From NCBI RefSeq assembly GCF_014205015.1, contig NZ_JACHMO010000001.1, forward strand, positions 6,262,001-6,326,000: a stretch of DNA of 64,000 nt, written 5' to 3'. Below the pieces are notes generated by a model. That model did no database searches, was not told the origin of the DNA, and saw nothing but the letters and a program-made list of their open reading frames with translations. Below, in pieces: positions 1 to 64,000 of this stretch. How positions within the stretch are numbered: the first letter of the stretch is position 1; the number at the start of each line of letters is the position of its first letter. Made by a program: the position numbers and the translations under genes. This stretch comes from Saccharothrix ecbatanensis (lineage in GTDB: Bacteria > Actinomycetota > Actinomycetes > Mycobacteriales > Pseudonocardiaceae).

Positions 1-2978
1 GCGCTGATCTCCAGCTCCTCCAGCACCGGGCAGTCGACCGCCGAACCGGCCGCCATGGCCAGGTCGACCAGCGCGACGCCGGGCACCACCAGGGCGCCGA
101 GGACGACGTGGTCGGCGATCCACGGCTGCGCGTCGGCCGCGATGCGTCCGGTGAACACCCATTCGTCGCGGTCGGCCACCGACACGGCGGCGGTGAGGAT
201 CGCGTGGTCGAGCCCGATCTGGCCCGCCGCGGCGACGTCCGCCCCGCCGGAGCCCGGCGCCAGCCAGAACCGCTCCCGCTGGAACGCGTACGTGGGCAGT
301 TCGACCTGGGCCGCCTCGGTTCCGGCGTAGTACGCCGTCCAGTCGATGGTGACCCCCGCGGCCCGCGCCTCACCGAGGAAGCGGGCGAACGTCCCGACCT
401 CGTCGTGCTTCGCACGCAGCGCCGGGACCAGCACCACGTCGTCGGTGTCCAGGGTCTGCCGCGCCATCGCGGTCAGCACCGCGTCCGGGCCGAGCTCCAG
501 GAACCTCCTGGCGCCCAACCTGTACAACGTCCGCATGCCGTCGGCGAACCGCACGGCGCGTCGGACGTGCTTCACCCAGTACATCGGGTCGGTGACCTCG
601 TCGGTCACCCGCTCGCCGGTCACGTTCGACACGATCGGGATCTTGGGCTTGGCGAACCGCAGCCCCCGCGCGACCTTGGCGAACTCCAGCAGCATCGGCT
701 CCATCCGCGGCGAGTGGAACGCGTGGGACACCTTGAGCCGGTTGGTCTTCCGGTCCGCGAACTTCGGCAACCACTCCTCGGCGGCGTCGGCGTCACCGGA
801 CACCACCACCGCGCGCGGACCGTTCACCGCCGCGATCTCCAGCCGGCCCTCGAAGCCGGTCAGGGACGCGGCGACCTCCTCCTCGGTCGCCTGCACGGCC
901 ACCATCGCGCCGCCCTCGGGCAGCGCGCCCATCAGCCGGCCACGTGCCACCACCAGCGCGGCGGCGTCCTCCAGCGACAACACCCCGGCCACGTGCGCCG
1001 CGGCGATCTCGCCCACCGAGTGCCCGATCAGGTAGTCCGGCTTCACGCCGAACGACTCGACCAGCCGGAACAGCGCCACCTCGACGGCGAACAACGCCAC
1101 CTGCGTGTACTCGGTGGAGTTCAGCAGCTCCGCCTCGGCGGACCCGGCCTCGGCGCTCATCAGCTCGCGCACCGACCGGCCCACCAGCGGATCCGCCGCC
1201 GCGCACACCTCGTCCAGCGCGTCCGAGAAACGGGGGTACGCCGCCGCGAGGTCCGCGCCCATCCGGGCCCGCTGCGAACCCTGGCCGGTGAACAGCACCG
1301 CCGTCTTGCCGGTGACCGCCCGGCCGTCGGCCGATCCCGGTTCCCCGGTCGTCAGGGCCGTCAACGCGGCCATCAGCTCGTCGCGGTCGGAGGCCGTGAC
1401 CACCGCACGCCGCTCCAGCAGCGCACGCGTGGTCGCCACCGAGTAGCCGATGTCGGCCGGCGTCAGCTCGGGCCGCGCCGCCAGGTGGTCGCGCAACTGC
1501 GTGGCCTGCGCCCGCACGGCCGCCTCGCTGCGCCCGGACACCAGCACCGGGACCACACCGGACGGCCGTCGCGGCGCATCCGGTTCCGCGGTCTCGGCGG
1601 GCGCGGAAGGGGCTTCCTCCAGGATGACGTGCACGTTGGTGCCGCTCACGCCGAACGACGAGATCCCCGCCCGGCGCAGCCTGCCCTCCGACCGCCACGG
1701 CCGCGGCTCCGACAGCAGCGCGACCGCGCCGCGATCCCACTCCACGTTCGGGGACGGTGTGTCCGCGAACAGGGTGGCGGGCAGCGTCTCGTGCCGCATC
1801 GCCAGCACCATCTTGATCAGGCCCGCGACGCCCGCGGCGGCCGACGTGTGGCCGATGTTGGACTTGATCGACCCCAGCCACACCGGGCCGTTCGCCCGGT
1901 CCTGGCCGTAGGTGGCCAGCAGGGCGTGCGCCTCGATCGGGTCGCCGAGCTCCGTTCCGGTGCCGTGGCCCTCCACGGCGTCGACGTCCGCGGCCGACAG
2001 GCCCGAGTTGGCCAGCGCCGCCCGGATCACCCGCTCCTGCGCGGGGCCGCTCGGCGCGGTCAGGCCGTTGCTGGCGCCGTCCTGGTTCACCGCGCTGCCG
2101 CGCACCACGGCCAGCACGGTGTGCCCGTTCTTGCGCGCGTCCGACAGCTTCTCCAGCACGATGACGCCGCAGCCGTCGGCGAACGCGGTGCCGTCGGCGT
2201 CGGCCGAGTACGCCTTGCAGCGGCCGTCCGGCGCCAGCCCGCGCTGCCGGCTGAACTCGACCAGCAGCGTCGGGCTCGACATCACGGTCACTCCGCCGAC
2301 CAGCGCCAGCGAGCACTCACCGGCCCGCAACGCCTGCGAGGCCTGGTGCAGCGCCACCAACGACGACGAGCACGCGGTGTCCACCGTGACCGCCGGGCCT
2401 TCCAACCCGAGCAGGTACGAGATCCGACCGGCCAGGACGCTGGTCAGGATGCCCAGCCGGTAGCCGCCCAGCTCCGGCGGCATGGTGGCGCCGTACTCGG
2501 AGCTGATCGCGCCGCAGAAGACACCGGTGTCGGTGCCGCGCAACGAAGTCGGGTCGATGCCCGCGTGCTCGAACGCCTCCCACGCGCCTTCCAGGATCAG
2601 GCGCTGCTGCGGGTCCATCGCCAGCGCCTCGCGCGGGCCGATGCCGAAGAAGTCGGCGTCGAACTCGGCGACGTCGTCGACGAACCCGCCGGTCCGGCAG
2701 TACGTGGTGCCGGGGTGGGCCGGATCCGGGTGGTACAGCCGCTCGACGTCCCAGCCGCGGTCGGCGGGCAGCGGCACCATCGCGTCACGGCCCTCGGACA
2801 GCAGCTCCCACAGCCGATCCGGCGACGACGCCCCGCCCGGGAACCGGCAGCTCATGCCGACGATCGCCAGCGGCTCGGCCGACTGCGCCCGCAGCTGCGA
2901 GTTGTGCTTGCGCAGCCGTTCGTTCTCCTTGAGCGATTGCCGCAGCGCGTCGATCAGATCGTTCTTGTCGGCGGTCAC
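1..2978 (-). CDS. Modular type I polyketide synthase, KS-AT-DH..., C-terminus outside window
   Basis: Extends a polyketide chain by one unit on an assembly line; cytoplasmic multienzyme. The GTG start at 2978 is followed by a short coiled-coil N-terminal docking segment (about residues 1-33). A ketosynthase comes next, with active-site Cys203 in DTACSSS, then an acyltransferase with GHSVGE and the substrate motif HAFH, the pattern of malonyl-CoA-specific ATs. A dehydratase begins near the left edge and keeps HxxxGxxxxP ([10 protein letters not shown]). The frame is open to base 1, so about 992 residues are visible; KR, ER, ACP and TE status is unknown. It lies 53 bp after the stop of the preceding PKS on the same strand, so the two are probably co-transcribed and joined by docking domains. 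The product cannot be named. Confidence 0.95.
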
Positions 2979-3031
2979 GCCCGGTCCTTCCTGTCCATGC
3001 GGTGGTCTGCACGTGTGTCGTCGTTACGCAC

Positions 3032-6000
3032 TTACAGGTCCCCTCGGGCCATGCGGATCAGCGCTTCGGCGTCGAGGTCGTCGATCGCGCCTTCGTCGTC
3101 GTCCTCGGTCTGCTCCTCCGGCGCGTCGCCGCGCGCCAGGTCGAGCAACGCGTCCAGCAACTGCGCGCGGCGCAGGCGTTCGATCGGGATCGACGCGAGG
3201 ACCGCGCGGATCCGGGCGGTGTCGTCCTCCGCCGCGCCGCCGGTCGTGACCTCCGGTTCGACGGATTCGAGCAGGTACGCGGCCACCGCCGCCGTGGTCG
3301 GGTGGTCGAAGACCAGGGTGGCGGGCAACCGCAGCGCGGTGATCTTGCCGAGCCGGTTCCGCAGGCCGACGCTGGCGAGCGAGTCGAAGCCCATGTCCTT
3401 GAACGCCCGGTCGGGGTCGATCGCCGCCCCCGACTCGTGTCCCAGCACGGCCGCGACCTGTGCCTGCACCAGTTCCAGGACCACCGACTCGCGCTCGTCC
3501 TCGGGGACGCCGGCCAGCCGCTGGGCGAGCGAACCGCCCGCGGGCTCCGCCGCCTGTGCCGGGACCTTCACGAGTCCGCGCAGCAACGCGGGCAGCGATC
3601 CGGCCCGTGCCTGCGCCCGCAGCGCCGGCATGTCCAGCTGCACCGGAGCCAGCAGCGCGTCGTCCAGGCCCAGCGAGTAGTCGAAGAGGTCCAGGCCCCG
3701 GTCGACCGCCAGCAGGGCCACACCGGCACTTTCGATGCGGGCCACGTTGGTGTTGTCGAGCCGGCCCGCCATGCCGACGCCGTCGGCCCACACGCCCCAG
3801 GCCAGGGACGTGGCAGGCACTCCGGCGGCGCGCAGGCGCTGGGCCATCGCGTCGAGACCGCCGTTCGCGGCGGCGTAGCAGGACTGCCCCTGGTTGCCGA
3901 ACAGCGAGGCGCCCGAGGAGAACAGCACGAACGCCGACAGGTCCAGGTCCGCGGTGAGCTCGTGCAGCTGCCAGGCGGCGTCGACCTTGGGCCGCATGAC
4001 CCGTGCGAGCTGGTCCGGGGTGACCGATTCGATCACGCCGTCGGCGAGCACGCCGGCCGTGTGCACGACCGCCGTGAGCGGGACGTCCAGCGAATCCAGC
4101 AGGGCGGCGACCTGATCGCGGTCGGCGATGTCGCAGGCCTCGATCCGCACGTTCGCGCCGAGTCCGGTCAGCTCGGCCGCCAGCTCGGACGCGCCTTCTG
4201 CCGCGGGACCGCGACGGCTGACCAGCACGAGGTTCCGGACACCGTGCCGCGAGGCCAAGTGCCGGGCGAAGACCACACCCAGGCCGCCGGTGCCACCGGT
4301 GACCAGCACGGTGCCGTCCGGGTCGATCGAACGCATCGCGTCCGCGGCGACCGCGGGCACGCGTGCCAGTCGCGGCGCCGAGACCTGACCCGCCCGCACC
4401 GCCAGCTGCGGTTCGTCGGCGGCCAGCAGGGCGTTCCACGGAACTTCGGCGCTGTCGTCGTCCAGGTCCACGAGCACGATCCGGCCCGGGTGCTCGGACT
4501 GGACGCTGCGCGCGAGACCCCACGCCGCGGCCTGGGCGATGTCGGGGGTTTCGCCCTCCAACGCCACCGCGCCGCGGGTGACCGCCACCAACCGGGTCTC
4601 GGTCAGGCGTTCGGCGGCCAGCCAGCGCTGGATCGTGGCGAGCATCTGCTCGGCGGCTTCGAGGGCCATCGCGGCCGGCGTGCCCGCGGTGACGTTCGCG
4701 GCGATCCGGGCCACGATCGCGGCCGGGGCCGCGCCGTCCTCGGCGACCGCCTGCTCCAACGCGTCCAGACCTTCTGCGCCCAAACCTTCGACGTCCCAGC
4801 CGATGCGGGCCAGCCGGGCGGGTTCCGCCTGTCCGAGCTGCACCGGCACCCACTCGACCCCGTACAGCGAGTCGGGTCCACCGCCGCGCACGCGTTCGAG
4901 CTGTGCCGGGTCCACCGTCCGGTAGACCAGGCCGCTGATGCTCATCACCGGCGCGCCGGCGTCGTCGGCCATGTCGACGTGCAGGCCGGTGTCGGCGGAG
5001 CTGACGATCCGCACGCGGGCCGACTTCACCCGTCGTCCCGGGCGCACCCCGGACCACGTGAACGGCATCTCGAACGGCGCGTTCGGGTCCTTGCCGATCA
5101 GCGCGCCTTGGAGCGCGGCGTCGAACAGGGCCGGGTGCAGCACGAAACCGTCGTCGTCGGCGTCGTCGGGCAGGGCCACCTCGGTGTAGAGCTCGGCGCC
5201 CACGCGCCACGCGGCCCGGATGCCCTTGAACAGCGGCCCGTAGTCCAGGCCCGCCAACTCCATGCGCGCGTAGAGGCCGTCCACGGCGATCGGCTCGGCG
5301 CCCGCCGGCGGCCACTGCACCGGCATCCTTGCCACGGCAGCGGATTCGGCGACCAGCCAGCCTCGGGCGTGGCAGATCGCTTCGGGCTGCTCGTCGTCCG
5401 GACCGGCGTTCGGGGTCGAGTACACCGCGACCTCGCGGCGACCGTCCTGCGGTACGCCGACCGTCACCTGGACCCGGCAGCCCAGCTCGTCGTCGAGGAC
5501 GAGCGGAGCCTCCAGCACCAGCTCGTCCAGGATGCCGAAGCCGACGCCCGCGCCCGCGCTCAGCGCGAGTTCCACCAGCGCGGTCCCCGGTGCGATGGGA
5601 ATGCCGAAGACGACGTGATCACCGGTCCACGGCTGCGTTTCCGGCGAGATCCGGCCGGTGTACACCCACTCGTCCCGGTCACCGATGCGCACGGCCGCGG
5701 CGAGGATCGGGTGATCCACCTTGTGCAGCCCGGCCGCCTCGGCGTCGCCGCCGCCGGTGCCCGGCACCAGCCAGAACCGCTCGCGCTGGAAGGCGTAGGT
5801 CGGCAGGGGCACCGCACGCGCCCCACTGCCCGCGTAGACGACCGACCAGTCCACCGCCACACCGGTGACGTGGGCCTCGGCCAGCGACAGCGCGAACCGC
5901 TCGAAACCACCCTCGTCACGCCGCAACGACCCGACGACGCCGACCTGGGACGCGGCGCCGTGATCGGCGACCGTGCCCTCCACGGCCATGGTCAACACCG

Positions 6001-8530
6001 GGTGCGGCGACACCTCCACGAAGCACTCGGCGCCGTCGTCGATCAACGCCCGGATGGCCGGCTCGAAACCGACCCGCCCGCGCAGGTTCCGGTACCAGTA
6101 CCCGGCGTCGAGCGTGGCCGTGTCGACGAACGCGCCAACGGCCGTCGAGTAGAACGGGATCGAGCCGGACTTCGGCGTGACCGGGCCCAGCACCTGTGCC
6201 AGCTCGGCCTGGATGATCTCCACCTGCGCCGAGTGCGACGCGTAGTCCACCGCGATCTTCCGAGCCCGGACGCCGTCCCGCTCGCACGCCGCGATCAACT
6301 CGTCCAGCGCGCCCGGCTCACCGGACACCACCACGGCCGCCGGACCGTTCACGGCGGCGACGGACACCCGTCCGTCGTACTGCGCGATCAGCTCCTCGAC
6401 CGTCCCGACGGGCGCGGGGACCGACACCATGCCGCCCAGCCCGGCGAGCCGTTCCGCGATGGCCCGCGACCGCAGCGCCGCCACCCGCGCGCCGTCCGCC
6501 AGCGACAGACCACCGGCCACCACCGCGGCGGCGATCTCGCCCTGCGAGTGGCCCACGACCGCGACCGGCTCCACGCCGTAGGACCGCCACAACGCGGCAA
6601 GGCCCACCATCACCCCGAACAACGCGGGCTGCACCACGTCCACGCGCTCCAACGACGGCGCGCCCTCCACGCCGCGCAGCACGTCCTCGAGCCGCCAGTC
6701 CACGAACTCGCCCAGCGCGTCACCACAGGCCGCGATCTCCCGGGCGAACACGTCGGACGAAGCCAGCAGCTCGACCGCCATGCCCTGCCACTGCGCGCCC
6801 TGGCCCGGGAACACGAACACGGGACGCGCGCCGGTGGCGAGCACCTGGCCTTCGACCACGGTGTCCGACGGCTCGGCCGCGCTCAGCGTGGACAGCCCCG
6901 CCAGCAGCGACTCACGATCGGACGCCACCACCACGGCCCGCTGGTCCAGCTGGTCCCGGGTCGTCACCGAGGAGAACCCCAGGTCGACCACGGTCAGCTC
7001 CGGACGCGCCAGCACACTGGCCCGCAACCGCTCGGCCTGGGCGCGCAACGCCGCCGCTCCACGACCGGACAACAGGACCGGGACCGCCGGGGGAACCGCC
7101 ACCGGGGTCGTCCCGACCGTCTCGGGAAGCACGTCGAACGGCGCTTCCTCCAGGATCACGTGCGAGTTGGTGCCGCTGACCCCGAACGAGGACACGCCCG
7201 CCCGGCGCGGGTGGCCGTTCGTCTTCCACGGCCGTGCCTCGGTCAGCAGCCGGACCTCGCCGGACTCCCAGTCCACGTGCGGCGACGGCGCGTCCACGTG
7301 GAGGGTCGCGGGCAGGGTCTCGTTGCGCAGCGCCTGCACCATCTTGATCACGCTGGCGACACCGGCCGCCGTGGAGCTGTGCCCGATGTTCGACTTGACC
7401 GAACCCAGCCACAGCGGACCGTGCTTGCGTTCCTGGCCGTAGGTGGCGAGCAGGGCCTGGACCTCGATCGGGTCACCCAGCTTGGTGCCCGTGCCGTGAC
7501 CCTCGACGACGTCCACGTCCGCCGCCGTCAGGCCGGCGTTGGCCAGGGCCTGTCGGATCACCCGCTCCTGCGACGGGCCGTTCGGCGCCGTCAGGCCGTT
7601 GCTGGCTCCGTCCTGGTTGACCGCGCTGCCGCGGACCACCGCGAGCACCCGGTGCCCGTTACGGCGGGCGTCCGAAAGGCGCTCCAGCACGATCAGGCCC
7701 GCGCCGTCGGAGAAACCGGTGCCGTCGGCGGCGGCGGCGTAGGACTTGCACCGGCCGTCCGCGGACAGTCCGCGCTGCCGGCTGAAGTCGATGAAGAGGG
7801 TCGGGCCCGCCAGCACCGTCACACCGCCGACCAGGGCCAGGGAGCATTCACCGGTGCGCAGTGACTGCGCGGCCATGTGCAGGGCCACCAACGACGCCGA
7901 GCACGCCGTGTCCACCGACACCGAGGGGCCTTCGAGCCCGAACGTGTAGGAGATCCGGCCCGACACCACGCTGGTCGTGCCGCCGGTCAGGCGCAGTCCC
8001 TCGATCTGCGGCGCTCCACCGGCCGGGATGGGCGCGTAGTCCGACGGGCCGACACCGCAGTACACGCCGGTGTCACTGCCGCGTAACGAGGTCGGCGTGA
8101 TGCCCGCGTCCTCCAACGCCTCCCATGCCAGCTCCAGCAGCAGCCGCTGCTGGGGGTCCATGGACAGCGCCTCGCGCGGGCTGATCCCGAAGAAGTCCGC
8201 GTCGAACGTCGTTGCGCCGGCAACGAACCCGCCGGCACGCGTGTAAGTCGTGCCGAGCCTGTCCGGGTCCGGGTCGTAGAGCCGTTCCAGGTCCCAACCG
8301 CGGTCGGTGGGTAAGCCGGAAATCGCGTCACGGCCCTCGGCGACCAGGTCCCACAGTTCGTCCGGTGAGTTCGCGCCGGCGTAGCGGCAGCTCATGCCGA
8401 CCACCGCGAGCGGCTCGGTGACGCGTTCGTCGATCTCCCGCAGGCGGGTCTGGGCGGCGTTGAGTTCGGCTGCGGTCTGCTTGAGGTAACGGACGAGCTT
8501 GTCCTGCTGATCGGTGGTAAGTGCCGTCAT
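3032..8530 (-). CDS. Modular type I polyketide synthase, one module KS-AT-DH-KR-ACP
   Basis: Single complete extension module of 1832 residues. In order: N-terminal docking helix (1-36); KS (about 38-460) with Cys210, His345 and His384; AT (about 570-880) with GHSQGE (Ser662) and YASH (763-766), the pattern for methylmalonyl-CoA; DH (about 935-1205) with His972 in HxxxGxxxxP and Asp1137 in LFDAALQ; KR (about 1225-1590) with GGTGGLG at 1412 and Tyr1552; ACP with Ser1717 in GFDSL; and an acidic C-terminal docking tail. No ER domain fits, so the expected unit is an alpha-methyl, alpha-beta unsaturated one. The KR has LAD where B-type KRs have LDD, so stereotype is tentative. The ATG at 8530 is preceded by AGGAAAAGG. 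It acts before the PKS at 2978. Confidence 0.97.
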
Positions 8531-8850
8531 ATCCTTTTCCTCACACCTCGCCGAACTCGCTTCGTGATCCCGAAGACGTGTCCGCGGTCGCTGTGGCCCG
8601 AACTGCTCTTCACCTCGTCGGTGCCGACGGAAGTGACGCCCCCAGCGCCTTCCCCCGGCTCATCGTGCGCGTACGGCCACCGGCCCCGGCGGTACCGCGA
8701 TCCCCCTGCTCCGACCACCGCCGCCCGCCACCGAACAGGTAGTCCGACAACGGCGATGCGGGCAGAACACGCACGTCCGCGTACGACTCAGGACGTCGAC
8801 TGAATCGGGGCGCGCGGTGGTGAAACGGTACGACGGAGCGGCCGACAACG

Positions 8851-8867
8851 TATGGCACATGGCCATA
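8851..8867. promoter_or_regulatory. Inverted repeat upstream of the PKS genes
   Basis: Perfect 6-bp arms TATGGC/GCCATA around a 5-bp spacer, about 320 bp upstream of the PKS start at 8530. The symmetry and AT-richer setting suit a dimeric repressor or activator, but no cognate regulator lies beside it. Confidence 0.35.
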
Positions 8868-9039
8868 TTCGCACGAGGCCCATCAGGAAACGGGCGTCAC
8901 TTGACAGGAAGTGGACGGGCGTCGAGGTGCGATCTACCGCCGGTGACGAGGGTGAATTCCCAGGTGAGCCCGGATCAAAACGGCGGAAGTGCGGTTATAG
9001 GGAAAAAGTATGAGGGGATCCGTCCACATGCGCCTGCAC

Positions 9040-9055
9040 GGTGACGGCTGTCACC
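9040..9055. promoter_or_regulatory. Inverted repeat GGTGAC-N4-GTCACC
   Basis: Perfect 6-bp arms with a 4-bp spacer in the PKS/pst intergenic region. It may be an operator, or part of a weak transcript-end hairpin for the leftward pstB message; nothing decides between them. Confidence 0.3.
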
Positions 9056-9116
9056 ATCGACCCGTCGGGCGCACGTGCCGGACCACGGTGTGCGACTGGT
9101 TCCGTTGCACAGCACC

Positions 9117-9134
9117 ATTCACCGCGAGTTCACC
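9117..9134 (+). promoter_or_regulatory. PHO-box-like direct repeat
   Basis: ATTCACC and GTTCACC begin exactly 11 bp apart, separated by GCGA. The Streptomyces PhoP site (PHO box) is built from 7-bp GTTCACC units repeated every 11 bp. Only two units are visible. The site lies between pstB and the PKS genes, with no plus-strand gene to serve. If PhoP binds here it could act on the leftward PKS promoter. Confidence 0.4.
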
Positions 9135-9203
9135 CGCGCAGCGCCGGTACCTGGCGCCACGTTCCGATCGCACCGTTATGGACGATGGCGCACGTAGCGG
9201 TCA

Positions 9204-9231
9204 ACCGTATCTTCACTCGGGTTTACCGTAT
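9204..9231. promoter_or_regulatory. Direct repeat ACCGTAT with 21-bp period
   Basis: Two copies of ACCGTAT at 9204 and 9225, two helical turns apart, each followed by TTCAC within a few bases. Direct heptamers in phase are typical of SARP or OmpR-type activators, but no such gene is in the window. Possible site only. Confidence 0.25.
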
Positions 9232-9276
9232 TCACGAATCCGATCCGGGCCACCGGAAAACCTATCACCGCAGGTT

Positions 9277-10074
9277 CTAGCCGAAACGCCCGTGCACGTA
9301 GTCGGAGGTGCGGGAGTCGGTCGGCGAGTCGAAGATTGTCGTTGTCGGACCCGCTTCCACGATCAAGCCCGGGGTGCCCTGCTCCGCCAGGAAGAAGGCG
9401 CACTGCTGCGACACCCGTGCCGCCTGCTGCATGTTGTGCGTGACGATCACGATCGTCACCTCGTGCGCCAACTCGGCGATGGTCTCCTCGATCCGCCGGG
9501 TCGACGTCGGGTCGAGGGCGGAGCACGGCTCGTCCATCAGCAGGACCTTCGGGCGCACCGCCAACGAGCGCGCGATGCACAGCCGCTGCTGCTGACCACC
9601 CGACAGGGCGCCGCCGGGCTGGCGCAGCCGGTCCTTGACCTCCGGCCACAGGCCCGCCTTGGTCAGGCACTCCCGGACCAGGTCGTCCTTCTCCGACCGC
9701 CTCGCCCGCACGCCGGTCAGCTTCAGGCCCGCCACCACGTTGTCGTAGATCGACATCGCCGGGAACGGGTTCGGCTTCTGGAACACCATGCCGATCTGCT
9801 TGCGCGCGTCGGTGAGCTTGCGCCCCGGGTCGTACACGTCCTGCCCGGACAGCAGCACCTCGCCCGCCAGCGACGCGCCGGGCACGAGTTCGTGCATCCG
9901 GTTGAGGATTCGCAGGAACGTCGACTTGCCGCAGCCCGAGGGACCGATCAGCGCGGTGACGGTGCCGGCCGGCATGACCAGTGAGACCCGGTCCAGGACT
10001 TTGCGGGCGCCGAACCAGGCCGAGATCGACCGGGCGTCCAAGCTTGCCAACGTCGGGGGCATGGTGAGCGTCAT
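9277..10074 (-). CDS. pstB: Phosphate-type ABC transporter ATP-binding protein PstB
   Basis: ATPase that powers a Pst-type importer at the inner face of the membrane, 265 residues, the usual PstB length. Visible motifs are Walker [10 protein letters not shown], the PstB-typical [10 protein letters not shown] stretch around the Q-loop, signature LSGGQQQR, Walker B VLLMDEP with CSALDP, and the switch His in VTHNM. The ATG at 10074 has GGAG about 9 bases upstream. It is the last gene of the minus-strand cluster that begins with pstC at 23227, separated from pstA by eight genes for surface proteins. That is an unusual arrangement, since pstB normally follows pstA. No phoU is present in the window. 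Confidence 0.93.
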
Positions 10075-10090
10075 CGGGTTCTCCGTCGGA

Positions 10091-11056
10091 TCAGATCAGG
10101 TTGGGCAGCAGGGCGGCGGTCTGGTCGGCGAGAGTCACGCCGAGCGCTCCCAGCAGCGGCACGCCGGTCACCCACGCGTGCCAGCGGCCGATCCGCTGGT
10201 GCAGGTACACCACGCCGAACGCGGCCACGGCGAGGATCAGCGCCCACAGCGCCACCGGCACCAGCGCGCCCGCGTCGCCGGCCATGACCCGCTCCTGGTC
10301 CGGCACCGCGAACTCGGGCAGCACACCCGACGTCGGCCGCACGTCGGACGTCAACTTCGCGTCCACGCGCAGGACGTCGGATGGCAGGAAGAACGGACCG
10401 TCGGCGGTGACGAGGGTCAGCCCGCCCTTGCCGGCGGCGGGGGTGTGGCGTTGCGGGTCGCCCGCCCGGCGCACACCCTGCACCTGGTAAAGGTGCTCGC
10501 CCTGGCCGGTCGTGACGGTGATCCGGTCACCGGGCACCAAGCGGTCGACGCGCGCGAACGGCCCGCCGTAGCCCGCACGCCGGCCGAGGATCACCGACGC
10601 GCCCGCCTGGCCCGGCATCGGCGAGTCGCGCAGGTGGCCGGGACCTGATCTCAGCGCGCCCGACGACGTGCCCTCCCCCACCACCTCGCGCACGCCGAGT
10701 CGCGGGATCTCCAGGATCGCGATGGGCGTGCCGGTCGGGACCAGCCGGCCGCCGTCGTCCACCGCCGCCACGGGAGCGGTGGCGTTGGCCAGGAGGCCGC
10801 GCAGCTCGTCGTAGGCGCGGGCTTGGTCGCGGTTGTGCTTGAGCGCGCCGATCACGGCGAACTGGAACACGAAGCACAGCAGCAGCGCGCCGAAGATCGC
10901 CAGCATCTGGCCCGCGGGACGCAGCACCGACCGTGCGGGCGCCACCTGCACCACCGGCGCCTCCGGCACTGCCTGCACTACCTGCGCCACCGACGCCTCC
11001 GGTGCGGACTCCGTGTGCGCCTGAGGGGACGCCGGAGGCGCCGGTGGGGCGGTCAC
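10091..11056 (-). CDS. Sortase-fold membrane protein lacking the catalytic His and Cys
   Basis: 321 residues: Ala/Pro-rich cytoplasmic N-terminus, one membrane segment (about 50-70), an extracytoplasmic sortase domain similar to actinobacterial class E enzymes (about 110-240), then two further membrane segments at the C-terminus. Family landmarks are kept ([37 protein letters not shown]). Where sortases have AGHR this protein reads LGRR (Arg159 for the catalytic His), and where they have TLxTC it reads TLVTA (Ala218 for the nucleophilic Cys). It therefore should not catalyse transpeptidation. I infer a scaffolding or substrate-holding role for the LASTG protein encoded just upstream. The GTG start overlaps that gene's stop (GTGA). 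Longer upstream readings are His-rich shadows of the Thr repeats. Confidence 0.85.
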
Positions 11057-12585
11057 CGCCGAACCCGCCGCTTGCGCGCCACGAACAGCGCCAGACCGCC
11101 GAACAGCACCAGCAGACCGCCCAGGAACAACGGGAGGCCGGTCGACGCGCCCGTGCTCGCCAGACCGGGGTTCTGCGGGTTCTGCCCGCCGGCGACCGGG
11201 GTGGTGGTGTCGGTCGTCGTGTCGGTCGTCGTGTCGGTCGTCGTGCCGGTGGTGGTGTCGGTGGTGGTGTCCGTCGTGGTGATCGGGTCCGTCGTCGTGG
11301 TGGAGCTGTCGGTGGTGGAGGCCGTGGTGGTCGTGGTCGGGATGACGCCGCCGATCACTTCCCACGCGGTCGGGCTGGTGAACCGGAGGCCGGTGACGAA
11401 GGACCGCAGCTTCTGCTGGAACGCGTCCACGCAGTGCGCCTCGACGCGGTAGTCGCCCGCCAGGACCTCGCCCTCGGCGTCCTTCGCGATGTCCTTGAAC
11501 GTCAGGTACTGCAACAAGGCGATGGGCTCGGACGCGGAGAAGTTCAGGTCGGTCGGCGGCAGGGCGGTCTGGCCATCGGCGAACACACCCGGACCGACGA
11601 TCATCATCTGGACCTCGGTGGACCCGTTGTCGCCGCAGCCCGTCGACGTGGTGTAGGTCGGGGCGCTCTCGTCGGAGCCGGAGGTCGGGTCGACGGTGAG
11701 CGTGAACTGGTTCCCGGGCGCCGTGGTCGTGGTCGTCGGCTCGACCGTCGTCGTGGTGGTCGTCGGCTCAACGGACGTCGTCGTGGTGGTCGTGGTGGTC
11801 GTGGGCTCGACCGTCGTGGTCGTGGTGGGGTCGACCGTGGTGGTCGTGGTGGGGTCGGCGGTCGTGGTCGTCGTCGGGTCCGTGGTGGTGGACTCCGTCG
11901 TGGTCGTGGTCGTGGTCGGCTCGGTCGTCGTGGTGGTCGACTCCGTCGTGGTGGTCGTCGGCTCGGTCGTGGTCGTCGTCGGGTCCGTGGTCGTCGTGAC
12001 CGGATCCGTCGTGGTGGTCGTGGGATCAGTGGTCGTAGTGGTGGGTTCGGTCGTGGTGGTGGTCGGGTCCGTCGTCGTGGTGGTCGTGGTTGTGGTGGTG
12101 GTGGTGGTCGCGTTCGGGTCGGTGGACCGGTAGTGCGTGGAGTCGGTGAAGTACAGCTTGCGGGTGAACGTGCCCTTGCTCTCGGTGGTGAACATGTCCA
12201 CGCAATTCACCACGACGGTGTACTCACCCGGCGCGACGGCGGTGCTGTTGTCGACCGCGATGTCCTTGAACGACAGGCCTTGCAGCACCGGGAACCCGGC
12301 TGCGGTGGAGAATCCGACGTCGGTCGGCGTGGTCCCGATGAGGCCGTTCTCGAAGCCGCCGGGACCGTAGACGAACAGGTTGTACCCGTCCGAGTCGGTC
12401 GGGCAGCCGGCGGACGTGGTGTACAGCGGCGCGGAGATGTCGCGGCCGGTCTCCGGGTCGACGCCGAGGCTGCCCAGCGTCGCGATCGGCGGCTCGGCCT
12501 GTCCGGTCGCCGCGGTGACGATCACCACGGCGCTGACCGCGGCCAGCACGGCCGCGGCTGCCGCCACCAGTTGGCGCTTGCGCAT
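11053..12585 (-). CDS. Secreted wall-anchored protein with two repeated two-cysteine domains, Thr-rich linkers and an LASTG sorting signal
   Basis: 510 residues. A signal peptide (1-30) is followed by a domain of about 110 residues (Cys61 in TSAGC, Cys128 in NCVD). Next come a long linker of TTTTT-D/E-P repeats, a second, more diverged copy of the same domain (TSTGC and HCVD), a second Thr/Asp linker, LASTG, a hydrophobic segment and the basic tail RKRRVRR. LAxTG is the pentapeptide preferred by class E sortases, so the protein is expected to be covalently fixed to peptidoglycan. The Thr-rich stalk is likely extended and may be glycosylated. The first domain is almost identical to that of the WxL protein encoded at 14409-15983. 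The ATG at 12585 is preceded by GGAGGAAC. I know no assigned function for this domain. Confidence 0.9.
   Translation of the reverse strand: MRKRQLVAAAAAVLAAVSAVVIVTAATGQAEPPIATLGSLGVDPETGRDISAPLYTTSAGCPTDSDGYNLFVYGPGGFENGLIGTTPTDVGFSTAAGFPVLQGLSFKDIAVDNSTAVAPGEYTVVVNCVDMFTTESKGTFTRKLYFTDSTHYRSTDPNATTTTTTTTTTTTTDPTTTTTEPTTTTTDPTTTTTDPVTTTTDPTTTTTEPTTTTTESTTTTTEPTTTTTTTESTTTDPTTTTTADPTTTTTVDPTTTTTVEPTTTTTTTTTSVEPTTTTTTVEPTTTTTAPGNQFTLTVDPTSGSDESAPTYTTSTGCGDNGSTEVQMMIVGPGVFADGQTALPPTDLNFSASEPIALLQYLTFKDIAKDAEGEVLAGDYRVEAHCVDAFQQKLRSFVTGLRFTSPTAWEVIGGVIPTTTTTASTTDSSTTTTDPITTTDTTTDTTTGTTTDTTTDTTTDTTTPVAGGQNPQNPGLASTGASTGLPLFLGGLLVLFGGLALFVARKRRVRR
11722..12108 (-). repeat. Thr-Asp/Glu-Pro codon repeat array inside the LASTG protein gene
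   Basis: Degenerate tandem repeats of ACC/ACG threonine codons broken by GAC/GAG-CCG give runs of TTTTT-DP or TTTTT-EP. A shorter Thr/Asp array lies at about 11200-11335. Such arrays change length easily by slippage. They also create spurious Val-rich (plus strand) and His-rich (minus strand) open frames that should not be annotated. Confidence 0.85.
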
Positions 12586-12624
12586 GAGCAGTTCCTCCGT
12601 TGTATGTGGGTAGGTCAGGCGGTG

Positions 12625-12656
12625 CGGTGGTCAGCGGGTTCGGTGGTCAGCGGGTT
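12625..12656. repeat. 16-bp tandem duplication across a stop codon
   Basis: CGGTGGTCAGCGGGTT occurs twice in direct succession. The duplication covers the TGA of the 236-residue protein gene (12647-12649) and carries a second in-copy TGA just downstream. It looks like a recent slippage event at the 3' end of that gene. Confidence 0.7.
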
Positions 12657-13357
12657 CGGCGACGGTTGAGGTAGGACCACGCCCCGACCAGCGCGAGCGC
12701 GCCGACGACGCCGATGGCGACGTGCAAAAAGGGTTGCCCGCCACCGGAACCGGTGGGCGCGGCCTCGGCGGCGGCCTCAGCGGCAGCGTCGGTGGCGGGC
12801 TGGTCTGTGGGTTGGCCCGGTTGGCCCGGTTGGCCGGGCACGTCCGATGACGGCGCGGCATCAGGCTCCGGCATGGGAGCGGGCACGATCAGTGGCGCGG
12901 TCGGCTGCTGCGGCCCCTTCGCCGCCCCCACGGCCACGTACCGGGCCGGCTCGACGAAGTCCACCGTCCCGGTGAACTCGCCGTACACCTCCTGCGTGAA
13001 CGCGTCGATGCAGTGCAGCCGCAGCTCGTACGGCCCGCTGAACGTGACGTTGTGGTCCGCGGCCAAGTCCTGGAACGTCAACGCCACCGGCACCTCGAAC
13101 GGCCGGTCGTGCGTCAACCCGACATCGCCGTTGGCCACGATCACCAGCCCCTCGGCCGGCAGCCCGCCACCGTGCATCGTCGCCGCGTACCCCGTCGCCT
13201 CGGCGGGACAGCCCGCCGACGTGGCCAGCCGGACCGGCGCCGCGTCACGGCTCTCCCCCGGCGTCACGACCAGGCCGCCAATCGGCGCGGCGTGCGCGGT
13301 CCCGGGCATGAACAGGAACAGCGATGCGAGAAGCATGAAAGTCTTACGCGGAAACAT
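12647..13357 (-). CDS. Secreted single-pass protein with one two-cysteine domain
   Basis: 236 residues. Signal peptide (1-23, cleavage likely after AHA), one copy of the domain found in the LASTG and WxL proteins (TSAGC Cys50, HCID Cys116, about residues 30-140), a Pro/Ala/Gln-rich linker, and a C-terminal membrane helix with RRRTR. It lacks a sorting motif, so it should stay membrane-anchored with the domain outside. ATG 13357 lies inside the 3' end of the DUF916 gene (14-bp overlap), so the two are translationally coupled. Function is not known; the domain is shared by three proteins of this cluster only, as far as this window shows. Confidence 0.85.
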   Translation of the reverse strand: MFPRKTFMLLASLFLFMPGTAHAAPIGGLVVTPGESRDAAPVRLATSAGCPAEATGYAATMHGGGLPAEGLVIVANGDVGLTHDRPFEVPVALTFQDLAADHNVTFSGPYELRLHCIDAFTQEVYGEFTGTVDFVEPARYVAVGAAKGPQQPTAPLIVPAPMPEPDAAPSSDVPGQPGQPGQPTDQPATDAAAEAAAEAAPTGSGGGQPFLHVAIGVVGALALVGAWSYLNRRRTR

Positions 13358-14351
13358 GTTCGACCTCCGGCAGCGGTTCGGAACGCACCCGGCCACGGGA
13401 CCGGCGGACGCGTCGGAACACCACGTACGCGAGCACCAGCAGCAGCACGATCACCAGCAGCCACGGCACGGCGGCGACCGTCACGCTCGCGGCGACGGCG
13501 GCGGGCGGCTCGGTGCCCGGCGGCGCGACCGGCTCGACCTGCACCAACGCGTCCAGCCAGCCGGCGGGCAACAGTCCCGGAACGGTCGCGGTGACGCGGA
13601 AGGTGTTACCCGGCAACAACTCCGGCAAGTCCGCCAAGCCGGGAGCATCGACCCCGGCGGCCCAGGGTGTCTCGACGCGCACCTTCTGCTTGCCGCCCAG
13701 CCGCACGTTGCCGGTGTTGCGGACGACGTAGGTGACGGTCGTGTCACCGCGCCCGAACAACGCACCCGCGTAGTCCGCGGTCAGGTCTTCCACGATCAGC
13801 TCGGGCCGGAGGTCGCCGGACACGCGCAGGTAGATCCGGGCGCCCACGCGCTGCTCCACGGCGACGCGCTGGCCGTCGGCCCCCGCGGCCTCGGTGGTCA
13901 GCGACGCGACGATGCCGCCGGTGTGGTCGCCGGGCGTGGCGTTGCCGGGGATGGTCAGCGTGAACGGCACGATCGCCGTGGAGCGGGCCGGGATCTGCAC
14001 CTCGCCGCGCTCCAGCACGGACCACTTGCCCACGTCGACCGGCTCACGTCCGGCGGCGAGGAGGTCGAAACCGCCGTCCGGCGTGTTGAAAGCGTCACTG
14101 GCGTACACGCGCAGCGTCACCGGCTCGGTGGCCACGTTCGACACCGCGACGTGATCGCGCACCACGGCTCCCGGCGTGGCGCTGTACGTGAACGCGCTGC
14201 GGTTGTCCGGCGCCTGCGCGGTGGCGGGCCGCACGCCGAACGTCGCCGGAGCGGCCACAGCCTGCGGCGCGGCCGAAACCACGAGGGCCAACGCCGAGAG
14301 CACAAGGGCGAACAGGCCGGAAAGCGCGACACGACACCAGGTCCGCGTCAT
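13344..14351 (-). CDS. DUF916/WxL-interacting-type membrane protein
   Basis: 335 residues. Signal peptide (1-33), a beta-rich ectodomain that begins with FGVRPATA and contains NVATEPVTLRVYASD and a GDHTGGIVAS stretch, then one C-terminal membrane helix and a basic tail. This layout (signal, DUF916-like domain, second Ig-like domain, membrane helix) matches the WxLIP proteins of Firmicutes, whose N-terminal domain binds peptidoglycan and whose second domain binds WxL proteins. Here it follows a WxL-type protein gene (14409-15983), which supports that partner. The ATG at 14351 has AAGGACTTTGCC upstream. WxLIP function is known only from low-GC bacteria; its transfer here is inference. Confidence 0.8.
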   Translation of the reverse strand: MTRTWCRVALSGLFALVLSALALVVSAAPQAVAAPATFGVRPATAQAPDNRSAFTYSATPGAVVRDHVAVSNVATEPVTLRVYASDAFNTPDGGFDLLAAGREPVDVGKWSVLERGEVQIPARSTAIVPFTLTIPGNATPGDHTGGIVASLTTEAAGADGQRVAVEQRVGARIYLRVSGDLRPELIVEDLTADYAGALFGRGDTTVTYVVRNTGNVRLGGKQKVRVETPWAAGVDAPGLADLPELLPGNTFRVTATVPGLLPAGWLDALVQVEPVAPPGTEPPAAVAASVTVAAVPWLLVIVLLLVLAYVVFRRVRRSRGRVRSEPLPEVEHVSA

Positions 14352-14373
14352 GGCAAAGTCCTTAGTGGAGGGT

Positions 14374-14403
14374 GGGGCGGGCCGTGGGTAACCGGCCCGC
14401 CCC
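14374..14403 (-). terminator. Strong hairpin between the WxL and DUF916 genes
   Basis: GGGGCGGGCC and GGCCCGCCCC form a perfect 10-bp stem around a 10-base loop in the 57-bp gap. There is no U-run. It probably attenuates readthrough or protects the 3' end of the upstream message, so that the WxL surface protein is made in excess over the genes that follow. Confidence 0.6.
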
Positions 14404-14408
14404 GTCGA

Positions 14409-15983
14409 TCAGATGGCGGTGAGGGTGAGCGTCGCGGTGTAGGTGCCCGCGAGCGTCGACGTCGGCACCTTCAGCGCCAGGTCGGCGCCGAGGTTCGCGG
14501 TGCCGTTGCCGCCGAGCGCGGCGGCCGTGGCCAGGGTGCGCGCGGTGGACAGGCCGAGGCCCGCACCCGCACCCGGGACGACGGCGTCGGCCGGCTCGAC
14601 CACGGGGCCGGCGGTGATGTTCTGCACCGGCGACTTGTCCACGATCTTCGGCGACCAGCCGAGGTTTGCGCCGTTGATGCTGTTGGCGCCGCCGGCGAAG
14701 TCCGTCACCTGGCCGGAGACGTTCCAGCCCGGGTTGCCCGCGCGGGTGTCGGTGACCGTGATCGGGTTGAGCGCGCCGGCAGTGGTCAGCAGCGAGCCGT
14801 CGGCGGACATGACCGGCGAGGGCAGCACCACGTTCTGGTTCGCCACGCTGATCAGCAGCTCACCGGCCAGCACCTCGGTGGTGATGGTCTCGGAGGCCGA
14901 GACGCCCGCGAACGGCGTGATGTCCAGCGTCACACCGGCCGAGACGGAGGTCTCGAACGCGCCGGCGTTGGCCGGCACGAAGCGCGCGGTGAAGCTGTGC
15001 GCGCCCACGGCCAGCGTGGCGGTGGTCAGGGTGGCGTTGCCGCCGGAGACCGCCACCGGGTTGCCCAGGTTGCCGGCGCCGTCGAGGAACTGCACGGTGC
15101 CCGCCGCGGTGGCCGGGGCCACGGTGGCGCTGAGCGTCACGGAGGAGTACTGCGCCGCCGTGCCGCTCGGGGTGACCGCGAGGGCGGTCGTGGTCGGCGT
15201 CGCGACCGGGGCGTTGACCTGGTAGGACACCGCCGCCGACGTGGACGTGGAGATGTTGGCGGCGGCGCCGGTGAACACCGCGGTCAGCGAGCGGGCGCCC
15301 GCCGCGAGGTCCGAGGTGGTCAGCGTGGCGACGCCGTTGTTCACCGCGACGGCCGCGCCGAGGTTGGCCGCGCCGTCCTTGAACTGCACGGTGCCGGCGG
15401 CCGAGGCCGGGGTCACGGTGGCGGTCAGCGTCACGGGCGTGCCCGCAATGACGGGGGCGTTCGGGGACACGGCCAGCGCGGTGCTGGTGGTCACCGGGGC
15501 GTTCGGGTCCGTGGCGGACCAGGCCGTGGCGCTGGTGAAGTACAGCTCACGGGTGAACGTGCCCTTGGTCTCGCCCGTGAACAGGTCCACGCAGTTCACC
15601 GCGACGGTGTACGTGCCGGGCACGATCGTGGTGCTGTTGTCGACCGCGATGTCCTTGAAGGACAGACCCTGCAACACCGTGATCGGGCCGGAGGTCGAGA
15701 AGCCGACGTCGGTCGGCGTGGTGCCGATGAGGCCGTTCTCGAAGCCGCCCGGACCGTAGACGAACAGGTTGTAGCCGTCCGAGTCGGCGGTGCAGCCGGC
15801 CGACGTGGTGTAGGACGGCGCCTCGACGTTGACGCCGGTCTGCTTGCTGACGGTGAGCGTGCCCAGGTTGCCCGCGGGCGGGGCGGCCATGGCGACGCCG
15901 GCCGTGCCCAGGGTGGCCGCGGCGAGGGCCGCGAGCGCGATGGCGCCGCCTGCGAGGCGACGGATGACGGTGGTTCCGCGCAC
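14409..15983 (-). CDS. Secreted surface protein: two-cysteine domain, two Ig-like repeats, WxL-type C-terminal domain
   Basis: 524 residues from the GTG at 15983 (AAGG 7 bases upstream). In order: signal peptide (1-34), two-cysteine domain (Cys64, Cys131), two Ig-like domains of the Big_3_5 type (about 170-350, each with AAGTVQFxDGAxNLG), and a C-terminal domain (about 360-524) with WNVSGQVTDF and LGWSPKI that resembles the WxL cell-wall-binding domain. It has no membrane helix or sorting signal, so non-covalent binding to the wall is expected. Its neighbour encodes the matching DUF916-type partner. The two-cysteine domain is nearly identical, also at DNA level, to that at 12140-12420. An adhesive or solute-presenting coat protein is my inference. 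Confidence 0.85.
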   Translation of the reverse strand: MRGTTVIRRLAGGAIALAALAAATLGTAGVAMAAPPAGNLGTLTVSKQTGVNVEAPSYTTSAGCTADSDGYNLFVYGPGGFENGLIGTTPTDVGFSTSGPITVLQGLSFKDIAVDNSTTIVPGTYTVAVNCVDLFTGETKGTFTRELYFTSATAWSATDPNAPVTTSTALAVSPNAPVIAGTPVTLTATVTPASAAGTVQFKDGAANLGAAVAVNNGVATLTTSDLAAGARSLTAVFTGAAANISTSTSAAVSYQVNAPVATPTTTALAVTPSGTAAQYSSVTLSATVAPATAAGTVQFLDGAGNLGNPVAVSGGNATLTTATLAVGAHSFTARFVPANAGAFETSVSAGVTLDITPFAGVSASETITTEVLAGELLISVANQNVVLPSPVMSADGSLLTTAGALNPITVTDTRAGNPGWNVSGQVTDFAGGANSINGANLGWSPKIVDKSPVQNITAGPVVEPADAVVPGAGAGLGLSTARTLATAAALGGNGTANLGADLALKVPTSTLAGTYTATLTLTAI

Positions 15984-16021
15984 TGTTGACCTTCCAGAAA
16001 GTGTGGTTGCGCCGGGTCGGA

Positions 16022-17002
16022 CTAGGACGCGGGGGTGACGAGCTGGGTGTTGCCGCAGTTCGGGCTGATGCCGAAGCCGTACTGCGTGATCACGTCGGTC
16101 TTGGTGCAGATCACCGAGTCCGCGCCGGTGAAGACCTGGTCGTAGGTCGGGTCCGTGAGCTTCGGCGTGGGCACCACGTTGTAGACGTCGCGCTTGAAGG
16201 TCGACGCCGTGTTGAGGATCGTCGGCGAGACGCCGTTGAACGTGGCCAGCACGGCCTTGCCCTGCGCGGCGGGGGCCGCGCCGTAGATCTGCGAGGCGTA
16301 CACGGCGATCGAGTACGGCAGGATGTGCTTGGTGTCGGTCAGGTAGGTGCCGACGTGCTCCTGGATCGGCTGCCCGTTGACGTCCGTGTCGACCACGCAC
16401 GGGTACGTCGTGGTGAAGGCGGCCGTGTTCGGCAGACCGAGCTGCTTCAGGAAGAAGTCGCGGCTGCCCGAGCCGAACTGCGGCAGCAGCGGCTTGAAGT
16501 TGGTGCCGACGCCCGGCGCGGTGCAGTTGAAGATCGACTTGAGCTGCGCCGTGGTCAGCTTCTTGCTGACCGTGCTGTCGCTGCGGACCGCGTAGGTCAT
16601 GGCGTCGACGGCGAACGGGATGTAGGTCAGGTTCTTGCCCGCGTAGTTCGCGCGGTTGTCCGACGACGAGCGCGCGACCTGCACGCAGTTGTTGCCCGCC
16701 TCGACGGACGTCACCAGCGCGGTCACGCCGGCGCCGGACGAACCCGGCCGCGGGATGGTGCAGCCGGCGGCCTTGGTGGTGATGTTGTCCGAGCCGCGGG
16801 CGTCGTAGGAGCCCATGACCTTCACGCCGCCGACGAGGACCGCGTCGGACAGGCCGTTCATCACCGTCTGGGTGGTGTCCGAGCCGACGACGACGATGTC
16901 GCGGTAGGTGGGCGTGCCGACCGGGTCGGCCTGGGCCGGGGACGCCACGAGGGCGACGGCGGCGACGGCGGCAGCCGCCGCGCCGAGCATGCGCTTGCTC
17001 AC
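16022..17002 (-). CDS. Secreted PstS-like solute-binding protein
   Basis: 326 residues from a GTG with AAAAGGA upstream. A signal peptide ends near SPAQA. The rest resembles the PBP-like domain of PstS proteins: VGSDTTQTVMNGL at the N-terminus, RGSDNIT in the middle, FVVDAM-like FAVDAMTYAV, LTTAQLKSIFNC, and a Cys-rich end. No lipobox Cys, membrane helix or sorting signal is visible, so it should be free in the wall or medium, unlike ordinary PstS lipoproteins. It is the third PstS-like protein of the cluster, immediately before the WxL protein gene (38-bp gap). The ligand could be phosphate or a phosphate ester; not shown. Confidence 0.82.
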   Translation of the reverse strand: MSKRMLGAAAAAVAAVALVASPAQADPVGTPTYRDIVVVGSDTTQTVMNGLSDAVLVGGVKVMGSYDARGSDNITTKAAGCTIPRPGSSGAGVTALVTSVEAGNNCVQVARSSSDNRANYAGKNLTYIPFAVDAMTYAVRSDSTVSKKLTTAQLKSIFNCTAPGVGTNFKPLLPQFGSGSRDFFLKQLGLPNTAAFTTTYPCVVDTDVNGQPIQEHVGTYLTDTKHILPYSIAVYASQIYGAAPAAQGKAVLATFNGVSPTILNTASTFKRDVYNVVPTPKLTDPTYDQVFTGADSVICTKTDVITQYGFGISPNCGNTQLVTPAS

Positions 17003-17162
17003 TGCGGTTATCCTTTTCTGCGCAGAGGTCGAGCGGACTTCGTGTCCACTCGCTGTCCGGCGCGGTCACGCGCACCGGTGTTCGTTTTCGTGGTCTGTCC
17101 GGTTCGTGTCGGAGCGCCAACTCCGGCACGGCCGGGCAGTCTCGGCCTCACCTCCCTCTTCT

Positions 17163-17192
17163 GGGCTGTACGCCTTTCTTCACGGACAGCCC
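17163..17192 (-). terminator. Hairpin in the 208-bp gap between two PstS-like genes
   Basis: GGGCTGT and ACAGCCC pair across a 16-base loop, 19 bp upstream of the stop of the next gene to the left on the plus coordinate. The interval 17003-17210 has no gene. The structure is modest and could be an attenuator, mRNA processing site or chance. Confidence 0.35.
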
Positions 17193-17210
17193 TTCTTCGT
17201 GGACGTCACG

Positions 17211-19595
17211 TCACGACCCGCCCCGGCCGAACCGCTGCAACAGCGGCCCCGCGCCGGTGGCCAGGCCGCCGACGACGAGCAGGCCCGCGAGCAGGTTCCG
17301 CAGCCACCAGCCGACCGGGCCGGCGGGCGTGTTCTCGATCTGCGCGACCGGTGTGGCCGACGGCGGCGGTTCGGCCGCCGCGACCGGCGGCGGAGCGGGC
17401 GCGGCAGGAGCGGCGGGCGCGGCCGTGCGGGTCGTGGCACGCGGACGGGTCGTCACCGGTGCGGCGGCTGCTTCCTCCTGCGTCGGCGACACGATCGCCT
17501 TGCCCGCGTCACGCTCGATCACACCTGCCGCGTCGATGGCCGGCTTGCGCAGCACGTCCGGCAGCGGCAGGTAGCCCAGCGGCAACTGGCCCTCGCCCTC
17601 ACCGCGGGTCTGGCCCGATCCCGCCGCGAACCGCAGGAACTTCGCGTACTCCGCGCCCGCCGCCGCGGTCATCGCCGACGGAACGGCCGCCGCGTAGGTG
17701 ACGGCGGGCAGCGGGTAGGCGTCGGCCGCCTTCGTGGTCGGGTTCGCCCGGCCGACGCCCGGCACGTCGGTGGCGCGCAACTGGCCGACCGCCGCACGCA
17801 GGCCCGCGTCGTCCGGCGCCACGAAGTTGCCGGCGCTGTTGCGCAGCTTGGCGGTGTGCAGGCCGTAACGGGCGGCTGTCGCCGTGTCCACCAACGCCAG
17901 CAGGCTGCGTTCACCCGCGGGCTGGCGCGGCACCTTGCCGTAGCCCGGCTTGGTCGGGTCGGCCGGGTCCGGCAGGCCGGTCGGCGAGCGGCCCAGCGTG
18001 TCGCCGCGGCTGATCGCCCGGCCGCCCTCGTGCATGTCGGCGGCCAGCGGCCGGGCCGTCAACGCGCAGTCCGGCCCCAGCGGGAACGGCAGTTCCTGGC
18101 AGCTGAGGTCCTGCTTGGGGAAGTTCTGCACCGGCAGCGACAGCCCCCGGTAGTTCTGGTTGACCACCATGCCCGCCGGGTCCGGCGTCCCGTTCAGGAA
18201 CGCGCGGGCGTCCGGGTCGGCGTCGATCCAGGTCCACAGGGTCGCGGTCATGTCCAGGTCGACCGACGGCACGAGGACGTCCAGCGTGTTCATCAACGCG
18301 CCGTAGGTCTTGAAGTCCGGGTTCAGGTCGAGGAACTCCGGGTCCTCGTTGAGCCGCCGGTGGTTCTTCGCCAGGTACGGCTGCTTGCCCGGCACCGCGT
18401 CCCGGTACGACTGGGTGAGCAGCTTGGCGACGAGCCTCGGCGTCAGCTTCAACTCGGTGATCAGCTGCCCGTCGCGCTGCCACACCGCCGGGTCCGTCTC
18501 CACCGCCGGCCCGCGCGACTGCCGTTCCATGACGAACGCGATCGCCAGCCCGGACACCGCGACGGGCGCGTGCACCACCGGGCGTTCCGGCGTGCCCGGC
18601 TGGGGCTCGGTCATGAACACCATCCCCGGCGCCGCCGACGCGAGCCGTTCGCGGCTGATCCGGTCGGGCACCCTGGTGAAGCCGAACACCGTGCCGCCGT
18701 TCGCGCACAGCGCGGGCTGCCAGCGGCCGACCGCGTCGGCGACGAACTCGTGCCCGGCGAGCGTCCGCTCGGCCGCGCCGATCGGACAGGCCACCCCCAC
18801 CGGCCGGAAGTCCAGCTTGATCGGAACGGCCTGCTCCCAGTTGGTCCGGCTCAGCGGCGAGGAGTCCAGGTTGTTGCTGGTGTGGTCGACACCGGGCTTC
18901 CTGCCGTTGACCTCGGTGTCACCGCGCGGCACGACGACCAGCCAGCAGTGCCGCGGCTTGCCCTGGTCCGGGCCGGACGCGCGGACCTCGCCGCAGCCGA
19001 GGCCGAACGCCTCCAGCGCGGTCTGCACCTCGAAGTCGACTTCACCCGTGCCGTCGGCGCGGGTCTTGGCGAACGGCACCTCGTTGGTGGTGCCCGCGTC
19101 GAAGAACGTGCCGAACGACGTGGTCTTCTGGCCCTTCACGGAGTGGAACTCGGCGTAGGCGGCGCCGTTCGCGGGAACCGGTGTGGTCTCGGCCGGGTCC
19201 TTCGGGTCGCTGTAGGCGATCTGCCTGCTCTTGGTGAAGTTGCCCAGGCCCAGACCGGCCTGCCCCTCCAACCCGCCGAACTGGCACTGCTCGCGGGTCG
19301 GGCCCTTCGGGTCGTCACCCCAGCACTGCATGATCTGGAGGTAGTCGGTGGCGAACCGGCCGACCGGACCGGTCTCCCGGCCGCCGGTCCAGCTGACCCG
19401 CACGGTCTGGTTGATCAGGTCCCGCGTGTGCGACACCGTGACGCGCAGGTCCGGGAACTTGTCCCGGCCGGGCACCGTGACTTCGGACGTCGAGGGTTGG
19501 GACGTCGAGGGTTGGGCGCCGACCGGAGCCGCCGGCACCAGGGCGATCCCGGCGGTCACGAGGAGTGCCGCCAGCGTCAACCGGATGAGCTTCAT
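17211..19595 (-). CDS. Large membrane-tethered PstS-like surface protein
   Basis: 794 residues. Signal peptide (1-27), a long ectodomain, a Pro/Ala/Thr-rich stalk and one C-terminal membrane helix with a short basic end. The C-terminal half of the ectodomain has PstS-like stretches (AISRGDTLGRSPTG, KFLRFAAG..., LPLGYLPLP). The N-terminal half carries several Cys (MQCWGDD, REQCQFGG, CWLVVVPRG, VACPIG). I do not recognise a family for the N-terminal part. It overlaps the preceding gene by ATGA, so the two are translationally coupled. With the 518-residue PstS and the 326-residue PstS-like protein it forms a graded set of binding proteins: two held by C-terminal helices and one free. Confidence 0.85.
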   Translation of the reverse strand: MKLIRLTLAALLVTAGIALVPAAPVGAQPSTSQPSTSEVTVPGRDKFPDLRVTVSHTRDLINQTVRVSWTGGRETGPVGRFATDYLQIMQCWGDDPKGPTREQCQFGGLEGQAGLGLGNFTKSRQIAYSDPKDPAETTPVPANGAAYAEFHSVKGQKTTSFGTFFDAGTTNEVPFAKTRADGTGEVDFEVQTALEAFGLGCGEVRASGPDQGKPRHCWLVVVPRGDTEVNGRKPGVDHTSNNLDSSPLSRTNWEQAVPIKLDFRPVGVACPIGAAERTLAGHEFVADAVGRWQPALCANGGTVFGFTRVPDRISRERLASAAPGMVFMTEPQPGTPERPVVHAPVAVSGLAIAFVMERQSRGPAVETDPAVWQRDGQLITELKLTPRLVAKLLTQSYRDAVPGKQPYLAKNHRRLNEDPEFLDLNPDFKTYGALMNTLDVLVPSVDLDMTATLWTWIDADPDARAFLNGTPDPAGMVVNQNYRGLSLPVQNFPKQDLSCQELPFPLGPDCALTARPLAADMHEGGRAISRGDTLGRSPTGLPDPADPTKPGYGKVPRQPAGERSLLALVDTATAARYGLHTAKLRNSAGNFVAPDDAGLRAAVGQLRATDVPGVGRANPTTKAADAYPLPAVTYAAAVPSAMTAAAGAEYAKFLRFAAGSGQTRGEGEGQLPLGYLPLPDVLRKPAIDAAGVIERDAGKAIVSPTQEEAAAAPVTTRPRATTRTAAPAAPAAPAPPPVAAAEPPPSATPVAQIENTPAGPVGWWLRNLLAGLLVVGGLATGAGPLLQRFGRGGS

Positions 19596-21148
19596 CTGCC
19601 CTCTCCCCGTCCGCGCAGCCGCCGGGCCACCAGCGGCGGTCCCACCACGAGCGCGACGAGCAGCACACCCGCCACCGCGACCAGCAATGCCGTGTTGTCC
19701 TCACGCAGATCCACCGAGACCGGGGTCGCGTAGGCCTCTTCGCGGGCACGCCGTGCGACCTTGGCGGTGCTCTCCCCGGCCGCCACGTCCTCGACCACGG
19801 CCGCCTCTTCCCCGGCCGCCGCCTGCTCCTCGACCACGGCGGCCTCTTCCTGTTCCGCCGCCGCCGCCTCACCGCCGCCGGTCCGGGTGGCCTCCTTCGC
19901 GCCGCCGGTGCCGTCCTCGCACTGGATCGGCCCCTGCTTGTCGCAGTCCTTCGGCTGCGGCGCGGTCACCGCGAGGGTGTTCGTCCCGTCCGCCGAGAAG
20001 GTCGGGTTGTTGCACTTGCTGATGTCCTTGTTCTGCCTGGTCGTGCCGGGGATCTTGGCGACCTGGTCCATCCCGGCCCGGACCAGGTTGATCGGCAGCG
20101 GCGAGTACCCGAGCAGGTCGGCCTGCTGCTGCCCCTCGCACAGGAAGTAGTAGGCGAAGTCGGACAGGGTCCGGCCCTTGTCCTTGGTGAACTTCGCCGT
20201 CTCCTTGGTGGGCAGGACCATGTAGCTGTAGCTGGCCATCGGGTAGCTGCGCGCGTCCTGGTTGCCGTAGACCTGGCTGAGGTCCTGGGTCAGGTCGGTC
20301 TCGTTCACCTTCGCCGCGAGCAGCGCGACCGCGACCGCCGACGACTTCGGCTCGACGTAGTACCCCTTGGCGTTGAGCAGCTTCACCACCGGGAACGCCG
20401 CGGCGCGGGCGTAGGAGTACTCGACGTAGGTGATCGAGCCCTCGGTGCCCTCCTGCCGCACGTAGTTGGCGACGCCGATGGACAGGTCCTGGCCCACCAT
20501 CGGCGGGATCTTGGGGTAGTTGGACGTGAACCCGCACGGCGTGGCGCGCTTGGCCCGTCGGCAGAAGTCGTCCCACAGCCCCGGGTGCTGGCTGGCCATC
20601 CAGGAGGTGAACTGCGCGGTGCTGCCCGAGCCGTCCGACCGCACCACCGGCACGACCTTGCGGTCCGGCAGCTTCAGCCCGGGGTTGTCCCGGGCGATCG
20701 CCGGGTCCGCCCACGTGGTGATCACGCCGGTGAAGATCTTGGTGACGACCTCGCCGGACAACCGCAGGTTGGTGACCCGCTTGCCGCCGATCTTCAGGTT
20801 GTACATCAGCGACGTGCCGCCCGCGACGATCGGCATGTAGGCGTACGTGCCCTCCGCCGGCGGCACGTCACGCACACCGCCGTCGGTCAGGCCGTACGGG
20901 ATCTCCGACACCGCGAAGTCGACCTGGCCGGCCTTGAACTGGTTGCGGCCGGTGCTGGACCCGCTGCCGGTGAAGCTGATCCGCATCCCGTACTGCGCGA
21001 CGTTCGTGCGCCACTGGTCGATCGCGTTGCTGCTCCACGTGGAGCCGCTGCCGCTGATCGGCGTGTAGCTCTGCGCCGACGCGGCCGGTGCGGCGACGGT
21101 CAGCACCAGGCCGACGACGGCCAGCAGGCTCAAGGGCCGGGTGATCAT
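19592..21148 (-). CDS. pstS: PstS-type solute-binding protein anchored by a C-terminal membrane helix
   Basis: 518 residues from the ATG at 21148, which has AGGAGAG just upstream; a GTG at 21160 overlapping the pstA stop is an alternative. Signal peptide ending ASA, then a PstS fold: SGSGSTWSSNAIDQW, TGSGSSTGRNQF, VSEIPYGL, IFTGVITTWADPAI, VVRSDGSGSTAQFTSWM and YFLCEGQ. These match the phosphate-contact loops of PstS, although the usual SD before P is SE here. A Glu/Ala-rich stalk and a C-terminal helix replace the lipoprotein anchor. Directly downstream of pstA, it is the best candidate for the true importer partner. Confidence 0.88.
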   Translation of the reverse strand: MITRPLSLLAVVGLVLTVAAPAASAQSYTPISGSGSTWSSNAIDQWRTNVAQYGMRISFTGSGSSTGRNQFKAGQVDFAVSEIPYGLTDGGVRDVPPAEGTYAYMPIVAGGTSLMYNLKIGGKRVTNLRLSGEVVTKIFTGVITTWADPAIARDNPGLKLPDRKVVPVVRSDGSGSTAQFTSWMASQHPGLWDDFCRRAKRATPCGFTSNYPKIPPMVGQDLSIGVANYVRQEGTEGSITYVEYSYARAAAFPVVKLLNAKGYYVEPKSSAVAVALLAAKVNETDLTQDLSQVYGNQDARSYPMASYSYMVLPTKETAKFTKDKGRTLSDFAYYFLCEGQQQADLLGYSPLPINLVRAGMDQVAKIPGTTRQNKDISKCNNPTFSADGTNTLAVTAPQPKDCDKQGPIQCEDGTGGAKEATRTGGGEAAAAEQEEAAVVEEQAAAGEEAAVVEDVAAGESTAKVARRAREEAYATPVSVDLREDNTALLVAVAGVLLVALVVGPPLVARRLRGRGEGR

Positions 21149-21156
21149 CTCTCTCC

Positions 21157-22215
21157 TCACTTCGACCGCCCGCCCCGGCCGCGGCCACCGACCACTCGGG
21201 CGAGCACGAACAGGACCAGCACCAGGCCCATCAGCACTGCGGCGGCGCCGAAACCGCGTTGCTTCATCGTTTCCTCCGACGACGTGACCATCTGGAAGGT
21301 CGCCAGCGGCAGCGACACCTGGGAGTCGACGAACGGGTTCCAGTTCAGGAACGGGGTGAAGCCGGCCGTGATCAGCACCGGCGACGTCTCACCGACACCG
21401 CGTGCGGTGGCCAGCAGCACGCTCGTGGTCAGGCCGGACCGCGCCGTCGGCAGCACCACGTGCCACACCGTGCGCAGTTGACCGGCGCCCAGTGCCAGCG
21501 AGGCTTCCTTCAGCGAGCTGGGCACCATCCGGAGCACCACGTCCGCCGCACGGATCATGATCGGCAGCATCATCACGCTGATCGCGCAGCCCGCGGCGAA
21601 GCCGGAGCGCTCGAAGCCCAGCCCGAGGATCAGCGCCGCGTAGACGAACAGACCAGCCACGATGGACGGCAGGGCGGTCATCGCCTCCACCACCGTGCGC
21701 ACCACCCGGGTGAAGAAACCCCAGGTCTCGTTGAGGAACACGGCACAGGCCAGTCCCAAGGGGACGGTGATGACCAGGGCGATGGTGATCTGCATCAGCG
21801 TGCCGACGGCGGCGTGCATCACCCCGCCGAGCTCCAACGGGTCCAGCGTGCCCGCGTGCGCCATGTCGTCGGTGAAGAAGTTGAGGTGCGCCAACGCTTC
21901 CGCGCCCATGACGATCGGGTAGGCCACGATGAACACCAGCGCGCCGAGCGCCACCAGCGCGAAGCTGTGCACGACCGCGGAAGCGAGCCGGTCGCGCACG
22001 GCCAGCGCGTCGTCGTGCAGCGAGATCAGCAGCGCGTACAGGCCGAGGAACAGGGCGTAGGCGATCGCGATGAACGCCATCGCACCGCTGAACGGCGCGA
22101 TCTGGTCGAACAGCAGGCCCGTCGACGCGATCGCGGCCGCCGCCGCGCCCAGTGCCGCCCCGAGGTCCGACCGCCGCGCGGCGCCCGTCACCCGGCGCAC
22201 TTCCGGTGTCGTCAT
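21157..22215 (-). CDS. pstA: Phosphate-type ABC transporter permease PstA
   Basis: 352 residues from the ATG at 22215 (GGGGAG 8 bases upstream); a GTG at 22224 is an in-frame alternative. Two N-terminal helices precede the usual six-helix permease core. The EAA-loop region reads KEASLALGAGQLRTVWHVVLPTARSGL, and RGVGETSPVLITAG is PstA-typical. Longer than most PstA proteins because of the extra N-terminal helices. It almost abuts the pstC stop and overlaps the downstream PstS region. Confidence 0.93.
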   Translation of the reverse strand: MTTPEVRRVTGAARRSDLGAALGAAAAAIASTGLLFDQIAPFSGAMAFIAIAYALFLGLYALLISLHDDALAVRDRLASAVVHSFALVALGALVFIVAYPIVMGAEALAHLNFFTDDMAHAGTLDPLELGGVMHAAVGTLMQITIALVITVPLGLACAVFLNETWGFFTRVVRTVVEAMTALPSIVAGLFVYAALILGLGFERSGFAAGCAISVMMLPIMIRAADVVLRMVPSSLKEASLALGAGQLRTVWHVVLPTARSGLTTSVLLATARGVGETSPVLITAGFTPFLNWNPFVDSQVSLPLATFQMVTSSEETMKQRGFGAAAVLMGLVLVLFVLARVVGGRGRGGRSK

Positions 22216-22216
22216 G

Positions 22217-23227
22217 TCAGTCACTCCCCTGGCCGGACCGGCTGCGCGCGATGACGGCGGAGGCCACGAAGTTGACCACCAGCGTGAGCACGAACAACGC
22301 CAGACCGGCCGCCATCAGCGCGGACAGGCCGAACGGGCTCGCCGCGCCCCACTGCTGCGCGATGAGGGCGGACACGGAGTTGCCGCCGCTGCCCAGGATC
22401 TGGGTCTGGATGGCGAAGACCGGCGCGATGATCATGGCCACCGCGATGGTCTCGCCGAGCGCCCGGCCGAGGCCGAGCATCGTGCCGCCGATCATGCCGC
22501 TGCGCCCGAACGGCAGCACCACGCTGCGGATGACGCCCCACCGGGTGGCGCCGAGCGCGTACGCGCCCTCGCGTTCCCCTTGCGGCGCCTGGGTGAACGA
22601 CTCGCGCATCACCGAGCAGATGAACGGCATCACCATGAACCCGACGACCAGCCCGGCCCAGAACGTCGAGGTGACGTAGGCCGAGTCGGTGGACAGGGGG
22701 TTGTCCGGGTCGGCGCCCTCGACGTCCAGGAACGGGATCCAGCCGAACTGGATCGACAGCCACCGCGGCACGTCCACGCCCTGCCACTGGAGGAACGTCG
22801 AGCCGAACAGCCCGTAGACGACGCTGGGCACCGCGGCCATCAGGTCGACCAGGCTCGTCAGTGCCTGCCTGATCCGCGGCGGGGCGTACTCGGAGATGTA
22901 GAGCGCCACGCCCAGCGCCAGCGGGAACGCGATCACCAGCGCCACGGACGCGATCAGCACCGTGCCGACCAGCACCGCCGCGATGCCGAAGTCCAGCGAG
23001 TCCGGCTCCCACGTCTGGGTGGTGAAGAAGTCGAAGCCGGCCTCGGAGATCGCGTCCGCGCCGCGGGTGGCGAGGAAGAGTCCGACAGTGGCCATCACCA
23101 CCAGCACCGCGAGCCCCGCCACCCGCAGGACCGACCGGAACACGCGGTCGATCCCGCCGGAAGGCCCCACGCGGCGACGTGGGCCGTCGGCGCGTTCCGT
23201 GGGCGGTGGACTGAGGGTCACGGTCAT
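22217..23227 (-). CDS. pstC: Phosphate-type ABC transporter permease PstC
   Basis: 336 residues, starting at MTVTLSPPP (ATG 23227, GGGAG about 11 bases upstream). Six membrane helices, with the PstC hallmarks FFTTQTW, VPSVVYGLFG, EREGAYALGATRWGVIRSVVLPFGRSG and GLGRALGETIAVAM. It is the first gene of the cluster that runs to 9277, so the main promoter should lie in 23228-23411, where a PHO-box-like repeat is found. Open frame continues upstream but has no conserved sequence. Confidence 0.93.
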   Translation of the reverse strand: MTVTLSPPPTERADGPRRRVGPSGGIDRVFRSVLRVAGLAVLVVMATVGLFLATRGADAISEAGFDFFTTQTWEPDSLDFGIAAVLVGTVLIASVALVIAFPLALGVALYISEYAPPRIRQALTSLVDLMAAVPSVVYGLFGSTFLQWQGVDVPRWLSIQFGWIPFLDVEGADPDNPLSTDSAYVTSTFWAGLVVGFMVMPFICSVMRESFTQAPQGEREGAYALGATRWGVIRSVVLPFGRSGMIGGTMLGLGRALGETIAVAMIIAPVFAIQTQILGSGGNSVSALIAQQWGAASPFGLSALMAAGLALFVLTLVVNFVASAVIARSRSGQGSD

Positions 23228-23330
23228 CTTCGGGAACTCCCGAGTCGGCGGGCCGGGGTCGGTGGCTTCGTCGTGCTGCGCTGGTTCGGCGCAAGCAGAA
23301 CCCGCCGAGTTTTCGCGGTCCGGATGCGGC

Positions 23331-23348
23331 CGTGAACAACGGACGAAC
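23331..23348 (-). promoter_or_regulatory. PHO-box-like direct repeat upstream of pstC
   Basis: Read on the minus strand, GTTCGTC and GTTCACG start 11 bp apart about 105-120 bp before the pstC start. Spacing and sequence resemble a two-unit PhoP site (GTTCACC every 11 bp), with mismatches. It supports phosphate-starvation control of the cluster but is not proof. Confidence 0.4.
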
Positions 23349-23411
23349 GCGGGAAAGGGATTGGGGTCCGATACGCCGATCGGCAGCGCGGTGAATACCC
23401 GGATTCCCGCA

Positions 23412-23759
23412 TCAGAATTGCTCCACCGGCGCACGGCCGACGGTCGGCGCGAGCTCCACGAGTTCGAGAAAACTGCGGCACGCGTACTGGGCCTGGATCC
23501 GCCGGTGATAACTGCGGCTGGACACGGCGAGGACGCACCCCTCCAGCCGCAGCCGCCAGGACCACAACTTCGCGTCACGGGACATCGTCGTGGTGCTGTC
23601 GATCAGGCGTTCACGCAGCTCATCGACCGAATGGACGCAGGCTTCGACGGTCGGGAAGACGATCGCGGACTGACCGAGACTACGGTTGTTGGCCGACAGG
23701 AAGCGCCACGTGACACCGGAGTCGGCGGGTCTGTAGAGCTGGAAACGGGCAGCGGCCAT
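23412..23759 (-). CDS. Small DUF1508/YegP-like protein
   Basis: 115 residues from the ATG at 23759, which has GGGGGA 7 bases upstream. The sequence FQLYRPADSGVTWRFLSANNRSLGQS followed later by WSWRLRLEGCVLAVSSRSY resembles two YegP-like (DUF1508) units, small beta-beta-alpha-beta folds of unknown role. Cytoplasmic, no signal or membrane segment. Codon use is normal for the window. It stands alone between the pst cluster and the divergent histidine kinase gene. Confidence 0.65.
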   Translation of the reverse strand: MAAARFQLYRPADSGVTWRFLSANNRSLGQSAIVFPTVEACVHSVDELRERLIDSTTTMSRDAKLWSWRLRLEGCVLAVSSRSYHRRIQAQYACRSFLELVELAPTVGRAPVEQF

Positions 23760-23819
23760 CGGGTTTTCCCCCACTCATTCGTGCGCCCCCGACGCCATGT
23801 CGAATGCTCGGTTTCACGG

Positions 23820-23836
23820 GTTGACGCGGGGTCAAC
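23820..23836. promoter_or_regulatory. Inverted repeat GTTGAC-N5-GTCAAC
   Basis: Perfect 6-bp arms about 60 bp upstream of the DUF1508-like gene and 200 bp upstream of the histidine kinase gene. A dimer-binding operator is plausible; the regulator is unknown. Confidence 0.4.
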
Positions 23837-23890
23837 AACCGGCGTCCGGCAGGTGACGGTCATCCTCACGGCGAACGGCCAACCACCCGG

Positions 23891-23945
23891 CCGTCACGGA
23901 CGGAAATTGGTCCGTCACGAATACTCGCGTAGTCCGTCACGGACA
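23891..23945. promoter_or_regulatory. Three CCGTCACG repeats, two helical turns apart, upstream of the two-component genes
   Basis: CCGTCACG starts at 23891, 23912 and 23934 (21- and 22-bp steps). The last copy sits in a perfect palindrome GTCCGT-C-ACGGAC (23933-23945), and the first two copies form a near-perfect 10-bp inverted repeat around an 8-bp spacer. The array ends about 90 bp before the kinase start. NarL-type regulators bind short inverted heptamers, so autoregulation by the adjacent response regulator is the simplest reading. Confidence 0.55.
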
Positions 23946-24035
23946 ATAATCGGACGACTCCGAAAATGGACGAAGCCGTCGGTGGTAGCACTTTCGGCCG
24001 ATACGGAGCGGTTCGCCGGCTCGTACCATGGCCCG

Positions 24036-25169
24036 GTGCGCGAACTGCTTCGCTCGGTGTGGCGGGAGCCCCGGCCGGTCCCTCCGTCGCCCCGGGCGTG
24101 GTGGGACTGGGCGCTGGTGGCCGTGCTGGTGCCGCTTGCCGTGGCCGAGGGGGTGCTCCGGGCCGACCTCTCCGACCGGGTGTTCTCCGTCGTCGTGGAC
24201 ATCGGTCTCATGTCGACGCTGTTGTGGCGCCGGTCCAGGCCGTTGGCGGCGGTGGCGGTCGCGTTCGGTGGCGTCGCGGTGTGCTCGGTCGTGATGGGGC
24301 GTGAGTTCCCCGACCAGGACGTGATGGTCTACCTGCTGCTGTTGCCGTTCGCGTTGTTCCGCTGGGGTTCCGGGCGGGAGATGGTGCTCGGGGCGGCGAT
24401 CATGCTGGGCAAGGTGGGGTTGTCCGCGGCCTTGGGCCACCTGCTCCCATCGGACGCGCTCGCCGGGGTCATCGTGCTGTTCTCCGCGATGACGTTGGGC
24501 GCCGCCGTGCGCTACCGGTCCCGGGCTCGTGCGCGCGAGCTGGACCAGGTGAAGCTGGTGGAGCGGGAACGGCTGGCGCGCGACCTGCACGACACCGTCG
24601 CCCACCACATCACCGCGATGGCCATCCGGGCACAGGCCGGGATCGCGACCGCCAGCACCGACCCGTCGGCCGCGGTGGACGCGCTGCGCGTGATCGACGC
24701 CGAGGCCGGCCGGGCGCTGGACGAGATGCGGAGCATCGTCCGCATCCTGCGCACCGAAGGCCCGGTGGACCCGGTGGACCTGGCACCCAACCCCGGCGTC
24801 GCGGACCTCGGGCGGCTTGTGTCGTTGTCGCGCGGCGGGCCGGCCGTCGCGGTGGAGGTGGACGGCGAGCTGGACGACCTGCCGTCACCGGTCGCCGCGG
24901 CCGTCTACCGGTTGGCGCAGGAGGCGGTCACCAACGCGCGGCGGCACGCCCGGCACGCGACCCGCATCGACGTGCGCGTGGTGGCCGACGACACCGAGGT
25001 GCGGCTGCGGGTGAGTGACGACGGCGAGCCGCGTGCGTCCGGTGCGCCGGGCTACGGGCTCATCGGCATGAGCGAGCGCGCGAACCTGCTCGGCGGCACC
25101 TGCGCGGCCGGACCGAACGCCGACCGGGGCTGGACCGTGACGGCCGTGCTGCCGAGGTCGTCCCGGTGA
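24036..25169 (+). CDS. Sensor histidine kinase, NarL-pair type
   Basis: 377 residues from the GTG at 24036. About four to five membrane helices (25-155) with almost no extracytoplasmic domain, then a HisKA_3 dimerisation domain with phospho-acceptor His185 in ARDLHDTVAHH, and an HATPase domain (VYRLAQEAVTNARRHA as the N-box, a VSDDG region and GYGLIGM as the G-box). This is the layout of actinomycete intramembrane-sensing kinases. Its stop overlaps the response regulator start (GTGA). The signal is unknown; short-loop kinases of this kind often respond to envelope stress. Confidence 0.93.
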   Translation: MRELLRSVWREPRPVPPSPRAWWDWALVAVLVPLAVAEGVLRADLSDRVFSVVVDIGLMSTLLWRRSRPLAAVAVAFGGVAVCSVVMGREFPDQDVMVYLLLLPFALFRWGSGREMVLGAAIMLGKVGLSAALGHLLPSDALAGVIVLFSAMTLGAAVRYRSRARARELDQVKLVERERLARDLHDTVAHHITAMAIRAQAGIATASTDPSAAVDALRVIDAEAGRALDEMRSIVRILRTEGPVDPVDLAPNPGVADLGRLVSLSRGGPAVAVEVDGELDDLPSPVAAAVYRLAQEAVTNARRHARHATRIDVRVVADDTEVRLRVSDDGEPRASGAPGYGLIGMSERANLLGGTCAAGPNADRGWTVTAVLPRSSR

Positions 25170-25825
25170 GCATCCGGGTGCTGGTCGCCGACGACCAGGA
25201 GATCGTCCGGACCGGGCTCGCCATGATCCTCAACGCCCAGCCGGGCATCGACGTCGTGGGTGAGGCGGCGGACGGGCGCGAGGCCGTCGACCTGGCCCGC
25301 CGGCTGCGCCCTGACGTGTGCCTCTTCGACATCCGGATGCCGGTGCTCGACGGCATCGAAGCCACCCGCCGCCTCGCCGGACCGACCGTCGACCAGCCGC
25401 TCGCGGTCGTCGTCATCACGACGTTCGACCTGGACGAGTACGTCTACGCCGCGTTGCGTGCGGGCGCACGCGGTTTCCTGCTCAAGAACGCGGGAGCGGA
25501 CATGCTCACGCGTGCGGTTCACGCGGCAGCGGCCGGGGACGCGTTGATCGCGCCGAGCATCACCGCCCGGTTGCTGGCGGCGTTCGCCGAGAACGAGCCC
25601 GCGACGCCACCGCCCCAGCCGATCGATCCCCTGACCGGCCGGGAGGAGCAGATCCTCGTCGCGGTGGCGAGCGGGCGGACCAACAACGAGATCGCCGGCG
25701 AATTCCACATCACGCTCAGCACGGTCAAGTCCCACATCGCCAGCCTGATGACCAAGCTGGGCGCGCGGAACCGCGTCGAGATCGCGATGTGGGCCTACGA
25801 GACCAATCGCGTGCGGTCCAGGTAA
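25166..25825 (+). CDS. NarL/LuxR-type response regulator
   Basis: 219 residues. Receiver domain with the acidic pair Asp9-Asp10, phospho-acceptor Asp55 in LFDIRMPV, Thr in VITTFD and Lys in LLKN; then a LuxR-type HTH (LTGREEQILVAVASGRTNNEIAGEF and TVKSHIASLMTKLGARNR). It is the partner of the kinase encoded just upstream and probably binds the repeats at 23891-23945. The target genes beyond its own operon are not visible. Confidence 0.95.
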   Translation: MSIRVLVADDQEIVRTGLAMILNAQPGIDVVGEAADGREAVDLARRLRPDVCLFDIRMPVLDGIEATRRLAGPTVDQPLAVVVITTFDLDEYVYAALRAGARGFLLKNAGADMLTRAVHAAAAGDALIAPSITARLLAAFAENEPATPPPQPIDPLTGREEQILVAVASGRTNNEIAGEFHITLSTVKSHIASLMTKLGARNRVEIAMWAYETNRVRSR

Positions 25826-25932
25826 CGCCGAAAGTACGACGCCAGTACGACGCCGCGGTCGCACCATCGGCCACCGGAACCCCGGCCCAACGCCCGATGA
25901 TCCAGGCCCGTCCGGTCGGCACGATCAAGGCC

Positions 25933-26559
25933 ATGACAACGAGAACCCAGGTCAAGCCGCAGTGGCGCATACCCGCCGCGCTGATCCTGCTAAGCGCGAT
26001 CCCGGTCGTGGCAGGCATGTTTCGGACGGTCCAGCTGGTCGCGGGGGCGGAGGTCACGCCGGACAACGCCCGGTTCTTCGCCTCACCCGTGCCGGTCTTG
26101 CTGCACATCGTTTCCGTGACCGTGTACTGCGTCGTGGGCGCGTTCCAGTTCGTCCCCGGCCTGCGCGGTCGCCGGTCCGGGTGGCACCGCCTGGCGGGTC
26201 GGTTCCTCGTCCCCTGTGGGCTGGTCGCGGCGGCGTCCGGCCTCTGGATGACGTTGTTCTACCCTCACGGCCCGGCGGTGGGCGACCTCCTCACCGTCAT
26301 CCGCGTCGGGTTCGGCACGTTCATGTTCGTCGCCCTGATCCTCGGCCTGATCGCAATCCGCAAACGCTCCTTCACCACCCACCGCGCGTGGATGATCCGT
26401 GCCTACGCGATCGCTCTGGGGGCGGGTTCGCAGGCCGTGATCATCGGCACCTGGATGCTCGCCGTCGGCCCGCCGGACGAGTTCGCCAACGCCCTGCTGA
26501 TGGCGGCGGCCTGGACACTGAACCTCGCCGTGGCCGAACGCGTCATCCGCCGACGTTGA
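25933..26559 (+). CDS. DUF2306-type integral membrane protein
   Basis: 208 residues with about six membrane helices. HIVSVTVYCVVGAFQF, WHRLAGR, and THRAWMIRAYAIALGAG with conserved His match the DUF2306 family, in which paired His suggest haem or metal binding, though no activity is established. ATG 25933 is chosen because the family similarity starts there; an in-frame ATG at 25897 is possible. It stands 107 bp after the response regulator, in the same direction, so it may be part of that regulon. Confidence 0.75.
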   Translation: MTTRTQVKPQWRIPAALILLSAIPVVAGMFRTVQLVAGAEVTPDNARFFASPVPVLLHIVSVTVYCVVGAFQFVPGLRGRRSGWHRLAGRFLVPCGLVAAASGLWMTLFYPHGPAVGDLLTVIRVGFGTFMFVALILGLIAIRKRSFTTHRAWMIRAYAIALGAGSQAVIIGTWMLAVGPPDEFANALLMAAAWTLNLAVAERVIRRR

Positions 26560-26677
26560 CGGTCGGCTGCGTCGTTGACGGTGGCCGGCGTCCGAATGAC
26601 CTCAACTGCTTGTCGGACAACGGCCGTCCAGGGCTCCTCACGGACCTCCACGGTCGATCATCATGCCAACAGCCGGC

Positions 26678-27715
26678 TCAGCCGCGCAGGCGGCGGACGA
26701 CGTACCTGGCGTCACGGCCGACGCCGCGCAAAGTGGCCGACGACAAGGTGCGCTGCCACTCCAGACCCACATAGCCCAGACCCCGGTGGGTTGTCGAGAT
26801 GCCCGCACGGTGTTGTGGATAGCCGTCGGGGTCCAGTGCGGCCGTCGACTCCAGGTACGAGAGACCCGGCCGGTAGCCGGTGGCGAGGATGATCGCGTCC
26901 AAGGGTTCCCGGGTGCCATCCGACCAGGTCACGGTCGTGGCGTCCAGGTTGGTGAACATGGCCCTGCGGTCGGGGTGGCCCGATTCGAACGCGGACCGGT
27001 AGACGCCGGTGTCCAGCACCGGTGTGGAGAACTGCTCGGGGAGCCACCGGCCGATCGGCGCGGCGTCCACGCCGGTGACCTTCAACCACCAGTGCAGGTC
27101 ACGGCCCGCCGGCCGTTGCGACGCGAAACGGACCGGCTTCCGACTCGCCAACGTCACCCTGGCCACTCGCGCCAACTCGACCGCGATCTGCACCGCGGAG
27201 TTGCCCGCGCCCACCACCACGATCCGCTTGTCCCGGTACGGAACCGGATCGCGGTACTCGGCCGCGTGCACCACCGAGCCGGTGAACGTGTCCAGTCCGG
27301 GCAGCGCGGGACGGTAGGGAGCGCCGAAGCCGCCGGTGGCCGCGATCACCCGACGCGCCGTCAGCGTCCGGTCGGCCAGCGTCGCCTCGAACCCACCGTC
27401 GGCGGCCACGACCTTCTCCACCCGGTGACCAGTGCGGATGTCGACGTCGAGGTGGTCCGCGTACCCGGCCAGGTAGTCCACCACCTCGTCCCGCGTCGGG
27501 TACCGGTCCGGGTCACCGCCGAACGCCAACCCCGGCAGCGAGCAGTACCTGGCCGGGGAGAACAACGTGAGGCTGTCGTAGTAACCCGCCCACGACCCGG
27601 TCGGACGTTCGCCCGCCTCCAGCACCACCGGCCGACCACCCACCGCCTTCACCGCGTGCGCGGCGGCCAGACCCGACTGGCCACCGCCGATCACGATCCA
27701 CTCTTCCATCGACAT
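26678..27715 (-). CDS. FAD/NAD(P)-binding flavin monooxygenase, ArsO/CzcO-like
   Basis: 345 residues. N-terminal dinucleotide-binding GGGQSGLAAAHAV, a middle segment GGFGAPYRPALPG, a second Rossmann motif VVGAGNSAVQIAVELAR for NAD(P)H, and the ATGY motif (ILATGYRP) near the end. This is the CzcO/ArsO group of flavin-containing monooxygenases. Related genes often sit beside ArsR regulators in arsenic loci, and this one is divergent from an ArsR gene 55 bp away. No other ars gene is present, so the substrate is open. An ATG at 27709 is a second possible start; there is no obvious ribosome-binding site, and a leaderless message is possible. Confidence 0.85.
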   Translation of the reverse strand: MSMEEWIVIGGGQSGLAAAHAVKAVGGRPVVLEAGERPTGSWAGYYDSLTLFSPARYCSLPGLAFGGDPDRYPTRDEVVDYLAGYADHLDVDIRTGHRVEKVVAADGGFEATLADRTLTARRVIAATGGFGAPYRPALPGLDTFTGSVVHAAEYRDPVPYRDKRIVVVGAGNSAVQIAVELARVARVTLASRKPVRFASQRPAGRDLHWWLKVTGVDAAPIGRWLPEQFSTPVLDTGVYRSAFESGHPDRRAMFTNLDATTVTWSDGTREPLDAIILATGYRPGLSYLESTAALDPDGYPQHRAGISTTHRGLGYVGLEWQRTLSSATLRGVGRDARYVVRRLRG

Positions 27716-27719
27716 GAGT

Positions 27720-27730
27720 CGATAGTATCG
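27720..27730. promoter_or_regulatory. Palindrome CGATA-G-TATCG between the monooxygenase and ArsR genes
   Basis: Perfect 5-bp arms in the 55-bp divergent promoter region, with a related half-site ACGATAGATC about 20 bp to the right. The position suits an ArsR operator that controls both genes. Confidence 0.55.
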
Positions 27731-27770
27731 GCTTTTCCCGTAATGACGATAGATCTGGGATGCTGGTCCC

Positions 27771-28070
27771 ATGGCGGAACTGGGCGAGCACTCACGCCGC
27801 TTCCTCAAAGCGCTGGCCGGCGAGACCAGGCAGCAGCTGATGGAGGCGTTCAGCGGCAACGCCGAGCTGACCGTCGGCCAGGTCGCCGAACGGGCCGGCA
27901 TCGCGCAGTCCACCGCGTCCGAGCACCTGGCCATGCTCCGCGAAGGCGGCCTGCTCACCGCCCGCCGTGACGGCAAGACCGTCTACTACCGCGCCAACCC
28001 AGCCGGGATCGCCGCGGCGCTCACCGAACTCCAGGGCTACCTGGCCGTCTGCTGCCCACCGACAGAGTGA
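27771..28070 (+). CDS. ArsR/SmtB-family transcriptional regulator
   Basis: 99 residues, a winged helix with LTVGQVAERAGIAQSTASEHLAMLREGGLLTARRDGKTVYYRA. A vicinal Cys pair lies at the very C-terminus (AVCCPPTE). There is no ELCVC motif in the DNA-reading helix, so if metal or arsenite is sensed it is by the C-terminal cysteines, perhaps with partners across the dimer. It is divergent from the flavin monooxygenase gene and probably represses it. Confidence 0.92.
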   Translation: MAELGEHSRRFLKALAGETRQQLMEAFSGNAELTVGQVAERAGIAQSTASEHLAMLREGGLLTARRDGKTVYYRANPAGIAAALTELQGYLAVCCPPTE

Positions 28071-28072
28071 AC

Positions 28073-28098
28073 GGGCGCGCGAAACAGTCCGCGCGCCC
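28073..28098. terminator. Bidirectional terminator between arsR and the rhamnose transporter
   Basis: GGGCGCGCG and CGCGCGCCC form a 9-bp perfect stem with an 8-base loop between two convergent genes. There is no U-run, as is common in actinomycetes. Confidence 0.7.
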
Positions 28099-28121
28099 TC
28101 ACGTAAATCAAGCCCACAGGA

Positions 28122-29189
28122 TCAGAAGTCGAACTTGTCGATGTTGCCCTGGTCGAACACGGTGGGCGGCCCGAGCACGACGATGCCGTCGGCGCCGATG
28201 GTGTACTCGCCGAGCTTGCCCGCCTTGAACTTCTCGCCCGACGCGCCCGTGATCTGGCCGGACGCCAGCGCCGCGCCCGCGTACGCCGCCAGGTAGCCGA
28301 GGTCGGCCGGGCTCCACAGCGCGAACGACTTCACCGTGCCGTCCTTGACGAACTCACGCATCTGGTTCGGCGTGCCGAGCCCGGTCAGCGCCACCTTGCC
28401 CTTGTACTCCGAACCCGACAGGTAACGCGCCGCAGCCGCGACGCCGACCGTGGTGGGCGAGACGATGCCCTTCAAGTCCGGGTACGAGCGCAGCAGGCCC
28501 TGGGTCTCCTGGAACGACTTCTGGTCCTCGTCGTTGCCGTAGGCGACCGTGACGAGCTCGATCTTGGCGTACTCGGGCTTCTTCAGCTCTCCACGCATCA
28601 GCTCGATCCACGCGTTCTGGTTCGTCGCGTTGGGCGTCGCGGACAGGACCGCGATCTTGCCCTCGCCGCCGATCTGCTCCGAGATCAGCTTGACCTGGTT
28701 CTCCGCGATGCCCTCGGCCGTCACCTGGTTCACGAACACGTCCCGGCACTCCGGCTTGGTGTCCGAGTCGAACGTGACGACCTTGGCGCCCGCCTGCCGT
28801 GCGCTGTTGAGCGCGCCGCAGATCGCGTTCGGGTCGTTCGCGGACGTCACGATCACGTCGGTCTGCTGCTGCGACAACGTGTTGATGTAGCTGACCTGCG
28901 ACGACGCGCTGGCCTCGGAGGGCCCGACCTCCTTGTACTTGCCCTTGAACTCCTCGGTCGCGGTCTTGCCACCCCCGTCGGCCACGGTGAAGTACGGGTT
29001 GTTGACCTGCTTCGGCAGGAACGCCACGTCGAGCCCCTCGACCAGCGCCGCGTCGGGGTTGGCCTGGCCGGTGGCCTGGTTGGCCGTGGGGCTGTCGTCG
29101 GAGCCGCGGGTGGTGCCACCGCACGCGGTGACGAGCAACGCCAGAACCGCGATCAGGCCGACGCGCACGGTGCGTTGGTGCTGTGACAT
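28122..29189 (-). CDS. rhaS: Rhamnose ABC transporter substrate-binding lipoprotein
   Basis: 355 residues. A lipoprotein signal (LLVTACGG, Cys in lipobox) is followed by a ribose-binding-type periplasmic fold (VAFLPKQVNNPYF, TSANDPNAI, ATPNATNQNAW, SPTTVGVAAAARYL). The pattern closely follows RhaS proteins of the rhamnose importer. AGAGGAAG precedes the ATG at 29189. It is the last gene of the leftward importer operon and the partner of the two permeases and double ATPase to its right. The nearby rhamnose enzymes make L-rhamnose the likely ligand. The symbol follows the transporter nomenclature, not the E. coli activator RhaS. Confidence 0.88.
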   Translation of the reverse strand: MSQHQRTVRVGLIAVLALLVTACGGTTRGSDDSPTANQATGQANPDAALVEGLDVAFLPKQVNNPYFTVADGGGKTATEEFKGKYKEVGPSEASASSQVSYINTLSQQQTDVIVTSANDPNAICGALNSARQAGAKVVTFDSDTKPECRDVFVNQVTAEGIAENQVKLISEQIGGEGKIAVLSATPNATNQNAWIELMRGELKKPEYAKIELVTVAYGNDEDQKSFQETQGLLRSYPDLKGIVSPTTVGVAAAARYLSGSEYKGKVALTGLGTPNQMREFVKDGTVKSFALWSPADLGYLAAYAGAALASGQITGASGEKFKAGKLGEYTIGADGIVVLGPPTVFDQGNIDKFDF

Positions 29190-29218
29190 GGAGCTTCCTC
29201 TCTCGGCAGGGACAAACG

Positions 29219-30202
29219 TCAGGCGGTGCGTTGTCGTCGTCGCCACCGGGTCCGCGCCATGCCGACCACGTTGGGCACCACGACCGAGGCGATGAGCAGC
29301 CCGCCGGTGACGACGTTGAGCGTGTCCGCGGCGACGTCGGCGAGTTGGAGGGCGTTGCGAACGGCGCCGAGCAGCAGCACGCCGGCCAGCACCCCGAGCA
29401 GGGTGCCGCGACCGCCGAAGATCGAGACACCGCCCAGCAGCACGGCGGCGACGACCGCGAGCTCCAGACCGGCGGCGTTGTCGGCCCGCGCGCTGGCGAA
29501 CCGCAGCGTCCAGTACACGCCCGCCAGACCCGACACCGCGCCGGACACGACGAACAGCCAGAACTTCGCCCGCGCGACCCGGATACCGGAGAACGTCGCC
29601 GCCTCGGCGTTGTTGCCCATCGCGTACAGGGACCGGCCGAACGGGGTCGCGTGCAGCACCACGCCGAACACGACCGCCAGCACCAGCGTCACGACCGCCG
29701 CCCACGGCACGGACCCGCCGCCGACGGTGCTGCTCGCCGCGGTCGTCCAGCTGAACGGGAAGTCGGCCACGGCCTGGTCGCCCAGCACCACGAACGCCAG
29801 ACCGCGGTACGCCGCCAGGGTGCCGATCGTGACCGCCAGCGACGGCAGCGCGAACCGCGTCACGAACACCGCGTTCACCGCGCCCAGCACCGCGCCGAGA
29901 CCCACCACCAGGACCACGACCAGCTCCAGCGACAGGCCCGCCACCCACAGCTGCCCCATCACCGCGCTGCACAGGCCGAGCGTGCTGGCCACCGACAGGT
30001 CGATCTCCCCGGTGATGACGATCAGCGTCAACGGCAGGGCGATCAACGCGATCGCGACCACGTCCAGCAGCAGGAACTGGAAGTTCCGGCCACTGGCGAA
30101 GCCCTCGACCAGCACCCCGGCGACGACCACGACGGCGGCGAGCACCACCAGGAGCACGGTGTCCCAGCGGGCCAGCGTGGAACGCACGACGTCACGCGCC
30201 AT
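29219..30202 (-). CDS. rhaQ: Rhamnose ABC transporter permease (second)
   Basis: 327 residues, eight to ten membrane helices of the ribose/rhamnose (BPD_transp_2) permease type, with GEIDLSVAS and AMGNNAEAATFSGI. The ATG at 30202 lies inside the 3' end of the preceding permease gene (11-bp overlap). It pairs with that permease to form the channel. Confidence 0.87.
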   Translation of the reverse strand: MARDVVRSTLARWDTVLLVVLAAVVVVAGVLVEGFASGRNFQFLLLDVVAIALIALPLTLIVITGEIDLSVASTLGLCSAVMGQLWVAGLSLELVVVLVVGLGAVLGAVNAVFVTRFALPSLAVTIGTLAAYRGLAFVVLGDQAVADFPFSWTTAASSTVGGGSVPWAAVVTLVLAVVFGVVLHATPFGRSLYAMGNNAEAATFSGIRVARAKFWLFVVSGAVSGLAGVYWTLRFASARADNAAGLELAVVAAVLLGGVSIFGGRGTLLGVLAGVLLLGAVRNALQLADVAADTLNVVTGGLLIASVVVPNVVGMARTRWRRRQRTA

Positions 30203-31202
30203 GGGACGACCTCCCTCGCAAGCGGTTCGCCGCACGGACGGCCAGCAGCCGGTCCAGACCGATGGCGGCGAGGATCAGACCGCCGACGACGGCCTGCTGC
30301 CAGAACGGGTTGATCCGCAGCACCGCCAGCGAGCTGCCGATCGTGGTCAACAGCAACGCGCCGAGCGCGGCCCCGTACACGCTGCCGCTGCCACCGAAGA
30401 TCGCCACGCCCCCGACCACGGCCGCCGCCACGACCTGGAGTTCGATCCCGGTGCCCACGGTGGCGTCGATCGTGCCGAAACGTGCCGCGTACAGGACACC
30501 GGCCAGCCCCGCCAGCGCGCCGCAGACGACGAACGAGGTGAACACCCGCCGCCCCACCGGGATGCCGGACAGGCGCGCGGCGGCCGGCTCGGAACCGATC
30601 GCGTACAGCTCACGGCCGCTGCGGTAATTGCGCAGGTAGAACCCGACCGCCAGCATCACGGCCAGCGCGATGAGCGCCAGCACCGGGACACCGAGCACGG
30701 TCCACGTGCCCAGGCCGAGGAACGAGCGCGGCATGTCCGAGGCGTTGATCTGCTCGCCACGCGCCCACGAGTGGTCGATGCCGCGGAACGCGTAGAGCGT
30801 GCCGAGCGTGATCACCAACGCGGGCACCCGTGCGGCGGCCACCAGCACGCCGTTGACCACACCGCACACCGCGCCCAAGCCGACACCCACCAGGACGGCC
30901 ACCACGGTCGGCGTTCCCGGCGCGGAGCTGAGCAGCTTGCCGGTGGCGAACGCGACCAGCCCCAGCACCGCGCCGACCGACAGGTCGATGTTGCGGGAGA
31001 TGATCACCACCGTCTGCCCGACCGCGAGGACCACCAGGATCGCCGCGCCGAGCATCAAGTCCCGCAGGCTCTGCGGGGACAGGAAGTTAGGACTGTCCAC
31101 AGTGGTCACAAGCACCAGCAGCCCCAGCGCGACCACGATGCCGAACTCACGTGCCAGCCACAGTTTGTGGACGAACCGCGACCCGTTCTCCCGGGCGCTC
31201 AC
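30192..31202 (-). CDS. rhaP: Rhamnose ABC transporter permease (first)
   Basis: 336 residues of the same permease family: [31 protein letters not shown] and [14 protein letters not shown]. The GTG start overlaps the stop of the ATPase gene (GTGA). RGIDHSW and the two-permease arrangement match rhamnose systems. Confidence 0.88.
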
Positions 31203-32707
31203 GCCGACACCCGGCCCGTGGCGGCGAACATGACCGACTCCTCCGTCGCCTCGTCACGGGTCAACGACGCGGTGATCCGTCCTTCGTGCATGACCAGCAC
31301 CCGGTCGGCCATCCCGAGCACTTCGGGCAGCTCGGACGACACCATCAGCACCGCGACCCCGTCGGCGGCCAACCTGGACAGCAACCGGTGCACCTCGGCC
31401 TTCGTGCCCACGTCGATGCCCCGCGTCGGCTCGTCCACGATCAGCACCTTGGGATCGGTGGCCAGCCACTTGGCCAGCACGACCTTCTGCTGGTTGCCAC
31501 CGGACAGTGTGCCGACCGCGTCCGACAGCCGCCCGTACTTGACCTGCAACCTCTTCGTCCACTCCCGCGCCGAACGGCGTTCGCGCCCGCCGCCGAGCAA
31601 ACCCAAGCGGGACAACGGCTTCAGTCGGGTTAGCGTCGCATTGCGCTCGATCGACAGCTCCATGACCAGCCCCTGCTGGCGACGGTCCTCCGGCACCAGC
31701 GCGATCCCGGACGCCACCGCCGCGGCCGGTGAGCCGACCGGAAGCCGTTTCCCGGCCACCCGCGCCTCGCCCTCGTCGTAGCGGTCGATCCCGAACACCG
31801 CCCGCACCACTTCACTGCGTCCGGCGCCGACCAAACCTGCCAACGCGACGATCTCGCCCGCCCGCACCGAGAACCCGATGTCGGAGAACACCCCGTGCCG
31901 GGTCAACCCGTGGACCTCCAGCACCACGTCACCAGGCTCGACATCCTCCTTGGGGAACAACGTGGACACGTCACGCCCGACCATCCGCCGCACCACCTGG
32001 TCGACGGTCAGGTCGGCGACCGGGTCGGTCGACACCCACGTGCCGTCCCGCATCACCGTGAGCCGTTGGCACAACGAGAACACCTCGTCGAAGCGGTGGG
32101 AGATGAACAGCACGGCCGCACCCTGCTCACACAGGGCACGGGCCACCGCGAACAGCCGCTCCACCTCCACCCCGGACAACGCGGCGGTCGGTTCGTCCAT
32201 CACCAGCACGCGCGCATCCAGCGACAACGCCTTGGCGATCTCGATCAACTGCTGGTCCGCGATGGACAGACCACGCGCGGGACGGTCCGGGTCGATGCGC
32301 ACACCGAGCCGGTCGAACAGCCGCACCGCGTCCGCCTTCATCGCCGCCCGGTCGATACAGCCGAACCGACCCAACGGCTGCCGGCCCATGAAGATGTTCT
32401 CCGCCACCGAAAGGTCCGGGAACAGCGTCGGCTCCTGGTAGATGACCGCGATCCCGGCCGCCTGAGCCGCCGCGGGCCCGGTCAGCCGCAACTCCCGGCC
32501 GTCGAGCACGATCACGCCCGTGTCCGGCTCGTGCACACCGGCCAGCATCTTCACGATCGTCGACTTGCCCGCGCCGTTCTCCCCGACCAACGCGTGCGCC
32601 TCACCGCCGTGCAGCGGGAACGACACCTCGCGGACGGCCGCCACAGCGCCGAACGACTTGGAGACACCCCGCACCTCCAGCAGTGGAGCCGCGCGTTCCC
32701 CGCCCAT
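31199..32707 (-). CDS. rhaT: Rhamnose ABC transporter double ATPase
   Basis: 502 residues, two fused ABC domains as in sugar importers of the RbsA/MglA group. The first has Walker [10 protein letters not shown], a signature region [16 protein letters not shown] and Walker [12 protein letters not shown]. The second has a degenerate Walker A (GLVGAGRSE, Lys replaced by Arg, normal for this group) and [26 protein letters not shown] precedes the ATG. It is the first gene of the importer operon; the operator TGAAATGTTTCA lies 17 bp upstream. Here rhaT means the ATPase subunit. Confidence 0.92.
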
Positions 32708-32723
32708 TCGGCACCCCCATGAC

Positions 32724-32735
32724 TGAAATGTTTCA
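32724..32735. promoter_or_regulatory. LacI-type operator before the rhamnose importer operon
   Basis: TGAAATGTTTCA, one of four related sites around this locus (others near 32811, 33934 and 34021). Compare the TGAAACGTTTCA-like palindromes bound by LacI-family regulators. It would block the importer promoter. Confidence 0.7.
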
Positions 32736-32810
32736 AGTCAATGCTGACCTTGGAGGCTAGGCCTGGCAGGGAGGAGCGTCAACGGTTCGGCCGCGACTCC
32801 ACCTGTATGC

Positions 32811-32822
32811 GGCACGTTTCAA
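32811..32822. promoter_or_regulatory. Half LacI-type operator
   Basis: GGCACGTTTCAA keeps the right half (CGTTTCA) of the rhamnose-locus operator, about 85 bp upstream of the full site at 32724. It may be an auxiliary site for looping, or chance. Confidence 0.4.
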
Positions 32823-32867
32823 CCCGACTGTCGCATAAGGCCCGACATCGTCCACATCGGACGGGGG

Positions 32868-33893
32868 TTACGCGACCCCACCGAGTGGACGCAGGCGGGT
32901 GGAGTCCCGCACGACCAGCTCCGGCTCGAACACCCGCTGCTCGTGCACGTGGCCCACGGAATGCCGCGCCTCGGCCAGCATCAACTCCGCCGCCGTGCGA
33001 CCGAGGAGTTGGCGGGGCTGGGCGACCGACGTCAGCGGCACGGCGGCGGCGGCGGCGAACTCGATGTCGTCGTAGCCGACGATCGCGAGGTCTTCGGGTA
33101 CCCGAAGACCGAGCCGCACCGCCTGCTGGAGCAGGCCGAGCGCGAGCATGTCGTTGGCGCAGAACGCCGCCGTCGGACGCCTGGACACTGGCAGCCCGGC
33201 CAGTCGCTCCCCCGCCCGCCTGCCCTCGGCGACGTCGAGACGCGTCGTCTCCAGCAGGGTGAGCGGCTCGGCGTCGGCGCGGGCCAAGGCCTGCTGCGCG
33301 CCCGTGATGCGGTCCTCGACCTGGCCGATCGAGCGCGGTCCGCCGACGAACGCGATCCGGCGGTGCCCGGCGTCGAGCAGGTGGGACACGGCGAGGTCGC
33401 CGCCCAGCACGTCGTCCACCGACACCGAGCAGCGGTCCGGGCCCGCGCCGCGGTCGACGACCACGACGGGCGTGCCCCGGCCGGCCAGCGCGGCGATCCG
33501 CGGGTCGTCCGCGTCGACGGGCGTGATCAGGATGCCCTCGACCCGTTGCTGCTCCAGCAGGTCGAGGTACATGGCCTGGCGGACGCGGTCCTCGCCGCCG
33601 TCGCACAGGAACAGCGCGAGCCCGGCCGCGTCGGCCACCTGCTGCGCGCCCGCCGCGACGTCGGTGAAGAAGGGGTTGCGCGCGTCGAGGACCACGTAGG
33701 CGAGGGTGCGGCTGGTGCCGCCGCGGAGCTGCCGGGCCGACTCGTTGCGCACGAAGCCCAGCTCGGCGATCGCGTCCACCACGCGCTTGCGGGTGCGCTC
33801 GGCGACCATGTCCGGCCGGTTGAGCACGTTCGACACGGTCCCCAGGGACACCCCGGCGCGTGCGGCGACGTCCTTCATGCTCGGCGCGGCCAC
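32868..33893 (-). CDS. LacI-family regulator of the rhamnose locus
   Basis: 341 residues from the GTG at 33893 (GGAGGGG upstream). N-terminal LacI HTH and hinge (MKDVAARAGVSLGTVSNVLNRPD, RQLRGG), then a sugar-binding-like domain (YVVLDARNPFFTDVAAG, GHRRIAFVGGP, CANDMLALGLLQ, IVGYDDIEFA). It sits between the importer and enzyme operons, which both carry matching palindromes. It probably represses both and itself, with rhamnose or a catabolite as inducer. Confidence 0.92.
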   Translation of the reverse strand: MAAPSMKDVAARAGVSLGTVSNVLNRPDMVAERTRKRVVDAIAELGFVRNESARQLRGGTSRTLAYVVLDARNPFFTDVAAGAQQVADAAGLALFLCDGGEDRVRQAMYLDLLEQQRVEGILITPVDADDPRIAALAGRGTPVVVVDRGAGPDRCSVSVDDVLGGDLAVSHLLDAGHRRIAFVGGPRSIGQVEDRITGAQQALARADAEPLTLLETTRLDVAEGRRAGERLAGLPVSRRPTAAFCANDMLALGLLQQAVRLGLRVPEDLAIVGYDDIEFAAAAAVPLTSVAQPRQLLGRTAAELMLAEARHSVGHVHEQRVFEPELVVRDSTRLRPLGGVA

Positions 33894-33933
33894 TCCGGCA
33901 CCCCTCCTCCGTGCTCGACGCGGACGTGGGATG

Positions 33934-33944
33934 AAACGTCCAAG
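33934..33944. promoter_or_regulatory. Imperfect LacI-type operator in front of the regulator gene
   Basis: TGAAACGTCCA, one base shorter than the site at 34021, about 40 bp before the regulator's start. Fits weaker autoregulation. Confidence 0.5.
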
Positions 33945-34020
33945 CACTGGCTTCGCGGCGAGTTTAGCAGCAGGATCGACAGTCCGACCGGTACCGGATC
34001 CGCCCTGTACAGGACCGTTG

Positions 34021-34032
34021 TGAAACGTTCCA
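34021..34032. promoter_or_regulatory. LacI-type operator before the rhamnose enzyme operon
   Basis: TGAAACGTTCCA, a single mismatch from perfect symmetry, 55 bp before rhaI. The divergent site at 33934 shares TGAAACGT. Confidence 0.7.
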
Positions 34033-34086
34033 AAGTGGGCTAACGTCGGTGCTGCCGGTTGACCCAGCTGTCGAGAGGAACGACGT

Positions 34087-35250
34087 GTGATGTCCCCACA
34101 GGAGGTGCTGTCGGGTCTCGACGGGTTCACCATCGAGGTGCCGAGCTGGGCGTACGGGAATTCCGGCACCCGGTTCAAGGTGTTCAGCACGCCGGGCACC
34201 CCGCGGGACCCGTTCGAGAAGATCGCGGACGCCGCGCGCGTGCACGCGCTGACCGGGTTGGCGCCGCGCGTGTCCCTCCACATCCCGTGGGACCGGGTCG
34301 AGGACTACGGGGCGCTGGCAGCGCACGCCGAGGAGCACGGCGTCCGGATCGGGGCGATCAACTCGAACCTGTTCCAGGACGACGACTACAAGTTCGGCTC
34401 CCTGACGCACACCGATCCGAAAGTGCGCGCCAAGGCCGTCGAGCACCACCTCGAGTGCGTCGACATCATGGCGAAGACCGGGTCGACGGACCTGAAGCTG
34501 TGGCTGCCGGACGGCACGAACTACGCGGGGCAGGCGTCGTTGCGGGCCCGGCAGGACCGACTGGCCGACTCGCTCACGCAGATCTACGCGGCGCTGGAGC
34601 CGCACCACCGGCTGCTGGTCGAGTACAAGTTCTTCGAGCCGTACTTCTACGCCATGGACATCCCGGACTGGGGCACCGCGCTGCTGCACTGCCAAGCGCT
34701 GGGCGACCGGGCGCAGGTCGTGCTGGACACCGGTCACCACGCGCCGGGCACCAACATCGAGTTCATCGTCATGCAGCTGCTGCGGGCGGGCCGGCTGGGC
34801 GCGTTCGACTTCAACTCCCGCTACTACGCCGACGACGACCTGATCGTCGGCTCCGCGGACCCGTTCCAGCTGTTCCGGATCATGGCGGAGATCGCCTCGG
34901 TGGGCGGGCACCTGCCGGAGTCCGGGGTGAACTTCATGCTCGACCAGTGCCACAACATCGAGGACAAGATCGCGGGCCAGATCCGATCGGTCCTCAACGT
35001 CGAGCAGGCACTGGCCAAGGCTCTGCTCGTGGACACGGACGCGCTGACCTCGGCGGAGGAAGCCGGCGACGTGATCGGCGCGCACGACGTGCTGATGGAC
35101 GCCTTCCACACCGACGTCCGCGGCGCGCTCGCCGACCGCCGCGAGGCCCGCGGGCTGCCGCGTGACCCGATGGCCGCCTACCGCGCCTCCGGCTACGCCG
35201 CCGAGATCGCCGCCGGGCGCATCGGCGGCACGCAGGCCGCCTGGACCTGA
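34087..35250 (+). CDS. rhaI: L-rhamnose isomerase
   Basis: 387 residues; converts L-rhamnose to L-rhamnulose in the cytoplasm. It is a xylose-isomerase-like TIM barrel of the Pseudomonas/actinobacterial RhaI type, not the E. coli RhaA type: LAPRVSLHIPWD, EHGVRIGAINSNLFQDDDYKFGS, LKLWLPDGTNYAGQ, VEYKFFEPYFY, DTGHHAPGTNIEF and FNSRYYADDDLIVG. Conserved Glu, Asp and His for two metal sites are in these strings. GTG at 34087 (GAGAGGAA upstream) or ATG at 34090 may start it. First gene of rhaI-rhaD-rhaB. Confidence 0.95.
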   Translation: MMSPQEVLSGLDGFTIEVPSWAYGNSGTRFKVFSTPGTPRDPFEKIADAARVHALTGLAPRVSLHIPWDRVEDYGALAAHAEEHGVRIGAINSNLFQDDDYKFGSLTHTDPKVRAKAVEHHLECVDIMAKTGSTDLKLWLPDGTNYAGQASLRARQDRLADSLTQIYAALEPHHRLLVEYKFFEPYFYAMDIPDWGTALLHCQALGDRAQVVLDTGHHAPGTNIEFIVMQLLRAGRLGAFDFNSRYYADDDLIVGSADPFQLFRIMAEIASVGGHLPESGVNFMLDQCHNIEDKIAGQIRSVLNVEQALAKALLVDTDALTSAEEAGDVIGAHDVLMDAFHTDVRGALADRREARGLPRDPMAAYRASGYAAEIAAGRIGGTQAAWT

Positions 35251-35290
35251 TCCCCCTCGCCACCGCTCGTCCCCGAGGAGCTTCTCCAAC

Positions 35291-37330
35291 ATGACCGACA
35301 ACCCGACCGTGGCGTCGCTGGTCGCCCGCTCGAACCGGCTGGGCGCCGACCCGCGCAACACCAACTACGCCGGCGGCAACACGTCCGCCAAGGGCGACGG
35401 GACCGACCCGGTCACCGGCGACCAGGTCGAGCTGATGTGGGTGAAGGGCTCGGGCGGCGACCTCGGCACGCTCACCCCCGCCGGCCTGGCCGTGCTGCGG
35501 CTGGACCGGCTGCGCGCGCTGGTGGACGTCTACCCCGGCGTCGACCGCGAGGACGAGATGGTCGCCGCGTTCGACTACTGCCTGCACGGCAAGGGCGGCG
35601 CGGCGCCGTCGATCGACACCGCGATGCACGGCCTGGTCGACGCGCCGCACGTGGACCACCTGCACCCCGACTCGGGCATCGCGCTGGCCACCGCCGCCGA
35701 CGGCGAGAAGCTGACCGGTCAGTGCTTCGGCGACCGGGTGGCGTGGGTGGACTGGCGTCGCCCCGGCTTCCAGCTCGGCCTGGACATCGCGGCGATCAAG
35801 GCGGCGAACCCGCAGGCCATCGGCTGTGTGCTGGGCGGGCACGGGATCACCGCGTGGGGCGACACGTCCGAGGAGTGCGAGGCGCACTCGTTGGAGATCA
35901 TCCGGACGGCCGAGGAGTTCCTGGCCGAACACGGTGTCGCGGAGCCGTTCGGCGCGATCGTTCCCGGGAACGAGCCGCTGCCCGAGGACGAGCGCCGGGC
36001 CAAGGCGGCGGCGATCTTCCCGACCGTGCGAGGGCTTGCGTCGACCGACCACCCGCAGGTCGGGCACTACACCGACGCCGACGTCGTGCTGGACTTCCTG
36101 GCCCGGGAGAAGCTGTCCCCGCTGGCCGAGCTGGGCACCTCGTGCCCCGACCACTTCCTGCGCACCAAGGTCAAGCCGCTCGTGGTCGACCTGCCCGCCA
36201 CCGCGAGCGTCGAGGAGATCACCGCCCGGCTCAAGGAGCTGCACGCGGCCTATCGGGACGACTACCGCGCGTACTACGAGCGGCACGCCACCCCGGACTC
36301 CCCGGCGATGCGCGGCGCGGACCCGGCGATCGTGCTCGTGCCCGGCGTGGGCATGTTCTCCTTCGGCCGCAACAAGCAGACCGCGCGGGTGGCGGGCGAG
36401 TTCTACGTCAACGCCATCAACGTCATGCGCGGCGCGGAGTCCGTGTCGACGTACCGGCCGATCGCCGAGTCGGAGAAGTTCCGGATCGAGTACTGGGCGC
36501 TCGAAGAGGCCAAGCTGGCCCGGATGCCCAAGCCCAAGCCGTTGGCGACCCGCGTCGCCCTGGTCACCGGCGCGGCGTCCGGCATCGGCAAGGCCATCGC
36601 CGAACGGCTGGCCGCCGAGGGCGCGTGCGTGGTCGTCGCCGACCTCGACGGGGAGAAGGCCTCCGCCGTCGCCGCCGGGATCGGCAGCGCCGACACCGCG
36701 ATCGGCGTGGCCGCGGACGTGTCGGATGAAGCAGCCGTCGAGCGGGCGTTCGCGGAGGCGGTGCTCGCGTTCGGCGGGGTCGACCTGATCGTGAACAACG
36801 CCGGGCTGTCGATCTCCAAGCCGCTGCTGGAGACCACCGTGCGCGACTGGGACCTCCAGCACGACGTGATGGCGCGCGGGTCGTTCCTGGTGTCACGGGC
36901 CGCCGCACGCGTGATGGTCGAGCAGGGCATCGGCGGCGACATCATCTACATCTCGTCGAAGAACGGCGTGTTCGCCGGACCCAACAACGTCGCCTACGGC
37001 GCGACCAAGGCAGACCAGGCCCACCAGGTGCGGCTGCTGGCCGCCGAACTCGGGCCGCAGGGCATCCGGGTCAACGGCGTCAACCCCGACGGCGTGGTGC
37101 GTGGTTCGGGCATCTTCGCCGGCGGGTGGGGCGCCCAGCGCGCCGCCGTGTACGGGGTCAAGGAGGAGGACTTGGGCGCCTACTACGCCAAGCGCACGCT
37201 ACTCGGCCGCGAGGTGCTGCCCGAGCACGTCGCCGCCGCCGTCTTCGCGCTCGCCGGCGGTGATCTCTCCCAGACCACCGGGCTGCACATCCCGGTCGAC
37301 TCCGGCGTCGCCGCCGCCTTCCTGCGCTGA
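35291..37330 (+). CDS. rhaD: Bifunctional rhamnulose-1-phosphate aldolase / lactaldehyde dehydrogenase
   Basis: 679 residues, a natural fusion. The N-terminal class II aldolase/epimerase domain (about 1-400) has NTSAKGDG, HLHPDSG with zinc-binding His, and GGHGITAWG; it splits L-rhamnulose 1-phosphate into dihydroxyacetone phosphate and L-lactaldehyde. The C-terminal short-chain dehydrogenase domain (about 415-679) has GAASGIG, NNAG, SSKNG and YGATK; it is expected to oxidise the lactaldehyde. The ATG at 35291 has GAGGAG 10 bases upstream. Its stop overlaps the kinase start (TGATG). Confidence 0.95.
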   Translation: MTDNPTVASLVARSNRLGADPRNTNYAGGNTSAKGDGTDPVTGDQVELMWVKGSGGDLGTLTPAGLAVLRLDRLRALVDVYPGVDREDEMVAAFDYCLHGKGGAAPSIDTAMHGLVDAPHVDHLHPDSGIALATAADGEKLTGQCFGDRVAWVDWRRPGFQLGLDIAAIKAANPQAIGCVLGGHGITAWGDTSEECEAHSLEIIRTAEEFLAEHGVAEPFGAIVPGNEPLPEDERRAKAAAIFPTVRGLASTDHPQVGHYTDADVVLDFLAREKLSPLAELGTSCPDHFLRTKVKPLVVDLPATASVEEITARLKELHAAYRDDYRAYYERHATPDSPAMRGADPAIVLVPGVGMFSFGRNKQTARVAGEFYVNAINVMRGAESVSTYRPIAESEKFRIEYWALEEAKLARMPKPKPLATRVALVTGAASGIGKAIAERLAAEGACVVVADLDGEKASAVAAGIGSADTAIGVAADVSDEAAVERAFAEAVLAFGGVDLIVNNAGLSISKPLLETTVRDWDLQHDVMARGSFLVSRAAARVMVEQGIGGDIIYISSKNGVFAGPNNVAYGATKADQAHQVRLLAAELGPQGIRVNGVNPDGVVRGSGIFAGGWGAQRAAVYGVKEEDLGAYYAKRTLLGREVLPEHVAAAVFALAGGDLSQTTGLHIPVDSGVAAAFLR

Positions 37331-38775
37331 TGGGCGTGCGGATCGCGGCCGTCGACCTGGGCGCGTCCAGCGGGCGCGTGATGGCGTTCGACATCGCGGC
37401 CGACCGGGTGGACTTCGCCGAGGCGCACCGGTTCCCCAACGGGCCGGTGCGGCTCGGCGACACCCTGCACTGGGACGTGCTCGCGCTCTACCAAGGCGTG
37501 CTCGACGGTCTGCGGGCCGCCGGACCGCGACTGGACTCGGTCGGCATCGACTCCTGGGCCGTCGACTACGGCCTGTTGGACGCCACCGGGGCGTTGCTCG
37601 GCAACCCCGTGCACTACCGGGACGCGCGCACCGACGGAGTCCCCGACGCCGTCCACGCCCGCGTCCCGGCGGCCGACCTGTACGGCGTCACCGGGCTGCA
37701 AGTGTTGCCGTTCAACACCATCTACCAACTCGCCGCCGCGCAGGGCACACCGCAACTGGCGGCGGCACGGCAGCTGTTGTTGATCCCCGACCTGCTCGGG
37801 CACTGGCTCACCGGGGCACGCGTCACGGAGGTCACCAACGCCTCCACCACGGGTCTGCTCGACGCCCGCACCCGCACGTGGTCCACGGAGTTGATGTCCG
37901 GCCTGGGTATCGCCGAAGGGCTGTTCGCGCCCTTGGTCGAGCCCGGCACGGTGATCGGCGAACTCCTGCCGCACGTGGGGGCCGGTTCCGTCCCGGTGGT
38001 GGCGGTCGGGTCGCACGACACCGCGTCCGCCGTCGTCGGAGTACCGGCGACCACGCGGAACTTCGCCTACGTCGCCACCGGCACGTGGTCGCTGGTCGGG
38101 GTCGAGCTGGACGCCCCGGTGCTCACCGAAGCCGGTCGCCAGGCCAACTTCTCCAACGAGCTCGGCGTCGACGGCACGGTGCGCTACCTGCGCAACGTGA
38201 TGGGCCTGTGGCTGTTGCAGGAGTGCCTGCGCGAGTGGGGCGATCCCGACCTGACGGGCCTGCTGGACGCCGCCGCGGGAGAACCGGGCTTGACGGCCGT
38301 GGTGGACGCGGGCGATCCGGCGTTCATCCCGCCCGGCGACATGCCGGCCCGGATCGCCGCTGCTTGCACCCGGACCGGTCAACCCGCACCGGGCACGCCC
38401 GCCGCGCTGGTGCGGTGTGTGCTGGACAGCCTGGCCCTGGCCCACCGCCGTGCGGTCCGCCAGGCCTCCGACCTGTCTGGCCAGCACGTGGATGTCGTGC
38501 ACGTCGTGGGCGGCGGTGCGCGCAATCGCTTGCTGTGTCAGCTCACCGCGGACGCGTGCGGGCTGCCGGTGATCGCCGGACCGGTCGAGGCCGCGGCGTA
38601 CGGCAACGCGCTGGTCCAGGCACGAGCGCTGGGCGTGGTCACCGGCGGTCTGCCCGAGCTGCGGGCGCTGGTGCGTGAGTCGACCGAACTGGTCCGGTAC
38701 GAGCCGAACGGCGACCCGTCGGCCTGGCGGGCGGCGGAAGAGCGCCTGACCGCACGCGAGTCCGGAGCGGCCTGA
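37330..38775 (+). CDS. rhaB: Rhamnulokinase
   Basis: 481 residues, FGGY-family sugar kinase; makes L-rhamnulose 1-phosphate with ATP. AVDLGASSGRVM near the N-terminus, WAVDYGLLD, VGSHDTASAVVGVPA, ATGTWSLVGVEL, NVMGLWLLQECLREW and HVVGGGARNRLLCQ fit RhaB. It overlaps rhaD by one base, so the two are translationally coupled. No mutarotase gene is next to it. Confidence 0.95.
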   Translation: MGVRIAAVDLGASSGRVMAFDIAADRVDFAEAHRFPNGPVRLGDTLHWDVLALYQGVLDGLRAAGPRLDSVGIDSWAVDYGLLDATGALLGNPVHYRDARTDGVPDAVHARVPAADLYGVTGLQVLPFNTIYQLAAAQGTPQLAAARQLLLIPDLLGHWLTGARVTEVTNASTTGLLDARTRTWSTELMSGLGIAEGLFAPLVEPGTVIGELLPHVGAGSVPVVAVGSHDTASAVVGVPATTRNFAYVATGTWSLVGVELDAPVLTEAGRQANFSNELGVDGTVRYLRNVMGLWLLQECLREWGDPDLTGLLDAAAGEPGLTAVVDAGDPAFIPPGDMPARIAAACTRTGQPAPGTPAALVRCVLDSLALAHRRAVRQASDLSGQHVDVVHVVGGGARNRLLCQLTADACGLPVIAGPVEAAAYGNALVQARALGVVTGGLPELRALVRESTELVRYEPNGDPSAWRAAEERLTARESGAA

Positions 38776-38782
38776 ACGACGG

Positions 38783-38818
38783 GGTGGTGCGGCCGTGGAA
38801 CCGTCCGGCCGCACCACC
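38783..38818. terminator. Bidirectional terminator between rhaB and the GH30 gene
   Basis: GGTGGTGCGGCC and GGCCGCACCACC form a perfect 12-bp stem with a 12-base loop in the 51-bp gap between convergent genes. Confidence 0.8.
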
Positions 38819-38826
38819 TCGATCCA

Positions 38827-41800
38827 TCAGCCCTTGAAGCGGACCGTGTACTCCCGTTGCGCGGTCCCGTCCTCGCTGGTCACGGTGACCTTCGCGGTCG
38901 GGTCGGAGTGGTCGGCCTGGTCGACCGCCACCTTCGCGTACGGGTCGGCCGCGACCGCGGTCACCTCACCCCGCCGTGCGTCGACCTGGTACGCCGTGGT
39001 GCCCGGGTCGAAGCCCGCGACCGGCGTGCCGTCCACCGCGAGCTGAGCCGCCGACGCTTCCGCCGACTGCCCGGGAGCCTTGGTGAACACCTCGATCTCG
39101 CTGATCGTCATGTACAGCGACGGCCGTGCGGTGAACACGACCCGGACCGCGTCGGTGGCCGATGCCCGCAGAGGCACCTCCACCACGGGCGCGGGCGCGC
39201 CGTCGCCGACGACCGGCACCACGTCACTCGCGTCGACCCACGTGCCGCCGGCGTCCCGCACCTGCACCCGGAGCGACTGCGCGTAGCTCGCGGTCGACCC
39301 GTCGCGGTAGAAGTGCACGACGACGCGGTTGACATCCCGTGCGCCCGGCAGTTGGTAGGTCAGCGTGTCGGACGGGTTCTTCGTGCCCGACCTCCAGTTG
39401 GACCACGCCTTGTCGTTCGTGACGCCGTTGCGCAGCCGGTCCGGGGAGTAGCCGGACTCGGTGTAGGTGGACGAGGCCCGCACGCCGTCTTCCAGCGCCG
39501 CGTTGGTCTCGACCGGCCGGGTGACCTGCACCCGTGCCGTCGCGGGCACCGTGGAACCGTCGACCACACTTGCCGTGCCTTGGACGGTCACCACGCCCGG
39601 CTCGGTGGTCGTCGGCATCGCCTGCCACGTCACCCGCAGCTCGGTGGTTCCGCCGTTCGTACCCACACCGATCACGGTGGCAGGCAAGGAAGGCGTGCCG
39701 CCGACGTACGCCTTCGCCCGTGCGGGCTGCGTCGACGCGATGGTGTCCACCGTGACGACCGCCGTAGTGTGGAAGGTCCGCCCGAGCGGATCGGTCGCGG
39801 TGCCCGGCACCCGCACGGTCCCCGGTCGGGACCACCGCGACACCGGCATCGGCTCCCACTGGACGGGCAGCGCGCCACCCGCGCCGTCACGGAGCTTCGC
39901 GGGCACGGTGGACGGCAGTTCGGGCGTCCGACCCGGCACGGTGAAGACCGCCGCGTCCTGCGCGCCCAGCACGGTCCGGTCCACCACGGTCCACCGCTGG
40001 TTCGCGCCGGAGGACGGCGTGAAGAGGCCCACCGGTGAACCGTCCGCGGTGGCTTGGCCGGTCACGTCGGGCAGTCGTCCGGTGGCGGCGTTGACGAACG
40101 TGTAGGTGCCGTCACCGGTCGTGGACATGATCCACTGCGCGGCCGGGTCGGCTTCCCCCGCCGGTTCGAGCACGAGACCGCTCCCGCGATCCGCCAACCG
40201 TTGCCCGCTCACCGCGTGCGACACCGTGTAGCGCTCACGGTTGCCGACGCCCTCGGTGACCTTCTCGACCCGCCACAACGCGCCCGCGTCGGACTGGTCG
40301 GCCGTCCGGATCACGGTCGAGCCGCCGTCGGCCGCCGGTGCCAGGGCCTTGCCGCTGTGCACGCCGGTCAGGCCGTAGACGTGGCCTTCCTGCACCAGCG
40401 CCGCGTCCTTCGACACGCCCTTGACCCCGTCGACCACGAACGTCGTCACCGACTTGGAGGGCACGGTCAGCGTGGCCGAACGGTCGTCGCCGACCCGCAC
40501 CGGCGTGCCGCGCACCAGAGCACCGTTGACGTCGGACACCACAGGCGTCACGGTCGCGTGCGGCAGCACCACACCGAACCGCGACAGGTCCAGCTTCACA
40601 GCGCGCTGCCGGTCCGTGCTGTTGACGTGCACGACCGTTGCGGCGTCACCGGAGGCGGACACAGCGGCCATGCTGGACGTGTCGTCCACCTTGACCACGC
40701 GGTCACCGGGGCGGACGAAGTGGGTGAAGTTCCGGATCGTGTTGAACTTCGTGTTCGTGCCGACCGGGCACGTCTCCAGCGTGGCGTCGGGCGCGCAGTC
40801 GAACGGGACCTGGACGGCGCCCCAGTTCTTGCCCGCCGCGAACTGCGGGTTGTAGTCCTCGATGGCCTGCCACAGCAGCCACGCGGACGGCTCCAGCTCG
40901 CGCATGTCGGCCACGATCCGCTCGGCGATGCCGAGCCCCGGGTCCATGTCGGTGAAGCTGTGGCGGTTGCCCCAGGTGCCGTCCACCTCGCTCATCCACA
41001 GCGGCTTGTCGGCGCCCTTGGCGATGTCCCGCGACGACGTCCGGTCACCGGTGCCGTACGTGTGCACGTTGAGCTGGTCGATCGCCGCGCGCGTGTCGGC
41101 GTTGTAGCCGTTCCAGTTGGTCCGGAACCGGCCGGAGTCGGTCTCGTCCATCGCGGACAGGCGCGCGCCGAGCTGGGACTGGCTCAACGCCCGCTGGAGC
41201 GCGAGGACCACGCTCTGCTGGAGGGCCGGACCGGCGTGCGCGCCTTCCTGACGACCGCCGGTGGGCTGGCCGTCCGGACCGAGCTGCGTGCCCCAGTACG
41301 GGGTGTTCGGCTCGTTCAGCGGCTCGACGAGGTCGAACTCGATGCCGTGCTCGCGCTCGATGTGCTCGGACACCCGGACCAGGTACGTGGCGAACTCGTC
41401 CACCTTGTCCGGGCGGATCTGGTCGGCACTGGCGTTGAACCCGCCGGACACGTACCCGCTGACCGTCTGGAACCACGGCGGCGAGTTGCTGAACGCCTCC
41501 CAGGTGTCGACCTTGTCCTTGATCCGGTCGACCCACCACCGCTGGTTGGCGTCGGCGTCCCAGTCCCAGTGCTCCGGGTTGTCCGGGTCCCACCAGTCCA
41601 TGTCCTCGCGCGTGGTGCCCTCCGGCGCGTTCCAGAAGCCCTCCATCGTCGCGCCGGCCTTCATGTAGTCCTTGCGGACGTCCGGCGCGTTGCCGCCGCC
41701 GATGTTGTAGCGGGCGATGTTGAGCCGCAGCCCGTCCTCGCCGAACAGCAGGTCCGCCAGCCGGTTGCGGACCTCGTCGGGGTAGCCGCCGGTGGCGTTG

Positions 41801-41997
41801 GCGAACCAGACCAGGCTCGTGCCCCAGCCCTCGAACGCGGCCTGCTGGTAGGACGGGTCGGGCCGGACCGTGACCGACTGCACCTCCCCTGCCTGGGCAA
41901 TCGCAGCCGGAGGCCCGGCGGCGGCCAAGGCGCCACCCGCCAGCACGGCGGCCAGACCCAGGCGGGCGAGCCTGACGGGTGTTCTGCGAAGTCTCAT
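38827..41997 (-). CDS. Secreted multidomain GH30-type glycanase (endo-beta-1,6-galactanase-like)
   Basis: 1056 residues. Signal peptide (1-35), then a GH30-like catalytic domain (about 45-500) opening with FEGWGTSLVWFANATGG and RLNIARYNIGGGN, strings typical of bacterial endo-beta-1,6-galactanases. Likely acid/base is Glu229 in PLNEP and nucleophile Glu337 in LWMSEVDG. A ricin-like beta-trefoil follows (about 535-690), then two Ig-like domains, an F5/8-type carbohydrate-binding domain (ASSTYTESGYSPDRL, VVHFYRDG) and a cadherin-like C-terminal sandwich. It would cut side chains of type II arabinogalactan or a related polymer outside the cell. Two LacI-type palindromes precede it, and the rhamnose genes are convergent with it. 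Substrate assignment is by motif only. Confidence 0.85.
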   Translation of the reverse strand: MRLRRTPVRLARLGLAAVLAGGALAAAGPPAAIAQAGEVQSVTVRPDPSYQQAAFEGWGTSLVWFANATGGYPDEVRNRLADLLFGEDGLRLNIARYNIGGGNAPDVRKDYMKAGATMEGFWNAPEGTTREDMDWWDPDNPEHWDWDADANQRWWVDRIKDKVDTWEAFSNSPPWFQTVSGYVSGGFNASADQIRPDKVDEFATYLVRVSEHIEREHGIEFDLVEPLNEPNTPYWGTQLGPDGQPTGGRQEGAHAGPALQQSVVLALQRALSQSQLGARLSAMDETDSGRFRTNWNGYNADTRAAIDQLNVHTYGTGDRTSSRDIAKGADKPLWMSEVDGTWGNRHSFTDMDPGLGIAERIVADMRELEPSAWLLWQAIEDYNPQFAAGKNWGAVQVPFDCAPDATLETCPVGTNTKFNTIRNFTHFVRPGDRVVKVDDTSSMAAVSASGDAATVVHVNSTDRQRAVKLDLSRFGVVLPHATVTPVVSDVNGALVRGTPVRVGDDRSATLTVPSKSVTTFVVDGVKGVSKDAALVQEGHVYGLTGVHSGKALAPAADGGSTVIRTADQSDAGALWRVEKVTEGVGNRERYTVSHAVSGQRLADRGSGLVLEPAGEADPAAQWIMSTTGDGTYTFVNAATGRLPDVTGQATADGSPVGLFTPSSGANQRWTVVDRTVLGAQDAAVFTVPGRTPELPSTVPAKLRDGAGGALPVQWEPMPVSRWSRPGTVRVPGTATDPLGRTFHTTAVVTVDTIASTQPARAKAYVGGTPSLPATVIGVGTNGGTTELRVTWQAMPTTTEPGVVTVQGTASVVDGSTVPATARVQVTRPVETNAALEDGVRASSTYTESGYSPDRLRNGVTNDKAWSNWRSGTKNPSDTLTYQLPGARDVNRVVVHFYRDGSTASYAQSLRVQVRDAGGTWVDASDVVPVVGDGAPAPVVEVPLRASATDAVRVVFTARPSLYMTISEIEVFTKAPGQSAEASAAQLAVDGTPVAGFDPGTTAYQVDARRGEVTAVAADPYAKVAVDQADHSDPTAKVTVTSEDGTAQREYTVRFKG

Positions 41998-42044
41998 CGT
42001 CGTTGATCTCCTCTTCAGAACGGACGGCCCTGCGGGGACGTCGT

Positions 42045-42079
42045 GGAAAGCGCTTTCCCGCTACGGAAAAGCGCTCCCC
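42045..42079. promoter_or_regulatory. Two tandem LacI-type operators before the GH30 gene
   Basis: GGAAAGCGCTTTCC (42045-42058) is a perfect 14-bp palindrome. GGAAAAGCGCTCCCC (42065-42079) shares the AGCGCT core, with centres 21 bp apart. Both lie within 85 bp of the GH30 start (41997) and downstream of the last importer gene. The core differs from the rhamnose-locus sites, so a different LacI member, not encoded here, is expected to bind. Confidence 0.7.
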
Positions 42080-42100
42080 ACGACTGCTTACATCACGGAC

Positions 42101-42781
42101 CTACTGAACGGACAGGCGCGCGGTGATCGCACGCGTGTTGCCGTACACCACGTAAAGCAGCGGCGCGCACGCCACCAGCAGACCCACCAGCGGCTGGGCC
42201 AGCACGATCGCCACGGCGAGCCCGAGCACGACCACGTTCGCCAGACCGAGGTACCAGCGTCGTGCCACCAGCCACAGGCACGGCCAAAGAAGTGCGCGCA
42301 CCCGCGCTGTGTCCGAAGTGGCAAGCACCAGGACAACCGCGATCACCGTGGCCACGACCAGCACGGACGCCGTCACGAAGAACGGCACCAGCGCCGGTCC
42401 CCACGAGGTGCGGGCCACCACGACGGCGTCGAAACCCAACACCGCCACCACCGCGGCACCGCCGAACCACACCGCCACGGCACGCCCGGCAGCACGCCGG
42501 TAGGCCGTGACGAACGGTCGCCACACCGTCGGCGGACCGTCGCCCAGAGCCGCGAAACAACCGAACACCCCGGCCAACGCGGGTGCGCAGAACCCCGACA
42601 GCACGACGAAGAACGGCCACGACGCGAGCGGATCCCGTACGACGGCCAGCGCCAGCAGCAACGGCGAACAGCCCACCGCCAGCAGCACGTTGGCCATCAG
42701 CCCGACGTACACCATCCCGAAGACCTTGTCGTAGGTCTCCTGGGCGGCGGGACGCAGCAGTCGCACGGCCACCGCGCTCAC
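42101..42781 (-). CDS. DUF624 (YesL-like) membrane protein
   Basis: 226 residues with about five to six membrane helices. Start QETYDKVFGMVYVGLMANVLLAVGCSPLL and the helix arrangement fit DUF624/YesL. YesL-like genes accompany carbohydrate ABC importers, as in the Bacillus yes operon for rhamnogalacturonan. The GTG start overlaps the permease stop (GTGA), so it belongs to the importer operon. Role unknown. Confidence 0.82.
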   Translation of the reverse strand: MSAVAVRLLRPAAQETYDKVFGMVYVGLMANVLLAVGCSPLLLALAVVRDPLASWPFFVVLSGFCAPALAGVFGCFAALGDGPPTVWRPFVTAYRRAAGRAVAVWFGGAAVVAVLGFDAVVVARTSWGPALVPFFVTASVLVVATVIAVVLVLATSDTARVRALLWPCLWLVARRWYLGLANVVVLGLAVAIVLAQPLVGLLVACAPLLYVVYGNTRAITARLSVQ

Positions 42782-43674
42782 CCCTTGAGCCCGGTCGTCG
42801 CGATACCGCGGATGAAGTACCGCTGCCCCAACAAGAAGAGCAGCAGGATCGGCAGCACCGACAACACCGCACCGGTCATGATCATGGCGTACTCGGCGTC
42901 GTACTGGCCGACGAACGAGCGCAGACCAAGCTGCACGGTCCACAGTTCGTTGCTGGTCAGGTAGATGAACGGACCCATGTAGTCGTTCCAGGTGGTGACG
43001 AACGTGAGCAGCGCCAGGCTGGCGAGCGCCGGTTTCGACAGCGGCAGGATGATCCGCCAGTAGATCCCGTACTCGTTCAACCCGTCGATGCGCGCGGCCT
43101 CGCACAACTCGTCCGGGATCGACATGTAGTACTGCCGCATCAGGAACACGCCGAACGCGCCGAACGCCTGCAACAGGATGATCGACCAGTACGTGTTCGT
43201 CAGTTCCATCTTCTGCATCATGATGTACTGCGGCACCATGTACGCCTGCCACGGCACGGCGATCGTGGCGATGTACATCAGGAACAACGCGTTCCGGCCG
43301 GGGAACCGCACCTTGGCGAACCCGTACGCGGCGAAGCTGCCGGTGAGCACCTGCAACAGCGTGATCGTCACCGAGAGGAACAGCGAGTTGCCGAGGTAGG
43401 CGGCCAGCGGGATGCGGTCCCAGATGTCCACGAAGTTCGACCAGCGGAGTTCGTCCGGGATCCACTGGATCGGGACCGTGAACACCTCGTTGTTGCGCTT
43501 GAGCGACGAGGAGAGCATCCACGCGAACGGGACGAGCACGAGCAGTGCCACCACGACCATGGCGGTGTAGGTGAGCACCGGTCGGGTGATCCGCCACGCG
43601 AGGTTGCGGGTCTTGGCCGGAGGTGGCGGGTCGAGTGGCGGCGAGGTCGGCGGCACTTGGTGCAACGTGGTCAT
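42778..43674 (-). CDS. Carbohydrate ABC transporter permease (MalG type)
   Basis: 298 residues, six membrane helices, EAA motif EAARIDGLNEYGIYWRIILPLSKPALA. Inner-membrane half of an oligosaccharide importer. It overlaps the other permease by one base (TGATG). Confidence 0.92.
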   Translation of the reverse strand: MTTLHQVPPTSPPLDPPPPAKTRNLAWRITRPVLTYTAMVVVALLVLVPFAWMLSSSLKRNNEVFTVPIQWIPDELRWSNFVDIWDRIPLAAYLGNSLFLSVTITLLQVLTGSFAAYGFAKVRFPGRNALFLMYIATIAVPWQAYMVPQYIMMQKMELTNTYWSIILLQAFGAFGVFLMRQYYMSIPDELCEAARIDGLNEYGIYWRIILPLSKPALASLALLTFVTTWNDYMGPFIYLTSNELWTVQLGLRSFVGQYDAEYAMIMTGAVLSVLPILLLFLLGQRYFIRGIATTGLKG

Positions 43675-44609
43675 CAGCCGTTCCTCCGCTCGTTGAGGCG
43701 GAACTGGAGGACGGTCACGCCGAGCACGATGACGAACAGCACCAACGCTATCGCCGACGAGTAGCCGAAGTGGCCTTCGGTGATGCCCTCGCGGTACACG
43801 AGCTGGGAGAGCACCAGCGTGCTCCGCCCGGGTCCGCCGTCGGTCATGACGACGATGAGGTCCAGCACCTTGAAGCTCTGGACCGTCAGCATGACCAGCA
43901 CGAAGAACGTGGTCGGCCGCAGCGACGGCAGGGTGATGTGCCAGAACCGGTGCCACGCGTTCGCGCCGTCCACCCGTGCCGCCTCGTAGTACTCCTCCGG
44001 GATCGACTGGAGGCCGGCCAGGTAGAGCACCATGTAGTACCCCATGTCCCGCCACACGCTGGTGATGATCACCGCGGGCATCGCCCAGTCGGTGCTCGCC
44101 ACCCAGCCCGGCGGGTCGCTGACGCCGATCGCGCCGAGGAACTGGTTCACCGGGCCCATGGTGGGGTTGAACAGCATGTTCCACACCACGGCCACGGCGA
44201 CCAACGACGTGACGTAGGGGAAGAAGGCCGCGGTGCGGAAGAAGGCCACACCGCGAATCTTCCGGTTGAGCACGATCGCCAGCCCGAGCGCGGCGAGCAT
44301 GGTCAGCGGGATGTGCCCCGCCGCGTAGTACAGCGTGTTGCCCAGCGCGACCCGGAAGTTCTCGTCCTCCAGCATCTCGGCGAAGTTGTCGAGGCCGATC
44401 CACTCCGGCGCGCGGTAGGAGTCCCACTCCATGAACGCCAGGACGAACGCCGCGATCACCGGCACAAGGGTGAACAGGGCGAACCCGAGGAAGTTCGGGA
44501 AGATGAAACTCCAGCCGATGAGGGTGTTGCGCCGGGTCCGGCGGCGTTGTTCCGGACCTCGTGGCGGCGGCGCGGGCGGCGCTTTCGTCTTGGTCATTGC
44601 AGTGGCCAT
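43674..44609 (-). CDS. Carbohydrate ABC transporter permease (MalF type)
   Basis: 311 residues, six membrane helices, EAA motif EAARVDGANAWHRFWHITLPSLRPT. Pairs with the MalG-type permease. No ATPase gene is in the operon; such importers in actinomycetes often share one MsiK-like ATPase encoded elsewhere. Confidence 0.92.
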   Translation of the reverse strand: MATAMTKTKAPPAPPPRGPEQRRRTRRNTLIGWSFIFPNFLGFALFTLVPVIAAFVLAFMEWDSYRAPEWIGLDNFAEMLEDENFRVALGNTLYYAAGHIPLTMLAALGLAIVLNRKIRGVAFFRTAAFFPYVTSLVAVAVVWNMLFNPTMGPVNQFLGAIGVSDPPGWVASTDWAMPAVIITSVWRDMGYYMVLYLAGLQSIPEEYYEAARVDGANAWHRFWHITLPSLRPTTFFVLVMLTVQSFKVLDLIVVMTDGGPGRSTLVLSQLVYREGITEGHFGYSSAIALVLFVIVLGVTVLQFRLNERRNG

Positions 44610-44654
44610 GCTCGTCCTCGTGCTGGTGTCGGCGGGCGTCGAGGTCGGGCCCGG

Positions 44655-45941
44655 CTAGTCGATGACCTTCTTGACCCGGTCGCGCATGGACTGGATGCCG
44701 TCCTCGACCGACTTCTCACCGACCATGATCAGTTCGTGCTCTTCCTTGAGGATCGTGTCCACGTCGGCGGTGTGCTCGCTGACCGGCATCTCCAGCATGG
44801 TCTTGTCCGGGGCGAGGGCCTTGGTGGTCTGCTCGCCGCTCGGCATGCCCTCCAGCGACGCGTACAGCTTGGTGATCTCGTCGGTCTGCAACGCGGGCAG
44901 GACGCCGATCTTCGCGATCGCCTTCGCGCCTTCGACGCCCGACGCGAACTCCACGAACTTCCGCGCGGTCTCGGTGTGCTTGGCGTTCTTGTTCACCGCG
45001 AACGCGGTCGGCGAGCCGAACGTGGTGACGCCGGACGCGCCCGGGCGCTGCGGCATGGGCGCGATGCCCCACTCGACCGCGGTGTCGCCCTTCTTCTTGG
45101 CGGCCAGGATGCCCGCCGTGTACCAGGTGCCCATCGGCAGCATCGCCGCCGCGCCGGTCTCGAACATGGTCCGGTAGTTGGCCTGCTGGGACTTCGCGCT
45201 GCCGAAGTCGAGCGCGGCGCCGGACTTCTGGAGGTCGAGCGCCATCCTGTACTGGTCGGCGAAGAACTCGAAGTCGCCCGTGATCTGGTCGCCGTCGTTC
45301 TGCGCCGCCGAGGTGGCCTGCACGACCGACCGCCAGACGTGGTGGTACGTGCCGTAGACCTTCTTGCCGTCCGCTTCCTTGGTGAGCTTCTTGGCGGTCT
45401 CGGCGTACTGGTCCCAGGTCATGTTCTCCGGGTAGGCGACGCCAGCCTCGTCGAACATCTTCTTGTTGTAGTAGAGCAGCCAGAAGTCCTGGCGGTAGGG
45501 CAGCGCGAAGTACTTGCCCTCCTGGTCGAAGGCGTCGAGCCCAGCCAGGTCGTCCTTGTTCTTCACCAGGTCGCTGACGTCGGCCAACTGACCGCGGCCC
45601 GCGTACCGGGCGTAGTCGATGACGTTCTTCATGGTGATCACGTCAGTGGTGTCACCGCCCGCGAGCATGGTGGTGACCTTGGTGGGGTAGTCCGGGGCCA
45701 GGATGTCGACCGGCTGGATCGTCACCTCGGGGTTGGCCGCCTCGAAGGCATCGAACATGGCCTTGAACTCAGGCGTGGTGTCCAGGTTCCACACCGCCAC
45801 GCTCAACGTGACCGGGCCGCTCTCGTCGGCCGGGTCACCCGAACCACAGCCCGCCGTCACGAGCGACAACGCCGTGAGCGCGACCAGCGCCCCGCGGACG
45901 CGGCCCCGCCGACCTGCGCGTGGCTTGTTCGGAGTCATCAT
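44655..45941 (-). CDS. Sugar ABC transporter substrate-binding lipoprotein
   Basis: 428 residues, family 1 solute-binding protein. Lipoprotein signal with LVTAGCGS; then WNLDTTPEFKAMFDAFEAANPEVT, DFWLLYYNKKMFDEAG, and FGSPTAFAVNKNAKHTE. Two ATG codons in a row (45941, 45938) follow AGGGACGGG. First gene of the importer operon. The ligand is probably an oligosaccharide from the GH30 or lyase activity encoded nearby. Confidence 0.92.
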   Translation of the reverse strand: MMTPNKPRAGRRGRVRGALVALTALSLVTAGCGSGDPADESGPVTLSVAVWNLDTTPEFKAMFDAFEAANPEVTIQPVDILAPDYPTKVTTMLAGGDTTDVITMKNVIDYARYAGRGQLADVSDLVKNKDDLAGLDAFDQEGKYFALPYRQDFWLLYYNKKMFDEAGVAYPENMTWDQYAETAKKLTKEADGKKVYGTYHHVWRSVVQATSAAQNDGDQITGDFEFFADQYRMALDLQKSGAALDFGSAKSQQANYRTMFETGAAAMLPMGTWYTAGILAAKKKGDTAVEWGIAPMPQRPGASGVTTFGSPTAFAVNKNAKHTETARKFVEFASGVEGAKAIAKIGVLPALQTDEITKLYASLEGMPSGEQTTKALAPDKTMLEMPVSEHTADVDTILKEEHELIMVGEKSVEDGIQSMRDRVKKVID

Positions 45942-46006
45942 CGATCCCGTCCCTTTCCCAACATCATTCCGTGGTGGTGCGGCAGGTGCGCCGCGGTCGA
46001 GCCAAT

Positions 46007-47026
<1,020 letters not shown>

Positions 47027-47066
47027 GCGGAGTCCTTTACGGCCGGAACGCTCGAAAGAGTGGCCC

Positions 47067-47126
47067 GATCATGTGTGATCGTGTTTTTCAAGTCAAGACT
47101 TGTTTCGTTCAGTTACGATCAGTTTC
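47067..47126. promoter_or_regulatory. Divergent promoter with three repeat elements
   Basis: Left to right: GATCA-TGTG-TGATC (47067-47080), a perfect 6-bp inverted repeat CAAGTC-AA-GACTTG (47089-47102), and the direct repeat TCAGTTAC / TCAGTTTC ten bp apart (47109, 47119). On the minus strand TTGACT and CATGAT are 17 bp apart, a reasonable promoter for the dehydrogenase gene that overlaps the first two elements. The DeoR/LacI hybrid regulator encoded downstream is the natural candidate binder. Confidence 0.6.
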
Positions 47127-47156
47127 ATCCAGGTGCACGAGCGAAGGTGAGCCGAG

Positions 47157-49064
47157 ATGATCAACGCGGAGTCGAGCGCCGAACGGACCGTCGCGGGTCC
47201 GCTGCGGGCTGCCTGGGGTTCGCGAGCGGAGGCGTCGGCGCTGGCGGACGTGCTGCTGCCGCCGTCGACCGCGCTGCCCGGGTTCGCCGACCCGGAGCGG
47301 TGGCCGCCGAACGCCCTGACCAGGTTGGCGTCCGTCCTCGACCTGGCCCGCTCCGAACGCGGCACGCCGTGGCCGCAGCCGACCGCGTCCCAGTACGCGC
47401 GCTTCTTCCGCGACGGCGACGGCGACCGGACCGATTACGAGACACCGGTTTTCGACCTGGACCACCGCCTCACCCGCGCCGTCCTCGCCGCCCTCGTCAG
47501 CCGGGACGACGACCTGCTGGACGAGGTGGCCGACGGCGTCCTGCTGCTGTGCGAGCGCAGCACCTGGTGCTGGCCCGCGCACGAGGAGCACCACCGCTTG
47601 CGCGGCGCGGTCGTGCCCGACCCGGACCTCCCGTACCTGGACCTCGGCGCCGGGGTCGTCGCCGCGCAACTGGCCTGGCTCGACCACGTTCTCGGTGATC
47701 GCCTGGACGTCCGGTGGCCTGGCCTGCGCGCCCGCGTGCGCCGCGAAGTCCGGGTCCGCGTGCTCGACCCGTTCACGTCCCGACATGACTGGCACTGGCT
47801 CGGGCTCGACGGCGACGTGCACAACTGGTGCCCGTGGATCTGCGGGAACGTCCTGGTAGCGGCCCTGCGCCTGGTGGACGACCCGGCCGACCGCGCCCGG
47901 ATCGTGGCCGACACCGTGCGCGCGATCGACCGCTACCTGGCCGCCCTCCCGCCGGACGGGTCGGTGGACGAGGGCTTCGAGTACTGGTGGAACGGCGCGT
48001 GCCGCGCGCTGGAGGCGCTCGACCTCCTGGAGCACGCCACCGGCGGCCGGTTGACCGCCGCCGACGTGCCGGTGGTGCGCGAAACCGTCCGCTTCCCGCG
48101 CCTGATGCACCTCGGCGGCCCCTGGTACGTCAACCTCGCCGACGCCCGCGCCCTGCCTTCCGGCGGTCAGCCGTGGCACGTGCCGCAGGAGTGGGCCCGC
48201 CGCGTCGGGGACCGGGACGTCGCCCTCCACGCGGCGGCCCAGCGGTCCACCGCGATCCCCGACACCGCCGAGCTGGGGCGCGCGCTGCGTGATCTCGCCA
48301 CGCCGCTGCCCGACCACCCCGCCGAACCGCTGGTCGGCAGCGTCTGGCTGCCGGGCACCCAGGTCGGCCTCGCCCGCGCCACCGCCGGGTCGACCGCCGG
48401 ACCGACCCTCGTGATCAAGGGCGGCCACAACGACGAGAACCACAACCACAACGACGTAGGCAGCGTGATCGTGGCGATCGACGGCGTGCCCGTGCTGGTC
48501 GACGCCGGCCGCCCCACCTACACCAAGCAGACGTTCAGCGCCGACCGCTACGACATCTGGACCATGCAGAGCAGTTGGCACAACGTCCCCGAAGTGCGCG
48601 GCACACCGCAGGGAACCGGACGCGACCACCGCGCCCGGGACGTCACCGTCGAGGACACCGCCGACCGGTTCCAGGTCCGGCTGGACCTCGCCCCCGCGTA
48701 CCGCGTGCCCGCGCTGCGATCGTGGTGGCGCACCGCGACCCTGCACCGCGACCGGCAACGGGTGACGATCGAGGACTCCTGGGACTTCGCCGACCACGGC
48801 GACTCCCGGTCGACGCTGCACTACCTGCTCGCCGGCGACGTCGTGCGGGACGGGCCGGGGCGACTGGTCGTCCATCCGGTGTCGGGGGCGCGCGCTACGC
48901 TGGTCGCTTGGAATCCGAGCCTGGCGTCGGCCGCGCTCACCGTGCGCGAACTCGACGACCCGCTGCTCAGGACTGTGTGGGGAGAGAAGCTGACCCGGCT
49001 GGAACTGCGCCTGCCCGACCCGGCGCGGGGTAGCCTCATGATCATGGTGGAGGTGTGCGCATGA
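47157..49064 (+). CDS. Heparinase II/III-like polysaccharide lyase
   Basis: 635 residues. An alpha/alpha-toroid N-terminal part (aromatic- and Trp-rich, DWHWLGLDGDVHNWCPWICGN and FEYWWNGACRALEALDLL) and a beta-sandwich C-terminal part with GGHNDENHNHNDVGSV, the family's His/Asn-rich core, followed by DAGRPTYT. Such enzymes cleave uronic-acid polysaccharides by beta-elimination. No signal peptide is visible, so it probably acts on imported oligosaccharides. AAGGTGAGCC precedes the ATG. It overlaps the regulator gene by ATGA. The polymer cannot be named from sequence. Confidence 0.85.
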   Translation: MINAESSAERTVAGPLRAAWGSRAEASALADVLLPPSTALPGFADPERWPPNALTRLASVLDLARSERGTPWPQPTASQYARFFRDGDGDRTDYETPVFDLDHRLTRAVLAALVSRDDDLLDEVADGVLLLCERSTWCWPAHEEHHRLRGAVVPDPDLPYLDLGAGVVAAQLAWLDHVLGDRLDVRWPGLRARVRREVRVRVLDPFTSRHDWHWLGLDGDVHNWCPWICGNVLVAALRLVDDPADRARIVADTVRAIDRYLAALPPDGSVDEGFEYWWNGACRALEALDLLEHATGGRLTAADVPVVRETVRFPRLMHLGGPWYVNLADARALPSGGQPWHVPQEWARRVGDRDVALHAAAQRSTAIPDTAELGRALRDLATPLPDHPAEPLVGSVWLPGTQVGLARATAGSTAGPTLVIKGGHNDENHNHNDVGSVIVAIDGVPVLVDAGRPTYTKQTFSADRYDIWTMQSSWHNVPEVRGTPQGTGRDHRARDVTVEDTADRFQVRLDLAPAYRVPALRSWWRTATLHRDRQRVTIEDSWDFADHGDSRSTLHYLLAGDVVRDGPGRLVVHPVSGARATLVAWNPSLASAALTVRELDDPLLRTVWGEKLTRLELRLPDPARGSLMIMVEVCA

Positions 49065-50218
49065 CGATGTCGGAGCCGTCCGCCATGCTGCCCTCGGAAC
49101 GACGCGCCAAGGTCATCGAGCTGCTGCGCCGGCGCGGCACCGTCCGGGTGCACGACCTCGCGGACGAGCTCGAGGTCTCCGCGATCACCGTGCGCCGGGA
49201 CATCACCCTGCTCGCCGAACAGGGCCTGGTCCGCCGGGTCCGCGGCGGCGCCACCGTCACCGCGGCCGTCACGGACGACGCTCCGACCTACTCGGCGCCC
49301 CACGGCCATCCCGCGGAGCCGAACGGCAGCGCCGCGTCCGTCGCCGAACGCAGGCAGCCCGCCGAACGCCCGGGTCAGCTCACCGTCGGCATGGTCGTCC
49401 CGTCGCTGGACTACTACTGGCCGGACGTGATCAAGGGCGTGCGCGAGGCCGCCGCCGAAGCCGACGTGCGGATCGTGCTGCGCGGCGCCACCTACGAGGC
49501 CGTCGACGAACGCCGACAGCTCACCAGGCTGATCGAGACCGTCGGCGTCGACGGCCTGCTGGTCGCCCCGACCACCACCGGCGACGAGGGCGAGGCCCTG
49601 ATGCGGTGGCTGCGCTCGGTCGACGTGCCGGTCGTGCTGATCGAGCGCAGCCCGACCGACAGCTACCACGGCGCGGTCGAGTCCGTGGTCAGCGACCACG
49701 CCCGCGGCGCCGCGATGGCCGTGCGCCACCTCGCCGAACTCGGCCACCGGCGCATCGGCCTGAGCACCACGGCCCTGAGCCCGACGTCCCCGCACGTCCG
49801 ACGCGGCTGGCGGGAAGCGTGCGAAGAACTCGGCCTCCCGCTCGACGGCACCCCGGACCTGCACACCGTGAACCGGCCCGCCGCGGAGTGGCCCGCCGCT
49901 CTCGACGCCCTGCTGGACTCCTGCGTCGACTCCGGCACGACGGCGCTGGTCGTCCACTCGGACCCGGAGGCGATCTCGCTGGTCGAGCGGTGCCAGGAGC
50001 GCGGCATCAGGGTGCCGGAGGACCTGGCGCTGGTCACCTACGACGACGAGGTCGCCGAGCTGTCCGACCCCCCGTTGACCGCGATACGGCCGCCGAAGGC
50101 CGCCGTCGGCCGGGCGGCCGTGACGCTGCTGGTGGACCGGCTGAGCGACCCCGATCCCCATCGGCCCGCGCACCGGATCGTGATCGAACCACGGCTGATC
50201 GTCCGCTCGTCGTCCTGA
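49061..50218 (+). CDS. Hybrid transcriptional regulator: DeoR HTH fused to a LacI-type sensor domain
   Basis: 385 residues. N-terminal DeoR winged helix (SERRAKVIELLRRRGTVRVHDLADELEVSAITVRRDITLLAEQGLVRRVRGGA), a linker, then a LacI/periplasmic-binding-like sensor (VGMVVPSLDYYWPDVIKGV, GHRRIGLSTT, VTYDDEVAEL, PLTAIRPPKAAVG). Normal DeoR proteins carry a phosphosugar-isomerase-like domain instead. GGAGG is 7 bases before ATG 49061. Co-transcribed with the lyase and likely controls the divergent promoter. Confidence 0.92.
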   Translation: MTMSEPSAMLPSERRAKVIELLRRRGTVRVHDLADELEVSAITVRRDITLLAEQGLVRRVRGGATVTAAVTDDAPTYSAPHGHPAEPNGSAASVAERRQPAERPGQLTVGMVVPSLDYYWPDVIKGVREAAAEADVRIVLRGATYEAVDERRQLTRLIETVGVDGLLVAPTTTGDEGEALMRWLRSVDVPVVLIERSPTDSYHGAVESVVSDHARGAAMAVRHLAELGHRRIGLSTTALSPTSPHVRRGWREACEELGLPLDGTPDLHTVNRPAAEWPAALDALLDSCVDSGTTALVVHSDPEAISLVERCQERGIRVPEDLALVTYDDEVAELSDPPLTAIRPPKAAVGRAAVTLLVDRLSDPDPHRPAHRIVIEPRLIVRSSS

Positions 50219-50235
50219 GAGAATCGAGTGGTGAG

Positions 50236-50496
50236 ATGCGGCGATTCCCGGCCAAGGACCGACCTGGCAGGGACGCCTGGCTGGGGCCGCTCTCGCTGTG
50301 CCTCGGGCTGCTCAGCTGGCCGGTGCCGGCGGGTGGCGTGGTCCTGGCGTTCGGCGCGGTGGCCTGCGGAACGCTGTCCATGGCCACCAAGACGGAGTAC
50401 CGGCTCGACTGGACAGCCGTCGCCGGCACCACTGTCGCGGTGCTCCAGCTGCTGCTGTCGTTGATGCTGTTCGCCATGGCCGCCGGCGGTCACTGA
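50236..50496 (+). CDS. Small two-helix membrane protein
   Basis: 86 residues: short basic N-terminus (MRRFPAKDRPGR), then two to three hydrophobic segments (about 18-48 and 60-84). It resembles the short DUF4190-like membrane proteins of actinomycetes, but the match is weak. It begins 17 bp after the hybrid regulator and may be co-transcribed. Confidence 0.6.
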   Translation: MRRFPAKDRPGRDAWLGPLSLCLGLLSWPVPAGGVVLAFGAVACGTLSMATKTEYRLDWTAVAGTTVAVLQLLLSLMLFAMAAGGH

Positions 50497-50699
50497 CCGG
50501 GTCGGGTCAGCGCTACCCCGCCGGCGTCGGCTTCACCCTCGATCCGCTGCGTGACCGACCCACTACCGGATCGCCACATCCTCCACAATGGACGCTGCGG
50601 TGTGACGAGGCGAACACGTAGCGCGATCGGCGTCCGACCCGGCAGGTCGTAGGGCGACACAGTTCGCGCGCTGCGGGATCCCGTAGCAATCACGAAGCC

Positions 50700-51158
50700 T
50701 CACAACGGGTTCGACCGTTGCTCCAAATGGGCCTTGAGCCGGGCCAGTTCGGCCGGGATGTCCTCCGCCAGCCAGCGCTCGACCCTGGCGTCGAGGAGCC
50801 AACTCATCGGCGGCGCGAAGCAGAACTCCAGCCGCCGCCGGACCCTCGTGCCGTCACCGTCCGGGGTGCACTCCAGGAGGCCCCGGAAGCCGGCCATCCG
50901 ATTCATCGGATGCGGGGCCTGAACGATGTCCACGCGTTTCCCAGGCGTCAACACGACTCGCTGGGTGCTCAGCGGCGCCGGCATGCCGGCCAGTTCGGGC
51001 CGGAACCGGAACACCGTTTCGTTCTCCGTCCGGCGCACCCACTTGATCGTCCGCAACCGCGGGTCGACCGCCTTGTACGCCTCGACGTCCATGATGAACG
51101 CCAGGATGTCCTCGGCCGGACACGCGATGACCGTCGTCGCCTCTCCCACTGCCGCCAT
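50700..51158 (-). CDS. SRPBCC-family (polyketide cyclase/START-like) protein
   Basis: 152 residues. EATTVIACPAEDILAFIMDVEAYKAVDPRLRTIKWVRR at the N-terminus and a C-terminal amphipathic helix fit the helix-grip fold of the SRPBCC superfamily, which binds hydrophobic ligands. GGGGGGAG precedes ATG 51158. Cytoplasmic. The interval 50497-50699 between this gene and the membrane protein holds nothing I can name. Ligand unknown. Confidence 0.82.
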   Translation of the reverse strand: MAAVGEATTVIACPAEDILAFIMDVEAYKAVDPRLRTIKWVRRTENETVFRFRPELAGMPAPLSTQRVVLTPGKRVDIVQAPHPMNRMAGFRGLLECTPDGDGTRVRRRLEFCFAPPMSWLLDARVERWLAEDIPAELARLKAHLEQRSNPL

Positions 51159-51247
51159 GCGACTCCCCCCGAAAGTTTCTCGACCGAACCGTCCCCCGCG
51201 CTGACCATACTGGCCCCGAACGAGCGCACCGAGGGGAACAACTGCCG

Positions 51248-51817
51248 ATGATCGACGTGATCCTGCCCGGCGCGGTCGCCTGTGCCGAGCCGTCCACGAC
51301 CCGGAGGACGCGGCGCGGTTCCCCGATGAGGAGACGGTGGTCGCGGCAGTGTCACCCAAGCGCCGCAAGGAGTTCACGTCGGCGTGGTTGGGTGCCCGAC
51401 ATGCTCCGCACGCACCCGGGTCGCCGGACGCGCCCATCGTGCCCGCGCGCCGCGGTGGGCCGGTCCGTCGACTTGGTGTCGAAAAGCATCGACACCGAGC
51501 CTGCGGGCCCGCGTCCCGGCGGCGTCCCGGGCGCGATCGCACTTCCCGGCGAACGGCGGGAACTCGGCGGGCTTTCCGCGCGTCTACCCGACGTTCCGTG
51601 GAGCCGGGCTCCCTTCAGCCCCGGAGAGTCCATCCAAGACGCATGTTCTCCGCTGACCGGGAGGTGGTCGGGATTCGACGAGACGATCGTCCACATGGCA
51701 TCGGACCCGGGCCGGCCCACCACTTCACGGCCGGCGGCAGGCCCGTTCGAGCCGGGCCGACAGCTCAAGTTAACGCTCGTCAGGTTGTACTTGACAGGCG
51801 TTAAGTTCCGGCCCTAG
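51248..51817 (+). pseudogene. Decayed Sfp-type 4'-phosphopantetheinyl transferase
   Basis: The first 15 codons read MIDVILPGAVACAEP, the usual start of actinomycete Sfp-type PPTases. The next segment continues only after a frame change at about 51295 (HDPEDAARFPDEETV, SPKRRKEFTSAW, 51297-51395). A second frame change returns to the first frame: SIDTEPAGP in place of GIDxEP, GAIALPGER, FSPGESIQ where functional enzymes read FSAKESVY (the catalytic Lys is lost), and PLTGRWSGFDE. About 20 residues around the GSxTHC segment are missing. An enzyme of this type would activate ACP domains such as those of the PKS here. At least two frameshifts and a lost catalytic Lys make it non-functional. ATG 51248 has no strong ribosome-binding site. 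Confidence 0.85.
51770..51804. promoter_or_regulatory. TetR-type operator before the TetR gene at 51830
   Basis: Arms TTAACGCTCGTCA (51770-51782) and TGACAGGCGTTAA (51792-51804) pair at 11 of 13 positions around a 9-bp spacer, 26 bp upstream of the TetR start. Autoregulation is very likely. The site overlaps the tail of the PPTase remnant. Confidence 0.8.
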
Positions 51818-51829
51818 CGTAGTTGACCA

Positions 51830-52465
51830 ATGTCGAGGAAACGTCCGGACCAGCCAAAAGGCCGGCTGTCGTTCAGCGAACGGCGAGCCGTCATCCTGGC
51901 CGCGGCAAGCGAGGTGCTCGCCGCGAACGGGTACGAGCAGGCGTCGATGCGGGAGATCGCCAAGGCCTCCAAGGTGACCACTCCCGTGCTCTACGACCAC
52001 TTCCGCTCCAAGATCGACCTCTACCTGGCGGTCGTCCAGCACCACGCCGAGAAGCTCATCGTGAGCTGGTCGGCCCGGCCGCCGACAGCCGACACCTCCG
52101 AACTCTTCAAGCAGAGCAGCAAGGCGTTCTTCTCGTGGATCCGCCAGAACGAGGAAAGCTGGCGAATCCTCTTCCTGGACAACCCCCGTGATCCGGCCGC
52201 GGTCCAAGCGCACCAACAGGTTCGCGGCCTGGCCACCGAGGCGGTGGCGAGACTTCTCGAAACGCTTCCGCCGACCAGGATTCCCGGTAGCGTCGATGCC
52301 GCCGACGCAAACCTGGCGATCGCGGCGCACCTCACCGGGTCGGGCAACGCGCTCGCCAGCTGGTGGTGGGACAACCGGGACATTTCGACCGAAACGATCG
52401 TCGAACTGAACTACGAGCTGGTGTGGAACGGGTTGGGCTCGTTCATGGGGGAACGAGCGGAGTGA
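51830..52465 (+). CDS. TetR-family transcriptional regulator
   Basis: 211 residues. TetR HTH with ILAAASEVLAANGYEQASMREIAKASKVTTPVLYDHFRSKIDLYLAVV; helical ligand domain without recognisable specificity. A clear operator overlaps its promoter. No divergent target gene remains: the neighbouring sequence on the left is the PPTase remnant, so a former target may have been lost. Confidence 0.92.
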   Translation: MSRKRPDQPKGRLSFSERRAVILAAASEVLAANGYEQASMREIAKASKVTTPVLYDHFRSKIDLYLAVVQHHAEKLIVSWSARPPTADTSELFKQSSKAFFSWIRQNEESWRILFLDNPRDPAAVQAHQQVRGLATEAVARLLETLPPTRIPGSVDAADANLAIAAHLTGSGNALASWWWDNRDISTETIVELNYELVWNGLGSFMGERAE

Positions 52466-52631
52466 TTTCCGCGCCAGTTCCGCTTTACCGATGATCTACC
52501 CGCGCTGAACGAAACAATCGATGCCGCACTCTCGTCACCAGAGCCACAGGTGTTCGACTGAGCAGCAAGGACACCCAGGGGCTCCATCAAACAACTGCCG
52601 TTGACCAGTCTCAGTTGGGGGACCGCCGCCA

Positions 52632-53801
52632 ATGCCGACCATAGCCAAGAACCAGTACGAACAATGGCTCAAGATCGTGTACGACCGCATATCGGTGAAC
52701 TTCAGCCGCGCCGAACCGCGCCGGCGGGCGTGGACCTACCTGACCGACTTACCCCGGGCGCACGCCTCGGGGTTGCGGAGCAGGGACGGTCTCGGCAACT
52801 ACTCGGGTGAACAGCGCGCGGACGGCGTCCAGCGGCTGCTGACCAGCGCCCAGTGGAGCGAGGCGCAGGTGCGCGACGAGCTGCGCGGCATCGCCGTCCA
52901 CTATGGAGGGAGCACCGGCGGGATCCTGTACCTGGCCGAGGTCGCGTTCCCCAAGAAGGGTCGCAACGCGGTCGCGGTGGAGCGCCAGTACAGCCCCGAG
53001 ACGATGCGGGCCGAGAAGTGCCAGATCGGGCTCCTGCTGTTCCACATCACGGCGCAGGGACGGGTGTTCCTGATCGACCGGGAGCTGTACGTGCCGAAGA
53101 GCTGGGCCGACGACGCGCAGCGGTGCGCGCAGGCCGGCATCCCCGAGGACTACAGCTACCGCACCAAGTCCGCCATCGGCGGCATCATGGTCCGCCGGGC
53201 GTTCGAGGCGGGCATCCAGCCGGACTTCGTCATCTCGTCCGTCTTCTGCAACGACAAGCTGAAGCTCCAGAAGTGGTTGCGCTACAAGCAGGTCCCCCAC
53301 CTCATCGCGATCACCGCGGGCGAGGCGAGACAGGCGCAGCACTACGCCGACGACGTCGCTTTACGGCCGGCCGACGTGCAGAGAGCGGCGGACCACCACC
53401 GACTCGGCGACTTCGACCGTCGGCACCCGGCAGCGAACAACGGCCAGGAGACCTGCGCCTACAAGAGCGGGATCCTGCACAAGGTCAAGCTGGACGGCGA
53501 CGCGCCGGCGGGGTTCGAGAGTTCTTACCTGATCGCCTCGCCCTCCAACCAGAACACCGGGCCACGGTCGTACTTCGCTTGCTATCTGAGGCAGCGGACG
53601 CCGTTGGCGGAGATCACCCCGATCATCTCCCTGATGCAGTCCTCGGGCGCGTACTGCAAGCGGGCGAAGGAGGAGATCGGCCTTGGCCACTACGAGGTGC
53701 GCAGCTGGCGTGGCTGGTACCGGCACATCACCCTCGCCATGGCCGCGCACACCGCGCTGGAACTGGCCCGCGAACCCAACTCCGCGCTCCGGATCGCGTG
53801 A
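52632..53801 (+). CDS. IS701-type transposase-derived protein lacking two catalytic aspartates
   Basis: 389 residues. Colinear with IS701-family transposases: RAEPRRRAWTYLTDL, NYSGEQRADGVQRLL, FPKKGRNAVAVERQYS, EKCQIGLLLF, LIDRELYVPKSWADD, and the C-terminal GHYEVRSWRGWYRHITLAM. Active members have VDDTGF before KKG; here it is LAEVAF. The second Asp (ADxAYG) is replaced by ISSVFCN. The Glu near the C-terminus (KEEIGL) is kept. The frame is intact over its full length, with no terminal inverted repeats or target duplication seen nearby. Either a domesticated protein or a recent inactive copy; the intact frame favours retained non-catalytic function. The interval 52466-52631 upstream has no gene. 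Confidence 0.8.
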   Translation: MPTIAKNQYEQWLKIVYDRISVNFSRAEPRRRAWTYLTDLPRAHASGLRSRDGLGNYSGEQRADGVQRLLTSAQWSEAQVRDELRGIAVHYGGSTGGILYLAEVAFPKKGRNAVAVERQYSPETMRAEKCQIGLLLFHITAQGRVFLIDRELYVPKSWADDAQRCAQAGIPEDYSYRTKSAIGGIMVRRAFEAGIQPDFVISSVFCNDKLKLQKWLRYKQVPHLIAITAGEARQAQHYADDVALRPADVQRAADHHRLGDFDRRHPAANNGQETCAYKSGILHKVKLDGDAPAGFESSYLIASPSNQNTGPRSYFACYLRQRTPLAEITPIISLMQSSGAYCKRAKEEIGLGHYEVRSWRGWYRHITLAMAAHTALELAREPNSALRIA

Positions 53802-53809
53802 CGTGGGGG

Positions 53810-53840
53810 CACACCGAAGGGCTGGGGGTCCTTCGGTGTG
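53810..53840. terminator. Terminator after the transposase-like gene
   Basis: CACACCGAAGG and CCTTCGGTGTG form a perfect 11-bp stem with a 9-base loop, followed by a pyrimidine-rich stretch (CCAGTCCTTCCTTT), 8 bp after the stop codon. Confidence 0.85.
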
Positions 53841-53894
53841 CCAGTCCTTCCTTTAGGCCCTTCTGGTGAACACGCCGCCCTCGCGGGCCATTCG

Positions 53895-54944
53895 TCAGTG
53901 GCCGCCACGCACGAGCCGACCGCGCAGGACCACCGCGATCGGGTGGTCGAGCTGGTCCAGGTCCGTCCGCGGGTCCTCGGCGTAGACGACGGCGTCCGCC
54001 GGCGCTCCCGGTTCCAGGCCGGGCAGCCCGAGGTAGGCGCGCGCGTCCCAGGAGGCGGCGGCCAGGGCGTCGTGCGGTCGCATCCCCGCGGCGGCCAGGG
54101 CGCGTACCTCGTCCATGATCCGCCCGTGCGGCAGCGAATCCGTGCCCGCCAGCACCCGGACACCGGCCTCGGCCGCCGCGGCGACCAGCGACGCATGCAC
54201 CCGCGCGCCTTCGACGAACCACCGTTTACCAGGGCTGTCGTCCCGGCGGAGCACTTCCGGCAGCACCTGTTGGAGGCCGTGCAACGTCGGCGTCAGCGCC
54301 GTGCCCTGCTCGGCCATGCGGGTGAGCAGCTCGGGCTCCAGCAACATCCCGTGCTCCACCGAGTCGACCCCGGCGGCCACTGCCGCCGCGCCACCACCGG
54401 CCTGCTGCGTGTGCACCGCGACCCGCCCACCCACCGCGTGGACCGCGTCCACCACGCCGGTCAGCACGTCGACCGGCACCGGCACACCCGCCGAACTCCA
54501 GTCCCCGATGATCTTCACCCACCCGGTGCGAACGGCCTGCGCGGAGGCGACGGCGGCCATCTCGTCGTGGTCGACCCGGCGACCCCAGCCGTCGAAGAAC
54601 TGCCCGTGCTGCGCCAGCCAAGGCCCCGCGTGCCACGCCCTCGGCAGGTCGGGGTCGGCGCCGAACCAGTCCGGCGGCTCACCGGCCAGCCCGGGTGACC
54701 GGATCGCCGTCACACCCGCGTCGACGTGCTGCCGGAGGTGGTCGCGCAGCATCAGGTCGTCAAGCGGCTCACCCGGCACCTCGACGCCAGGGTGGGTGTG
54801 CGCGTCCACCAGTCCGGGCAGCAACCACCCCTCGACCACCGCCTCCACGTTCCGCACCGGGTCCGTAGTCCACCGGTCGCCGTCGGCGTAGAGATCGACG
54901 TACTCGCCGTGCGGGAGCGCACGGCCACGAACCCGAACAACCAC
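53895..54944 (-). CDS. Amidohydrolase-family protein
   Basis: 349 residues. Metal-site motifs of the amidohydrolase superfamily in order: DAHTHPG, a Lys in WVKIIGDW that may be the carboxylated bridge, AVHTQQ, VEHGMLL and AGTDSLPHG; an ADAVVYAEDP end typical of imidazolonepropionase/prolidase-like members. GTG 54944 has GGAGG 6 bases upstream; a TTG three bases earlier is less likely. Substrate unknown. Confidence 0.87.
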   Translation of the reverse strand: MVVRVRGRALPHGEYVDLYADGDRWTTDPVRNVEAVVEGWLLPGLVDAHTHPGVEVPGEPLDDLMLRDHLRQHVDAGVTAIRSPGLAGEPPDWFGADPDLPRAWHAGPWLAQHGQFFDGWGRRVDHDEMAAVASAQAVRTGWVKIIGDWSSAGVPVPVDVLTGVVDAVHAVGGRVAVHTQQAGGGAAAVAAGVDSVEHGMLLEPELLTRMAEQGTALTPTLHGLQQVLPEVLRRDDSPGKRWFVEGARVHASLVAAAAEAGVRVLAGTDSLPHGRIMDEVRALAAAGMRPHDALAAASWDARAYLGLPGLEPGAPADAVVYAEDPRTDLDQLDHPIAVVLRGRLVRGGH

Positions 54945-54957
54945 CAAACACCTCCGG

Positions 54958-55221
54958 TCACGGTGGGCCGAGGAGCACGGTCACCTCGTCGCCCTCGTCC
55001 AGCTCCTTAGCCTTCCGCACCGCGGCCTTCAGCGCGAGGAACTTGGTGCCGTCCCCCTTGGGCAGCAACGACGTCCGCCACTCGGTGACACCGACGCGCG
55101 CCACCACCGGCACGAGCCCTCGCCGCTCCATGAACCCCTCGACGACGTCCTCCGGCACGTCGACGTAGTACCACCCACCCGGCCCGTCGAACCGCCGCAC
55201 CTCACCCGTCACCGTGTGCAC
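54958..55221 (-). CDS. DUF1905 small protein
   Basis: 87 residues. GGWYYVDVPEDV, ARVGVTEWRTSLLPKGDGTKFLALKAAVRKA and GDEVTV are the pattern of DUF1905, a small beta-barrel fold of unknown function common in actinomycetes. GTG start. It lies 14 bp before the amidohydrolase gene and is probably co-transcribed. Confidence 0.87.
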   Translation of the reverse strand: MHTVTGEVRRFDGPGGWYYVDVPEDVVEGFMERRGLVPVVARVGVTEWRTSLLPKGDGTKFLALKAAVRKAKELDEGDEVTVLLGPP

Positions 55222-55302
55222 GCCGACACGATCCCACCGCCCACCGACATTTCCCGTCCGCCGCCGCTGTCCACGTTGGCCGATCGGGGTGGACGACCGG
55301 GT

Positions 55303-56057
55303 TCAGTCGGTGATCCGCCGCCGGTAGAGGGCGGTGGCGATGACGAACGACACGATCAGCAGGCCGACCGACCACGCCAGCGCGATCCAGCCCTTGTCAC
55401 CGATCGGCGTTCCGGTGAGCAGGCCGCGCACGGTCTCGATCACCGGCGTGATCGGCTGGTGCTCGCTGATCCCCTGCAGGAACGACGGCATGGTCTCCGT
55501 GGGCACGAACGCGCTGCTCAGATACGGCAGGAACAGCATGAAGAAGCTCATCGAGCTGGCCGCCTCGACCGACTTCGCCATCGCGCCGAGACCCGCCGCC
55601 AGCCACGACAGCGCCAGCACGTAGAGCAGCAGCAACCCGGCCGCCGCGAGCCACTCCACCAGTGACGCGGACGGGCGGAAGCCCATGGCGATCGCCGCGC
55701 AGACCACGATCGTGGTGGACATGGTGTTGCGCGCGACGCTCGCCGTCACGTGACCGGTCAGCACGGCGAAGCTGCGGATCGGCATGGACCGCAGGCGGTC
55801 GATCATGCCGCTGTTCATGTCGTTCGCGACGGCCATCGCGGTGGACGCGGCGCCGTAACCCGTGCACAGCAGGATGATCCCGGGCACCACGTAGTTGATG
55901 TAAGCGGTGCCGGTCTCGATGGCGCCGCCGAAGACGTATACGAACAGGGCCATCATCATCAGCGGCAGGACGATGGACATGACCAGCGTTTCCGCGTTGC
56001 GCCGGCCGAGCCGGATGCTGCGGCCGATCATGGTCATCGAGTCCGCGATCGCGTAGC

Positions 56058-56061
<4 letters not shown>
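55303..56061 (-). CDS. ABC-2 type drug-efflux permease (DrrB-like)
   Basis: 252 residues, six membrane helices. ETLVMSIVLPLMMMALFVYVFGG, NDMNSGMIDRLRSMPI and EHQPITPVIETVRGLL are typical of DrrB/daunorubicin-type exporters. The start overlaps the ATPase stop (ATGA). Works with that ATPase to export a hydrophobic compound; which one is not shown. Confidence 0.92.
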
Positions 56062-56981
<920 letters not shown>

Positions 56982-56998
56982 CGCCGCCCCCTTATGTG

Positions 56999-57028
56999 TA
57001 TGCGGTACGCTAAAGAGCGTAGCTCATA
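56999..57028. promoter_or_regulatory. TetR-type operator between the efflux genes and their regulator
   Basis: TATGCGGTACGCT and AGCGTAGCTCATA form an inverted repeat (10 of 13 positions) around AAAG, placed 18 bp before the efflux start and 56 bp before the TetR start. One site can silence both. Confidence 0.75.
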
Positions 57029-57083
57029 CGCAGTTAATTTCGGAAGCCCTAGACTGACCGCCTGCGGTGACGAGAGGGTGAGG

Positions 57084-57839
57084 ATGACCGACGAGAACGG
57101 CCTGCCAACGGAGATCGCGCTGCTCTGGGGGCTGCGTGAGCCGGCGCGACGTGGCCGGAAACCGGCGCTCTCGGTGCCCGACATCACCCGGGCCGCGATC
57201 GAGGTCGCCGACACCGAAGGGCTGGGTGCCGTGTCGATGGCCAGGGTGGCGAAGCAGCTGGGCAACTCGACGATGGCGCTCTACCGGCACGTGAACAGCA
57301 AGGACGAGCTGCTCAAGCTGATGTCCGACGCGGCGTTGAACGACCCGCCGGAGATGCCCGCGGACATCGAGTGGCGCGACGGGTTGACGTTGTGGGCGAA
57401 CAGCGTGTTGGCGACGCTGCGCGAACACCCTTGGTACGCCTCGATCCCGCTGGACGGGCCGCCGATAGGGCCGCGGAACCTGGCGTGGTTCGACTCCGCG
57501 TTGGGTGCTCTGGCCGATACTTCGTTGGAAGAGGCGGAGAAGGTCGGCGTGGTGATGGGGCTGCTGACGTTCGTGCACGGCGAGATTCGGTTGACGGCGG
57601 AGTTGGCGGAGAGCTTCCGGGACAACCCGGAGGCGTTCGGCCGGGCGTACTCGCAGGCGTTGCGACTGGTGGTGGACCCGCGGAAGTTGCCGGCGCTAGG
57701 GCGGGTGGTGGCTGCCGGCGTGTTCGACTTCGACACGCTCTACGACGAGGTCGAGGTGGAGGCCGACTTCCGTTTCGGCCTGAACCTGTACCTGGACGGC
57801 ATAGCCGCCTACCTGGCCCGCCGGGCTGACGTGACCTGA
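57084..57839 (+). CDS. TetR-family regulator with TetR_C_1-type ligand domain
   Basis: 251 residues. HTH (ITRAAIEVADTEGLGAVSMARVAKQLGNSTMALYRHVNSKDELL) followed by the tetracycline-repressor-type C-terminal domain. GTGAGG precedes ATG 57084. Divergent from the DrrAB-like pair, so it should respond to a small hydrophobic molecule exported by that pump. Confidence 0.93.
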   Translation: MTDENGLPTEIALLWGLREPARRGRKPALSVPDITRAAIEVADTEGLGAVSMARVAKQLGNSTMALYRHVNSKDELLKLMSDAALNDPPEMPADIEWRDGLTLWANSVLATLREHPWYASIPLDGPPIGPRNLAWFDSALGALADTSLEEAEKVGVVMGLLTFVHGEIRLTAELAESFRDNPEAFGRAYSQALRLVVDPRKLPALGRVVAAGVFDFDTLYDEVEVEADFRFGLNLYLDGIAAYLARRADVT

Positions 57840-57930
57840 TGGTGCTGCGGTGACCTGGTGTCGTGGTGACCTGGTGCCGTGGTGACCTGGTGCCGTGGTG
57901 ACCTGGGTGCTGCGGTGACCTGATGGTGCT
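57833..57930. repeat. Minisatellite of GACCTGGTGCCGTGGT units
   Basis: Six tandem units of 16-19 bp (GACCTGATGGTGCTGCGGT, then three near-identical 16-mers, then 17- and 19-bp variants) start inside the last codons of the TetR gene and run to the terminator. Every unit carries GGTGACCTG. It looks like slippage growth at the 3' end of the gene. Confidence 0.8.
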
Positions 57931-57958
57931 GCGGGGCCGGTCGGGACCCCGCAGCACC
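57925..57958. terminator. Bidirectional terminator between the TetR and DoxX genes
   Basis: GGTGCTGCGGGG and CCCCGCAGCACC form a perfect 12-bp stem with a 10-base loop. The left arm is part of the last unit of the neighbouring minisatellite. Confidence 0.8.
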
Positions 57959-57964
57959 GCAGGA

Positions 57965-58438
57965 TCACCGCCGGGCGGAGCCGGTCTGCGACACCCGCTG
58001 CCGCACGGGTGCGTCGGCCGACATGATCGCCAGGCCGGCGGTGATCAGGACCAGGTTCTTGACCAGGAACTCGCCGGTGATGGTGAGGAGCAGCGGGTTG
58101 CCCGTCTGGAACGCGACGGACGGCTGCACGACGAGCGTCAAGAGCGTGCCGCACAGGTGGAGCACGACGATCAGCGCTACCCAGCGCAACCGGCGACCCA
58201 CCATCAGGGCGACACCCAACGCCACTTCCACTAGTCCGAGTGCGAACACGAAAGATCGCGGTTCGAGCCAGGGAACAGTTCCGGCGACCAGTTCGCCGAC
58301 CGGCGTGGTGCCGGTGACCTTAAGGGCGCCGAACCACACGAAGACCACGCCAAGCGACCCTCGCAGGAGGGGAATGCTCAACGCCCGCAACGCATTCACA
58401 GGCGCATCCAGACGGGACGAGAACTCGATCATCCACAT
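57965..58438 (-). CDS. DoxX-family membrane protein
   Basis: 157 residues with four membrane helices. SLGVVFVWFGALKVTG at the first helix, VGELVAGTVPWLEPRSFVFALGLVEVALGVALMVGRRLRW, and a conserved C-terminal TGEFLVKNLVLITAGL match DoxX-like proteins, of unsure role (electron transfer or membrane redox in some). ATG 58438 follows AAGGAAG; ATG 58432 is an alternative. A CebR-like palindrome lies about 80 bp upstream. Confidence 0.8.
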   Translation of the reverse strand: MWMIEFSSRLDAPVNALRALSIPLLRGSLGVVFVWFGALKVTGTTPVGELVAGTVPWLEPRSFVFALGLVEVALGVALMVGRRLRWVALIVVLHLCGTLLTLVVQPSVAFQTGNPLLLTITGEFLVKNLVLITAGLAIMSADAPVRQRVSQTGSARR

Positions 58439-58515
58439 CACTTCCTTCGCGAGCGGGACCACGTCGACCCGCACAGGAGGTCGGTCCGTTTCGTGTCCAC
58501 GCTGACCGGAACAGG

Positions 58516-58531
58516 ACTGGGAGCGCTCCCA
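58516..58531. promoter_or_regulatory. CebR-box-like perfect palindrome
   Basis: CTGGGAGCGCTCCCAG is a perfect 16-bp palindrome containing TGGGAGCGCTCCCA, the 14-bp operator of the cellobiose repressor CebR in Streptomyces. It is placed about 80 bp upstream of the DoxX gene, where it would sit in its promoter. Confidence 0.75.
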
Positions 58532-58589
58532 GAACTGTAACGGTAAGGAAACACAATGTGAAGACCCGATTCCAGCCGGCCACAACTAC

Positions 58590-58730
58590 CCGCCCCCGCT
58601 CACCCGCTCACCCCCCCAACCCGCCCCCCCAACCCACCACCCCCAACCCACCACCCGCGACCCGCGACCCGCGACCCACCCCAACCCGCGCCCCACCCCG
58701 CGATCCCCACCCACTTCGCAAGCCCTCCAC
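58590..58730. repeat. C-rich simple repeats (CCCAACCCACCA and CGCGACC types)
   Basis: The plus strand is almost only C, A and a few G, with CCCAACCCACCACC units and three CGCGACC units. On the minus strand this gives G-runs (GGGGGGTTGGG type) that could form G-quadruplexes near the DoxX promoter. Confidence 0.75.
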
Positions 58731-59101
58731 ACCGCGCGCCCTCCAGTCCGGGCTTGCGAGGCTCGTCGCTTGGGCAACGTGAGTCCTCCACCCGGGCGTC
58801 GCGAGTCGCGCGGCGCGGCAGTGTGAAAGTGCCAATGAGTCAGGCGGGTAGGGCGACACTCAGACAGCCATGCCCGGCGCGACTCGCGACTGCCCGGCGC
58901 GACTGCCAGGCGCGGGTCACACCTAAGCCAGGCGCGGGATCGGAATGTGTATCCCAGGGCGCGGTCCAGGGTGTGGGGGCGGGGTCCGGGTCGCGGTCCA
59001 GGGCGTGGCTGGGTCCAAGGCGCGGATGCATGACTCGGGGTCCGGGGCGTGGGCGCAGTCCGGGGCATGGGTCGCCGGTCGGGGTGGTGGCGGCGGTGGC
59101 C

Positions 59102-59219
59102 GTGCGGGTGGTGGCGGCGGCGGTGGCGGCGGCAGTGGCGGCGGCCGTGCGGGTGGTGGCGGCGGCGGCCGTGCGGGTGGTGGCGGCGGCGGCCGTGCGG
59201 GTGGTGGCGGCGGTGGCCA
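59102..59219. repeat. 24-bp minisatellite GTGCGGGTGGTGGCGGCGGCGGCC
   Basis: Copies begin at 59102, 59147, 59171 and 59195, the last three exactly 24 bp apart. In one frame it would encode GRAGGGGG repeats, but this frame has no supporting context. Its GGTGG tracts may form G-quadruplexes. Confidence 0.8.
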
Positions 59220-59343
59220 TGGGGTGCGGGTGGCCACGGCGGGTGGGCAGTGGGGGTGGGTGGTCGTGGGGGTCGGGTTTCGGCGGTCCGCTTCTCTCAA
59301 CCGAGGTACGGGAACAGTGTTTCCGTACATTTTCGGCCGATGA

Positions 59344-61473
59344 TCACCCAATCGTGTCCGGCAAACCCGTAGAAAACTCGCCCGCCGCCACCGGCGCCCC
59401 GAAAAGGCTCCCCATGGCAGCCACCGCACCCGCCGCACGCCACCACTCCGCCTGCTCCTCCGTCTCCACCCCATCCACCAAAACCCGCACCCCCGCCGCC
59501 CGCACCAACTCCACCAACCCGGCCAAGTACTCCGCCTCACCCCGCGCCTGCCGCCCCACCAACCGCGACGCCACCCGCACCGACCCGACCCGCAACTCCG
59601 ACGCCGCCGCCAAGTCGTCCGGCCCCAACCCGAACTCCTCCAACGAAACCCCGACCCCCAGCTCGGCCAACACCGTCAAGTTGTCCACGGCGTCCGACTC
59701 CGCCAACACCGCCACCGGCATCCCCACCACGAGCCGCGACGCCGCCAACCCCGTGTCGTCCAACACCCGCCGCACCCGCCGGACCAGGTCACCGTCGCAC
59801 GACTGATGCCTGGTCAACCCCACGTGCAACGGCACCGCGAACCCGGACGCACCCCACCAACCCACCTGACCGCAAGCCGTCGCCAACCGCCACTCGCCCA
59901 ACGGCAGGATCAGCCCCGTCCGCTCCGCCAACCCGACGCAACCGGCGTGATCCAGCGACCCTTCACCACGATCCCAGTGCAACCGCGCCGCAACCCCCGC
60001 CAACGCACGCCCGGCCAACCCCACCACCGGCTGGTACCGCACGCCGATCTCCCCGTGCTCCCAAGCCCCCGGCATGGCCACGGCCAGCGCGTCCACCCGC
60101 CGATCACTCGCATCCTGCCCGTGGTGGAACAACTCCCACTGCCCGCGCCGACGCGACTTCGCCCGCCGCAACGCCTGCTCCGCCGCACGCATCACGTTCG
60201 CCGGCTCCCACTCGGCCGGCGGCCGACGCACCACGCCCACGCTCACCGACACGGCCAGCCCGCAGTCGTCGAAGTACACCGGCTCCGCCAGCTCCCGGTT
60301 GATCTCGGCGACGATCGTCCCGACATCCGGCGTGCCGACCGCGTTCTCCACCAGGATGCCGAACTCGTCACCCTCGAACCGGGCGATCATCGCCTTCTCC
60401 CGCGCCATAACGGCCTTCAACCGCTGCGCCACGTGCACCAGCAGCCGCTCGCCGGTCCGCCGCCCGAGGCTGTTGCACACCATCCCGAACGCGTCCACGT
60501 CAAGGTGGAACAACGTCACCCCGCGCACCGGATCCGCCCGCCGCAGCGCACTCTCCAGGTACGTGCTGAAGTACTGCCGGTTCGGCAACCCGGTCGACAC
60601 GTCGTGCAGCGCCTGCCGGTTCAGCTCCGACTGCAACAGCATCAGCTCGGTGCCGTCCTCGATCACGGCCACGAAGTGCCCCGGCTGGTCGTCCGCCCCG
60701 CGCAGCAACGACACCGTCAACGAGATCCGCGCGACGTCGCCGTCCTTGCGCAGCAACCGCTGCGGCTGCCGGACCCGTTCCTGACCGCCCTCGACCAACG
60801 CCTGCAACGCCCGACCCAGCACCTTCACCGAATCCGGGTGCACCAGGTCCAGCAGCGCGAAGCCCGTCAGCTCCTCCGTCGTGTACCCGAGGATGTCGCC
60901 GATCGCCGCGTTCGCCCGCACCAGCTTCCCGTCCAGGTCCACCACCAGGATCCCGCTGGACGACGAAGTGGCGACCTCCTCGAACCGCGCCTCGCTCTCC
61001 TTCAGGTTCCACTGCGCGTCGCGGACCGCCTTCAGCATCGACAGCTGCATCGACTCCTGCTGCTCGAACACCGCACGCCTGCCGGCCGCCAGGAACCCGC
61101 ACGCCAACGACCCCAACGCGGACACGATCCGCGACGCGTAACGCTCGACGGGCTGGAACTCGGGCAGCGCGAGAAGCCCCTTCCCGAGCACCTCGGCGGT
61201 GACGCGCAGGCCGTCCTCGCCTACGTACCCGAGCCCGACCAGCCGTTCACCGAGCCGCTCGACCGCCCGCTCCGCCCCCGAACCGGCGGAAGGCTCGGCG
61301 TGCAGCACCGCGCACAGCTCGTCCAACCGGTCGCTCAATTCGCGGTCGAGTTCGTCCCTCGTCAGCGGAACGACTACGGCGCCGCTGAGCAGGTACGACC
61401 ACTTCCGCGCAAGGAGTTCCCGACCACGACCGGGTGGTGGCGTGGCCTCTGGTCTTCGACTGGGGTACGGCAT
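59344..61473 (-). CDS. PAS-GGDEF-EAL protein with degenerate EAL domain
   Basis: 709 residues, soluble. Helical N-terminal sensor region (1-155), PAS domain (about 160-285, SSSSGILVVDLDGKLVRANAAIGDILGYTTEEL), GGDEF domain (about 290-450) with RFEGDEF, where the first Gly of GGDEF is Glu, and an EAL-like domain (about 460-700). In the EAL part the EALLRW string is GVAARLHW, the DDFGTG loop is LEEFGLG and the catalytic Lys position is lost (VASRLV). Phosphodiesterase activity is therefore unlikely; diguanylate cyclase activity is possible but uncertain with EGDEF. It may act as a c-di-GMP sensor or effector. Alone in its transcription unit, as far as seen. Confidence 0.9.
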   Translation of the reverse strand: MPYPSRRPEATPPPGRGRELLARKWSYLLSGAVVVPLTRDELDRELSDRLDELCAVLHAEPSAGSGAERAVERLGERLVGLGYVGEDGLRVTAEVLGKGLLALPEFQPVERYASRIVSALGSLACGFLAAGRRAVFEQQESMQLSMLKAVRDAQWNLKESEARFEEVATSSSSGILVVDLDGKLVRANAAIGDILGYTTEELTGFALLDLVHPDSVKVLGRALQALVEGGQERVRQPQRLLRKDGDVARISLTVSLLRGADDQPGHFVAVIEDGTELMLLQSELNRQALHDVSTGLPNRQYFSTYLESALRRADPVRGVTLFHLDVDAFGMVCNSLGRRTGERLLVHVAQRLKAVMAREKAMIARFEGDEFGILVENAVGTPDVGTIVAEINRELAEPVYFDDCGLAVSVSVGVVRRPPAEWEPANVMRAAEQALRRAKSRRRGQWELFHHGQDASDRRVDALAVAMPGAWEHGEIGVRYQPVVGLAGRALAGVAARLHWDRGEGSLDHAGCVGLAERTGLILPLGEWRLATACGQVGWWGASGFAVPLHVGLTRHQSCDGDLVRRVRRVLDDTGLAASRLVVGMPVAVLAESDAVDNLTVLAELGVGVSLEEFGLGPDDLAAASELRVGSVRVASRLVGRQARGEAEYLAGLVELVRAAGVRVLVDGVETEEQAEWWRAAGAVAAMGSLFGAPVAAGEFSTGLPDTIG

Positions 61474-61601
61474 TCCCGTTGCCCTGCTCCGATATAGAGG
61501 ATCGGCGGAAGCTTACCCACCCCCCACTGGCCAACACTCGACCGGACGTGTGAACCGCTGGTGTGAATCGGAATCGGCACGGGTGACTTTCCGTCATGTA
61601 T

Positions 61602-62417
61602 TCAGGACTTTCGCCCGACCCCCGCGTAGACCAGCATGTTCATCCCCGGTTCGGAGGCGATATCGGCAGGTCCGGCGGGGTGCCACTCACCGCAGCCGAC
61701 CAGTCCCGGTTCGACCAGTCCGAAGCCGTCGAACAACCGCGTCACCTCGGCATGGGAACGCAGGTTCACCTGATCAGGGCTTTTGCTCCGCTTGATCACG
61801 TCGGTCGCCTCGGTCAGGTTCTCGCCCTGGTGGTCCCCGGTGACGTGGGTGATCGCCAGGAAGCTGCCGGGCGCCAGCGCGTCCCGGTACCGGGCCAGCA
61901 GCCCCAGCGGGTCCGACTCGTCCGGCACCCAGTGCAGCATCAGCAGCATGAGCAGGCCGACGGGCTGGTCGAAGTCCAGCAGCCGACGCGCCTCGTCGCT
62001 GCCCAGGATCGCCTCCGGGTCACGCATGTCGGCCTGCACGACGGCCGCGTTGTCGTTCCCGACCAGCATCAACTCGCTGTGCGCCACCGCCACGGGATCA
62101 CGGTCGACGTAGAGGACGCGGCACTCGGGTGCCTCGGCCTGGGCGACCTCGTGCACGTTGCCGACGGTCGGGATGCCGGAGCCGATGTCGAGGAACTGCC
62201 GCACGCCCTGGCCCGCCATGTACCGGACCACGCGGCCGAGGAACTTGCGGTTGACGCGGGCCGCGTTGCGGAGTCCGGGCATGGCGGTCTCGATCTGCTC
62301 GCCGACGGCGCGGTCGACCGCGAAGTTGTGCCCGCCACCCAACATGTAGTCGTAGGTGCGCGCCATGCTCGGCACGGAAACATCCACGCCCGATGGAATC
62401 CATTGGCTTTGGGTCAT
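61602..62417 (-). CDS. DUF574-type SAM-dependent methyltransferase
   Basis: 271 residues from ATG 62417 (GTG 62429 also in frame). IPSGVDVSVPSMARTYDYMLGG and NFAVDRA at the start, FLDIGSGIPT as the SAM motif I, YVDRDPVAVAHS as motif II and the DMRDP motif are all hallmarks of DUF574, a family greatly expanded in actinomycetes with mostly unknown substrates. Divergent from the P450 gene. Confidence 0.93.
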   Translation of the reverse strand: MTQSQWIPSGVDVSVPSMARTYDYMLGGGHNFAVDRAVGEQIETAMPGLRNAARVNRKFLGRVVRYMAGQGVRQFLDIGSGIPTVGNVHEVAQAEAPECRVLYVDRDPVAVAHSELMLVGNDNAAVVQADMRDPEAILGSDEARRLLDFDQPVGLLMLLMLHWVPDESDPLGLLARYRDALAPGSFLAITHVTGDHQGENLTEATDVIKRSKSPDQVNLRSHAEVTRLFDGFGLVEPGLVGCGEWHPAGPADIASEPGMNMLVYAGVGRKS

Positions 62418-62479
62418 CTCTGCGGACACCTCTCCACTTTCTCGAACCGATGAGAGTACCGATCGGCCGAACGCGTGAT

Positions 62480-62495
62480 CACTGAACCATCAGTG
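62480..62495. promoter_or_regulatory. Inverted repeat CACTGA-ACCA-TCAGTG
   Basis: Perfect 6-bp arms in the 167-bp divergent region between the methyltransferase and P450 genes. An operator is plausible; the regulator is not in view. Confidence 0.45.
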
Positions 62496-62584
62496 TGACA
62501 CCAACCCACCCGATCGGGCCTGTCTATGTCAACCGACCGAGTCCTATTGTGGGCCGTCCCTTTCGGCCACCGACGGGAGCAGGT

Positions 62585-63895
62585 ATGGGTGTCCCGGTGG
62601 CTCCTGGCCGCCTGCCGTTTCTCGGGCACACCCTGGAGATGGTGCGCCGGCGGCACGAGTTCACCTCATCACTGCGCGATCACGGTGATGTGGTACGTGT
62701 CGATCTCGGCCCGATGGAGACGCATTTCGTGACCAGTCCCCGACTCGCGCACCAAGTGCTGGTCACCGACGGCGCGCTTTTCCGCAAAGGTGCGATGTTC
62801 GACAAGTTCCAACCGTATCTCGGCAACGGTGTGATGCTCTCCAACGGCGCGTTCCACCTGCGGCAGCGGCGGATGATGCAGCCCGCGTTCCACCGTGACC
62901 GCATCGACGGGTACGCGCGGACGATGGCGCGCGCCGCCGCCGCGTTGACGTCGTCGTGGGCTCCCGGCGAGGTCCGGGTGGTCGAGGACGACATGCAGGG
63001 CCTGGCGGTCACGGTCGTCGGCGATGCGTTGTTCTCCGCGGAGTTGGGGCAGCGGGCGGTAGCCGAGGTTCGGCGGTCGATCTTCGTGGTGATCAAGCAG
63101 GGCATGGTGCGGGCGTTGTCGCCGTCGTTCGTTGAACGGCTGCCGCTGCCGGGGAACCGGGAGTTCGACCGGGCCATCGCACGGATGCGCGCGATCGTGC
63201 TGGAGGTCATCGCGAGCCGGCGGGCGGACGCTGAGGACCACGGTGACCTGTTGTCGAAGTTGTTGCTGGCACAGGACGACACCGGCGCGAGCATGACCGA
63301 CCGGCAGCTGTACGACGAGGTGCTGACCCTGCTCACGGCGGGGATCGAGACCACGGCGTTGGCGCTGGCCTGGGCGTTCCACGAGATCGCCGAGCACCCG
63401 GACGTCGAGGAGCGGGTTGTCGCCGAGATCGACGAGGTGCTGGGCGGGCGTCCGGTCACTTTCGCGGACGTGCCGAAGTTGACGTACACGGCGGCGGTGG
63501 TCAACGAGGTGCTGCGGATGTACCCGGTGTGGATCCTGATGCGCCGGAGCACCGCGCCCGTCGACCTGGGCGGGGTGGAGTTACCGGCGGGCGCCGAGGT
63601 GATCGTGAGTCCGCACGCGCTGCACCACGACCCGGCGTCCTTCCCCGAGCCGCACCAGTTCGACCCGGACCGGTGGACCTCTTCCGCCGACGTGCCTCGC
63701 GGCGCGTTCGTCCCGTTCGGGGCCGGCACGCGGCAGTGCATGGGCAACGTGTTCGCCCAGACCGAGGTCGTGATCACCCTGGCCACCGTGCTCTCGCGGT
63801 GGCGGCTCGTCCCTGTGCCCGGCAAACCCGTGCGCACCAAGTTCACGTCCGCCGCCTACCCCAGCGGTCTGCTCATGACAGCCGTTCCCCGCTAA
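62585..63895 (+). CDS. Cytochrome P450
   Basis: 436 residues from ATG 62585 (GGGAGCAGG 4-5 bases upstream); a GTG at 62495 would add 30 unconserved residues. I-helix AGIETTA, ExxR EVLR, PERF-like FDPDRW, haem loop FGAGTRQCMG with ligand Cys385. The order and strings such as GVMLSNGAFHLRQRRMMQPAFH resemble bacterial P450s of the pentalenene-oxygenase/CYP4-like group. Oxidises a lipid or terpenoid-like substrate; redox partner not in view. A secreted protein gene follows 40 bp later. Confidence 0.94.
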   Translation: MGVPVAPGRLPFLGHTLEMVRRRHEFTSSLRDHGDVVRVDLGPMETHFVTSPRLAHQVLVTDGALFRKGAMFDKFQPYLGNGVMLSNGAFHLRQRRMMQPAFHRDRIDGYARTMARAAAALTSSWAPGEVRVVEDDMQGLAVTVVGDALFSAELGQRAVAEVRRSIFVVIKQGMVRALSPSFVERLPLPGNREFDRAIARMRAIVLEVIASRRADAEDHGDLLSKLLLAQDDTGASMTDRQLYDEVLTLLTAGIETTALALAWAFHEIAEHPDVEERVVAEIDEVLGGRPVTFADVPKLTYTAAVVNEVLRMYPVWILMRRSTAPVDLGGVELPAGAEVIVSPHALHHDPASFPEPHQFDPDRWTSSADVPRGAFVPFGAGTRQCMGNVFAQTEVVITLATVLSRWRLVPVPGKPVRTKFTSAAYPSGLLMTAVPR

Positions 63896-63935
63896 CGCGG
63901 ATCTCAGCGGCTCACACACAGGAGGTTGTTCAGTC

Positions 63936-64000
63936 GTGCGTTGGTCGCGTTTCCGGTTGGGTGCTGTCGCACTGCTCGTCGCGGTGGCGGGTCTCCTGCC
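63936..64000 (+). CDS. Start of a secreted protein (signal peptide only)
   Basis: GTG at 63936 with AGGAGG 10 bases upstream, then RWSRFRLGAVALLVAVAGLL, a basic-hydrophobic signal peptide. The open frame leaves the window after 21 residues. Probably co-transcribed with the P450; no function can be given. Confidence 0.75.
   Translation, partial: MRWSRFRLGAVALLVAVAGLL

Follow-up and report, generated by a model that had tools for sequence, protein, structure and literature searches.

A possible second phosphate-uptake system in actinobacteria, with a Pst-type pump, three receptor-like proteins and a catalytically dead sortase

Gene order and features of the locus

The window (the whole stretch of DNA analysed, 64,000 nucleotides of the Saccharothrix ecbatanensis genome) contains a collinear run of eleven genes: pstC, pstA, genes for three PstS-like proteins (SBP1, SBP2 and SBP3), a WxL-like protein, a WxLIP, a two-cysteine protein (CC2), an LASTG wall protein, a sortase-fold protein and pstB. 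All eleven open reading frames are confirmed on the minus strand, see Table 1. The overlaps of a few bases reported earlier between neighbours are also found: pstC and pstA share 8 nt, while pstA/SBP1 and SBP1/SBP2 share 4 nt each. SBP2 and SBP3 are separated by a 208-nt gap. The family assignments of the sequence-only reading hold for PstC, PstA, SBP1, WxLIP and the sortase fold, but the WxL call is weak, with a score below the cut-off.

The start of pstC was corrected to the ATG at 23227. For the sortase-fold and WxL-like proteins our reading places the probable starts at GTG 11056 and GTG 15983, using comparison with homologues alone and no start-site tool. An Rfam search of the region gave no match, and a scan of it for sigma-70-type promoters found none. 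A kinase/regulator pair adjoins the cluster in the window; in our reading a regulator and a kinase-like gene also lie upstream of the cluster at one further locus (L147).

Table 1. Features of the cluster, with positions in the window and the evidence for each.
Feature	Position	Strand	Evidence or description
PHO-box-like tandem, two 11-nt units GTTCGTCCGTT GTTCACGGCCG	23327..23348	(-)	roughly 120 nt upstream of the start of pstC
pstC, permease	22217..23227	(-)	TIGR02138, 256.7 bits (cut-off 196.45)
pstA, permease	21157..22224	(-)	TIGR00974, 211.8 bits (cut-off 193.45)
SBP1, PstS domain, linker and C-terminal membrane helix	19592..21160	(-)	TIGR00975, 206.7 bits (cut-off 205)
SBP2, N-terminal beta region and PstS fold	17211..19595	(-)	AlphaFold, Foldseek, hhalign, residue counts
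SBP3, secreted PstS-like protein	16022..17002	(-)	AlphaFold, Foldseek
WxL-like protein	14409..15983	(-)	PF13731, 20.0 bits (cut-off 25 bits)
WxLIP	13344..14351	(-)	PF06030, 31.9 (cut-off 27.3); PDB EfmWxLIP1, 9.8e-5
CC2	12647..13396	(-)	one two-Cys repeat and C-terminal membrane helix
LASTG wall protein	11053..12585	(-)	two two-Cys repeats, Thr-rich stretches, LASTG signal
Pseudosortase	10091..11056	(-)	PF04203, 62.4 bits (cut-off 26.6)
pstB, ATPase	9277..10074	(-)	TIGR00972, 339.6 (cut-off 343.2); motifs intact

Conservation of the cluster and its pump

A scan with SBP2 as the query confirmed 367 loci. The detailed counts are from the best 80 of these and therefore lean towards near relatives; several of the 80 end at contig ends, which gives denominators of 71, 57 and 51. 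A gene is counted as present when its profile score is above a threshold set by us. Of the 51 loci that have room at both ends, 50 keep a seven-gene core, where the presence of SBP2 is given, as it was the query. SBP3 and the sortase-fold protein are each found in all 57 clusters with room, while the WxL/WxLIP pair is accessory: it is present in 40 of these 57 and below threshold in 17. Co-occurrence of pst with the DUF916 and WxL genes had been proposed as a check on the original idea. The gene order is kept far beyond close relatives, and therefore the cluster is not due to chance, but the WxL/WxLIP part is optional. Taken together, the comparison supports the cluster as one conserved system.

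The system is distributed patchily across the phylum. A profile of 812 model positions has matches in 45 of 296 genomes, of which, by our reading of the spans, only 7 cover at least 480 positions. Most of the other matches appear to be short, of the kind that the C-lobe of a canonical PstS gives. A literature search limited to open-licence PMC papers found no account of pst genes combined with these surface genes, although absence there is no proof.

PstC and PstA both exceed their curated cut-offs. PstB is just short of its own, and its Walker A, signature and Walker B motifs are all intact. In a PstC tree, from which L172, L180 and L070 were left out as they have no sequence over threshold, the 23 PstCs from clusters group in a single clade, separate from the 11 canonical ones (support 0.916), which rules out a recent simple duplication of the canonical pst. 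Further, at least two PstCs over the cut-off are found in each of 11 other cluster genomes and in the window's own genome (12 of 12 checked).

The cluster shares PstC, PstA, PstB and a PstS-fold receptor with the canonical PstSCAB system, and in some loci also an 11-nt direct repeat upstream. In contrast to that system, it has three PstS-like proteins instead of one, a receptor tethered by a C-terminal helix and not by a lipobox, pstB in last place far from pstC and pstA, a dead sortase in its core and a PstC clade of its own. An extra Pst and several PstS proteins are also known from mycobacteria, where multiple Pst systems and PstS1-3 occur in one actinobacterium (PMC7866108); surface or sortase-fold partners are not mentioned in the passage of that paper considered here. 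Our sequence and structure comparison with the mycobacterial systems is limited to the PDB matches PstS1 and PstS3.

A pair of TTC[AG] motifs spaced by 11 nt precedes pstC in 19 of the 72 cases scanned (71 loci with pstC and the window), the window being one of the 19; of 637 control upstreams 6 have such a pair. The test was devised after the repeat had been seen, and related loci are not independent. Distances from the repeat to pstC are approximate, because the pstC starts were chosen by length. In L079, the closest relative with a name, the repeat is disrupted, and none of the 24 Streptomycetaceae loci (16 from Streptomyces, 8 from other genera) has it upstream of pstC. The latter puts less weight on reading the cluster as a phosphate importer and slightly more on two of the rival readings. 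When a consensus PHO box was used instead, 8 of 71 loci had at most 3 of 60 shuffles scoring as well. The window was not singled out (46 of 60 shuffles as good), and the positive control, the genome's own canonical pstS, gave 7 of 60. In the gap between SBP2 and SBP3 the repeat was found in 1 of 61 loci, L079, and not in the window.

Receptors, pseudosortase and surface proteins

SBP1 consists of a PstS domain, an acidic and Ala-rich linker and a C-terminal membrane helix. Such a helix is found in 72 of 73 SBP1 and 69 of 78 SBP2 proteins but in none of 76 SBP3. A Gram-positive PstS lipoprotein has a lipobox Cys near its mature N-terminus. SBP1 differs: the signal region in the window holds no Cys, and any Cys within 30 residues before the domain is seen in only 8 of 72 proteins.

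Among 74 SBP1 sequences (73 loci over 300 bits and the window) most phosphate contacts are kept: Ser38 in 74, Arg135 in 72, Asp137 in 72, Ser139 in 73 and Gly140 in 74. Position 56 is always acidic; 64 of the sequences have Glu there instead of Asp, as does the window's SBP1, which otherwise keeps its contacts, and this exchange could alter the ligand. A change of Arg135 to His is seen in seven loci (L057, L061, L063, L064, L065, L068 and L070), which retain Asp56.

By sequence SBP2 and SBP3 are only partial matches to PstS, while their models both have the PstS fold. SBP2 adds an N-terminal beta region before this fold and a Pro/Ala linker and C-terminal helix after it (AlphaFold pLDDT 84.4; Foldseek match to PstS3 at 5.4e-11, TMt 0.76). 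For SBP3 the pLDDT is 89.4, and Foldseek matches a phosphate-binding protein at 2.9e-12. The contacts T10 and S38 are replaced by acidic residues in the window's SBP2 and in nearly all SBP2 rows, which makes phosphate binding by SBP2 improbable.

These pockets also allow another substrate, an oxyanion compound, phosphorylated or not, that is rejected by canonical PstS, with Glu56 and the SBP2 pocket as marks of the specificity. The frequent Glu56, the seven loci with Asp56 and His135, the canonical Pst already present in the genomes checked and the absence of the repeat from Streptomycetaceae all agree with this. We consider it unlikely, as most other contacts are nearly always kept and the repeat in 19 of 72 upstreams points towards phosphate limitation.

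The sortase-fold protein has a class-E-like fold between membrane helices. It is present wherever there is room for it, but its catalytic residues are lost: in 66 sequences (65 loci over 150 bits and the window) the catalytic His is always Arg, and the catalytic Cys is Ala in 59 (as in the window), Gly in 5 and Thr in 2. The two other sortase-fold proteins of the same genome keep both residues. Its best NCBIfam match is class E (79.9 bits, cut-off 160). It shares the fold with the actinobacterial class E sortases and differs from them in the missing His and Cys and in a conserved C-terminal membrane segment with an LLPNL-type tail. A role in anchoring the LASTG protein is ruled out by the missing Cys and His; it is also countered by clusters that have the sortase fold but no LPxTG-type protein recognised by the pattern search. 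Between SBP2 and pstB, only 22 of 62 loci (from the best 80 of 367) show an L[AP]xTG protein, and covalent wall anchoring is therefore not general.

The WxL-like protein contains a two-Cys repeat, two Big_3_5 Ig domains and a C-terminal WxL-like domain. The last has a single W-x-V/L/M motif (W-x-V in the window) and fails the dual W-x-L definition, so the earlier name WxL-type does not apply strictly. At the second site, placed where we expect it, Trp is missing: 18 of 22 rows have LTL, 3 LTI and 1 VTF. A PDB search with the alignment gave no match. WxLIP has a DUF916/PGBD domain and a C-terminal membrane helix; a second DUF3324/HBD domain had no match at E 0.01 in the window WxLIP or in two from Streptomyces. 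In Firmicutes surface clusters, too, a DUF916 WxLIP with a membrane helix adjoins a WxL protein, often together with an LPxTG-type protein (PMC10599100, PMC9772566). In comparison with what the parts of these papers considered here describe, the present pair has no dual W-x-L, a score below the Pfam cut-off, no DUF3324 and a tie to an ABC importer.

A WxL/WxLIP layer as the heart of the system is ruled out by the 17 of 57 clusters where the pair is below threshold. A WxLIP search listed 55 places, of which the best 39 outside the window were retrieved and 15 weaker ones left out; 28 of the 39 show no SBP2, some of them ending at contig ends. Both results would fit surface genes that form a wall-attachment or adhesion layer and merely share operon and control with a duplicated pump. 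This is quite improbable given that SBP3 and the sortase fold accompany the pump in every cluster with room, and that 3 of the 4 WxL-less clusters scanned carry Ig repeats joined to SBP3 in one protein.

The cluster as an uptake system

Gene content, conservation, predicted folds and the loss of catalytic and contact residues are established directly for the cluster, and from here on we infer phosphate as the ligand, its import, placement in the wall, hand-over of the ligand and Pho control. Our best explanation, to which we give a probability slightly below one half, is an accessory importer of phosphate, probably Pho-controlled in some lineages, with receptors that extend across the wall on a scaffold that includes the dead sortase. 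PstC, PstA and PstB would be the pump. SBP1, tethered by its helix and without lipid, would bind phosphate and dock on the pump, while SBP3, secreted, not anchored in the membrane and Ig-fused in shorter clusters, would capture phosphate on the outside. The SBP3 of the window may sit in the wall, next to the LASTG protein and the WxL-like/WxLIP pair. Together with the dead sortase, which lies in the membrane, SBP2 and its changed pocket could form the scaffold that holds the receptors over the pump.

The phosphate-delivery layer across the wall proposed in the sequence-only reading is in part borne out, by a conserved system, a second pst, the SBP1 contacts and the repeat in the window and 18 other loci. 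The WxL/WxLIP pair as its capture layer fares less well: the pair is optional, and most of the 39 WxLIP loci retrieved have no visible SBP2. That the cluster is mainly a sensor, reporting outside phosphate across the wall to a Pho or cell-wall response with little import, would suit an extra Pst in genomes already owning one and an SBP2 resembling a non-binding receptor, but with intact PstB motifs and no regulator among the conserved core genes profiled it is the least probable reading, though the regulator and kinase genes beside the clusters of the window and L147 leave it some weight.

Within the importer reading, a more specific and somewhat unlikely version is a trans-wall relay, in which the dead sortase and the acid-pocket PstS fold would be a membrane dock passing phosphate from wall receptors to the pump, like no importer known to us. 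If so, a sortase fold has taken on a new, structural role within a transporter. This fold no longer has its activity, yet no cluster with room lacks it, and a PstS fold whose pocket is changed stands next to it.

In the Isd haem relay of Staphylococcus, too, a single locus encodes wall-anchored receptors, a membrane receptor, an ABC pump and a sortase. The two differ in that the cluster has phosphate-binding folds, where Isd has NEAT domains, and a sortase without catalytic residues; no NEAT family is among the Pfam matches of the cluster. To our knowledge, the crossing of the Gram-positive wall by nutrients is known in detail for haem and not for phosphate. If our explanation is correct, the cluster is a phosphate counterpart to the haem wall relay, patchy across the phylum. 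Actinobacteria may thus have a second phosphate-uptake system made of an ordinary pump, three receptor-like proteins and a dead sortase, often with wall-binding proteins. Soil actinomycetes often live with scarce phosphate, and antibiotic production in Streptomyces is controlled by phosphate; a second uptake route therefore bears on both.

The conserved core of the cluster

The eleven-gene cluster recognised in the sequence-only reading is real, and the system is larger than was then noted. A core of seven genes, namely pstC, pstA, the genes of three PstS-like proteins (SBP1, SBP2 and SBP3), a sortase-fold gene and pstB, is complete in 50 of 51 loci having both 5 kb upstream and 9 kb downstream sequence; this conservation is among the strongest new facts. 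Of the 71 loci with 5 kb upstream, 70 contain the first three genes (pstC, pstA, SBP1); all 57 with 9 kb downstream contain SBP3, the sortase-fold gene and pstB. These counts are based on the matches nearest to the SBP2 query, the best 80 of 367 loci confirmed in an SBP2 alignment scan of named genomes. The best 80 cover about 25 named genera, including Saccharothrix, Amycolatopsis, Actinokineospora, Streptomyces, Kitasatospora, Actinoplanes, Catellatospora, Nocardioides, Kineosporia, Cellulomonas, Curtobacterium and Frondihabitans. The nearest SBP2 among them (81%) is from Saccharothrix carnea.

Over the phylum the spread is patchy: in an even draw, 7 of 296 genomes, the source included, have an SBP2 match of at least 480 of 812 positions, as read from the matched spans of the search. 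Two genomes carry two cluster copies (L063 and L070 in G001; L039 and L179 in G132). Part of a cluster also lies on a contig labelled Bifidobacterium breve MAG (L101), which is probably mis-binned.

Features of the window, from a source genome of 9.69 Mb in a single contig
Feature	Position	Strand	Remarks
Eleven-gene cluster	23227 to 9277	-	pstC, pstA, SBP1, SBP2, SBP3, WxL-like, WxLIP, CC2 (one two-Cys repeat), LASTG (putative wall protein), sortase-fold, pstB; first three junctions overlap by 8, 4 and 4 nt
SBP2-SBP3 gap	17003-17210	-	208 nt
Histidine kinase and LuxR-type response regulator	23937-25825	+	adjoin the cluster, divergent
120-residue protein	23412-23774	-	upstream of pstC; no match in Pfam and NCBIfam searches
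Polyketide-synthase-like ORF	3032-8530	-	downstream of pstB; 1832 residues; named from its sequence
Family-30 glycosyl hydrolase	38827-41997	-	ricin-type lectin domain; genes for a solute-binding protein and an ABC ATPase are found at other sites in this window half

The 23 cluster PstCs in a PstC tree group together as a single clade (support 0.916) that excludes the 11 canonical PstCs; each of the latter comes from a genome whose cluster PstC is also in the tree. At least two PstCs exceed the cut-off in the source genome and in 11 of 11 other cluster genomes, and the usual four-gene pstS-C-A-B set was seen in 11 of 12 canonical-type stretches examined.

The sequence-only reading knew of no description of the combination in actinomycetes; a search of open-licence PMC literature likewise found no Pst importer partnered by WxL or sortase-fold proteins or by several PstS proteins of this kind. 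In the passages and term counts of a review of Streptomyces phosphate transport, PstSCAB and PitH are treated and extra Pst systems in mycobacteria are mentioned, while no sortase is found (PMC7866108).

Three PstS-like receptors

SBP1 matches solved PstS at 1.4e-45. Its phosphate-contact positions were mapped by E. coli PstS numbering. Among 74 sequences, Ser38 and Gly140 are found in 74, Ser139 in 73, and Arg135 and Asp137 in 72 each; position 10 is Thr/Ser in 74 and position 141 in 73, at position 56, 64 sequences have Glu and 10 have Asp. Both the pump and SBP1 appear able to handle phosphate. In a second, more distant SBP1 branch (L057, L061, L063, L064, L065, L068, L070) Arg135 is changed to His and Asp137 to Glu, with Asp at 56; these loci also have the sortase-fold gene placed between those of SBP2 and SBP3.

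The SBP2 model (pLDDT 84.4) has a PstS part matching PstS3 (5.4e-11, TMt 0.76), preceded by a predicted N-terminal beta region. By profile alignment, E283 and D311 are the counterparts of Thr10 and Ser38, and in the resolved rows Glu/Asp occupies these sites in 80/80 and 79/80. Phosphate binding by SBP2 is unlikely, given these acidic counterparts, and its apparently altered pocket is among the strongest new facts. The SBP3 model (pLDDT 89.4) matches small phosphate-binding proteins (4q8r, 2.9e-12).

A C-terminal membrane helix is found in 72 of 73 SBP1, 69 of 78 SBP2 and none of 76 SBP3 proteins. The canonical PstS of the source genome has a lipobox-like signal, where SBP1 has the C-terminal helix instead. 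The SBP2-SBP3 gap is predicted to form several strong stems (z -3.4; 1 of 200 shuffles equally good), and the folded gap may give SBP3 a separate expression level. It is of similar length in most of 62 loci measured.

Pseudosortase and surface layer

The best solved-structure matches of the sortase-fold protein are the sortases 4d70 (2.9e-16), 5go6 (7.5e-16; deposited as a putative secreted protein) and 5go5 (1.4e-15). An Arg aligns with the His of their G-H-R motif. In all 66 family members compared, Arg stands at the His position; at the Cys position 59 have Ala, 5 Gly and 2 Thr, and none has Cys. By these residues the protein is a pseudosortase, and the presence of a dead sortase in all clusters with enough downstream sequence (57/57) is among the strongest new facts. 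The family retains VDA.L, a loop resembling GR..YGGPF and, at the C-terminus, a membrane segment whose last residues are LLPNL or similar. Among the seven proteins of the L057-L070 branch, the search pattern caught the GR loop in six and a TA or TS at the Cys site in four, and missed the others. The source genome has two further sortase-fold genes, both retaining the His and the Cys, so one of their products could anchor the LASTG protein.

WxL clusters are known nearly only from Lactobacillales and Bacillales, according to passages of PMC10599100. The proposed union of the WxL-like/WxLIP pair with the importer holds in part: 40 of 57 clusters have both, but WxLIP is not tied to pst. In 150 genomes of the order WxLIP matches were found in 41; among the best 39 loci outside the window, 11 have SBP2 and other cluster genes in similar arrangement, and in 28 SBP2 was not seen in the stretch, in some because of contig ends. 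A simple pattern picked out an L[AP]xTG protein between SBP2 and pstB in 22 of the 62 loci, namely in 20 of the 41 that have WxLIP and 2 of the 21 that lack it. A two-Cys repeat of about 120 residues is common to LASTG (two copies), CC2 (one) and the WxL-like protein (one).

Neither WxL-like nor WxLIP was detected in loci such as L147, L139, L130 and L148, where SBP3 has 676 to 734 residues and bears Big_3_5 Ig domains in three of the four. In the window Big_3_5 sits in the WxL-like gene, which connects SBP3 to the surface layer. Since SBP3 itself lacks an anchor and is neighboured by or fused to Ig and wall-binding parts, it would likely be the outer receptor. For SBP2 and the pseudosortase, which retain membrane helices but have lost known contact or catalytic residues, the simplest guess from this anatomy is that they serve as scaffold or docking parts. 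The phosphate-capture idea of the sequence-only reading appears plausible.

A PHO-box-like repeat before pstC

A GTTCAC-like direct repeat, GTTCGTCCGTN, precedes pstC by about 80 to 125 nt in most repeat-bearing loci, and by about 120 nt in the window. Streptomyces PHO boxes are described, in passages of PMC4415409 and PMC2605767, as two 11-nt direct repeats with core GTTCACC. TTC[AG] pairs with 11-nt spacing occur in 19 of 72 pstC upstreams vs 6 of 637 upstreams of non-pstC genes in the same loci (Fisher p 1.4e-15, an overstatement given the kinship of the loci and a test designed once the repeat had been seen). Against a PHO-box reading, the pair is absent from 16/16 Streptomyces and 8/8 other Streptomycetaceae pstC upstreams. 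Also against it, a scan with a PHO-box consensus set apart no more than 8 of 71 loci, the window not among them; 46 of 60 shuffles did as well as the window, and the canonical pstS of the source genome was not clear (7/60). In the S. carnea locus (L079), the nearest named relative among the loci, the second repeat unit before pstC is broken. The same locus has a PHO-box-like pair inside the SBP2-SBP3 gap (12339-12360), the sole case among 61 gaps.
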